Source: Norana najaformis
Taxonomy: Eukaryota > Annelida > Clitellata > Crassiclitellata > Hormogastridae
Direction of reading: 5' to 3'
Length of the DNA stretch: 64,000 nucleotides
Assembly (NCBI GenBank): GCA_964023275.1
Contig: OZ029923.1
Location: forward strand, 6,607,729 to 6,671,728
Shown: piece by piece, positions 1 to 64,000 of the stretch
Position numbering within the stretch: position 1 is the first letter of the stretch
Layout: each line of letters opens with the position of its first letter
Notes under the pieces: model-generated
The model's input: only the letters and a program-made list of their open reading frames with translations
Told to the model about the DNA's origin: nothing
Databases searched by the model: none
Position numbers and translations under genes: made by a program

Positions 1-1107
1 CCAGAAGAAACATTAGGAACACATGTAAAATGCGAACTGAATATATCGAGACGAATGAACTCAAATCAGAAGAATATAACAAATAAATAGCAAAATAATT
101 ATATCAAAACAGAAAAATATAAACAATAAACTGTAACAGAATAGGAACTTCAAAGACGTCAACGGCCACGGTAAGCATAGGATGTCGTTAAGCTTTGCAA
201 AAATAGATATTGTGAAGTGATTCATTGCAGTGCAGTGCATGGCGATGTACTACATAATGTTATTCAATTTAAGTACGGTAGTGTGCAAATATATGCATGT
301 GTGACCATTTGCATTTTTAGAACCTCAGGGTACATGTAAGGTAAAGTAGCAACGAAACTGTGTGGCGCTCTTAATTACGTCGAGCTAAACTGTTGGAGGT
401 GTCTCGCGCGTTTGTCACCATGGCAAAGTGATTTAATTAATCATAGGCTGATGCAGGGGCCTCTCTGCCATGGCCCTTCTCATATTTACAATTTGGGGAG
501 CGTATATATGTTCATTTTATACAAAGTTCATTTTATGTAGGCCTAAGCATAAAATACAGGTATATACTCATACATATCTAATTCATATTCAGATATACTT
601 TTATGTGTATATATTCATATTATATATTGATGTACTTTATATTATACGAATTCTTGTATATATATTCATATCTTTTTCATATATATATATATTACACATA
701 GAAGATCCAGCGAGACCCTCGTCTGAAATAATTCGCTTTTGAAAAGTCCTTGTGAATCATACAGTAATTTAAATAGGCCTACTTTTACTGCGTACTTGAA
801 AATACGCAGGTACATAAGCACCTGCTGTGCTCCTCATCTCCAACTGGCTTAGGTTTACAAAAGAACAAGCGTGGGCATAAACGAAGGTCCTGACAGCGCC
901 TTTGTAGGGGGGGGGCTATATTAAGTGTCCTGATACGTGCATACATACAAAGGCCCTATATCAAGTATATAGATAACTAACTATTTAACTAACTAAATAG
1001 CCAGCTAACTAACTAACTTTGCGAATGCATACATATATATATATATCTTCTCCGTAATTAGGAAGCTTCAAAGTGGCTGTGTTCTGCGAATTTCACCAGA
1101 TTTGAAT
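1..1107. other. Intergenic spacer, distal 3' flank of hybrid gene H1
   Basis: No gene seen. The stretch is AT-rich with TATA and CTAA runs (CTAA around 970-1015). It is collinear with 57533-58645 and with the spacers at about 14400-15590 and 35712-36940, so it belongs to the repeated unit of the array. Short open frames here read through simple-sequence runs and are not credible genes. Confidence 0.6.
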
Positions 1108-2352
1108 TAATAATTAAATAATTAGCAACTTCTAATGCGCCAGTGTCTAATGCACAAGGCATCAACCGATGGCACACCAAAACCAAGCCACAATCAAGTC
1201 GATATCCAGAACGTCAGTCCGCACGACAGAGAGGCAGCCTATGGTGGATAAGCAATTTGAAACAGGTAAGTTTTAAGTTGAGAACGAAATGACAGGAGCG
1301 ACTGAGCAGAACGAACAGACACAGGGAAGGAATTCCAAAATTTTGGTCCAGCAATCGAAAATGCTCGTTTACAAAGAACAGTGCTAGCCCAAGTTATGAT
1401 CAGAGAAAGACAATCAGATGACCTTGCAGAATAATGGTGTCTGGGGAATAAGGATTGATTTCAAGTATTGTGGTTGGCCATAGTTCAATGTTTTATAAAC
1501 TGTAAGTCCTAATTTGAAACAAATCCTTTGCTGAACAGGAAGCCAATGTAAAGATTTAAGTACAGGGGTTATATGCTCATATTTAGAAGTATTTGTTATG
1601 GCTCTAGCCAAGGAGTTCTGAACTCTTTGAAGTTTCTGCATGTTTGATCTAGTGATACCAACAAGAATGGAGTTACAATAGTCAAGATGACTGGAGACCA
1701 ATGCGTTAGCTAAGGATATTTTGGAAGACATGGGGACATAATGCCTAATTCTGCGTATGTCTCGAATATACATATATGATGACTTACAAATACCATTTAC
1801 ATAGTTTGTGAGGGACATGGTTGAATCAAAAACAACACCCAAGTCACGAGCAGTATCAGTCATCTCAATGAGTGAATCACCCAGTTTTACAGATTTAAGC
1901 CATTTGAATTTCTTAAGTTGCTGAGGAGTGCCAAGCAGTAGAAATTCAGTTTTTGAGGGGTTAAGGAGAAGTTTATTTGCTGCCATCCAAGACTGCAGCT
2001 CTTCAAAGGCATCAGACAACAGCTGCACAGACGAGTGACAAGTCAAACTGTCAAATGAGATGTAGATTTGGGAGTCATCAGCATAGAAATGATATCCCAG
2101 TGAATGATTGTCTAGCAGGGTACCTAGAGGTGTGGTGTATAATGTAAACAAAAGAGGACCAAGTACAGAACCCTGCGGAACGCCACAGGTCAACGAGGCA
2201 CTAGCTGAATAATGTCCATTTAAATATACAGATTGAGTGCGAGGGCTGAGGTAAGTAGCAAACCAGTGTAGGGCAGGACCAGAAACTCCAAATCAATGTT
2301 GAAGACGATGCAAAAGGAGAGAGTGGTCGACAGTATCAAAGCCAGCAGACAA
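1108..2352 (-). mobile_element. CR1/L2-like LINE fragment, 5'-truncated and dead
   Basis: The minus strand encodes the second half of a non-LTR reverse transcriptase. The motif-A remnant FDTVDH lies near 2335, GVPQGSVLGPLLF near 2180 and the catalytic FYADD near 2080. The block HWLPVQQRI lies near 1540, and AFSIAGPKFWNS leads to a stop at 1239. These motifs and this ending are typical of CR1/L2-clade LINEs. The frame is broken by a TGA just upstream of the GVPQGS block (near 2297) and by a frameshift near 1414, so the copy cannot be functional. The paralogous spacer at about 58650 lacks it, which gives clean borders with an AATT repeated at both ends as a possible short target duplication. 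Its 3' end is an AATTATT-rich tail at the low-coordinate side. The clade is assigned from motifs only. Confidence 0.85.
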
Positions 2353-3086
2353 ATTCTGATAACGTGTCAAATTATTTGTACAGCACTGATCCTTCTTAAA
2401 CCAGGAAGCAATCGTTAAGAGTGCTGCTGTTTCTACGAAAAGCTAACACTTAATAAAATAGGAATAATAGTTCCTGTTTGAGGCATAGATTTTAAGAGGA
2501 AGCTGGAAAGTATTGACTGTTGAGCATTCACAGTAATAATTTGCACTAGTTCTCTCACAGTCTTCTGCGCCGCTTTCATCCTTATTTTGTTCTGTTATGT
2601 CATGTTGTTTTGCTAAATGCAAATATAGATGTGCATGTTTTTCCATAGCGACCCTATGACCTTGACTCTGCTAACTTCTCAATGAATTCATAGGGTGAGA
2701 TCCTTTACCACCGCTTTCGGTTTGAATGGATACCGCATTATTTAATGTCTTCCTTATACGGACCGCCTGATGAACAATTTGAAACAATAAATTGTACACA
2801 GTTAATTATAAATTCATTTAAAGGGATTTCAGAAAAATAGAGTCATGGACGATAGAACTCCTTTCTAGTCAGATGAAGGCAGTTCACTTCCCTCTTTTAA
2901 TTTCTGTTGGGAATTAAATAAGCCATCAAACGGTATACATATATATATATCTAATTATTATAGTACTGCTGTTTGTAAACAAGTCTCCTGACATACATAA
3001 TTTGAAATAATTCAACTTAAGCGTGTCTTATGAAATTAATAAGCTACTTATTAAGTTAAATGATCGTCGTAACTGTAACAAACAGT
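2353..3086. other. 3' flank of H1
   Basis: Non-coding flank directly downstream of the H1 stop codon. It is collinear with 58660-59382 (H2) and with the shared flank of the B genes at 15590-16632, 36950-38232 and 43600-44682. Relative to B2, B3 and B4, a stretch containing the 16-bp TGCTTTGCTCCGAAAA repeat is missing around 2765. No AATAAA on the minus strand close to the stop was found. Confidence 0.5.
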
Positions 3087-6000
3087 TTATCTGAAGCCGA
3101 TGGAAAAGCCAAGGACATCAGGGATTCTGTTTGTTTGAAGGTAGCAACCACAGCCACCGAAATGCATCTCTCCGAACATGAAGTAACTGCTCGGCATTAC
3201 CCGACCCGATGGATTCGGGAGCAGGTAGGCAAATATGTTGTTGCAGAACGGTCCAGGCACGTGGTAGTTGGAGGAGGCAATTTCCCTGAAGTTCGGGAAC
3301 AACGTGATAAGGCTGTTGGGATTCCTATCGCAGTTTCTGAAAGTGTTTCGATGACCGTTTACCTGAATTCCCTGAACAGCGTTATTCGAAGCGTGCTTTA
3401 TGGGAAGAAAGCCCAAGAAGAGGTAAGGATTTCCTAGAATTCCCCGGTTAAGCGGACCAGAGTAATATTTAAAGTTGTTAAGGCCAAGTTTCAAAGGAAT
3501 CGACCTGAAAGTAAAGAAAATACACGGTATACAAAAGAATAGAGCGAAGATATACTACAATAACTGAAATAGGCCTATATATTTACTAAGTGTTAGTACA
3601 TTTGAAGCATCTATAGTGGAAGCGTCAAGATTATTTATTTGCATTCATAGTTTATGCCTAGAATGTCTTCTATTGGTCCGGCACACGATCTAAAGGCTAG
3701 TACTCCAATGCTCAACTATATAATCATAATGTATACTGGTTGTTGTCAATTTCTTTCTTTTTTTTTTGATCAACAAACGAATAATAAGAAAATATTAAAA
3801 TTCATTGAAATAGTACAGCGTCATTTTCGAAGGACCGTTAATAAACTATATCAATTAATAATAAGAAATAACTGAAGAAAGAAACTTTTGAGTTGAACTG
3901 AAATTCTGCAAACTTTTGCTGATGTTATTCGAGTTTGCCACGTTTTGGCTCGCTTCCTCTGGAGATACTGTACATGTACATACATTGTCCACGTCACATG
4001 CAGTACACTAGGGGCGGATTTTGGCTCACACCTCCATGAGTGGCAGATTGCGAAATGCATTTGCCTGTTAGCCCTGCGTCCGGGTTTCGAATCTCAGTTC
4101 GTCATGTGGCGAAACTGATGAATCGTTGTCACGGTGTTATATAATTGTAAAGAAACGGTGGTCCTTGGCTCTGACCTCTTTCAGTCTGTTTATGGCTCTT
4201 AGTGTTTCCTGTTTCCCGGCTTCAATGTGAACTTCTGAACTTTATAAGGAAGGCACTATTAAAACATAGTTGTATTGTATTGTTGTTGAATTGCTTTTGT
4301 CCTCTTTGCACTTCAAGCAAAGTATCCTTTAACACCAGGACCACGTGACCCTCTGCAAAATACTAACGTTGACAGAGGCGCGTTTGCAATTAACGACCGA
4401 TCAGCTTACCTCGCTTAACATTTGTTATTAACCTATGTAGACCAACGTGTAAACAGAAAGTATTTTGTTCATATTATTCGCGAGAAGGCGCCGGTGTCAA
4501 ATGTAACCTTCTTTAGCGCAAAGCATCTGCTTGCTAGTTCGGCAAATGTCCCTTATGGAGAGAATCCACTGTAGATCCCCGCTAGATACAGGTCATGAAA
4601 ACAATTGCCAAAACCTGTTCCGTCATTGATAACTTACTATTGTATATCCAGGACAAACGCACACACATCGCATTTCTCTCCATCTCCCTCTTCCTCTGCA
4701 CAGAAATTACATTATTGTCATATTATTCGCGTCCTGGCGGCGGTGTTATATAACTTTTGTAAATGTACTACACGGGCGTCAAAAGCTTTTATTATTTACT
4801 GTATTATGTAGATTTGACTGGATCGGATTAGATTAGAGCAGAGATAGGTTTTGTTCATTTAGAGCTTTATCAAATAAACCAAATGTTGTTCCTTGAAACC
4901 GTCGGGACTCTCTGATCATGCCCGGAATGAGATTTAAAAGGCATTCATAGTGCAAACGCAGCAGGTACTATGGTTTGGGATACACTTACGAATATTCTGG
5001 GAGTTGACGGAGCGCGGCATATGACTGTTCTCCGTTGGTCTTGCGAACGCGTAGGAGTACGGACGTCTTGTCAGTTATCATAACCGGCAGATCTTCATTC
5101 TTCAAAGCCGAAAGAGTCGACGGATTGAGGAAAGTGTAACCTCCGTGATTCAATCCCATCTCACAATAGACCTAAAATGTATGTGTTAAGAGCTACCTAA
5201 CAGACCTATAAAGGTGCGATTTTATAGGTGGGCCCTAATCCAGGTCATATGTACTAAACCATAACGTAATGCTTTCACAGTTAAGGCAATATAATCCTCT
5301 CAGATATCCTTCCTCTTAGATATCGCTTTACAAAGATTCGATAACAAGTACAATCAGTCATTACAATAATAATAATTATTATGTCTTTTGTCATTGTGGT
5401 ATCGTCCTTCTCCTCCTTCTCTTCCTCTTCCTCATGAAATTCATAACTATATAAGGAACCAATATTACGCTAATTAGCCTGCAAGTTTAAAGTGCGCGTT
5501 TGTGTAGGACATTTTCACGGCGTAACATTGATGAGTCGTGGTGTTGCGTGGACTTGTTTGGTCTGGTTGTCGAACTCCCGCACTAAGGCGGAACTCTTTC
5601 GTGACGTCATTGGGTTACTGACTTGTTGGATAACGTGCTAATTAATGTTTGCGATTACTGAGTTAGTTTGGCTGAGACGCAGTGATGCAGCGCTGATGTG
5701 TTATACTAGCTGGTGTTCTGCGCCTAGCATTTAAATAGCACTTTAGAAATTTATAATTACGATTATGATATGAACACGATTACATTTATATGATTTAATC
5801 AAACACGAACAATCGTTCTTTCGTGCAGTTATTAATCTGTCAACATATCTAAACATTTGTGAAGCTATACAAGATTTACACATATTACTTTCATATCTAA
5901 ACCCATAATCGACAGAAGGAAGTGGAAACATTTGTCGAAGACATAAATATGTAGCCAACACCGATTGGCTACACATTGATTTCACCTACAAATGTTTCAC

Positions 6001-7873
6001 CCTGGCGAAGTGACTGCATTGTGAGTAATGTATGTATATCCACCTCAACAAATCATTAACTATAGGTAATATCCACCTCAACAAATCATTAACTATGAGC
6101 CTGATTAGTTCAGAAGTCATGCTAGTCGATAACGAGCATTGCGGATTAGATAAAGATTAGATCGTATTGGATCGATTCGGATCGGATGTGATTTATCATA
6201 TCCGATACGATGAGATCTGATAAGACCAGATTCGATAAGATAGGATATACATACGCATATTGTGGCAGTTGTTTAAGAGTGGCACAGTACTGGGTGCTGT
6301 CTGATTTCCTGTAGCAGAATCGGAAACTGGTTTTATTGGTAAACATCAGTGCCACTTCTTCGCTTGTCAGTTGAGAGAGAAACGTTGGATTGATGAACGT
6401 GTATCCTCCTCCCTCTGTCTCCATATCACAGTAAACCTACAGTAATCCAGTCATATCAGCAGGGTAACAGGATCTGCATTTTGTAAAACTTATCTGATCT
6501 AAAGATTTCGGCAGAGCCATTGTCATCGTGAACAAGATCTCTTGTAACGAAAACACATTCTAAAATCATAATCCGTTGGAGATGCCCGGTTAAAATCCAA
6601 TATATAAGAGAAACCAGCGACCCAGCTGAATCGAGGAGAAAGCCAGGAATCAGGAAACCTACTGGCTGATCCCAAGCTTTGCAATTCACTACCAAGTCCA
6701 ATTCTATGTGGTCTGTCATTTCTTTAATGTCATTCAGATCGAAACTTAAGAGAAATCTATTTCAATTTGCTCATCCACCGTAGCCTGACTTTTGGAGTCA
6801 TTGTTTCCTCAGATTTCGATCAACTTCTCAGAAGGATATTGATTTTACTGCAGCTTTACTGAAGCGACTATTGATTCTTGCAATGTAAATTATGATAACG
6901 GCGCTATAGAAGTCATTAGAAGAGATTAGATTATTGGTTCGGATCGCAACCTCTAAGGAACTTCAGAATTTTTTCTTCCACTAAGATCAAAGCCCCAGTT
7001 TTAACAGGAAACATCAGGAGCTCTTAAAATCCGAAACTATTCAGTGTTCTCTTCACCATGGGTCTATTGGGAAGATTCTGTCCATGATGATATATGCCCA
7101 AATGGCTTCGCACAACGTTGAAACGTGTTTTACCACTTGAGAATCGTGTCTCTTTATTTCCACAATGATAATTACACACCTCTATGCCATTTCCGAACAC
7201 GGTTCCGACGATATACGTTCCACTTGGAAGAGCTGGTTTCTTCAGCTTCCTATACAGACAGGCGTTCTTTGCGTCGACACACTGTAAATCTGAAACATTA
7301 TGACCATTTAGATCTGATCTTAAGTTGAATAAAAGGACCAGCCTGAGTACTATTGCTTTCATAATGGGCACTCAAGGTATGGCTACACTGACTCATTTGT
7401 TTTTGGTATGAACTATAAGCCGAAACAGATAATAATAGGTCTATATAGTCCTCTTCGAATTATTAATGTTGTTATTATTATTATAACTTTTTATTAATAA
7501 TAATAATATTATTATTATCATTTGTAGTTTATTATAACCATATAAGTAAAGAACATCTTGAAAGCAGTGCCTTTTTCTTTTTTTCTTCTAAAAGACGCTA
7601 TTTGAATACCCATGAAAATAGACACATAAGGCAATAAAAGCAGCAACAACAAAGAAAGATACTCCTATAATAACACACATGTAAGGTAAGAGTAATATAA
7701 TTGAAAGATTATTTATACATCCACTGTTCCAGACAAAATCCATAATTACGTTCGTTCCGGCCTTAAAGTTACTAAGTTACAATTGCAGCAGATGAAGCAG
7801 ATATACCTGCTTTAATGGTTTCGAAGGAAACCGCAATTAACAGGATTCCTAAGAACCAACTCATTGTTGCCAT
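3087..7873 (-). CDS. H1: A/B hybrid secreted protein gene, two alternative exon 3 cassettes
   Basis: Minus-strand exons are 7807-7873 (signal peptide, starts MATMSWFLG), 7180-7289, 6255-6436 (A-type exon 3, VYCDMETEGGGYTF), 4990-5171 (B-type exon 3, VYCEMGLNHGGYTF) and 3087-3504 (B-type exon 4, TAA at 3087). All borders have GT-AG. Exon 2 ends in phase 0, both exon 3 versions start in phase 0, are 182 nt long and end in phase 2, and exon 4 accepts phase 2. Splicing exon 2 to either exon 3 gives an open frame of 258 residues; including both breaks it. The product should be secreted: signal peptide 1-22, a C-x6-C pair, a fibrinogen-like opening (PSGTY...IEVYCDM) and the FGGCGCY motif near 235-241. 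A exon 4 and B exons 1-2 are absent. Spliceability is inferred; no transcript evidence is available. Confidence 0.82.
4039..4232 (+). repeat. Possible tRNA-derived SINE fragment in H1 intron 3
   Basis: Between sequence shared with B2 and B4 (ending cctccatg and resuming at ttctgaactt) this copy holds a block absent there. It contains GGGTTTCGAATCTC, a fair match to a pol III B box. The same block is at 60334-60527 and, shortened, at 39178-39354. No convincing A box or terminal repeat was seen, so the SINE call is tentative. Confidence 0.35.
5683..5686. other. Recombination junction between B intron 2 and A intron 3
   Basis: Sequence on the low side (…gagacgcagtgat) follows B3 up to 40809. 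Sequence on the high side (tgatgcagcgct…) follows A3 from 23347. The two parents share only TGAT at the switch, so the fusion point is resolved to these four bases. The identical junction is at 61978-61981 in H2. Confidence 0.8.
7467..7527. repeat. Short ATT-rich microsatellite in H1 intron 1
   Basis: Interrupted ATT/AAT run at the position where A2, A3, A4 and A5 carry longer ATT arrays. The H2 copy is at about 63750-63822. Confidence 0.7.
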
Positions 7874-7954
7874 TGTTGAGACTTTCTATCCGACTCTGAA
7901 CGAACGTCCGTCAAAATCTTTTCTTGCTAAATGCACAACATGAAGCATGTGGGG

Positions 7955-7962
7955 TCTTTATA
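7955..7962 (-). promoter_or_regulatory. TATA box of H1
   Basis: TATAAAGA on the minus strand about 82 nt upstream of the H1 ATG (7873), predicting a 5' UTR of roughly 50 nt. The same element occurs at the same spacing in A3 (29251-29258). Confidence 0.65.
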
Positions 7963-8558
7963 AGAAACAGCTGCTTTACAACGAATGACGTGTGACGACC
8001 TGATAAAACAGACTTGATGACGGCAAACATTCAACGTGTGCCTACTCAGTGTTTCGATTTTGCTGGAAATCGACAAAGGCCATAATTGAAAAATTCAGAT
8101 ACGTCGTTGCCACGTGGCGAATTCATCATGTAATTCGATATACCCTATGTTGCTTTAGCAATTAAAACTCCTTATGAGTAAAAAGCTATTAAATGAAAAC
8201 TTAATCAATCATATAGAAAAATGTGCACTCTGCCTAGGCATGTAAGTTGCAAAGGTACACGCGCGTATGTATTGTGTGACGAAACAGACATTTAAGTATA
8301 TAATTTTCTAATATGTCTGATAGGAAAACGTGTCCTAATTTAATGGATGAGAAGATCAATGAAGACGTCTATCTTAAAATGTGCTGCAAAGTAATGTAAT
8401 GTAATACAATCAAATCCAGTATAATATGACGTCTTATGGGATATAAAGTTTTCAGAAAAGATTTAGCGTCGTGCAGTGAATTCTGATGTGTAGTAAAGTT
8501 ATGTGATGTTACTTCGGTGCTTGAATATATGCGTATAATGTTTATTTCACGCACGACT
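7963..8558. other. Upstream region of H1
   Basis: Non-coding as far as can be seen. By eye it matches 29259-29854 upstream of A3 at a constant offset of 21,296, so it was duplicated recently or homogenised together with the promoter. Confidence 0.5.
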
Positions 8559-8756
8559 GAAGAAATAAAAGAATCTCCAGCAGATCAGTTTGAGGATAGG
8601 AAAGAATCTCTAAGAGACCAGTATGAGGAAACGAATGAATCTGTACCAGACCAGCCTGAAGAAATTAAGGAACCTTTAAAAGACCAGCATAAGAAAATGA
8701 AGGAAGATCTACAAGACCAGCCTGAAGAAACGAAAGGACTTCTAAGGACACATAGT
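8559..8756 (+). repeat. Six 33-bp repeats forming an open 11-residue repeat frame
   Basis: Six exact-length 33-bp units are open on the plus strand, within a frame that could start at 8517 and stops at 8765. Each unit encodes a variant of EEIKESLxDQP, a charged 11-residue pattern that would suit a helical or coiled-coil segment. The array lies about 0.7 kb upstream of H1 and in the opposite orientation. An identical copy is at 29855-30052. There is no signal peptide and no recognised family, so it may be a coding minisatellite exon or only a repeat that happens to be open. Confidence 0.5.
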
Positions 8757-10508
8757 TTACATTGACAGAATCACTTATTGCACAAGTTGTATCAAGGGAG
8801 ACTCCTTTCATAAGCAGGAACTAGATGCCAAGGATGCCTCGTTCCAGAGCGTGGCATCTCTCTTTGAGGATTCGTTTGTGATCATGCGTGATGCGACGTT
8901 GTATTGAAACTTGCCACTAAGGGAACTGCCTGAAAATTTGCAATCTGCTTCCGAGGACCTGCTTGAACACCGGTGGCTTGCACCAGAAGTACAAACTAAG
9001 TAGATACCGTTTTCAGTTTAAGAGAATTCATAAAAGTTTTTCACTGACTCACTTAAGAACACAGAATCGGTACAAGGTGATCATTTTGAAAGCACGCATC
9101 CATCTTAAAAAATCAATGGTGTGTATATAATCTACAGGACATAATTTATCTAGTCTTTAGTTCATTTTATGCTTCGGCATTATCTCGAAGACATTTGGGA
9201 TTTATAAACGTTTAGGAGAATGCTGAATAATATTATGCTTTATTACCTGGAGGTTTTAGATCTGCTTTATTTTGGCTTTGGACATATGTGTATGTGTAGA
9301 TAGATTTTTTATAACGTCGTCCAAGAACCTCTTATAGGCGCCCACCTCTAGGCTAACTGATGACGGGGTTGGTAAAAACAAGAATGCCTCTGTCGTCGCG
9401 CTCTCGCAAATGTAATACAGAACCAGACCAAATGAGTTCCACTCATGGCTTACACTTGACTCAGTATTCAAAGTTTCTGTTCTGTGTTGCAATGAAGAAC
9501 AGGAATGGCGACAGTCTTACCTTGATCGCAGCTCACAATTTTGCCTACCGATTGGCATGCCCAGGGTTGGCGGCGAGGACTTATCCAATCTTGGGATCGA
9601 GCTTCAATTATGGAAGATGTCTAGATACCGCTCAAAACCGCATAAATCCGAGACAGACTCAAGTATAGTTCCTAAATGTAAATGATGTTCCTAGAGTTTC
9701 TCTAGGCACTAATGAAGCTATAGAAACACAAATCGTGAGCGACTTAAAGGAAGCACTTCTACTGTCAGCTGCCTTTATAAATTTAACTAGCTTTTGCCTT
9801 GCTACTTTTAGAGGAAACGAAACTTAGTTACCTGGTCAATACGCTTGATGATTTGACATCCATCGTATGTTTCAGACATTAATAGTTCTGATGGTATATT
9901 AGACTGTATGATTTATTCGGTCACGGCTGGACCACCTTCTCTTGGCCAAGCCCTCAAAGTCTGTTACCCAAGTTTCTTCATTTCAGAATAGATACGACGA
10001 AGAGAAAATCAATCTTCTATGTGATGGCCATATCCTGTGGTGCAACTGTTGGATGGCTCGTTAACTTAACAACGGCCCTTGAACAGGCGAATCCTCGGGT
10101 TCATTAGTGGCTCTTTTGAAAGATTCTTCTTTAAAGGCGCTATACAAATTTCCACATACTGTATATAATATACGCACGTTTGTTTTCTTAATTACAGAGA
10201 AGCACACTGTAGAAGATACTTACGACTTTACCAATTTATGCTGCTCAGCTATAGAAAATCAGGCGTGTCTAACAGAACAGATTGACACTAATTGTTTTCT
10301 GGGACAAATGTTTATACACTATACTCTGCAACTAGATAAAGATGCATTCAATGATTGTTTTATAACTAGAAGCGTGTCTTTTCAAGTTGTCTTAATTCTA
10401 TCGACAGCTAACGTTAAATCGAAAGGTTTTAGCAAGCGCGTTAATTAAAGTTACATTAGGCTCTCGATTCATTCGAGATTCATTCGTGAAACTTAGTAAT
10501 GGAAATCA
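8757..10508. other. Spacer between H1 and A2, including conserved 3' flank block of A genes
   Basis: From about 9240 to 10450 the sequence recurs as the 3' flank of A4 (30536-31755) and A5 (50605-51822) and in part of A3 (22128-22440). Open frames on either strand (for example 9360-9668 and 10107-10448) are kept between copies, but they show no motif, and the DNA-level similarity is explained by duplication. A sequence resembling a LINE/SINE 3' end (aaggcgctatacaaat) lies near 10136. I see no supported gene. Confidence 0.45.
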
Positions 10509-13500
10509 CTACTTAAATCCGATGGCTACGCCAACTACATTCTGAATGCGATTGGTTTGAGTGTAACAGCCACAACCGCCAAATTGAAACTCAGCGAACA
10601 TGAAGAAATATTCGGGGATGAGGCGATTGGTCGGCTGAATCAAGGAATTCGAAAAGATCTGGTTGCAGAAGGGCCAGTTGGTTCCGATCAGATACGTTGA
10701 TGGCGTGAATCCGGAGTAGTTTGGGAAGAGCGTGATATAGCTGTTTGGATTCGAATCACTGTTGCTGAAGCTAAGATTGACACCGTTCACTTGCATTCCT
10801 TGAACGTTCCGGTTGGATGCAGCGCTCGACGGTAGAAATCCGAAGTACAGGTAGGGCTTACCGAGAATGTTCAGGTTTACCGGATCTTTGTAACCGACGT
10901 TTTCACTCAGTCCGACTTTCAGTTGAGTTGTACTGATTATTCAATTATATACATTTTCATATGCCTTAAATTTCACTTTAAAACGTTTCATACTTTCATA
11001 AATGCCTTAAATTTCACATAAAAATATAAAGACTAATAGCTAGCACATTGTCCAATATTAATTTCCCCATGCGCTTCTATCACTCCTCAAGCTTTGCATT
11101 CAAAATTAGAATTCAATTTTTTCAAGAGATCTTACCCTAATTCATCCAATCCGCCTCCTTTTCGTCTTTCTCAAACTATATATCTTCTACCGTGTGCTTC
11201 TTTGTCTCCCTTTGTCTCTGGTCTTTTTGCAACCAAGTACTTTCTATGTTATTTCTCGACAACCTTTCTGTTTTGATGCAGCATTCCTGTATCACATTAG
11301 TTGGAGTCCTGAGCTTATTTTATGAAAGAGAGCTTTAGGAATGTATACATGTGAACTTTGCGATTACGATACGAACACGATTACAGTAATATGAACTGAT
11401 TACACATACACGTTCGTACGACGGTACGCTGGTTCTTCGGTTCAGTTACCAGTCTTTTAACATATCTGGAAGCTTTTGCAGTTCTGCAGATTTTGTGCAT
11501 TCGAGTTTCAAATGGAAACCAGGTGTAGACGGCGATGTGCGAACATTTGCCGGTAATATCAGTTTGAAACCAACGCCGATGATAATCTCAACAATGCATT
11601 AACTACAAGGCCTAATTAGTTGAGAGGTGGTGTTTGTCAAAAGCTAGCATAATGAGTTTTGCAGATTTAATTAGATTTAATTATATTAGATTATATCAAA
11701 CCGGATCGGATCGGATAGGATTGGATACATCGTAGCGAATAGAATTCAGTGAGGTAAGGTTAGATTCAGGATTAGATTGAGAATTAGGATTATATCACAC
11801 CAGATTGAAGTAGATTAGATATACATACGAGTATTGCGGTAATTGTTTAAGGATGGCACAGTACTGGGTGCTGTTGGATTTCCTGTAGCAGAATCGGAAA
11901 CTGGTTTTATTGGTAAACATCAGAGCCACTTCTTCGCTTGTCAGTTGAGAGAGAAACGTTGGATTGATGTACGTGTAGCCCCCTCCGTCCGTCTCCATAT
12001 CACAGTAAACCTACGGTAATGCAGTCACATCAGCAGAGTATCAGAAACTGCCTTGTGTATATCTTATAATTATGATTTGATTTCTGCAGCACCGTTATCA
12101 ACATGTGCAAGGTCTGTTGAAAAGGGGAAAAACACATTCAAATGGAATGACAAATCCTATTGGCTGGTCCCAATCTTTACAATTCACTACTCGCTTCAGT
12201 TCTATTCATTCTGTCATTTCTTTGATGTCGTTCAGGTCGAAACTTAAGACCCAACTTCTGATTTCTACAGTGCTTCTCCAACTCACAGATTTCTACAGTG
12301 CTTCTCCAACAAAGTGTCGTGTTTTGCTACGGTTTCAACGAGTCGACCATCGGCTGATGCCTCGCCTGAGGTCACGGCGCAATGAAAGTCATTATCTGAC
12401 GTTTCATTATTGGCCTGGACCGCATGCTGTAACAAATCTCAGGTTTGCATCTGCTATAGAATCCTTTGTCTTACATTTATACGAAAATGTTAATATTAAC
12501 AGAACCCATCTGGTGCCCTAAATTCCAAACTGGCTATTTTGTGGTAATTTTGTCCCTGGTGGTATTGGCTTACTTAGTTTTGCACAGCCTTGACACTTGA
12601 GCTGCGCCTGTTCGCTTTCGCTATGATCATTACCCACCTCTATGACGGTTCCGAACACGGTTCCGACGAGATATCTTCCACTTGGAGTGGCTGGATTCTT
12701 CAGTTTCTTGTACAGACATGCGTTCTTTGCGTTGACGCACTGTGAGTCTGAAACAATTTTACTGTTTAGATTTGGTCTTAAGTAAAATAAAAGCATCAGT
12801 TTGAGCAGTGTTACTTTAGCACTAGTCACATATTATATGGGTTTGCTCACTTAAATGATATAAATAGTCCTCTTAATACTATTTTTATTTTTATGCGCAG
12901 GATACCTGTGATCCCACGGGACTTACAAAAATACTCCGGAGAAATGAAATGTCTAGGTTGGCTAAATCTCGTCAAGCTACTACTACTGCTACTGCAACTA
13001 CTACTACTATTATTATTATTATTATTATTATTATTTATTGTTATTATTGTTTTATATAATATATATATTATATATTATATTTTATATTATTAATATTATT
13101 ATTTGATATATTATATATTATATTTTATATTAGTATTATTATTATTATATTATTATTATATTTTTATTGTTATTATATTATTATTATTATTATTATTATT
13201 ATTGTGTATGAGGCTCAGCACCGAGAGAAGTGGCGTCATCGGACTTTTGAACCTGCCTCATCATTACTTTATTGATATTATCATTTTAATTTAGCCTTTA
13301 GTAAAGAACCTTTCAAAATGCATGCATAATGCAAGATGCATGCATTATGCAGTAATAATAACAAAACAAAAACAAAAATTAAAATCTTTTAATACCATGC
13401 ACGTAAGGTAGCAGAGATGTAATGAAAAAGACTGTTTATATAGCGCCTGTTCTAGACGAATTCTGTAATTTCTCTCCTTCAGGGTTGAAATAGCAGTAGT

Positions 13501-13796
13501 ATACGAGGCCTACTAAAGCTCTTGTAGAAATACAAAATGCACTACTTTGTAATGTGTGCGTTTGAGGGGATCATGAAAGGCGTTACACAAATATTCGAAT
13601 ACATACATACATACACATACATACACACATACATATATAAATATATATATATATATAAATACATACGTACGTACATATTTACTTAAGTAATTGCTTACTT
13701 ACTTACATTCATAAAAGGCATAGGCCTACCTGCTTTAATGGTTTCGAGGGAAGTTGCAACAAATAGGATCCCTAGAAACCAACTCGTTATCGCCAT
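10509..13796 (-). CDS. A2: type A secreted fibrinogen-like-opening protein
   Basis: Minus-strand exons are 13730-13796, 12638-12747, 11829-12010 and 10509-10932 with GT-AG borders; together they make 783 nt, or 260 residues plus stop. Residues 1-22 form a signal peptide (MAITSWFLG...). Residues 23-59 hold a C-x6-C pair and PSGRY...IE, and 60-120 hold VYCDMETDGGGYTY plus FCYRKSNSTQYC, an A-specific Cys pair, with an N-K-T sequon. The C-terminal module has GGCGCY near 238-243. Exon 4 begins TTQLKVGLSEN, differing from the TIPLKVG of the other copies because its acceptor region is diverged. The opening resembles a fibrinogen-related domain, but the C-terminal part does not. No lesion was seen and the gene appears functional. 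The role is unknown; extracellular binding or matrix is only a guess. Confidence 0.86.
12976..13204. repeat. CTA/ATT microsatellite in A2 intron 1
   Basis: A short CTA run followed by ATT and AT-rich triplets. It occupies the same intron position as the arrays in A4 (34240-34486) and A5 (55594-55855). Confidence 0.85.
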
Positions 13797-13879
13797 TGTT
13801 GAGACTTGCTACCTGACTTTGACCGAACCTCCGAGAAAATCTTTCCTTGTTAAGTGCACAACACGAATGCTTCCCTTGG

Positions 13880-13887
13880 TTTTTATA
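13880..13887 (-). promoter_or_regulatory. TATA box of A2
   Basis: TATAAAAA on the minus strand about 84 nt upstream of the A2 ATG (13796). The same element at the same spacing precedes A4 and A5. Confidence 0.68.
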
Positions 13888-16632
13888 CCCAGTAAGCCTA
13901 GTTGTTTTTAGATGCGTGACACGTTTCACATCCTAACAGAACAGAATTTCCGATGACTAACTCTACCTGTCCTCCTCATTGTGTCGGTACTTCTGAAATT
14001 CGAGCGAAACCATAAAGTGGAAAATGCAAAGACATTAGTCCACTTGGCAAACTGATCATGTAAATCGATGCGGATGAGAACTGTAACAGTCCTAGAGATA
14101 ATGTGCACTTGGCCTAGGAATGTAGGTCTACGTTGGACTTCAAAAGAGCCGTTATGGCCATCAAAAGGGCCGCTAAGGCCATCAAAGGACTCAACTTGGC
14201 CACGTAAAATAGCATGTATGGACAGAAAAAAATGAAGATGACGAAAAAGAGCCATATGGCCAATAGAAAAATATAAAGATTTATCAATTTAAATAAAATA
14301 TACTTTAAAAGAAATTAAAAACAGTCAACGCCAAAGTCGTCTGCAAGTAAGGAGGATCCCTATCGCCTGCCTGCGATCCTCACAGAACACTTAGACGCCA
14401 GAAGAAACATTAGAAACACATGTAAAATGCGAACTGAAAATATCGAGACGAACGAACTCAAATCAGCAACAGAAAAATATAAACAATAAACTGTAACAGA
14501 ATAGGAACTTCAAAGACATCAACGGCCACAGTAAGCATAGGATGTCGTTAAGCTTTGCAAACACAGATATTGCGAAGTGATTCAGTGAAGCGCAGTGCAT
14601 GGCGATGTAATGCATAATGTTATTCAATTTAAGTACGGTAGTATGCAAATATATGCATGTGTGACTATTTGCATTTTTAGAACCTCAGGGTACATGTAAG
14701 GTAAAGTAGCAACGAAACTGTGTGGCGCTCTTAATTACGTCGAGCTAAACTGTTTTGGAGGTGTCTCGCGCGTTCGTCGCTAGGGCAAAGTGATTTAAAT
14801 AATCACAGGCTGATGCAGGGGCCTGTCTGCCATGGCCCTTCTCATATTTATAATTTGGGGAGCTTGTACTGTGTATATGTTCGTTGTATACAAAGTTCAT
14901 TTTATGTAGGTCTAAGCATAAAATACAGGCATATACTCATACATATCTCATTCATATTCAGATATACTTATATGTGTATATAGTCATATTATATATTGAT
15001 GTACTTTATATTATACTAATTCTTGTATATATATTCATATCTTTTTCATATATATATATATATATTACACAAGAAGCGTAGAAGCACATATAGAAGCGTA
15101 GTAGTAGCTAGATATAGGCCTGTAATTATATCACGCACAGAGCCTGAGTATAGTAAGATGAATGATAATTAAGCTCCACCGAGACCATCGTCTGAAACAA
15201 TTCGCTTTTGAAAAGTGCGTGTAAATCATACAGCGATTTAAATAGGCCTACTTTTACTGCGTACTTGAAAATAACGCAGATACATAAGCACCTGTTTTGC
15301 TCCTCATCTCCAACTGGCTTAGGTTTACAACAGAACAAGTGTGGGCATAAACGAAGATCCCGACAGCGCCTTTGTAGGGGGGCTATATTAAGTGTCATGA
15401 TACATACGTATACATGTATACGAAGGCCCTATATCAAGTATATGGATAACTAACTGTTTAACTAACTAAACAGCCAGCTAACTAACTAACTTTGCGATGT
15501 ATATATATATATATCTTCTTCGTAATGAGGAAGCTACAAAGTGGCTATGTTTCTGCGAATTTCACCCGATTTGAATTCTGATAACGTATCAAATTACTTG
15601 CACAACACTGATCCTTCTTAAACCAGGAAGCAATCGTTAAGAGTGCTGCTGTTTATATGAAAAGCTAACATTGATAAAATAGGAGTAATAGCTCGTGTCA
15701 GAGACATAGCTTTTAAGAGGAAGCTGGAAAGTATTGACTATTGAGCATTCACAGTAATTTGCAGTGGTTCTAACACAGTCTTCTGTGCCGCTTACATCCT
15801 TGTTTCGTTCTGTTATGTTATGTTGTTATGCTTAATGCAAATGTAGACGTACATGTTTTTTCAATAGCGACCGACCCTTTACCAAACGCTTTGCGTTTGA
15901 ATGGCTGCCTTCCTATTTAACGTCTTCCTTGTATGGACGGCGTTGGCTCGGGATTCATGACGAAGGTGAAACACGATTTAAGTTCTAGTTCTATAGGTAA
16001 ACTTTGTGCAGCTGACTATTAACGGGGCGCATTTTTAATTATTCACATTTTATAAAGGTAAATTTGGGATATATTCTGGTATACCAAATATAAAATTGTA
16101 TAAATTTTTGGATTGTTTCTTAAAATTGCATCACAATACATTTTGCGATTATCGAAGCGTAGTAAGTCTGTAATTGTATATGGCGCTCTATAAATGCTTT
16201 GCCCGAAAATGCTTTGCTCCGGTTAATCGAAATTTAATAAGAACGTAACTATAACAACTTGCAGAACCGATTCATACACTGGTGAACAATTTAAAACAAT
16301 AAATTTTAGGTTTTCATATTCAGAAGTAAATTACGAATTCATTTAAATGGATTTCAGGAAAATAGAGTCATGGCCGATGGAACACCTTTCTTGTCAGATG
16401 AAGGCAGTTTCCTCTTTTAATTTCTGTGGTGAATTAAATAAGCCATCAAACAGTCTACATATATAAATATATATATATAATTATTATACTGCTGTTTGTA
16501 TTTTAAGTCTTTGGAGATAAATAATTTGAAATAATTAAACTTAAGCGTTGATAATCATTTGTCAATTAATTAGCAAAGCAATTAACAAGTTCATTTATAG
16601 GTTAAATGATCGTTGTAACTGTAACAAACAGT
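13888..16632. other. Spacer between A2 and B2
   Basis: No gene seen. At about 14130-14215 there is a degenerate repeat of about 21 bp (variants of aaaagggccgctaaggccatc). It is followed by TA-rich runs near 15045 and CTAA runs near 15440-15490. From about 15590 onward the sequence is the shared 3' flank of B genes, with only two copies of the 16-bp TGCTTTGCTCCGAAAA unit near 16195. The spacer is collinear with 35203-38232. Confidence 0.5.
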
Positions 16633-19600
16633 TTATCTGAAGCCGATGGAAAAGCCGAGGACATCTAGGATTCTATTAGTCTGGAGGTAGCAACCACAGC
16701 CACCGAAATGCATCTCTCCGAACATGAAGTAACTGCTCGGCATTAACCGACCCGATGGATTCGGGAGCAGGTAGGCAAATATGTTGTTGCAGAACGGTCC
16801 AGGCACGTGGTAGTTGGAGGAGGCAATTTCCCTGAAGTTCGGGAACAACGCGATAAGGCTGTTGGGATTCCTATCGCAGTTTCTGAAAGTGTTTCGATGA
16901 CCGTTCACCTGAATTCCCTGAATAGCGTTATTCGAAGCGTGCTTTATGGGAAGAAAGCCCAAGAAGAGGTAAGGATTTCCTAGAATTCCCCGGTTAAGCG
17001 GACCAGAGTAATCGTTAAAGTTGTTTAGGCCAAGTTTCAAAGGAATCGACCTGAAATTAAAGAAACTACAGGATATCCAAAAGAATAGAGCGAAGATATA
17101 CTACACTAACTGAAATAGGCCTATATATTTACTAAGTGTTAGTACATTTGAAGCACCTATAGGTCTAGTAGAGTAGTCAAGAATTATTTATTGACATTCA
17201 TATTTTATGCCTCCTCTAGAAGGGATTAGTTTCAGGCAGAAGGAGAGAGTTTATGCTTTGAATGTCCCGCGTTGGCCCGGACGCATGAACTAAAGGCTAC
17301 TTCTCCACTGCTCAACTAAGGCATCGAAAATTCATTGAAATAGTACGACGTCATTTTAGATGGACCGTTAATCATTATTATATTATTATAATCAGTATTT
17401 ATAATAAATGTATGAAGAAAGAAACTTTTGAGTTGAATTGAAACTGTACAAACATTTGCTTATGATATTCGAGTCTGCCTCTGTTGGTGACCTTTTTCTG
17501 GACACAGTGTACATGTACATGCATTGTCCAAGTCACATGCAGTACACTGGGGCCACATTTTGGCTCACACCTCCATGCAATGTGGGACGCAGTGGTGTAG
17601 TGGTATGGTCTGTGCCTCGTAACAGGAGGGTCGTGGATTCGAACCTGCCTCAAGCCACTGTGTAGCTACCTTGGACAAGTTGCATACCCACAATCGTCTG
17701 TGAGAAAGACAAATGGTAACCACCTCACTCATCTCATCCTTCTGAACTTTGCACGGGGAATTATAGTTGTATTATATAGTTGTTGAATTGCTGTTGTCTT
17801 CTTTGCACTTCAACCAAAGTTTACTTCAAAACCAGGACTACGTGAGCCTCTGTAAAATACTAATGTTGACAGAGGCGTGTTTACAATTAACGACCGATTA
17901 GCTTACCTCGCTTAGCAGTAGTCATTTACCTATATAGACCAGTATGTAAACAGAAAGTACCTTACCTTATGACTCGTTACAATGGCGATATACACGGTTA
18001 TTAGACTAGATTCTCCAAAGTAGAGCATCTGCGCGCAAGTTTGGCAAATGTCACAACATGGGCCACGGAACAATAGCACACGCGTCAAAGGCTTTTATTA
18101 TATAGCTTTGACTTGATTAGATGAAGTTAAATCAGACAGCAATGGTTGGATTACAGCCTTTTCATATCAGCCAATTTCTGTTCATAGATACTAACGGAAC
18201 GCTCTGATCATGCCCAGAACGAGATTTCAAAGGCATCCATAGTGCAGCCGCAGCAGGTGCTATGGTTTGGGATACACTTACGCATATTCCGGGAGTTGAC
18301 GGAGCGTGGCATATGGCTGTTCTCCGTTGGTCTTCAGAACGCGTAGAAGTACGGACGTCTTGTCAGTTATCATAACCGACAGATCTTCATCGGTCAAAGC
18401 CGAAAGAGTCGACGGATTGAGGAAAGTGTAACCTCCGTGATTCAATCCCATCTCACAATAGACCTAAAATGTATGTGTTACATCTAACTAACAGATCTAT
18501 AAAGGTGCGATTTTAGGTAATTCAGGTCACATGTAGTAAATCATACCATCACGCTTTCATAGTTAACATCTTCTGAGATGTTCTTTAAAGTCGCTGTATA
18601 AAGGTTTTGTAACCCATACAACCCATCTTAACAACAATTATTATTATTATGTATATTAATATGTTGTCGTCATTGTCATCGTCGTGTCGTCCTCGTCCTC
18701 CTTCTGTTCTTCTTCTTTTTCTTCTCTGTCCTTCTCCTCCTCCTCCTCCTCTTCCTTCTCCTCCTCCTTCGTCGAAAATGAATTGTCGAGAGAGCACGAA
18801 GAAGATTTTGTAGCTGAGCCTGTCATATGCTTAGATAATAGGTTGAGTCGCAAATATGATTGATAGGTTCTTGTGTATCTCGAGTATGATGCACTGTTGG
18901 GATCACAATGTTCGTTTAATTAGTTATATATATATATATATATATATACGAAAATCAAAGACTGTGTCTTCTTTCGAATTAACGCTATGTTGCATATCGG
19001 GCGAGTCGACAATTCGAAGCCCATCGATTGACAACTTCGAAAGGTCGCCGATGAGCATCAGGAACCACAACAATAATATCATTATCAGGAGGAGTATTAG
19101 CAGCTGCAACAGCTGCGCTGTTGATCACTAAAGGTGTCAGTGGATCAGTTTAAGTATGGAGCTGTATTGATATTAGTAGGTAATTTGTACCTCGATGATC
19201 GCTCCGGTTTCCGTCTTCAATTGATAAACTCCACTGGGCTTCGTAGGATCATCTATGTGCAGTTGCTTGCACGAATGTCTGTATGCAGCAATCACATTCA
19301 TTCATTAATCATTCATTCATTTACATTCATTCATTAATCGTAGTTGTAATCGTAATCGTAAGCTCGAGATTTCTACAGCTCCCAACGAAAGCCAAATCGC
19401 AGGAATCAGTTTTTTCTCGCATGTGCTCAGTGAAAACTAATGGATAGGCAGGTAGGGTTCGGTTCCAGGTCAAGGTTCAAGAGTCAGACAGGCAAGCAGT
19501 CAGATGGCTATGGTGGATGGTGATGTTTAGAACTGAAACGGAAATGAGATAAGGGGAAGAGGAAGAATCAGGATAGGATCTGTGAGAGAGGAGTGATTTC

Positions 19601-20533
19601 AGTTTTGAGTGAAAGACCTGCGCAGAAATTCGAAGAGGTGAAGTGTTTGGTGATTGAAACTATGACATTTTGGGAATAAACATGTCAGTTGGAAAGAACA
19701 TGAAACAAATGAGGATTTTCGACAGATATTATAGGAAGAAAGATTTCCGATTATACAGAATCCCAGAGGAAATGGATTGGTTACAAATTGAGAGGCGATT
19801 CCATTATGAGAACTATTTTCGAAGGCATAATGGAGGGAAGCAAAACAAGCGGAAGACCCAAGCAGATGCTGCTGAATTGGATGATTTGTGGTGGATACAG
19901 CAAACCGAAGGTCAGGCACCGTGAGGTCAAGCACCGTGGCGCCTTTGCACTCACTGCACTACAGAGAACTTGAAGAAGAAAAAAGACATTACTTATCTGG
20001 CGCTTTTTCACGTCCTGTCAAAAACCCTTGAACCCCGCTTAGGGCTTCTTAGCAGATGCGCCTTAACTTATTAAGAGAGTATTCCACTGGTCTCTGCTCA
20101 GCACATAAATTCAACCTACTTTAACATCAGTTAGATAGCCATGTATACCGCACTTTTCGAAGGTGTTTTACAAAACGCCACATAAGTGTCTGATCCATAC
20201 ATACTTACATGCATGCATGCCTATTTACATACATATATACATACATACATACATACTACATACTTACATACATACATACATACATACTACATACTTACAT
20301 ACATACATAAATACATAGATGCATACATACATACGTGCATACATAAATACATACAAACAAATATACATACATACATGCTTTACTTATTTACATGCTTGCA
20401 TACATACATACATGCATAAATACATACATACATATATACATACATACATATTTACATGCTTGCATACATACCTGCAGTTGTATCCTGTAACTAGCATGGC
20501 GATCAGGACAACGAATAACCCAGACGAAAACAT
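16633..20533 (-). CDS. B2: type B secreted fibrinogen-like-opening protein
   Basis: Minus-strand exons are 20472-20533, 19191-19278, 18282-18463 and 16633-17050, totalling 750 nt or 249 residues. Exon 1 is a signal peptide (MFSSGLFVVLIAMLV...) ending in phase 2. Exon 2 gives RHSCKQLHIDDPTKPSGVYQ, which forms a C-x3-C with the last Cys of exon 1. Exon 3 gives VYCEMGLNHGGYTF and ends NGEQPYATLRQLPEY. Exon 4 encodes SIPLKLGLNNF... with NCDRNPNS and GGCGCY near 227-232. All splice borders are GT-AG and phases match throughout. Relative to type A it lacks the FCY...YC pair in exon 3. It lies directly downstream of A3 in transcription order, the arrangement from which the hybrid genes would arise by deletion. 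No lesion seen; function unknown. Confidence 0.86.
17578..17739 (+). mobile_element. tRNA-derived SINE-like insertion in B2 intron 3
   Basis: It contains TGGTGTAGTGG (A-box-like) and, about 40 nt later, GTGGATTCGAACC (B-box/T-arm-like), followed by a ccttggacaagttgc tail segment of a kind common in tRNA-derived SINEs. H1, B3 and H2 lack it at the same site and carry a different block. A copy is at 45622-45782. It is not a complete tRNA gene because the acceptor stem does not pair. Confidence 0.55.
18696..18776. repeat. CTC/CTT-rich microsatellite in B2 intron 2
   Basis: Pyrimidine-rich TCC/TTC triplets, expanded by six bases or more in B4 (about 46750-46832) and much shorter in B3 and H1. 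Open frames across it are low-complexity artefacts. Confidence 0.8.
19780..20185 (+). mobile_element. LINE 3'-end relic in B2 intron 1
   Basis: The plus strand encodes a fragment reading IMRTIFEGIMEGSKTSGRPK, resembling the basic GxxGRPR segment near the C terminus of many non-LTR reverse transcriptases. It is followed by 200 bp of untranslated tail and then by the CATA microsatellite. The B3 relative (about 41920-42400) ends in gcgctatataag, a common LINE/SINE 3' end. Relatives are at 47840-48230 (B4) and in B3. Clade not assigned. Confidence 0.42.
20196..20471. repeat. CATA microsatellite in B2 intron 1
   Basis: Tetranucleotide CATA (TATG on the minus strand) array of about 275 bp ending directly at the exon 1 splice donor. 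The equivalent array is about 840 bp in B4 and only tens of bases in B3. Confidence 0.92.
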
Positions 20534-20650
20534 TTCACAGGATTTGTTGGAAATTCGTCAAAAGTGCCCTGAAGAATCCAAAAGAACTTGCTGCGGATCA
20601 GCCCCTCTTTGATTTCAGTCGCAAATATGTTTCTGCTTGCTATCCCCTCT

Positions 20651-20660
20651 CCTTTTAATA
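20651..20660 (-). promoter_or_regulatory. Candidate TATA-like element of B2
   Basis: TATTAAAAGG on the minus strand about 118 nt upstream of the B2 ATG. It is kept in B3 (42744-42753) and B4 (49265-49274) at similar spacing. It is weaker than the TATAAA of the A genes. Confidence 0.35.
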
Positions 20661-21684
20661 GATCGAACGGACTACTTTCTTGCAGGCCTACAAACTTTAA
20701 GACCAGTAAATGTATCCGTGATTTATACTTTCTTTGTGGCTATAAATTATTTTCTAGGCAATAATTCATGTCTATTTGAAGTGGCTTATCTGTCATACTC
20801 ATTAAACAAGATCGATAAATGTGTCAGTGATTTATACTTTCTTTGTAGCTATAAATTATTTTCTAGGCAATAATTCATGTCTATTTGAAGTGGCTTATCT
20901 GTCATACTCATTAAACAAGATCAATAAATGGGTCAGTGATTTACAAACATTATAAATTTATTCATATTGTCTAATTGTAGACGATACTGATGTTGATAAT
21001 GAACTGTATTCTCAGTTGCAAGGCTTAAACATTTATGGCGCCCTGGCTGAGTTTTATCGGCTGATAGCTATATAGTAGGCCAATATGTAGAAAAACAATA
21101 ATATTATCAAAATGACAGCATGGTTTATTGGACAGATAAATTAGCATCATTATTTCTGCATTTATTGAGCGCCACTATCCAATGACAATTCATCAATCAA
21201 TGGCGCTGAGCAGTTGAGTTAGGGACTTGCTCAATGTCCCTACGCTGGAACCGTCTCAGTGCGGACTCCAATACGTACTGTCCGTGTTACAAGCCGAGCG
21301 CTCTATTCAATCGGCCAATATTAAAGTCATTTCAAATCCATTACAGGTCTGTTCGATGATAAATTTGTGACTTTAAAATTCAAATGTCGTTTGAGTGTCT
21401 ATGTAGATTCTTGACTTATGATCAATTATATGTCAAGATTACATCTTATCTGACTAATATACAGCTTATCTGACTAATATAGCATCCACTTAATCATCAC
21501 ACAGTGACTCACTATACCCATAGAATATTCCACTAATTCGCTTTCTCGGTCGATAGTCCGAGGCTCAGAAATTCGCTGTCCGATCCAACACTTCTCTTAT
21601 GTTGTCCAGGTTCGGTCACGCTAGTTAGTCAGCAAGTTTAAAGCAAGCGTTTGTGTAGGAAATTTGCATTACGCACCATTGATG
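20661..21684. other. Spacer upstream of B2
   Basis: No gene seen. It includes a direct repeat of about 120 bp (20720-20935, containing gtggctataaattattttctagg and a second copy). A region at about 21160-21320 (cttgctcaatgtccctacgctggaacc... and gccgagcgct) resembles the tail of a SINE or LINE. The stretch is collinear with 49275-50180 upstream of B4, where the direct repeat has only one copy. Confidence 0.45.
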
Positions 21685-22120
21685 ACATGGCATACCGTTC
21701 CATATCATATGCCATACTGTTCCATATCACATGGCCTACTTCCATATCATATGGCATACCTTTCGATATCGTATGGAATACCGCTCGGTATCACATGGCA
21801 TTCCTTTCCATGTCAAATGGCATAAAGTTCCTAATCAAGTGGCATTCCGTTCCATATCATATGGCATACCGTTCCATATCATATGGCATAGAGTTACGTA
21901 TCATATGGCATATCGTTCCATATTATATGGTATGCCGTTCCATATCATATGACGTAACTTTCCATAGCATATGCCATAATGTTCCGAATCATATGGGATA
22001 CCGTTCGATATCACATGGCATACCATTCCATATCATACGACACACCGTTCCATATCATATGGCATACCTTTCCATATCATGTGGCATTCCGTTCCATATC
22101 ATGTGGCATACCGTTCCATA
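21685..22120. repeat. 22-bp minisatellite, about 20 units
   Basis: Tandem units of CCATATCATATGGCATACCG plus two bases, diverged between units. The open frames it creates (ISYGIPFHI-type repeats) reflect the repeat. The paralogous array at 50181-50594 lacks one unit. Confidence 0.9.
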
Positions 22121-22635
22121 TTATGCTTTATTACCTGGAGGTTTTAGATCTGCTTTATTTTGGCTTTGGACATATGTGTATGTGTAGATAGATTTTTTAT
22201 AACGTCGTCCTAGAACCTCTTTTATGGCCCCACCTCCAGGCTAACTGATGACGGGGTTGGTAAAAACAAGAATGCCTCTGTCGTCGCGCTCTCGCAAATG
22301 TAATACAGAACCAGACCAAATGAGTTCCACTCATGGCTTACAGTTAACTCAGTATTCAAAGTTTCTGTTCTGTGTTGTAATGAAGAACAGATTGGTGACA
22401 GTCTTACCTTGATCGCAGCTCACAATTTTGCCTAAATTCAGTCACTGAATAAAGATGGACTCAGTGATTAATTAATAATTTGCAATGTGTTTTTTAGGTT
22501 TTCTTAATTCTAGTAGCGATTAAGGTTGAACTGGAAGATTATTACAAAATGCGTTAAGTAAAATTTATTTCAGCAATAAATATCTGTAATATCATCAGAC
22601 TCGCCATTCATTCGCCAGTGAAACTCAGAGAAAAA
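22121..22635. other. 3' flank of A3
   Basis: 22128-22440 matches the 3' flank block of A2, A4 and A5, then switches to unrelated sequence. A minus-strand AATAAA lies at 22564-22569, about 70 nt past the A3 stop, and could be its polyadenylation signal; the other A copies lack it there. Confidence 0.45.
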
Positions 22636-29169
<6,534 letters not shown>

Positions 29170-29250
29170 TGTTGGGACTTTCTATCCGACTCTGAACGAA
29201 CGTCCGTCAAAATCTTTTCTTGCTAAATGCACAACATGAAGCATGTGGGG

Positions 29251-29258
29251 TCTTTATA
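29251..29258 (-). promoter_or_regulatory. TATA box of A3
   Basis: TATAAAGA on the minus strand about 82 nt upstream of the A3 ATG (29169), identical in sequence and spacing to that of H1. Confidence 0.65.
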
Positions 29259-29854
29259 AGAAACAGCTGCTTTACAACGAATGACGTGTGACGACCTGAT
29301 AAAACAGACTTGATGACGGCAAACATTCAACGTGTGCCTACTCAGTGTTTCGATTTTGCTGGAAATCGACAAAGGCCATAATTGAAAAATTCAGATACGT
29401 CGTTGCCACGTGGCGAATTCATCATGTAATTCGATATACCCTATGTTGCTTTAGCAATTAAAACTCCTTATGAGTAAAAAGCTATTAAATGAAAACTTAA
29501 TCAATCATATAGAAAAATGTGCACTCTGCCTAGGCATGTAAGTTGCAAAGGTACACGCGCGTATGTATTGTGTGACGAAACAGACATTTAAGTATATAAT
29601 TTTCTAATATGTCTGATAGGAAAACGTGTCCTAATTTAATGGATGAGAAGATCAATGAAGACGTCTATCTTAAAATGTGCTGCAAAGTAATGTAATGTAA
29701 TACAATCAAATCCAGTATAATATGACGTCTTATGGGATATAAAGTTTTCAGAAAAGATTTAGCGTCGTGCAGTGAATTCTGATGTGTAGTAAAGTTATGT
29801 GATGTTACTTCGGTGCTTGAATATATGCGTATAATGTTTATTTCACGCACGACT
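29259..29854. other. Upstream region of A3
   Basis: Non-coding. Matches 7963-8558 upstream of H1 with no difference noticed by eye. Confidence 0.5.
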
Positions 29855-30052
29855 GAAGAAATAAAAGAATCTCCAGCAGATCAGTTTGAGGATAGGAAAG
29901 AATCTCTAAGAGACCAGTATGAGGAAACGAATGAATCTGTACCAGACCAGCCTGAAGAAATTAAGGAACCTTTAAAAGACCAGCATAAGAAAATGAAGGA
30001 AGATCTACAAGACCAGCCTGAAGAAACGAAAGGACTTCTAAGGACACATAGT
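29855..30052 (+). repeat. Second copy of the six 33-bp repeats
   Basis: Same six units as at 8559-8756; the 82-residue frame (29813-30061) is identical in both copies. It lies upstream of A3 in opposite orientation. Confidence 0.5.
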
Positions 30053-31813
30053 TTACATTGACAGAATCACTTATTGCACAAGTTGTATCAAGGGAGACTC
30101 CTTTCATAAGCAGGAACTAGATGCCAAGGATGCCTCGTTCCAGAGCGTGGCATCTCTCTTTGAGGATTCGTTTGTGATCATGCGTGATGCGACGTTGTAT
30201 TGAAACTTGCCACTAAGGGAACTGCCTGAAAATTTGCAATCTGCTTCCGAGGACCTGCTTGAACACCGGTGGCTTGCACCAGAAGTACAAACTAAGTAGA
30301 TACCGTTTTCAGTTTAAGAGAATTCGGAAAAGTTTTTCACTGACTCGCTTAAGAACACAGAATCGGTACAAGGTGATCATTTTGAAAGCACGCATCCATC
30401 TTAAAAAATCAATGGTGTGTATATAATCTACAGGACATAATTTATCTAGTCTTTAGTTCATTTTATGCTTCGGCATTATCTCGAAGACATTTGGGATTTA
30501 TAAACGTTTAGGAGAATGCTGAATAATATTATGCTTTATTACCTGGAGGTTTTAGATCTGCTTTATTTTGGCTTTGGACATATGTGTATGTGTAGATAGA
30601 TTTTTTATAACGTCGTCCAAGAACCTCTTATAGGCGCCCACCTCTAGGCTAACTGATGACGGGGTTGGTAAAAACAAGAATGCCTCTGTCGTCGCGCTCT
30701 CGCAAATGTAATACAGAACCAGACCAAATGAGTTCCACTCATGGCTTACACTTGACTCAGTATTCAAAGTTTCTGTTATGTGTTGCAATGAAGAACAGGA
30801 ATGGCGACAGTCTTACCTTGATCGCAGCTCACAATTTTGCCTACCGATTGGCATGCCCAGGGTTGGCGGCGAGGACTTATCCAATCTTGGGATCGAGCTT
30901 CAATTATGGAAGATGTCTAGATACCGCTCAAAACCGCATAAATCCGAGACAGACTCAAGTATAGTTCCTAAATGTAAATGATGTTCCTAGAGTTTCTCTA
31001 GGCACTAATGAAGCTATAGAAACACAAATCGTGAGCGACTTAAAGGAAGCACTTCTACTGTCAGCTGCCTTTATAAATTTAACTAGCTTTTGCCTTGCTA
31101 CTTTTAGAGGAAACGAAACTTAGTTACCTGGTCAATACGCTTGATGATTTGACATCCATCGTATGTTTCAGACATTAATAGTTCTGATGGTATATTAGAC
31201 TGTATGATTTATTCGGTCACGGCTGGACCACCTTCTCTTGGCCAAGCCCTCAAAGTCTGTTACCCAAGTTTCTTCATTTCAGAATAGATACGACGAAGAG
31301 AAAATCAATCTTCCACGTGATGGCCATATCCTGTGGTGCAACTGTTGGATGGCTCGTTAACTTAACAACGGCCCTTGAACCAAGGCACCAGGCGAATCCT
31401 CGGGTTCATTGGTGGCTCTTTTGAAAGCTTCTTCTTTAAAGGCGCTATACAAATTTCCACATACTGTATATAATATACGCACGTTTGTTTTCTTAATTAC
31501 AGAGAAGCACACTGTAGAAGATACTTACGACATTACCAATTTATGCTGCTCAGCTATAGAAAAGCAGGCGTGTCTAACAGAACAGATTGACACTAATTGT
31601 TTTCTGGAACAAATGTTTATACACTATATTCTGCAACTAGATAAAGATGCATTCAATGATTGTTTTATAACTAGAAGCGTGTCTTTTCAAGTTGTCTTAA
31701 TTCTATCGACAGCTAACGTTAAATCGAAATGTTTTAGCAAGCGCGTTAATTAAAGTTGCATTAGGCTCTCGATTCATTCGAGATTCATTCGTGAAACTTA
31801 GTAATAGAAATCA
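30053..31813. other. Spacer between A3 and A4 with the conserved A-gene 3' flank
   Basis: Collinear with 8757-10508. From about 31319 it enters a tract identical to the A5 locus. Open frames at 30656-30964 and 31409-31753 are copies of those in the first spacer and carry no recognisable motif. Confidence 0.45.
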
Positions 31814-33335
31814 CTACTTAAATCCGATGGCTACTCCAACTACATTATGAATGCGATTGCTTTGAGTGTAACAGCCACAACCGCCAAAGTGAAACTCAGC
31901 GAACATGAAGAAATATTCGGGGATGAGGCGATTGGTCGGCTGTATCAAGGAATTCGTAAAGATCTGGTTGCAGAAGGGAAAGCTGGTTCCGATGAGATAC
32001 GTTGATGGCGTGAATCCGGAGTAGTTTGGGAAGAGCGTGATATAGCTGTTTGGATTCGAGTCACAGTTGGTGAAGCTTAGGCTGACACCGTTCACTTGCA
32101 TTCCTTGAACGTTCCGGTTGGATGCAGCGCTCGACGGTAGAAATCCGAAGTACAGGTAGGGCTTACCGAGAATGTTCAGGTTTACCGGATTCGTGTAATC
32201 GACGTTTTCACTCAGTCCGACTTTCAATGGAATTGTCCTAAGTGTTATACATTCATAAATGCCTTAAATTTCACATAAAAATATAAAGACTAATAGCTAG
32301 CACGCTGTCCAATATTAATTTCCTCATGCGCTTCTATCACTCCTCAAGCTTTGCATTCAAAATTAGAGTTCAATCTTTTCAAGAGATCTTACCCTAATTC
32401 ATCCAATCCGCCTCCTTTTCATCTTTCTCAAACTATATATCTTCTACCGTGTGCTTCTCTGTCTCCCTTCCTCTCTGGTCTTTTTGCAACCAAGTACTTT
32501 CTATGTTTTTTCTCGACAACCTTTCTGATTTGATGCAGCATTCCTGTATCACATTAGTTGGAGTCCTGAGCTTAGTTTATGAAAACGAGCTTTAGGAATG
32601 TAGATGTGAACTTTGCGATTTCGCTATGAACACGATTACAGTAATATGAACTGATTACACATTTACGTTCGTACGACGGTACGCTGGTTCTTCTGTTCAT
32701 TTACCAGACTTTTAACATATCTGGAAGTTTTTTGCGGTTCTACAAATTTTGTGCATTCGAGTTTCAAATGGAAACCAAGTATTGACGGGCGAAGTGCGAA
32801 CATTTGCCGCTAAAATCAGTTAGAAACCAACGCCGATGATAATTTCAACAATGCATTAACTACAAGGCCTAATTAGTTGAGAGGTGGTGTTTGTCGAAGG
32901 CTAGCATAATGAGTTTTGCAGATTTAATTAAATTAGGTTATATCAAACCGGATGGGTTAGGATTGGATACATCGTAGCGAATAGAATCCAGTGAGGTAAG
33001 GTTAGATTCAGGATTAGATTGAGAATTAGATTATATCACACCAGATTGGAGTAGATTAGATATACATACGTGTATTGCGGTAATTGTTTAAGGATGGCAC
33101 AGTACTGGGTGCTGTCGGATTTCCTGTAGCAGAATCGGAAACTGGTTTTATTGGTAAACATCAGAGCCACTTCTTCGCTTGTCAGTTGAGAGAGAAACGT
33201 TGGATTGACGTACGTGTAGCCCCCTCCGTCCGTCTCCATATCACAGTAAACCTACGGTAATGCAGTCACATCAGCAGAGTATCAGAATCTGCCTTGTGTA
33301 TATCTTATAATTATGATATGATTTCTGCAGCACCG
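31319..33335. repeat. Tract identical to 51386-53402
   Basis: About 2 kb, offset 20,067, covering A4 exon 4, intron 3 and exon 3. I saw no difference in the stretches compared by eye, while sequence on both sides differs at several bases per 100. This is the pattern of gene conversion or a very recent local duplication. Confidence 0.7.
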
Positions 33336-34413
33336 TTTTCAACATGTGCAAGGTCTGTTGAAATGAAAAAAATATTCAAATGGAAAAAACACATTCAAAT
33401 GGAATGACAAATCCTATTGGCTGGTCCCAATCTGTAAAATTCACTACTCGCTTCAGTTCTATTCATTCTGTCATTTCTTTGATGTCGTTCAGGTCGAAAC
33501 TTAAGACCCAACTTCTGATTTCCCTGACTCGCAGATTTCTACAGTGCTTCTCCAACAAAGTGTCGTATTTTGCTACGGTTTCAACGAGTCGACCATCGGC
33601 TGATGCCTCGCATAAGGTCACGGCGCAATGAGAGTCATTATCTGACGTTTCATTATTGCCCTGCACCGCATGCTGTAACAAATCTCAGGTTTGCATCTGC
33701 TATAGAATCCTTTGCCTTACATTTATATAAAAATGTTAATGTTAACAGAATCCATCTGGTGCCCTAAATTCCAAACTGGCTATTTTGTGGCAATTCTGTC
33801 CCTGATGGAATTGGCTTACTTAGTTTTGCACAGCCTTGACACTTGAGTTGCGCCTGTTCGCTTTCGCTATGATCATTACCCACCTCTATGACGGTTCCGA
33901 ACACGGTTCCGACGAGATATGTTCCACTTGGAGTGGCTGGATTCTTCAGTTTCTTGTACAGACATGCGTTCTTTGCGTTGACGCACTGTGAGTCTGAAAG
34001 AATTTTACTGTTTAGATTTGGTCTTAAGTAAAATAAAAGCATCAGTTTGAGCAGTGTTACTTTACCATTAGTCACATATAATATGGGTTTGCTCAATTAT
34101 TTGTGTCTGCCGAAATGGCGGAATTGATATAAATAATCCTCTTAATACTATTTTTATGCCCAGGATACCTGTGAGCTCACGGGACTTATAAAAATACTCC
34201 GAAGAAATGAAATGTCTAGGTTTGCTAAATCTCGTCAAGTTATTATTATTATTATTATCATCATCATCATTATTATTATTTATTATTATTATTTATTATT
34301 ATTATTATTTTATCTATTATATATTATATTATTATATTATATTATATTATATTATTATTATATTATTATTATATTATTATTATATCATTATTATTATATT
34401 ATTATTATTATTA

Positions 34414-34486
<73 letters not shown>

Positions 34487-35111
34487 GTGTATGAGGCTCA
34501 GCACCGACAGGAGTGGCGTCATCGGACTTTTGAACCTGCCTCATCATTATTTTATTGCTATTATCATTTTAATTTAGCCTTTAGTAAAGAACCTTTCAAA
34601 AGCCGTTCCTTTTTGATATTCTAAAAGTTAATATATAAATGCCTTTGAAGATGCATGCATAATGCAGTAATAATAACAAAACAAAAACAAAAATTATAAT
34701 CCTATAATACCATGCACCTAAGGTAGCAGAGTTGTAATGGAAAAGACTGTTTATATAGCGCCTGTTCTAGACGAAATCGATAATTTTTCTCCTTCAGGGT
34801 TGAAATAGCAGTAGTATACCGGGCCTACTAGAGCTCTTGTAGAAATACAAAATGCACTACTTAGTAATGTGTGCGTTTGAGGGGATCAAGAAAGGCGTTA
34901 CACAAATATTCGAATACATACATACATAGACATACATACACACATACATATATAAATAAATATGTATATATAAATACATACGTACGTACATATTTACTTA
35001 AGTAGTTGTTTGCTTACTTACATTCATAAAAGGCATAGGCCTACCTGCTTTAATGATTTCGAGGGAAGTTGCAACAAATAGTATCCCTAGAAACCAACTC
35101 GTTATCGCCAT
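31814..35111 (-). CDS. A4: type A secreted fibrinogen-like-opening protein
   Basis: Minus-strand exons are 35045-35111, 33884-33993, 33070-33251 and 31814-32237 (67, 110, 182 and 424 nt; 260 residues). The signal peptide starts MAITSWFLGILF and ends in LEIIKA. Exon 2 gives SQCVNAKNAC and PSGTYLVGTVFGTVIE, exon 3 gives VYCDMETDGGGYTY and the FCYRKSDSTQYC pair, and exon 4 gives TIPLKVGLSEN with GTSFPFCNQ and GGCGCY. All borders are GT-AG and no lesion was seen. Exons 3 and 4 encode exactly the same residues as A5, whereas exon 2 does not, consistent with conversion limited to the 3' half of the gene. Function unknown. Confidence 0.86.
34240..34486. repeat. ATT microsatellite in A4 intron 1
   Basis: ATT and AT-rich runs, the last part a pure ATT array of about 70 bp. 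It is equivalent to the arrays in the other A genes. Confidence 0.9.
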
Positions 35112-35194
35112 TGTTGAGACTTGCTACCTGACTTTGACCGAACCTCCGAGAAAATCTTTCCTTGTTAAGCGCACAACACGAATGCAGCCCTTGG

Positions 35195-35202
35195 TTTTTA
35201 TA
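35195..35202 (-). promoter_or_regulatory. TATA box of A4
   Basis: TATAAAAA on the minus strand about 84 nt upstream of the A4 ATG (35111). Confidence 0.68.
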
Positions 35203-36362
35203 CCCAGTAAGCCTGGTTGTTTTTAGATGCGTGACACGTTTCACATCCTAACAGAACAGAATTTCCGATGACTAACTCTACCTGTCCTCCTCATTGTGTC
35301 GGTACTTCTGAAATTCGAGCGAAACCATAAAGTGGAAAATTCAAAGACATTGGTCCACTTGGCAAACTGATCATGTAAATCGATGCGGATGAGAACTGTA
35401 ACAGTCCTAGAGATAATGTGCACTTGGCCTAGGAATGTAGGTCTACGTTGGACTTCAAAAGAGCCGTTATGGCCATCAAAAGGGCCGCTAGGGCCATTAA
35501 AGGACTCAACTTGGCCACGTAAAATAACATGTATGGACAGAAAAAATGAAGATGACGAAAAAGAGCCATATGGCCAATAGAAAAATATAAAGATTTATCA
35601 ATTTAAATAAAATATACTTTAAAAGAAATTAAAAACAGTCAACGCCAAAGTCGTCTGCAAGTAAGGAGGATCCCCAACGCCTGCCTGCGATCCTCACAGA
35701 ACACTTAGACGCCAGAAGAAACATTAGAAACACATGTAAAATGCGAACTGAAAATATCGAGACGAACGAACTCAAATCAGCAACAGAAAAATATAAACAA
35801 TAAACTGTAACAGAATAAGAACTTCAAAGACGTCAACGGCCACAGTAAGCATAGGATGTCGTTAAGCTTTGCAAACACAGATATTGCGAAGTGATTCAGT
35901 GAAGCGCAGTGCATGGCGATGTAATGCATAATGTTATTCAATTTAAGTACGGTAGTGTGCAAATATATGCATGTGTGACTATTTGCATTTTTAGAACCTC
36001 AGGGTATATGTAAGGTAAAGTAGCAACGAAACTGTGTGGCGCTCTTAATTACGTTGAGCTAAACTGTTTTGGAGGTGTCTCGCGCGTTCGTCGCTAGGGC
36101 AAAGTGATTTAAATAATCACAGGCTGATGCAGGGGCCTGTCTGCCATGGCCCTTCTCATATTTACAATTTGGGGAGCTTGTACTGTGTATATGTTCGTTG
36201 TATACAAAGTTCATTTTATGTAGGCCTAAGCATAAAATACAGGCATATACTCATACATATCTCATTCATATTCAGATATACTTACTGTATATGTGTATAT
36301 ATTCATATTATATATTGATGTACTTTATATTATACGAATTCATGTATATATATTCATATCTT

Positions 36363-36420
<58 letters not shown>

Positions 36421-37552
36421 CACATAGAAGCGTAGAAGCACATATAGAAGCGTAGTAGTAGCTAGATATAGGCCTGTAATTATATCACGCACAGAGCCTG
36501 AGTATAGTAAGATGAATGATAATTAAGCTCCACCGAGACCATCGTCTGAAACAATTCGCTTTTGAAAAGTGCGTGTAAATCATACAGCGATTTAAATAGG
36601 CCTACTTTTACTGCGTACTTGAAAATAACGCAGATACATAAGCACCTGTTTTGCTCCTCATCTCCAACTGGCTTAGGTTTACAACAGAACAAGTGTGGGC
36701 ATAAACGAAGATCCCGACAGCGCCTTTGTGGGGGGCTATATTAAGTGTCCTGATACATACGTATACATACATACGAAGGCCCTATATCAAGTATATAGAT
36801 AACTAACTGTTTAACTAACTAAATAGCCAGCTAACTAACTAACTTTGCGATGTATATATGTATACATATATCTTCTTCGTAATCAGGACGCTACAAAGTG
36901 TCTATGTTTCTGCGAATTTCACCAGATTTGAATTCTGATAACGTATCAAATTATTTGCACAACACTGATCCTTCTTAAACCAGGAAGCAATCTTTAAGAG
37001 TGCTGCTGTTTATACGAAAAGCTAACATTGATAAAATAGGAGTAATAGCTCGTGTCAGAGACATAGCTTTTAAGAGGAAGCTGGAAAGTATTGACTATTG
37101 AGCATTCACAGTAATTTGCAGTGGTTCTAACGCAGTCTTCTGTGCCGCTTACATCCTTGTTTCGTTCTGTTATGTTATGTTGTTATGCTTAATGCAAATG
37201 TAGAAGTACATGTTTTTTCAATAGCGACCGACCCTTTACCAAACGCTTTGCGTTTGAATGGCTGCCTTCCTATTTAATGTCTTCCTTGTATGGACGGCGC
37301 TGGCACGGGATTCATGACGAAGGTGAAACACGATCTAAGTTCTAGTTCTATAGGTAAACTTTGTGCAGCTGACTATTAACGGGGCGCATTTTTAATTATT
37401 CACATTTTATAAAGGTAAATTTGGGATATATTCTGGTATACCAAATATAAAATTGTATAAATTTTTGGATTGATTCTCAAAATTGCATCACAATACATTT
37501 TGCGATTGTCGAAGCGTAGTAAGTCTGTAATTGTTATATGGCGCTTTATAAA
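35203..37552. other. Spacer between A4 and B3
   Basis: No gene seen. A degenerate repeat of about 21 bp lies near 35450-35530 (variants of aaaagggccgctagggcc). There is a pure TA run of about 52 bp at 36367-36418 and CTAA runs at about 36795-36843. The stretch is collinear with 13888-16190. Confidence 0.5.
36367..36418. repeat. TA dinucleotide microsatellite
   Basis: About 26 TA units. The equivalent positions near 690, 15050 and 58215 hold only 6-9 units. Confidence 0.92.
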
Positions 37553-37850
37553 TGCTTTGCCCGAAAATGCTTTGCTCCGAAAATGCTTTTCTCCGAAAAT
37601 GATTTGCTTCGAAAATGCTTTGCTCCGAAAATGATATGCTCCGAAAATGCTTTGTTCCGAAAATGCTTTGCTCCGAAAATGCTTTGCTCCGAAAATGCTT
37701 TTCTCCGAAAATGATATGCTCCGAAAATGCTTTGTTCCGAAAATGCTTTGCTCCAAAAATGCTTTGCTCCGAAAATGCTTTGTTCCGAAAATGCTATGCT
37801 CCGAAAATGCTTTTCTCCGAGAATGATTTGCTCCGAAAATGCTTTGCTCC
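37553..37850. repeat. 16-bp minisatellite, about 18-19 units, 3' of B3
   Basis: Tandem TGCTTTGCTCCGAAAA with single-base variants (ttgttcc, ttttctcc, gatttgc). The same site has two units at B2 (about 16195) and three at B4 (about 44240), and is deleted at H1 and H2. The repetitive open frames on both strands follow from the repeat. Confidence 0.93.
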
Positions 37851-38232
37851 GGTTAATCGAAACTTAGTAAGAACGTAACTAGAACAACTTGCAGAACCGA
37901 TTCATACACTGATGAACAATTGAAAACAATAAATTTTAGGTTTTCATATTCAGAAGTAAATTATGAATTCATTTAAATGGATTTCAAGAAAATAGAGGCA
38001 TGAACGATAGAACTCCTTTCTCGTCAGATGAAGGCAGTTTCCTCTTTTAGTTTTTGTGATGAATTAAATAAGCCATCAAACGGTCTGCATATATATCTAA
38101 TTATTATAGTACTGCTGCTTGTAAACAAGTCTCCAGAGATACAAAATTTGAAATAATTCAACTTAACCGTGTCTTATGAAATTAATAAGCTACTTATTAA
38201 GTTAAATGATCGTCGTAACTGTAACAAACAGT
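37851..38232. other. 3' flank of B3
   Basis: Shared B-gene 3' flank; no feature seen beyond AT-rich runs. Confidence 0.45.
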
Positions 38233-41200
38233 TTATCTGAAGCCGATGGAAAAGCCAAGGACATCAGGGATTCTGTTTGTTTGAAGGTAGCAACCACAGC
38301 CACCGAAATGCATCTCTCCGAACATGAAGTAACTGCTCGGCATTACCCGACCGGATGGATTCGGGAGCAGGTAGGCAAATATGTTGTTGCAGAACGGTAG
38401 AGGCACGTGGTAGTTGGAGAAGGCAATTTCCCTGAAGTTCGGGAACAACGTGATAAGGCTGTTGGGATTCCTATCGCAGTTTCTGAAAGTGTTTCTATGA
38501 CCGTTTACCTGAATTCCCTGAACAGCGTTATTCGAAGCGTGCTTTATGGGAAGAAAGCCCAAGAAGAGATAAGGATTTCCTAGAATTCCCCGGTTAAGCG
38601 GACCAGAGTAATCATTAAAGTTGTTTAGGCCAAGTTTCAAAGGAATCGACCTGAAATTAAAGAAAATACACGGTATACAAAAGAAGAAAGCGAAGATATA
38701 ATAAAATAACTGAATTAGGCCTATATATTTACTAAGTGTTAGTACATTTGAAGCATCTATAGTGGAAGCGTCAAGATTATTTATTTGCATTCATAGTTTA
38801 TGCTTAGAATGTCTTCTGTTGGTCCGGCACACGATCTAAAGGCTAGTACTCCAATGCTCAACTATAGCAGCATAATGTATATTGGTTGTTGTCAATTTTT
38901 TTTTTTTGATCAATAAACGAATAATAAAAAAATATTAAAATTCATTGAAACAGTGCAGCGTCATTTTTGAAGGACCGTTAATAAACTATATCAATTAATA
39001 ATAAGAAATAACTGAAGAAAGAAATTTTTGAGTTGAATTGAAATTCTGCAAACTTTTGCTGATGTTATTCGAGTTTGCCACATTTTGGCTCGCTTTTTCT
39101 GGAGATACTGTACATGTGCAAACATTGTCCACATCACATGCAGTACATTAGGCCGGATTTTGGCTCACAGCTCCATGCGAAATGCATTTGCATGTTAGGG
39201 TCCGGGCTTAGAATCTCAGTTCTTCATGTGGCGAAACTGATGATTCGTTGTCACGGTGTTATATAATTGTAAAGAAACGGTTGTCCATGACTCTGACCTC
39301 TTTCAGTCTGTTTATGGCTCTTAATGTTTCCTGTTTCCCGGCTCCAATGTGAACTTCTGAACTTTGTAAGGAAGGCACTTTTAAAATATAGTTGTATTGT
39401 ATTGTTGTTGAATTGCTTTTGTCCTCTTTACACTTCAACAAAGGTATCCTTTAACACCAGGACCACGTGACCCTCTGCAAAATACTAACGTTGACAGAGG
39501 CACGTGTGCAATTAACGACCGATTAGCTAACCTCGCTTAACATTTGTTATTAACCTATGTAGACCAACATGTAAACAGAAAGTACGTTATTTATATTATT
39601 CGCGAGATGGCGCCGGCGTTATATGTAACCTTTGTTAGCGCAAAGCATCTGCGTGCTAGTTCGGCAAATGTCCCTTATGGAGAGAATCCACTGTAGATCC
39701 CCGCTAGATACAGGTCATGAAAACAATTGCCAAAACCTGCTCCGTCATCGATAACTTACTATTGTATATCCAGGACAAACGCACACACATCGCATTTCTC
39801 TCCATCTCCCTCTTCCTCTGCACAGAAATTACATTATTTTCATATTATTCGCGTCCTGGCGGCGGTGTTATATAACTTTTGTAAATGTACTACATGGGCG
39901 TCAAAAGCTTTTATTATTTACTGTATTATGTAGATTTGACTGGATCGGATTAGATTAGAGCAGAGATAGGTGTTGTTCAATTAGAGCTTTTTCAAATAAA
40001 CCAATTGTTGTTCCTTGAAACCGTCGGAACTCTTTGATCATGCCCGGAACGAGATTGCAAAGGCGTCCATAGTGCAGACGCAGCAGGTGTTATGGTTTGG
40101 GATACACTTACGCATATTCTGGGAGTTGACGGAGCGTGGCATATGGCTGTTCTCCGTTGGTTTTTGCGAACGCGTAGAAGTACGGTCGTCTTGTCAGTTA
40201 TCATAACCGACAGATCTTCATCCGTCAAAGCCGAAAGAGCCGATGGATTGAGGAAAGTGTAACCTCCGTGATTCAATCCCATCTCACAATAGACCTAAAA
40301 TGTATGTGTTAAGAGCTATCTAACAGATCTATAAAGGTGCGATTTTATAAGTAGGCCCTAATCCAGGTCATATGTACTAAACCATAACATAATGCTTTCA
40401 CAGTTAAGGCAGAATAATCCTCTCAGACATTCTTCCTCTTAGATATCGCTTTACAAAGATTCGATAACAAGTACAATCAATCATTACAAAAATAATTATT
40501 ATTATGTCTTTTGTCATTGTGGTATTGTTCTTCTCCTCCTTCTCTTCCTCCCCTTATGAAATTCATAACTAAGGAACCAATATTACGCTAATTAGCCTGC
40601 AAGTTTAAAGTGCGCGTTTGTGTAGGAAATTTTCACGGCGTAACATTGATGAGTCGTGGTGTTGCTGACTTGTTTGGTCTGGTTGTCGGGCTCCCGCACT
40701 AAGGCGGAACTCTTTCGTGACGTCATTGGGTTACTGACTTGTTGGATAACGTGCTAATTAGGCCTACGTGTTTGCGATTACTGGGTTAGTTTAGCTGAGA
40801 CGCAGTGATCACGTGCCACGAATTGCTGGATGCGTCTAACTACCATACATTGAGATCTTGCTATGACGTTGGTGTGATGCTGGCGCGTATTTTATGACGC
40901 TATCGCATATTTTATCACGTGGGCACATGCGCGGGAACGACGCTCTTACGATGCGCTGCCCGGTCTATACCAGTCTGAACTGGTCTGCTGTGGTGGTGGA
41001 AAATAACCTATAAAATGCAGTCGCAAATGCATTGTAGACAAAAACGAAAAAGATTTTGTGGCGGAGTCTGTCTTCTGCTCATGCGATAGTTTGATACATT
41101 GATAAGTTCGCGTGTTTTGAAATTATTTATCGACATATTATGTACTGTCGTGATTGAACTGTTCGTCGTCTAATAGACCTAATAATATATGCACGAAAAT

Positions 41201-41919
41201 CAAAGACTGCCTCTCTTGTTTCGAATTATCGCTATATTCCATATCGGGCGAGTCGGCCGTTCAAAGCCCGATCGATTGACAACTTCGAAAGGTTGTCCGA
41301 ACATGAGCAACAACCAACAACAATAATAAAATTATCAGCAGGAATAATAGTACCTGCAACTAGATCGCTGTTGATCACTAAAGATGTCAGTGGAACAGGA
41401 TAAGTTCAGAGCTGTATTGATATTGGTAGGTAATTTATACCTCGATGATCGCTCCGGTTTCCGTTTTCAATTGATAAACTCCACTGGGCGTCGTAGGATC
41501 GTCTATTTGCAGTTGCTTGCACGAATGTCTGTATGCAGCATTTACATTCATTATTAATCGTAATCGTACTCGTAAGCTCGAGATTTCTACAGGGTCCAAC
41601 GAAAGCTAAGTCGCAGGAACCAGTTTATTCACAGGCGCTCAGTCAAAACAAGTGGATAGACAGGTAGGGTTCGGTTACAGGTGAAGATTCTAGAGTGAGG
41701 CAGCTAAACAGTCAAATGGCTATGGTGGATGGTGATGCTTGGAACTGAACCGGAAAATGAGATAATGGGAAGAGGAAGAGTCAGGATAGGATCTGTGAAT
41801 AAGTCTTTTCATTTTTAAGTGAAGGACCTACGCAGAGATTGCAAGAGGCGAAAAACATAAAATACACGAGAAATTGTGACAAATAGTAGAGGAAGAAAGA
41901 TATGTCTGATTACTACAGA

Positions 41920-42405
41920 ATCCCAGATAAAATAGATCGGTGGCAAATTGAGAGGTGATTCCCTATTGAGAACTATTTTCGAAGGCAGAATGTTGGGAAG
42001 CAAAACAAGAGGAAGACCAAACACAGATGCTGCTGGACTGAATGATAAATGGTGGATACAAGGAGACCAAATGAGACCAAGCATCGCGAAGACTGACATC
42101 CATTGCATGCATTAACCAGCAGACAATTTGAAAAAGAAGAAAAAGAAAAAGGCAGTAAATTTAGACTCTATGTATGTATTCATGTATCTAAGATTTGTAT
42201 AGCGCATTTTCATGTCCTCTCAAAGGCTGTGAAAATAGCTGTTTGAGTAATCTAAACAGATGTGCCTTAACATATGATCATAGTGTTCCACAGGTCTCTG
42301 CTCAAATATTCTCCACCCACTTAACATAAGTTAGATAAGCATGTGTACCGCGCTTTTAGACATGCTTTAAAAGGCGCTATATAAGTATCTTGATTTTTAT
42401 ACACA
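41920..42405 (+). mobile_element. LINE 3'-end relic in B3 intron 1
   Basis: Relative of the 19780-20185 relic. The plus strand reads LLRTIFEGRMLGSKTRGRPN before a stop. It is followed by a tail ending in aaaggcgctatataagtatc, a common 3' end of LINEs and their SINEs, and then simple repeats. Confidence 0.42.
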
Positions 42406-42495
42406 AATATGCACGCATGCATGAATGCATGTATGTACACATATTAGGGCCTATACATATATACACTCAATGAAAGAAACTGATAAGTATGTGTA

Positions 42496-42554
42496 TGTTT
42501 ACATACATACTTACATACAGACATGCTTACATATTTACATGCTTGCATACATAC
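42496..42554. repeat. Short CATA repeat in B3 intron 1
   Basis: A few interrupted CATA units next to the exon 1 donor, compared with about 275 bp in B2 and 840 bp in B4. Confidence 0.7.
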
Positions 42555-42743
42555 CTGCAGTCGTGCCCTGTAACTAGCATGGCGATCAGGAAAATAAACA
42601 ACGAACGGGAAACCATTTCATATGTTTTGTTGGAAGTTCGTCAAAAGCGCCTTGAAGAATCCGAAAGAAATTGTAGCCACCAGTGTAGAGTAGTCGCTGC
42701 CTTGACTTCAGTCGCAAAGACGTTTCATATTGCTATCCGCTCT

Positions 42744-42753
42744 CCTTTTAATA
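42744..42753 (-). promoter_or_regulatory. Candidate TATA-like element of B3
   Basis: TATTAAAAGG, about 128 nt upstream of the B3 ATG; conserved in B2 and B4. Confidence 0.33.
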
Positions 42754-44682
42754 GATCGAACGGCCTACTTCATTGTTGGCCTATGGACTTCAATACCAAT
42801 AAATGTATCCGTAATTTACACTTTGCATACAGTTATACATTATTTTCTGAAAAGCAATTTATGCACTAGACGATACCGATGTTGCTAGTGAACCGAATTA
42901 TACGACATACTCAATACAGAGGATCGAAAGATATATATCAGTGATTTACTATATATTAATTCTTATTAAAGGCTCGTAAACGATACTGATGTTGATAATG
43001 AGCTGAGCCATACGTCACACTCAATCAGTTGTAAAGATGGATAAGAGGTTTAACAAATTTATGGCGCCATAGCTGAGTTTTATAGGCTGGTAAAATATGT
43101 TGAAAAACAATAATTAAATATTTGGCCTAACCCTCAAGCTGACGCATAGAAAAAAATTAAGTTGTCTGGCACCTGGGTCCACTTGGACCCCATCGTTATA
43201 ATTTACAACTTGTGTTATACTAGTTCTTGCACTGGCTTTAAATATAAGCTGCTGCTGCATAAATAGTAATGACAGCGTTGCAAACAATGCAGTTACCGAC
43301 TCTAATATAATAGCTGAAGTCTGCAAACGAGCTATGTAGGCCTACTGTAGATCGACATTTAATGCGATTGGAAGACTCCGCTAGATTATTGACACCAACT
43401 TCTGCAAGTCCAAGTCTTAACATACATACATACAAATGCGCTATCTTAAGTATCTAGATAACTAACTATTTAACTAACTAAGTAACCAGCTAATTAGCTA
43501 ACTTTACGAATGTATATATGTATACTGTGCGTATATCTTCTTCGTAATCATGAAGCTACAAAGTGGCTAAGTTCCTGCGAATTTCACCCGATTTGAATTC
43601 TGATAACGTATCAAATTATTTGCACAACACTGATCCTTCTTAAACCAGGATCAATCGTTAAAAGTGCCGATGTTTATACGAAAAGCTAACACTAAATAAA
43701 ACAGAGTAATAGCGCGTGTTTGAAACATAGCTTTTAAGAGGAATCTGGAAAGTATTGACTATTGAGCATTCACAGTAATTTGCAGTGGTTCTAACACAGT
43801 CTTCTGTGCCGCTTACATCCTTGCTTCGTTCTGTTATGTTATGTTGTTATGCTTAATGCAAATATAGATGTGCATGTTTTTCTATAGCGACCCTATGACC
43901 TCGACCCTGCTCACTTCTCAAAGAATTCAAAGGGTGAGATCCTTTAGCACTGCTTTCCGTTTGTATGGATACCACCCTATTTAATATCTTCCTTGTACGG
44001 ACCGCCCAAGCTCGAGATTCATGACGAAAGTGATACATCATTCAAGTTCTAGTTCTATTGGTAAACTTTGTGCATTTAGCTGCAAAGAGGGCGCATTTCT
44101 TAATTATTCAAATTTATTATACGTAAACCTGAGATATATTCTGGTACCCAAACGGAAACTTCTATACATTTTTGGAGTGTTTATATTGCATCACATTACA
44201 TTGTGCAGTAGTATATTTGTTATATGGCGCTCTATAAATTCTTTGCTTCGAAAAAGATTTGCTCCGAAAATGCTTTGCTCCGGTCAATCGAAATTTAATA
44301 AGAACGTAACTATAACAACTTGCAGAACCGATTCATACACTGATGAACAATTGAAAACAATAAATTTTAGGTTTTCATATTCAGAAGTAAATTATGAATT
44401 CATTTAAATTGATTTCAAGAAAATAGAGTCATGGCCGATAGAACTCCTTTCTCGTCAGATGAAGGCGGTTTCCTCTTTTAGTTTCTGTGGTGAATTAAAT
44501 AAGCCATCAAACGGTCTACATATATATCTAATTATTATACTGCTGTTTGTATTTTAAGTCCTTGGAGATAGATAATTTGAAATAATTAAACTTAAGCGTT
44601 GATAATTAATTATTTGTCAATTAGTTAACAATTAATAAGTTAATTAATAGGTTAAATGATCGTCGTAACTGTAACAAACAGT
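42754..44682. other. Spacer between B3 and B4
   Basis: The only B-B neighbour pair in the window. 42754-43440 holds AT-rich sequence without a recognisable gene. From about 43440 it becomes the shared spacer and B 3' flank, with CTAA runs and three units of the 16-bp repeat near 44240. It lacks the A gene that separates the two B-like loci elsewhere. Confidence 0.45.
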
Positions 44683-47600
44683 TTATCTGAAGCCGATGGA
44701 AAAGCCGAGGACATCTAGGACTCTATTAGTCTGGAGGTAGCAACCACAGCCACCGAAATGCATCTCTCCGAACATAAAGTAACTGCTTGGCATTAGCCGA
44801 CCCGATGGATTCGGGAGCAGGTAGGCAAATATGTTGTTGCAGAACGGTCCAGGCACGTGGTAGTTGGTGGAGGCAATTTCCCTGAAGTTTGGGAACAACG
44901 TGATAAGGCTGTTGGGATTTCTGTCGCAGTTTTTGAAAGTGTTTCGATGACCGTTTACCTGAATCCCCTGAATAGCGTTATTCGAAGCGTACTTTATGGG
45001 AAGAAAGCCCAAGAAGAGGTAAGGATTTCCTAGAATTCCCCGGTTAAGCGGACCAGAGTAATCGTTAAAGTTGTTAAGGCCAAGTTTCAAAGGAATCGAC
45101 CTGAAATTAAAGAAACTACACGGTATCCAGAAAAGGAAAGCAGAGATAATTTACAACGATTGAAGTATATTTTTACAAAGTATTAGTACATTTGAAGCAC
45201 CTATAGGCCTAGTAGAGTAGTCAAGAATTATTTATTAACATTCATATTTTATGCCTCCTCTAGAAGGGATTAGTTTCAGGCAGAAGGAGAGAGTTTATGC
45301 TTTGAATGTCCCGCGTTGGCCCGGACGCATGAACTAAAGGCTACTTCGCCACTGCTCAACTAAGGCATCGAAAATTCATTGAAATAGTACGACGTCATTT
45401 TAGATGGACCGTTAATCATTATTATATTATTATAATCAGTATTTATAATAAATGTATGAAGAAAGAAACTTTTGAGTTGAATTGAAACTCTACAAACGTT
45501 TGCTTATGATATTCGAGTCTGCCTCTGTTGGTGACCTTTTTCTGGACACATTGTACATGTACATACAATGTCCAAGTCACATGCAGTACACTGGGGCTGA
45601 ATTTTGGCTCACACCTCCATGCAATGTGGGACGCAGTGGTGTAGTGGTATGGTCTGTGCCTCGTAACAGGAGGGTCGTGGATTCGAACCTGCCTCAAGCC
45701 ACTGTGTAGCTACCTTGGACAAGTTGCTTACCCACAATCGTCTGTGAGAAAGACAAATGGTAACCGCCTCACTCATCTCATCCTTCTGAACTTTGCAAGG
45801 AGGTCATTATTGAGTTATAGTTGTATTGTATAGTTGTTGAATTGCTGCTGTCTTCTTTGCACTTCAACCAAAGTATCCTTCAAAACCAGGACTACGTGAG
45901 CCTCTGTAAAATACTAACGTTGACAGAGGCGTGTTTACAATTAACGACCGAATAGTTTACCTTGCTTAGCAGTAGTTATTTACCTATATAGACCAGTATG
46001 TAAGCAGAAAGTACCTTACCTTATGACTCGTTACAATGGCGATATACACGGTTATTAGACTAGATTCTGCAACGTAGAGCATCTGCGCGCAAGTTTGGCA
46101 AATGTCACTACATGGGCCACTGAACAATAGCACACGCGTCAAAGGCTTTTATTATATAGCTTTGACTTGATTAGATTAGGTTAAATCAGACAGCAATGGT
46201 TGGATTACAGCCTTTTCATATCAGCCAATTTCTGTTCATAGATACTAACGGAACGCTCTGATCATGCCCGGAACGAGATTTCAAAGGCATCCATAGTGCA
46301 GCCGCAGCAGGTGCTATGGTTTGGGATACACTCACGAATATTCCGGGAGTTGACGGAGCGTGGCATATGGCTGTTTTCCGTTGGTCTTGAGAACGCGTAG
46401 AAGTACGGACGTCTTGTCAGTTATCATAACCGACAGATCTTCATCGGTCAAAGCCGAAAGAGTCGACGGATTGAGGAAAGTGTAACCTCCGTGATTCAAT
46501 CCCATCTCACAATAGACCTAAAATGTATGTGTTACATCTAACTAACAGATCTATAAAGGTGCGATTTTAGGTAATTCAGGTCACATGTAGTAAATCATAC
46601 CATCACGCTTTCATAGTTAACATCTTCTGAGATGTTCTTTAAAGTCGCTGTATAAAGGTTTTGTAACCCATACAACCCATCTTAACAACAATTATTATTA
46701 TTATGTATATTAATATGTTGTCGTCATTGTCATCGTCGTGTCGTCCTCGTCCTCCTTCTGTTCTTCTTCTTTTTCTTCTCTGTCCTTCTCCTCCTCCTCC
46801 TCCTCCTCCTCCTCTTCCTTCTCCTCCTCCTTCGTCGAAAATGAATTGTCGAGAGAGCACGAAAAAGATTTTGTAGCTGAGCCTGTCATATGCTTAGATA
46901 ATACGTTGAGTCACAAATATGATTGATAGGTTCTTGTGTATCTCGAGTATGATGCACTATTAGGATCGCAATGTTCGTTTAATTAGTTATATATATATAT
47001 ATATACGAAAATCAAAGACTGTGTCTTCTTTCGAATTAACGCTATGTTGCATATCGGGCGAGTCGACGGTTCGAAGCCCATCGATTGACAACTTCGAAAG
47101 GTCGCCGATGAGCATCATGAACCACGACAATATTATCATTATCAGGAGGAGTATTAGCAGCTGCAACAGCTGCGCTGTTGATCACTAAAGGTATCAATGG
47201 ATCAGTTTAAGTATGGAGCTGTATTGATATTAGTAGGTAATTTGTACCTCGATGATCGCTCCGGTTTCCGTTTTCAATTGATAAACTCCACTGGGCTTCG
47301 TAGGATCATCTATGTGCAGTTGCTTGCACGTATGTCTGTATGCAGCAATCACATTCATTCATTAATCATTCATTCATTTACAATCATTCATTAATCGTAA
47401 TTGTAATCGTAATCGTAACCTCGAGATTTCTACAGCTCCCAACGAAAGCCAAATCGCAGGAACCAGTTTTTTCTCGCATGTGCTCAGTCAAAACTAATGG
47501 ATAGGCAGGTAGGGTTCGGTTCCAGGTCAAGATTCAAGAGTCAGGCAGGCAAACAGTCAGATGGCTATGGTGGATGGTGATGTTTGGAACTGAAACGGAA

Positions 47601-49147
47601 ACTGAGATAAGGGGAAGAGGAAGAATCAGGATAGGATCTGTGAGAGAGGAGTGATTTCAGTTTTGAGTGAAAGACCTGCACAGAAATTCGAAGAGGTGAA
47701 GTGTTTGGTGATTGAAACTATGACATTTTGGGAATAAACATGTCAGTTGGAAAGAACATAAAACAAATGAGGATTTGCGACAGATATTATAGGAAGAAAG
47801 ATTTCCGATTACTACAGAATCCCAGAGGAAATGGATTGGTCACAAATTGAGAGGCGATTCCATTATGAGAACTATTTTCGAAGGCATAATGGAGGAAAGC
47901 AAAACAAGCGGAAGACCCCAGCAGATGCTGCTGAACTGGATGATTTGTGGTGGATACAGCAAACCGAAGGAGGTCAACCACCGTGGCGCCTTTGCACGCA
48001 CTGCACTACAGAGAACTTGAAGAAGAAGAAAAAGACATTACTTATATGGCGCTTTTTCACTTCCTGTCAAAAGCCTTTGAACCCTGCTTTAGGACTTCTT
48101 AGCAGATGCGCCTTAACTTATGAAGAGAGTATTCCACTGGTCTCTGCTCAGTACATAAATTCAATCTACTTTAACATCAGTTAGATAGCCATGTATACCG
48201 CACTTTTCTAAGGTGTTTTACAAAACGCCACATAAGTGTCTGATCCATACATACTTACATGCATGTATGCCTACTTACATACATACATACATACATACAT
48301 ACTACATACTTACATAATACATATATACATACTACATATATACATACATACTTACATAATACATATATATGTATAAATATACATACTACATACATACATA
48401 CATACACACATACATACATACATAAATACATTCATACATACATAAATACATACATAAATACATACATAAATACATACATACATACATAAATACATACATA
48501 AATACATAGATACATACATAGACAAATACATACATACATATATACATACATACATACATACATAAATACATACATGCATACATAAATACATACAAACATA
48601 CATAAATACATACATGCATACATAAATACATACATGCATACATAAATACATACATACATACATAAATACAAACATACGTACATATATACATGCATACATA
48701 CATACATAATTACATACATACAAATATACATACATAAATACATACATAAATACATACATACATACATAAATGCATACATGCATATATACATAAATACATA
48801 CATACATACATACATATATACATAAATACATACACACATACATACATACATAAATACATTCATACTTACATGCATGCATAAATACATACATACATACATA
48901 AATACATTAATACATATATACATACATATATACATACATACATACATACACAAATACATGCATACATATATACATACATACATAAATACATACATACATA
49001 CATAAATACATACATACATATATACATACATATATACATACATACATACATACATGCATACATATCTACATGCTTGCATACATACCTGCAGTTGTATCCT
49101 GTAACTAGCATGGCGATCAGGACAGCGAATAACGAAGACGAGAACAT
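44683..49147 (-). CDS. B4: type B secreted fibrinogen-like-opening protein
   Basis: Minus-strand exons are 49086-49147 (MFSSSLFAVLIAMLV signal peptide), 47248-47335, 46336-46517 and 44683-45100 (62, 88, 182 and 418 nt; 249 residues). Borders are GT-AG, with intron 3 starting gtgagt rather than gtaagt. Exon 2 gives RHTCKQLHIDDPTKPSGVYQ, exon 3 VYCEMGLNHGGYTFLNPSTL ending in NGKQPYATLRQLPEYS, and exon 4 SIPLKLGLNNF with GGCGCY near 227-232. It is the closest relative of B2 (offset about 28 kb) and shares its SINE, CTC repeat and LINE relic. A long CATA microsatellite fills intron 1. It lies just downstream of A5 in transcription order. No lesion seen; function unknown. Confidence 0.86.
45622..45782 (+). 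mobile_element. tRNA-derived SINE-like insertion in B4 intron 3
   Basis: Near-identical copy of 17578-17739 with the same A-box-like and B-box-like segments, carried along by duplication of the B2/B4 unit. Confidence 0.55.
46750..46832. repeat. CTC/CTT-rich microsatellite in B4 intron 2
   Basis: Longer version of 18696-18776, with extra TCC units. Confidence 0.8.
47840..48230 (+). mobile_element. LINE 3'-end relic in B4 intron 1
   Basis: Counterpart of 19780-20185. It retains the GSKTSGRPQ-like coding remnant and the tail leading into the CATA array. Confidence 0.4.
48245..49085. repeat. Long CATA microsatellite in B4 intron 1
   Basis: About 840 bp of CATA with TACATAAA and TATATACA variants, ending at the exon 1 donor. 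The Met/Tyr/Val/Cys-rich minus-strand frames across it are artefacts, except that the most upstream one starts with the true signal-peptide exon. Confidence 0.95.
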
Positions 49148-49264
49148 TTCACAGGATTTGTTGGAAATTCGTCAAAAGTGCCCTGAAGAATCCAAAAGAA
49201 CTTGTTGTGGATCAGCCCCTCTTTGACTTCAGTCGCAAATATGTTTCTTGTTGCTATCCCCTCT

Positions 49265-49274
49265 CCTTTTAATA
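49265..49274 (-). promoter_or_regulatory. Candidate TATA-like element of B4
   Basis: TATTAAAAGG about 118 nt upstream of the B4 ATG; conserved in B2 and B3. Confidence 0.35.
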
Positions 49275-50180
49275 GATCGAACGGAATACTTTCTTGTAGG
49301 CCTACAAACTTCAAGACCAATAAATGTATCCGTGATTTATACTTTCTTTGTGGCTATAAATTATTTTCTAGGCAATAATTCATGTCAATGTGAAGTGGCT
49401 TATCTGTCATACTCATTAAACAAGATCGATAAATGGGTCAGTGATTTACAAACATTATAAATTTATTCTTACTACTTATTGTAGACGATACTGATGTTGA
49501 TAATGAACTGTATTCTCAGTTGCAAGGCTTAAACATTTATGGCGCCCTGGCTGAGTTTTATCGGCTGATAGTAGGCCTATATGTAGAAAAACAATAATAT
49601 TATCAAAATGACAGCATGGTTAATTGGACAGATAAATTAGCATCATTATTTCTGCATTTATTTAGCGCCACTATCCAATGACAATTCATCAATCAATGGC
49701 GCTGAACAGTTGAGTTAAGGACTTGCTCAAAGTCCCTACGCTGGAACCGTCTCAGTGCGGACTCCAATCCGTACTGTCCGTGTTACAAGCCGACCGCTGT
49801 ATTCAATCGGCCAATATTAAAGTCATTTCAAATTCATTACAGGTCTGTTCGATGATAAATTTGTGACTTTAAAATTCAAATGTCGTTTGAGTGTTCGTGT
49901 GGATTCTTGACTTATGATCAATAATTTGTCAAGATTACATCTTATCTGACTAATATACAGCTTACCTGACTAATATAGCATCCACTTAATCATCACACAG
50001 TGACTCACTATACCCATACAATATTCCACTAATTCGCTTTCTGGGTCGATAGTCCGAGGCACAGAAATTCGCTGTCCGATCCACCACTTCTCTTATGTTG
50101 TCCAGGTTCGGTCACGCTAATTAGTCAGCAAGTTTAAAGCAAGCGTTTGTGTAGCAAATTTGCATTACGCACCATTGATG
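49275..50180. other. Spacer upstream of B4
   Basis: No gene seen. Collinear with 20661-21684. The stretch at about 49660-49815 again resembles a SINE/LINE tail. Confidence 0.45.
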
Positions 50181-50594
50181 ACATGGCATACCGTTCCATA
50201 TCATATGCCATACTGTTCCATATCACATGGCCTACTTCCATATCATATGGCATACCTTTCAATATTGTATGGAATGCCGCTCGGTATCACATGGCATTCC
50301 TTTCCATGTCAAATGGCATAAAGTTCCTAATCAAGTGGCATACCGTTCCATATCATATGGCATTGAGTTACGTATCATATGGCATATCGTTCCATATTAT
50401 ATGGTATACCGTTCCATATCATATGACGTAACTTTCCATAGCATATGCCATAATGTTCCGAATCATATGGGATACCGTTCGATATCACATGGCATACCAT
50501 TCCATATCATACGACACACCGTTCCATATCATATGGCATCCCTTTCCATATCATGTGGCATTCCGTTCCATATCATGTGGCATACCGTTCCCTA
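50181..50594. repeat. 22-bp minisatellite, about 19 units
   Basis: Paralogue of 21685-22120 with one 22-bp unit fewer (near 50338). Confidence 0.9.
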
Positions 50595-51880
50595 TTATGC
50601 TTTATTACCTGGAGGTTTTAGATCTGCTTTATTTTGGCTTTGGACATATGTGTATGTGTAGATAGATTTTTTTATAGCGTCGTCCAAGAACCTATTATAT
50701 GCCCCACCTCTAGGCTAACTGATGACGGGGTTGGTAAAAACAAGAATGCCTCTGTCGTCGCGCTCTCGCAAATGTAATACAGAACCAGACCAAATGAGTT
50801 CCACTCATGGCTTACAGTTGACTCAGTATTCAAAGTTTCTGTTCTGTGTTGTAATGAAGAACAGGATTGGCGACAGTCTTACCTTGATCGCAGCTCACAA
50901 TTTTGCCTACCGATTGGCATGCCCAGGGTTGGTGGCGAGGACTTATCCAATCTTGGGATGGAGCTTCAATTATGGAAGATGTCTAGATACCGCTCAAAAC
51001 CGCATAAATCCGAGGCAGACTCGAAGTATAATTTCTAAATGTAAATGATGTTCTTTGAGTTTCTCTAGGCACTAATGAAGCTATAGAAACATACATAGTG
51101 AGTGACCCAAAGGAAGCACTTCTACTGTCAGCTACTTTTATACATTTAACTAGCTATTGCCTTGTTACTTTTAGAGGAAACGAAACCTAGTTACCTGGTC
51201 AATACGCTTGATGATATGAAATCCATCGTATGTTTCAGACATTAATAGTTCTGATGGTATATTAGACTGTAAGATTTATTCGGTCACGGCTGGACCATCT
51301 TCTCTTGGCCAAGCCCTCAAAGTCTGTTACCCAAGTTTCTTCATTTCAGAATAGATACGACGAAGAGAAAATCAATCTTTTATGTGATGGCCATATCCTG
51401 TGGTGCAACTGTTGGATGGCTCGTTAACTTAACAACGGCCCTTGAACCAAGGCACCAGGCGAATCCTCGGGTTCATTGGTGGCTCTTTTGAAAGCTTCTT
51501 CTTTAAAGGCGCTATACAAATTTCCACATACTGTATATAATATACGCACGTTTGTTTTCTTAATTACAGAGAAGCACACTGTAGAAGATACTTACGACAT
51601 TACCAATTTATGCTGCTCAGCTATAGAAAAGCAGGCGTGTCTAACAGAACAGATTGACACTAATTGTTTTCTGGAACAAATGTTTATACACTATATTCTG
51701 CAACTAGATAAAGATGCATTCAATGATTGTTTTATAACTAGAAGCGTGTCTTTTCAAGTTGTCTTAATTCTATCGACAGCTAACGTTAAATCGAAATGTT
51801 TTAGCAAGCGCGTTAATTAAAGTTGCATTAGGCTCTCGATTCATTCGAGATTCATTCGTGAAACTTAGTAATAGAAATCA
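50595..51880. other. 3' flank of A5
   Basis: Conserved A-gene 3' flank block. The part up to about 51385 differs from A4 at scattered bases, and the part after it is identical to A4. Confidence 0.45.
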
Positions 51881-53402
51881 CTACTTAAATCCGATGGCTA
51901 CTCCAACTACATTATGAATGCGATTGCTTTGAGTGTAACAGCCACAACCGCCAAAGTGAAACTCAGCGAACATGAAGAAATATTCGGGGATGAGGCGATT
52001 GGTCGGCTGTATCAAGGAATTCGTAAAGATCTGGTTGCAGAAGGGAAAGCTGGTTCCGATGAGATACGTTGATGGCGTGAATCCGGAGTAGTTTGGGAAG
52101 AGCGTGATATAGCTGTTTGGATTCGAGTCACAGTTGGTGAAGCTTAGGCTGACACCGTTCACTTGCATTCCTTGAACGTTCCGGTTGGATGCAGCGCTCG
52201 ACGGTAGAAATCCGAAGTACAGGTAGGGCTTACCGAGAATGTTCAGGTTTACCGGATTCGTGTAATCGACGTTTTCACTCAGTCCGACTTTCAATGGAAT
52301 TGTCCTAAGTGTTATACATTCATAAATGCCTTAAATTTCACATAAAAATATAAAGACTAATAGCTAGCACGCTGTCCAATATTAATTTCCTCATGCGCTT
52401 CTATCACTCCTCAAGCTTTGCATTCAAAATTAGAGTTCAATCTTTTCAAGAGATCTTACCCTAATTCATCCAATCCGCCTCCTTTTCATCTTTCTCAAAC
52501 TATATATCTTCTACCGTGTGCTTCTCTGTCTCCCTTCCTCTCTGGTCTTTTTGCAACCAAGTACTTTCTATGTTTTTTCTCGACAACCTTTCTGATTTGA
52601 TGCAGCATTCCTGTATCACATTAGTTGGAGTCCTGAGCTTAGTTTATGAAAACGAGCTTTAGGAATGTAGATGTGAACTTTGCGATTTCGCTATGAACAC
52701 GATTACAGTAATATGAACTGATTACACATTTACGTTCGTACGACGGTACGCTGGTTCTTCTGTTCATTTACCAGACTTTTAACATATCTGGAAGTTTTTT
52801 GCGGTTCTACAAATTTTGTGCATTCGAGTTTCAAATGGAAACCAAGTATTGACGGGCGAAGTGCGAACATTTGCCGCTAAAATCAGTTAGAAACCAACGC
52901 CGATGATAATTTCAACAATGCATTAACTACAAGGCCTAATTAGTTGAGAGGTGGTGTTTGTCGAAGGCTAGCATAATGAGTTTTGCAGATTTAATTAAAT
53001 TAGGTTATATCAAACCGGATGGGTTAGGATTGGATACATCGTAGCGAATAGAATCCAGTGAGGTAAGGTTAGATTCAGGATTAGATTGAGAATTAGATTA
53101 TATCACACCAGATTGGAGTAGATTAGATATACATACGTGTATTGCGGTAATTGTTTAAGGATGGCACAGTACTGGGTGCTGTCGGATTTCCTGTAGCAGA
53201 ATCGGAAACTGGTTTTATTGGTAAACATCAGAGCCACTTCTTCGCTTGTCAGTTGAGAGAGAAACGTTGGATTGACGTACGTGTAGCCCCCTCCGTCCGT
53301 CTCCATATCACAGTAAACCTACGGTAATGCAGTCACATCAGCAGAGTATCAGAATCTGCCTTGTGTATATCTTATAATTATGATATGATTTCTGCAGCAC
53401 CG
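51386..53402. repeat. Tract identical to 31319-33335
   Basis: Partner of the A4 tract, spanning A5 exon 4, intron 3 and exon 3. Confidence 0.7.
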
Positions 53403-55597
53403 TTATCAACATGTGCACGGTCTGTTGAAATGGAAAAAAAAACATTGAAATGGAAAAAAACATTGAAATGGAAAAAAAAGACATTCAACTAGAATGACAA
53501 ATCCTATTGGCTGGTCCCAGTCTTTACAATTCACTACTCGCTTCAGTTCTATTCATTCTGTCATTTCTTTGATGTCGTTCAGGTCGAAACATAAAACCCA
53601 ACTTCTGATTTCTACAGTGCTTCTCCAACTCACAGATTTCTACAGTCTTTCTCCAACAAAGTGTCGTGTTTTGCTACGGTTTCAACTACAGCTGCATTTC
53701 GATTACAAAGTTTAATCGCGATTAATCGATCGATTAAAATTTTTAATCGCAGTTAATCGCATTTTAATCGCAGGTTAGAAAAATGAGTAATACCAATTGG
53801 ATTGCAATTATACAGTATTTAATATTTCTTATTTATATGCAATATCCAAAGTAAAGAAATTAAAATTTTTCATCGCAGTTAATCGCATTTTAATCACATG
53901 TTAGAAAAATGAGAAATCCCATTTGGATTGCAATTTTACAGTATTTAATATTTATAATTTATATGCAATGTCCAAAGTAAAGGAAAGGAATTACAATTTT
54001 TAATCGCAGTTAATCGCATTTCAATTGCATGTTAGAAAAATGAGCAATCTCAGTTGGATTGCAATTTTACAGTATTTAATATTTCTAATTTATATGCAAT
54101 GTACAAAGTAAATTGTTTAAAGTAGATTTCAAATGTTTATTCTTTTAAATGCAACCAGTTGTTGAAGCAAACAAGTTTATCCATATTACATGTAGTTGGG
54201 TCCAGCGATGCCAGCTCCTTACAAACAATGTGTCCTGGTAAAAAATACTCGTTCACAAGGGACAGTCGTTGCTGGGATGACAAATATTTTTAGCCATGGT
54301 GGATGTTGACGGATCGGCCATTCATCGCAAACTATTTTGTGATGGCATTGGTTATGCTATCGCATTTCCCCTGGTCCATTGGCTTAGACATCTCCCCTGC
54401 TGAAATAGGGTTGCCTGGCGTAGTGCAGGTTCCGTTTTATCATCTGCTAAAGATAACGTTGATGTCTTATCACGTTCAGTAGCGATAAATGCATGACTGG
54501 TACGCAGGCCATAGTTCAACGTTCAACGACGAGTTGATATGGTAGTACTTAATTTAAACACTCTTGCAATACTTACAAACGACTTGTCATCCGTATTAAA
54601 ACTAAACTGTCCGTCCAATATTGTCTTTCCTAGTTTCCTTGACTCCATTCTTTACGTAAAACCTAATTTGTAACGCCCAAATTTAATGTCACAATCGAAT
54701 TTACAGAACGCGAAAAAAACGCGAAAAATAGGAAACAACCATAGATATAATAAATGTCCACTCTGGCAAGCATTGGATATTTTCTAGATGAATTTTCATC
54801 GCGCTAATTTTGGTCGACGAGTGCTCAGGGCAAGAAAGATTTCAGACTAAGTTTTTAACGCGTTAATCGTTGCGTTAAAAATTTTAATCGCAAAAATATT
54901 TAACGCGTTAATCGCACGCGTTAACGGCGATTAATCAACAGCCCTAGTTTCAACGAGTCAACCATCGGCTGATGCCTCGCATGAAAGTCATTATCTGACG
55001 TTTCATTATTGGCCTGGACCGCATGCTGTAACAAATCTCAGGTTTGCATCTGCTATAGAATCCTTTGCCTTACATTTATACAAAAATGTTAATATTAAAA
55101 GAACCCATCTGGTGCCCTAAATTCCAAACTGGCTATTTTGTGGTAATTCTGTCCCTGATGGAATTGGCTTACTTAGTTTTACACAGCCTTGACATTTGAG
55201 CTGCGCCTGTTCGCTTTCGCTATGATCATTACCCACCTCTATGACGGTTCCAAACACGGTTCGGACGAGATATCTTCCACTTGGAGTGGCTGGATTCTTC
55301 GGTTTCCCGCACAGATGCCTTGCGTTGATGCACTGTGAGTCTGAAACAATTTTTCTGTTTAGATTTGGTCTTAAGTAAAATAAAAGCATCAGTTTGAGCA
55401 GTGTTACTTTAGCACTAGTCACATAGTATATGGATTTGCTCACTTATTTGTGTCTGCCGAAATGGCGAAATTGATATAAATAGAACTCTAATATACTATT
55501 TTTATTTTTATGCGCGGGACGCCAATGATCCCACGGGACTTACAAAAATACTCCCGAGAAATGAAATGTCTAGGTTGGCTAAATCTCTTCAAGCTAC

Positions 55598-55651
<54 letters not shown>

Positions 55652-55803
55652 AATTATAATTATTATTATTATTATTTATTATTATTATTATTATAATTAT
55701 TATTTTTATTATTTTATATAATATATAGTATATATTATATTTTATATTATTATTATTTTATATATTATATATTATATTTTATATTATTATTATATTATTA
55801 TTA

Positions 55804-55839
<36 letters not shown>

Positions 55840-56478
55840 CATTATTATTATCAATGTGTATGAGGCTCAGCACCGGGAGGAGTGGCGTCATCGGACTTTT
55901 GAACCTGCCTCATCATTATTTTATTGCTATTATCATTTTAATTTAGCCTTTAGTAAAGAACCTTTCAAAAGCCGTTCCTTCTTGATATCCTAAAAGATAA
56001 TATATAAATGCCTTTGAAGATGCATGCATAATGCAGTAATAATAACAAAACGAAAACAAAAATTATAATCCTTTAATACCATGCACGTAAGGTAGCAGAG
56101 ATGTAATGGAAAAGACTGTTTATATAGCGCCTGTTCTAGACGAAATCGATAATTTCTCTCCTTCAGGGTTGAAATAGCAGTAGTATACGAGGCCTACTAG
56201 AGCTCTTGTAGAAATACAAAATGCACTACTTTGTAATGTATGCGTTTGAGGGGATCAAGAAAGGCGTTACACAAATATTCGAATACATACATAAATACAC
56301 ATACACACACATGCATATATACATAAATACATATATATAAATACACAAGTACGTACATATTTACTTAAGTAGTTGTTTGCTTACTTACATTCATAAAAGG
56401 CATAGGCCTACCTGCTTTAATGGTTTCGAGGGAAGTTGCAACAAATAGTATCCCTAGAAACCAACTCGTTATCGCCAT
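51881..56478 (-). CDS. A5: type A secreted protein with remodelled exon 2
   Basis: Minus-strand exons are 56412-56478, 55237-55340, 53137-53318 and 51881-52304 (67, 104, 182 and 424 nt; 258 residues). Exon 2 is 6 nt shorter than in other A genes, in frame: the segment NACLYKKLKNP has become RHLCGKPKNP. The C-x6-C spacing is nevertheless kept (CINARHLC), and a Gly in GTVFG context is now Arg (LVRTVFG). Exons 3 and 4 are identical to A4 at protein level. Intron 2 contains a 1.26 kb hAT-like element, and intron 1 a CTA/ATT microsatellite. GT-AG borders are intact. The signal peptide starts MAITSWFLG. It should be secreted; function unknown. Confidence 0.83.
53687..54946. mobile_element. Non-autonomous hAT-like element in A5 intron 2
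   Basis: A 1260-bp insertion missing from A2 and A4. It is flanked by an exact 8-bp direct repeat GTTTCAAC (53679-53686 and 54947-54954), the target-duplication length of hAT transposons. Its ends are TACAGCTG and, inverted, TAGGGCTG, with subterminal runs of ATTAATCGC and TTAACGCG on both sides. No transposase frame is present. Inside are three tandem units of about 125 bp (53733-54110) built on ttaatcgcattttaatcgc and gaatttggattgcaatt-like segments. Confidence 0.8.
55594..55855. repeat. CTA/ATT microsatellite in A5 intron 1
   Basis: A CTA run of about 16 units followed by ATT and AT-rich triplets. Confidence 0.9.
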
Positions 56479-56561
56479 TGTTGAGACTTGCTACCTGACT
56501 TTCACCGAACCTCCGAGGAAATCTTTCCCTGCTAAGTGCACAACACGAATGCAGCCCTTGG

Positions 56562-56569
56562 TTTTTATA
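56562..56569 (-). promoter_or_regulatory. TATA box of A5
   Basis: TATAAAAA on the minus strand about 84 nt upstream of the A5 ATG (56478). Confidence 0.68.
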
Positions 56570-59382
56570 CCCAGTAAGGAGATTGTTGTTTTTAGATGCG
56601 TGACGCGTTTCACATCCTACCAGAACAGAATTTCCGATGACTAACTCTCTACCTGTCCTTCCTCACTGTGTCGGTACTTCTGAAATTCGAGCGAAACCAT
56701 AAAGCGGAAAATTCAAAGACATTGGTCCACTTGGCACACCGATTATGTAGATCGATTATGTAAATCGATACGACAGTCCTAGAGATAATGTGCACTTGGC
56801 CTAGGAATGTAGGCCTACGTTGCATAAGTGGGCAAGTGCTTGTGTACTGTTTGATGATGTAGATGTCTAATAGGCCTAATATAAATTTCTATAGCGCCTG
56901 AAATGAAAACATGTCCCAATTTATTGGGTGCGCACGAGAGCGGACGTGTAGTTTATGATGTAATGTAATGTAATAAAACGTAATGTAAAGCAGTAATATG
57001 ATGCCATGCCTTGCAGTGTGATCTCTAATGCGATATTGCATAATGCATAATGTATTAATGAAGAGTGTATAATGTAACCAAAAGAACCTTTATGGTCATC
57101 AAAAATTAACATAAAGAGAATTATGGCCATGAAAATAGCCTTTACGGACACCAAAATATATGTATGATAATTAATTATAATAAATAAAAATTACAAACAA
57201 CAGAAGTGAACCTATATGGGTACCCAAAAAACGGAAAATGAAAAAATAAGGAGAAAAGAACCAATATGGTCTCTTCAAAAGAGCTGTTATGACCATCAAA
57301 AGGGCCGCTAGGACCATCAAAAGACTCAACTTGGCCAACGAAAATAGCCTGTATGGACAGAAAAATTGAAGATGACGAAAAAGAGTCAAATGGCCAGTAG
57401 AAAAATATGAATATTTATCAATTTAAATAAAATATGTTTCAAAAGAAAATTTAAAACAGTCAACGCCAAAGTCGTCTGTATGTAAGGAGGATCCCTATCG
57501 CCTTCCTGCGATCCTCACAGAACACTTAGACGCCAGAAGAAACATTAGGAACACATGTAAAATGCGAACTGAATATATCGAGACGAATGAACTCAAATCA
57601 GAAGAATATAACAAATAAATAACAAAATAAATATATCAAAACAGAAAAATATAAACATTAAGCTGTAACAGAATAGGAACTTCAAAGACGTCAACGGCCA
57701 CAGTAAGCATAGGATGTCGTTAAGCTTTGCAAACACGGATATTGCGAAGTGATTCATTGCAGCGCAATGCATGGCGATGTAATACATAATGTTATTCAAT
57801 TTAAGTACGATATTGTGCAAATATATGCATATGTGACCATTTGCATTTTTAGAACCTCGGGGTACATGAAAGGTAAAGTAGCAACGAAACTGTGTGGCGC
57901 TCTTAATTACGTCGAGCTAAACTGTCGGAGGTGTCTCGCGCGTTTGTCATCATGGCAAAGTGATTTAATTAATCATAGGCCGATGCAGGGGCCTCTCTGC
58001 CATGGCCCTTCTCATATTTACATTTTGGGGTGCTTGTATATATGTTCATTTTATACAAAGTTCATTTTATGTAGGCCTAAGCATAAAATACAGGTATATA
58101 CTCATACATATCTAATTCATATTCAGATATACTTTTATGTGTATATATTCATATTATATATTGATGTACTTTATATTATACGAATTCTTGTATATATATC
58201 CATATCTTTTTCATATATATATATATTACACATAGAAGCTCCAGCGAGACCCTCGTCTGAAAGAATTCGCCTTTGAAAAGTCCTTGTGAATCATACAGTC
58301 ATTTAAATAGGCCTACGTTTACTGCGTACTTGAAAATACGCAGGTACATAAGCACCTGCTGTGCTCCTCATCTCCAACTGGCTTAGGTTTACAACAGAAC
58401 AAGTGTGGGCATAAACGAAGGTCCTGACAGCGCCTTTGTAGGGGGGGGGGCTATATTAAGTGTCCTGATACATGCATACATACCAAGGCCCTATATCAAG
58501 TATATAGATAACTAACTATTTAATTAACTAAATAGCCAGCTAACTAACTAACTTTGCGAATGTATATATGTACAGAATATATATATATCTTCTTCATAAT
58601 CAGGAAGCCACAAAGTGGCTATGTTTCTGCGAATTTCACCAGATTTGAATTCTGATAACGTGTCAAATTATTTGCACAGCACTGATCCTTCTTAAACTAG
58701 GAAGGAATCGTTAAGAGTGCCGCTGTTTCTACGATAAGCTAACACTAAATAAAATAGGAATAATAGTTCTTGTTTGAGGCATAGATTTTTAGAGGAAGCT
58801 GGAAAGTGATGACTATTGAGCAATCACAGTAATAATTTGCAGTGGTTCTCACGCAGTCTTCTGCGCCGCTTTCATCCTTATTTTGTTCTGTTATGTCATG
58901 TTGTTTTGCTAAATGCAAATATCGATGTACATGTTTTTCCATAGCGACCCTATGACCTCGACTCTGCTAACTTCTCAATGAATTCATAGGGTGAGATCCT
59001 TTACCACCGCTTTCGGTTTGAATGGATATCGTCTTATTTAATGTCTTCCTTATACGGACCGCCTGATGAACAATTTGAAACAATAAATTGCACACAGTTA
59101 ATTATAAATTCATTTAAACGGATTTCAGAAAAATAGAGGCATGGACGATAGAACTCCTTTCTCGTCAGATGAAGGCAGTTCACTTCCCTCTTTTAATTTC
59201 TGTTGGGAATTAAATAAGCCATCAAACGGTATACATATATATATATCTAATTATTATAGTACTGCTGTTTGTAAACAAGTCTCCTGACATACATAATTTG
59301 AAATAATTCAACTTAACCGTGTCTTATGAAATTAATAAGCTACTTATTAAGTTAAATGATCGTCGTAACTGTAACAAACAGT
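56570..59382. other. Spacer between A5 and H2
   Basis: No gene seen. Near 57060-57400 there is a longer version of the degenerate repeat of about 21 bp (aaaagagctgttatgaccatc and similar). From 57533 it is collinear with position 1 onward, but without the LINE insertion of 1108-2352. The 58660-59382 part is the H2 3' flank. Confidence 0.5.
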
Positions 59383-62300
59383 TTATCTGAAGCCGATGGA
59401 AAAGCCAAGGACATCAGGGATTCTGTTTGTTTGAAGGTAGCAACCACAGCCACCGAAATGCATCTCTCCGAACATGAAGTAACTGCTCGGCATTACCCGA
59501 CCCGATGGATTCGGGAGCAGGTAGGCAAATATGTTGTTGCAGAACGGTCCAGGCACGTGGTAGTTGGAGGAGGCAATTTCCCTGAAGTTCGGGAACAACG
59601 TGATAAGGCTGTTGGGATTCCTATCGCAGTTTCTGAAAGTGTTTCGATGACCGTTCACCTGAATTCCCTGAATAGCGTTATTCGAAGCGTGCTTTATGGG
59701 AAGAAAGCCCAAGAAGAGGTAAGGATTTCCTAGAATTCCCCGGTTAAGCGGACCAGAGTAATATTTAAAGTTGTTAAGGCCAAGTTTCAAAGGAATCGAC
59801 CTGAAAGTAAAGAAAATACACGGTATACAAAAGAATAGAGCGAAGATATACTACAATAACTGAAATAGGCCTATATATTTACTAAGTGTTAGTACATTTG
59901 AAGCATCTATAGTGGAAGCGTCAAGATTATTTATTTGCATTCATAGTTTATGCCTAGAATGTCTTCTATTGGTCCGGCACACGATCTAAAGGCTAGTACT
60001 CCAATGCTCAACTATATAATCATAATGTATACTGGTTGTTGTCAATTTCTTTCTTTTTTTTTGATCAACAAACGAATAATAAGAAAATATTAAAATTCAT
60101 TGAAATAGTACAGCGTCATTTTCGAAGGACCGTTAATAAACTATATCAATTAATAATAAGAAATAACTGAAGAAAGAAACTTTTGAGTTGAACTGAAATT
60201 CTGCAAACTTTTGCTGATGTTATTCGAGTTTGCCACGTTTTGGCTCGCTTCCTCTGGAGATACTGTACATGTACATACATTGTCCACGTCACATGCAGTA
60301 CACTAGGGGCGGATTTTGGCTCACACCTCCATGAGTGGCAGATTGCGAAATGCATTTGCCTGTTAGCCCTGCGTCCGGGTTTCGAATCTCAGTTCGTCAT
60401 GTGGCGAAACTGATGAATCGTTGTCACGGTGTTATATAATTGTAAAGAAACGGTGGTCCTTGGCTCTGACCTCTTTCAGTCTGTTTATGGCTCTTAGTGT
60501 TTCCTGTTTCCCGGCTTCAATGTGAACTTCTGAACTTTATAAGGAAGGCACTATTAAAACATAGTTGTATTGTATTGTTGTTGAATTGCTTTTGTCCTCT
60601 TTGCACTTCAAGCAAAGTATCCTTTAACACCAGGACCACGTGACCCTCTGCAAAATACTAACGTTGACAGAGGCGCGTTTGCAATTAACGACCGATCAGC
60701 TTACCTCGCTTAACATTTGTTATTAACCTATGTAGACCAACGTGTAAACAGAAAGTATTTTGTTCATATTATTCGCGAGAAGGCGCCGGTGTCAAATGTA
60801 ACCTTCTTTAGCGCAAAGCATCTGCTTGCTAGTTCGGCAAATGTCCCTTATGGAGAGAATCCACTGTAGATCCCCGCTAGATACAGGTCATGAAAACAAT
60901 TGCCAAAACCTGTTCCGTCATTGATAACTTACTATTGTATATCCAGGACAAACGCACACACATCGCATTTCTCTCCATCTCCCTCTTCCTCTGCACAGAA
61001 ATTACATTATTGTCATATTATTCGCGTCCTGGCGGCGGTGTTATATAACTTTTGTAAATGTACTACACGGGCGTCAAAAGCTTTTATTATTTACTGTATT
61101 ATGTAGATTTGACTGGATCGGATTAGATTAGAGCAGAGATAGGTTTTGTTCATTTAGAGCTTTATCAAATAAACCAAATGTTGTTCCTTGAAACCGTCGG
61201 GACTCTCTGATCATGCCCGGAATGAGATTTAAAAGGCATTCATAGTGCAAACGCAGCAGGTACTATGGTTTGGGATACACTTACGAATATTCCGGGAGTT
61301 GACGGAGCGCGGCATATGACTGTTCTCCGTTGGTCTTGCGAACGCGTAGGAGTACGGACGTCTTGTCAGTTATCATAACCGACAGATCTTCGTCCGTCAA
61401 AGCGGAAAGAGCCGATGGATTGAGGAAAGTGTAACCTCCGTGATTTAATCCCATCTCACAATAGACCTAAAATGTATGTGTTAAGAGCTACCTAACAGAC
61501 CTATAAAGGTGCGATTTTATAGGTGGGCCCTAATCCAGGTCACGTGTACTAAACCATAACGTAATGCTTTCACAGTTAAGGCAATATAATCCTCTCAGAT
61601 ATCCTTCCTCTTAGATATCGCTTTACAAAGATTCGATAACAAGTACAATCAGTCATTACAATAATAATAATTATTATGTCTTTTGTCATTGTGGTATCGT
61701 CCTTCTCCTCCTTCTCTTCCTCTTCCTCATGAAATTCATAACTATATAAGGAACCAATATTACGCTAATTAGCCTGCAAGTTTAAAGTGCGCGTTTGTGT
61801 AGGACATTTTCACGGCGTAACATTGATGAGTCGTGGTGTTGCGTGGACTTGTTTGGTCTGGTTGTCGAACTCCCGCACTAAGGCGGAACTCTTTCGTGAC
61901 GTCATTGGGTTACTGACTTGTTGGATAACGTGCTAATTAATGTTTGCGATTACTGAGTTAGTTTGGCTGAGACGCAGTGATGCAGCGCTGATGTGTTATA
62001 CTAGCTGGTGTTCTGCGCCTAGCATTTAAATAGCACTTTAGAAATTTATAATTACGATTATGATATGAACACGATTACATTTAATCGATTTAATCAAACA
62101 CGAACAATCGTTCTTTCGTGCAGTTATTAATCTGTCAACATATCTAAACATTTGTGAAGCTATACAAGTTTTACACATATTACTTTCATATCTAAACCCA
62201 TAATCGACAGAAGGAAGTGGAAACATTTGTCGAAGACATAAATATGTAGCCAACACCGATTGGCTACACATTGATTTCACCTACAAATGTTTCACCCTGG

Positions 62301-63584
62301 CGAAGTGACTGCATTGTGAGTAATGTATGTATATCCACCTCAACAAATCATTAACTATAGGTAATATCCACCTCAACAAATCATTAACTATGAGCCTGAT
62401 TAGTTCAGAAGTCATGCTAGTCGATAACGAGCATTGCGGATTAGATAAAGATTAGATCGTATTGGATCGATTCGGATCGGATGTGATTTATCATATCCGA
62501 TACGATGAGATCTGATAAGACCAGATTCGATAAGAACGGATATACATACGCATATTGTGGCAGTTGTTTAAGAGTGGCACAGTACTGGGTGCTGTCTGAT
62601 TTCCTGTAGCAGAATCGGAAACTGGTTTTATTGGTAAACATCAGTGCCACTTCTTCGCTTGTCAGTTGAGAGAGAAACGTTGGATTGATGAACGTGTATC
62701 CTCCTCCCTCTGTCTCCATATCACAGTAAACCTACAGTAATCCAGTCATATCAGCAGGGTAACAGGATCTGCATTTTGTAAAACTTATCTGATCTAAAGA
62801 TTTCGGCAGAGCCATTGTCATCGTGAACAAGATCTCTTGTAACGAAAACACATTCTAAAATCCTAATCCGTTGGAGATGCCCGGTTAAAATCCAATATAT
62901 AAGAGAAACCAGCGACCCAGCTGAATCGAGGAGAAAGCCAGGAATCAGGAAACCTACTGGCTGATCCCAAGCTTTGCAATTCACTACCAAGTCCAATTCT
63001 ATGTGGTCTGTCATTTCTTAAATGTCATTCAGATCGAAACTTAAGAGAAATCTATTTCAATTTGCTCATCCATCGTAGCCTGACTTTTGGAGTCATTGTT
63101 TCCTCAGATTTCGATCAACTTCTCAGAAGGATATTGATTTTACTGCAGCTTTACTGAAGCGACTATTGATTCCTGCAAAGTAAATTATGATAACGGCGCT
63201 ATAGAAGTCATTAGAAGAGATTAGATTATTGACTCTGATCGCAACCTCTAAGGAACTTCAGAATTTTTTCTTCCACTAAGATCAAAACGCCAGTTTTAAC
63301 AGGAAACATCAGGAGCTCTTAAAATCCGAAACTGTCCAGTGTTCTCTTCACCATGGGTCTATTGGGAAAATTCTGTCCATGATGATATATGCCCAAATGG
63401 CTTCGCACAACGTTGAGACATGTTTTACCACTTGAGAATCGTGTCTCTTTATTTCCACAATGATAATTACACACCTCTATGCCATTTCCGAACACGGTTC
63501 CGACGATATACGTTCCACTTGGAGTAGCTGGTTTCTTCAGCTTCCTATACAGACAGGCGTTCTTTGCGTCGACACACTGTAAAT
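59383..63584 (-). CDS. H2: second A/B hybrid gene, first exon beyond the window
   Basis: Minus-strand exons are 63475-63584 (exon 2), 62550-62731 (A-type exon 3), 61285-61466 (B-type exon 3) and 59383-59800 (B-type exon 4, TAA). By the constant offset of 56,295 from H1, the signal exon should lie at about 64102-64168, outside the window. Every splice site and phase matches H1, so the two 182-nt exon 3 cassettes are again mutually exclusive. Differences from H1 include KKPATPSGTY in exon 2, and in B-type exon 3 NPSALSALTDEDLS, where H1 has NPSTLSALKNEDLP; the H2 version matches B3 there. No lesion was seen in the visible part. Confidence 0.8.
60334..60527 (+). repeat. Possible tRNA-derived SINE fragment in H2 intron 3
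   Basis: Copy of 4039-4232, with the same B-box-like GGGTTTCGAATCTC. Confidence 0.35.
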
Positions 63585-64000
63585 CTGAAACATTATGACC
63601 ATTTAGATCTGATCTTAAGTTGAATAAAAGGACCAGCCTGATTATTATTGCTTTCATAATGGACACTCAAGGTATGGCTACACTGACTCATTTGTTTTTG
63701 GTATGAACTATAAGCCGAAACAGATAATAATAGGTCTATATAGTCCTCTTCGAATTATTAATATTGTTATTATTATTATAACTTTTTATTAAAAATAATA
63801 ATAATATTATTATTATTATTATCATTTGTAGTTTATTATAACCATATAAGTAAAGAACATCTTGAAAGCAGTGCCTTTTTCTTTTTTTCTTCTAAAAGAC
63901 GCTATTTGAATACCCATGAAAATAGACACATAAGGCAATAAAAGCAGCAACAACAAACAAAGATACTCCTATAATAAAACACATGTAAGGTAAGAGTAAT
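63585..64000. other. Start of H2 intron 1
   Basis: Intron sequence with a short ATT run (about 63750-63822), matching 7290-7705 of H1. The window ends inside this intron. Confidence 0.6.

What the first reader, a model, noticed from the sequence alone, without database searches (positions are those of the whole stretch)
4990..6436. Hybrid gene H1 carries two mutually exclusive, frame-matched exon 3 cassettes
A-type exon 3 (6255-6436) and B-type exon 3 (4990-5171) are both exactly 182 nt, enter in phase 0 and leave in phase 2. Exon 2 ends in phase 0 and exon 4 accepts phase 2, so using either cassette gives a 258-residue protein and using both or none breaks the frame. A fusion of two paralogues has thus created a ready-made alternative-splicing switch between a Cys-paired (FCY...YC) and an unpaired version.
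Basis: partly seen in the sequence, partly recalled or inferred. Interest (0 to 1): 0.86.

Follow-up and report, generated by a model that had tools for sequence, protein, structure and literature searches.

The report
Fused gene carrying two alternative exons
In one animal's tandem array of lectin-like genes, a deletion fused two related neighbours into a gene that carries both parents' versions of one exon; only transcripts using exactly one version can make full-length protein, but whether the animal regulates that choice is unknown.

Summary
The anatomy is real. H1 (minus strand) has exon 1 (67 nt), exon 2 (110), A3 (182), B3 (182) and exon 4 (418). Either cassette alone gives 258 residues; both give a stop at codon 127, neither at codon 68. 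The frame match is inherited: 182 nt is the family's standard exon 3. H1 is a true hybrid: it switches from an A*-gene intron 3 to a B*-gene intron 2 at one junction with 4 bp of microhomology, TGAT, at 5683-5686. A second hybrid, H2, 56 kb away, has the same junction, so the fusion happened once and was copied; the own-genome search matched the whole A3-B3 stretch at these two places only. Both cassettes are open with AG/GT sites in both hybrids. A3 is unchanged between H1, H2 and A29 (0/182); B3 differs 9/182 between H1 and H2 while its flanking introns differ 2/511 and 0/1484, which suggests exon-sized gene conversion. I found no steric or U2/U12 exclusion device; RNA pairing is undecided. 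I read this as passive frame-and-decay exclusion at most; a regulated switch is untested, since no RNA of this species was available.

The parts
7807..7873 (-). H1 exon 1 (A-type, signal-peptide-like start), 67 nt
   Evidence: identical to A29 exon 1 (0/67)
7180..7289 (-). H1 exon 2 (A-type), 110 nt, ends in phase 0
6255..6436 (-). H1 A-type exon 3 cassette, 182 nt, with the FCY...YC pair
   Evidence: 0/182 to H2 and A29
5683..5686 (-). fusion junction, 4-bp microhomology TGAT: A* intron 3 on the high-coordinate side, B* intron 2 on the low side
4990..5171 (-). H1 B-type exon 3 cassette, 182 nt
   Evidence: 9/182 different from H2
3087..3504 (-). H1 exon 4 (B-type), 418 nt with stop, accepts phase 2
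63475..63584 (-). H2 exon 2 (A-type); H2 exon 1 lies just outside the window
62550..62731 (-). H2 A-type exon 3 cassette, 182 nt
61978..61981 (-). H2 fusion junction, same TGAT
61285..61466 (-). H2 B-type exon 3 cassette, 182 nt
59383..59800 (-). H2 exon 4 (B-type)
22636..29169 (-). A29 (A69 in array numbering): intact A*-type gene, representative of the A-side parent
38233..42616 (-). B41 (B82 in array numbering): B*-type gene, representative of the B-side parent; its exon 3 is 183 nt and frame-broken

Best explanation
H1 is a young hybrid gene. SHOWN: in a tandem array of two related gene types (A and B), a join with 4 bp of microhomology connects intron 3 of an A* gene to intron 2 of a B* gene, leaving A exons 1-3 followed by B exons 3-4; two copies, H1 and H2, carry the same junction. 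SHOWN: exactly one exon 3 must be used for a full-length protein. INFERRED: the gene runs from the A* promoter. Both cassettes carry the splice sites of genes in which they are the only exon 3, so part of the transcript probably carries both exons and is lost to early termination and nonsense-mediated decay; the productive share uses A3 or B3 by competition. Exclusivity is then passive (reading frame plus decay), not a built-in switch. A3 is held constant; B3 exchanges sequence with other B genes by exon-sized gene conversion.
For: Junction: H1 and H2 match B41/B138 up to the TGAT and A29/A32 after it, and the parents are unrelated to each other across it. Book-keeping: the 164 kb read holds 11 A3 but 9 A-type exons 4, and 9 B3 but 7 B-type exons 1 and 2; two A3-B3 hybrids account for both gaps. 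Both hybrids lie between A genes, as expected if an A*-B-B* run collapsed to A*/B*. Frame arithmetic. No steric or U12 device: A3-B3 intron 1,083 nt; 20 of 20 donors examined begin GT and none looks U12-like, 15 of 15 acceptors end AG. A3: 0/182 between H1 and A29 where introns 2 and 3 differ 32/1263 (Fisher p 0.027). B3: 9/182 between H1 and H2 against 2/1995 in the flanking introns (Fisher p 8e-9).
Against: No RNA of this species was available, so expression, double inclusion and decay are all inferred. Survival of both frames is weak evidence of use: in a neutral simulation both frames survived in 52%, 21% and 6% of runs at 0.8%, 2% and 4% divergence. A3's donor in H1/H2 scores low (-1.8) on a human matrix recalled from memory, against 1.5 for B3, so A3 may often be skipped, making B3 the main form rather than double inclusion. 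H1's B3 shows 5-8 nonsynonymous and only 2-3.5 synonymous differences to five intact B genes, which looks relaxed and favours the passenger rival. Some inverted repeats could loop out one cassette; not compared with shuffles. The A3 constancy could also be recent conversion.
Confidence: 0.55

Rival explanations
1. One cassette is a passenger: the hybrid makes essentially one protein (A3-B4 or B3-B4), and the other exon 3 is skipped and drifting.
For: H1's B3 differs from five intact B genes by 5-8 nonsynonymous against 2-3.5 synonymous changes, while A3 is unchanged; between H1 and B41 B3 differs as much as introns do (11/182 against 103/1965, Fisher p 0.60) and more than exon 4 (9/418, p 0.023). 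A3's weak donor (recalled matrix) would point the other way, to A3 as the skipped exon. Two of three B*-type genes already have a frame-broken exon 3.
Against: Both cassettes are open with AG/GT sites in both hybrids. H2's B3 shows the opposite pattern to H1's: 6-7 synonymous against 3-5 nonsynonymous. B41's own exon 3 is broken, so part of that divergence lies on its side.
Confidence: 0.2
2. A regulated mutually exclusive switch between a Cys-paired and an unpaired protein.
For: Frame geometry; both cassettes intact in two copies; Cys pair confined to the A type and placed on two successive predicted strands of a relative's model; some inverted repeats could loop out one cassette.
Against: No steric or U2/U12 device; the two cassettes come with unrelated introns, so no duplicated selector site is given by the fusion itself; no isoform-like pair among 107 homologues, though none of these is from this species or known to have two exons 3.
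Confidence: 0.13
3. A dead or nearly dead gene: both exons are spliced in constitutively, every transcript is out of frame, and the open frames are just young or refreshed by conversion.
For: Both cassettes keep the splice sites of genes in which they are the only exon 3; neutral survival of both frames is not improbable; conversion from intact B genes can keep B3 open.
Against: Exon 4 of the hybrids differs from B41 less than the introns do (9/418 against 103/1965), and A3 is unchanged.
Confidence: 0.09
4. Assembly artefact: A and B gene pieces mis-joined.
For: The array is highly repetitive.
Against: The same junction occurs twice in copies that differ elsewhere (80 differing columns including 10 gap columns over the 5.35 kb), and array counts balance.
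Confidence: 0.03

Closest known systems
Mutually exclusive exons with lengths not divisible by three (human atlas, PMC5740500; passages seen)
   Same: Two neighbouring homologous exons of equal length and phase; joint inclusion breaks the frame.
   Different: There the pairs are validated by splice-junction reads; here no reads exist and the two exons came from two genes. In that atlas exon-joining reads were found in only 83 (22%) of 377 such clusters, so frame alone is mostly not taken to be what excludes.
Oyster CgiLBP5 exon 3 pair (PMC5399370; passages seen)
   [quoted passage not shown] an invertebrate gene family with local duplicates.
   Different: Transcript variants are reported there and the origin is left open; here the junction is resolved but no transcript is known.
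Hybrid genes in tandem immune families: chicken BG (PMC4046983; passages seen)
   Same: Same-orientation tandem genes joined by recombination or deletion; the 5' partner determines expression there.
   Different: The passages I saw describe no duplicated alternative cassette.
Fibrinogen-related, intelectin and fibrillar-collagen C-propeptide folds
   Same: Top structural matches of two relatives' models: angiopoietin, ficolin and intelectin for the B-type P0001, ficolin, procollagen C-propeptide and intelectin-type lectins for the A-type P0004; the domain opens with VYC(D/E)M and a G-rich GYTF stretch.

Membership tests
Mutually exclusive exon pair | Adjacent homologous exons of the same length and reading frame | tested here: met
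   182 nt each, same phases, about 48% identical in protein
Mutually exclusive exon pair | Joint inclusion or joint skipping gives no full-length protein | tested here: met
   126 aa and 67 aa products
Mutually exclusive exon pair | Splice-junction reads from each exon that bypass the other | not testable with these tools
   No RNA reads of this species available
Mutually exclusive exon pair | Steric exclusion or U2/U12 mismatch (known mechanisms, not required of members) | tested here: not met
   A3-B3 intron 1,083 nt; donors GT and not U12-like, acceptors AG
Mutually exclusive exon pair | Competing RNA pairings (docking and selector sites; known mechanism, not required of members) | tested here: inconclusive
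   21 inverted-repeat pairs in 3505-7179; two arms each pair with two sites, but both partner sites lie in one and the same intron; a few pairs would loop out A3 or B3. No shuffle control
Hybrid gene of a tandem array | One junction, each side assigned to a different paralogue class | tested here: met
Hybrid gene of a tandem array | Homologous (unequal crossing-over) junction; one of two accepted routes, deletion being the other | tested here: not met
   Parents share only 4 bp at the junction
Fibrinogen_C (Pfam PF00147) | Score above the gathering cut-off | tested here: not met
   A version 16.8 bits against 22; B version no family at E 1 or less
Fibrinogen-related / intelectin-like fold | Clear structural match over the domain | tested here: inconclusive

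The most novel reading that the evidence does not exclude
A gene-fusion-born splicing switch: one deletion between tandem paralogues created, readable to the base and in two living copies, a working pair of mutually exclusive exons that toggles a secreted lectin-like protein between a disulphide-stapled and an unstapled hairpin, with the A cassette held constant and the B cassette re-diversified by exon-sized gene conversion.
Probability: 0.13. Interest if true: 0.68.

Novelty: new member of a known kind. Interest (0 to 1): 0.4.

Why it matters
Mutually exclusive exons are usually explained by duplicating an exon inside one gene. Here two paralogous exons, already diverged to about 48% protein identity, were brought together in one step, and the junction, representatives of both parent classes and two descendants can all be read. 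It is a natural test of whether frame and decay alone can hold such a pair until regulation evolves. The contrast between a constant A3 and a mosaic B3, in copies whose neighbouring introns are nearly identical, is a second testable point about exon-sized gene conversion.

Tried and rejected
Chance as the source of the frame match: rejected, it is inherited. Homologous crossing-over at the junction: rejected, only 4 bp shared. Isoform-like pairs (same N and C parts, different exon 3 part) among the 107 fetched homologues: 36 pairs passed the filter and the 24 printed show none; P0024/P0025 share the exon 4 part (97%) but differ in the exon 3 part, where P0025 does not look like the family. Rfam on the window: 0 matches at gathering. 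tRNA scan with the bacterial setting: 0.

Literature: nine searches. Five were aimed at alternative exons born by gene fusion: three found no paper; the other two listed 20 of 29 and 10 of 10 papers, in whose titles and abstract starts I saw no such case; of these I opened only PMC5399370. This covers that library and those words only. Papers: passages seen of PMC9741552, PMC5740500, PMC5399370 and PMC4046983; PMC9013439 held none of my terms; outline and abstract of PMC6071210; all others as listings only. No match to the terms fusion or unequal in PMC9741552 and PMC9013439.

Limits: splice-site scores use a human frequency table recalled from memory; that the source label lgn means Logan assemblies is recalled. 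Genome-wide statements rest on one DNA query (46 matches, 40 of 393 first-look candidates scored) and one exon 4 protein query (24 of 24 scored); exon 3 protein queries did not complete. The deletion size (about 10-11 kb) is inferred from present spacing (6,714 + 3,877 bp), as no intact A*-B-B* run remains in the part read. The organism was not identified: the genome is held without a name.
Full report
WHAT WAS CHECKED. H1 lies on the minus strand of an animal-like chromosome: the window is C11:6607729-6671728 of an unnamed 608 Mb genome in 17 contigs. Exons are 67, 110, 182, 182 and 418 nt with AG before and GT after at the internal boundaries. A3 alone or B3 alone gives 258 residues, both give 126, neither gives 67. 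Names below: A29, A35, A56, A13, B41, B47, B19 are named by window position in kb; in array numbering they are A69, A75, A96, A53, B82, B89, B60.

THE FRAME MATCH IS INHERITED. The region is a tandem array of one family. In 164 kb around H1 (window plus ten fetched stretches) I find 11 A-type and 9 B-type exons 3. All 11 A-type copies and 7 of 9 B-type copies are 182 nt with AG and GT; the other two (B41/B82 and B138) are 183 nt and frame-broken. The exon 4 query on the whole genome scored 24 of 24 candidates: 18 in this array, 3 on C8, 3 on C10. The six genes outside the array have one exon 3 per exon 4 in the stretches read, with the same start and end phase (one further exon 4 fragment lies on C10). 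Equal length and phase are therefore the family's standard exon 3. H1 and H2 are the only genes read here with two.

HOW IT AROSE. H1 matches the B*-type gene B41 from 2767 to 5686 (92.9%) and the A*-type gene A29 from 5683 to 7535 (94.5%). At the junction the parents are unrelated on each other's side and share only TGAT. H2 has the identical junction; H1 and H2 are 98.5% alike over 5,354 columns. The array's counts balance with two hybrids: 11 A3 against 9 A-type exons 4, and 9 B3 against 7 B-type exons 1 and 7 B-type exons 2. Both hybrids sit between A genes, which fits collapse of an A*-B-B* run into A*/B*; present-day spacings add up to about 10.6 kb lost. The order and size are inference. 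The short shared motif points to end-joining or replication slippage rather than homologous crossing-over.

WHAT HAS HAPPENED SINCE. Between H1 and H2: end of intron 1 7/406, exon 2 2/111, intron 2 15/743, A3 0/182, A-side of the joined intron 6/568, B-side 2/511, B3 9/182, intron 3 0/1484, exon 4 2/418, 3' flank 26/687. B3 is an island (9/182 against 2/1995, Fisher p 8e-9). That is hard to get by mutation alone and is expected if exon-sized tracts come in from other B genes, whose introns (28-42% different for B19 and B47) are too diverged to be carried along. In line with this, H1 shares two neighbouring derived bases (in the codons for Lys24 and Asn25) only with B144 among the 9 B3 copies, about 97 kb away, and another position with B60 and B89. 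Lys-Asn at this place also occurs in the distant homologue P0008, so parallel change is not excluded. A3, in contrast, is identical in H1, H2 and A29 and differs from A32 only at 2 silent sites. Over all pairs the nonsynonymous to synonymous ratio is 0.15 for A3 (11 copies), 0.38 for B3 (7 intact copies) and 0.36 for B-type exon 4 (9 copies). Against my reading: H1's B3 looks relaxed (5-8 nonsynonymous, 2-3.5 synonymous differences to five intact B genes), whereas H2's does not (3-5 and 6-7).

WHAT THE PROTEIN IS. Relatives exist as short contigs with uninterrupted frames across all exons: P0004 is A-type (70% to my A-type query), P0001-P0003 are B-type (67-74%). Named members in the lists are from bivalves and corals. 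Models of P0004 (mean pLDDT 89.6) and P0001 (91.3) are confident. Best solved matches are fibrinogen-related domains, intelectin-type lectins and procollagen C-propeptides, at modest scores; Pfam does not file either H1 version. In P0004 the two extra cysteines (residues 100 and 110) fall on two successive predicted strands (96-103 and 108-114), so a disulphide across a hairpin is plausible; I had no coordinates to measure it. The pair occurs in 11 of 11 array A3 copies, 0 of 9 B3 copies and 1 of 107 homologues.

IS IT A SWITCH? Steric exclusion: not met, 1,083 nt between the cassettes. U2/U12 mismatch: not met. Frame and decay: met. [quoted passage not shown] Competing RNA pairing, as in PMC6071210 (abstract seen), is undecided: 21 inverted-repeat pairs in the region, some able to loop out one cassette, none a clear docking set, no shuffle control. 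My reading is passive exclusion with an unknown productive fraction. The neutral simulation (52%, 21%, 6% survival of both frames at 0.8%, 2%, 4% divergence) warns that open frames in so young a gene prove little.

VERDICT. A real, cleanly resolved hybrid gene with two intact alternative cassettes, present twice; a candidate pair of mutually exclusive exons; the switch is unproven.

Noticed in passing
window 25430-28807 (-): A 1125-codon stop-to-stop frame with a reverse transcriptase domain (RVT_1, E 2.2e-13), GC-rich (54% in 26-28 kb), sits in intron 1 of A29: a retrotransposon insertion that lengthens that intron to about 4.2 kb.
   Followed up: partly
window 1414-2292 (-): Fragment of a second reverse transcriptase (RVT_1, E 8e-16) just downstream of H1; the matching flank of H2 lacks it (H1 1108 and 2352 are adjacent in H2).
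   Followed up: partly
window 31817-33251 and 51884-53318 (-): A35 and A56 are identical over exon 3, intron 3 and exon 4 (0/182, 0/832 with 66 gap columns in the three-way alignment, 0/421) yet 10.6% different in exon 2: a recent conversion or duplication tract.
   Followed up: no
window 40112-40294 (-) and locus L016 (B138): Two of three B*-type genes have a frame-broken 183-nt exon 3 but an open exon 4.
   Followed up: partly
window 5925-5998: A near-palindromic element (34-nt arms, 82% complementary) in the A3-B3 intron, with matching stretches in A29 and H2; looks like a small inverted-repeat transposon.
   Followed up: no
window 2352-7696 against 58648-64000: Several H1-H2 differences are adjacent doublets or triplets (for example 5789-5791, 6241-6242, 5248-5249); cause unknown.
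   Followed up: no
window from 48263; 21652-22193; 50148-50689; 37508-37923: Long short-period tandem repeats between array genes (steps of 8-12, 22, 22 and 16 nt).
   Followed up: no
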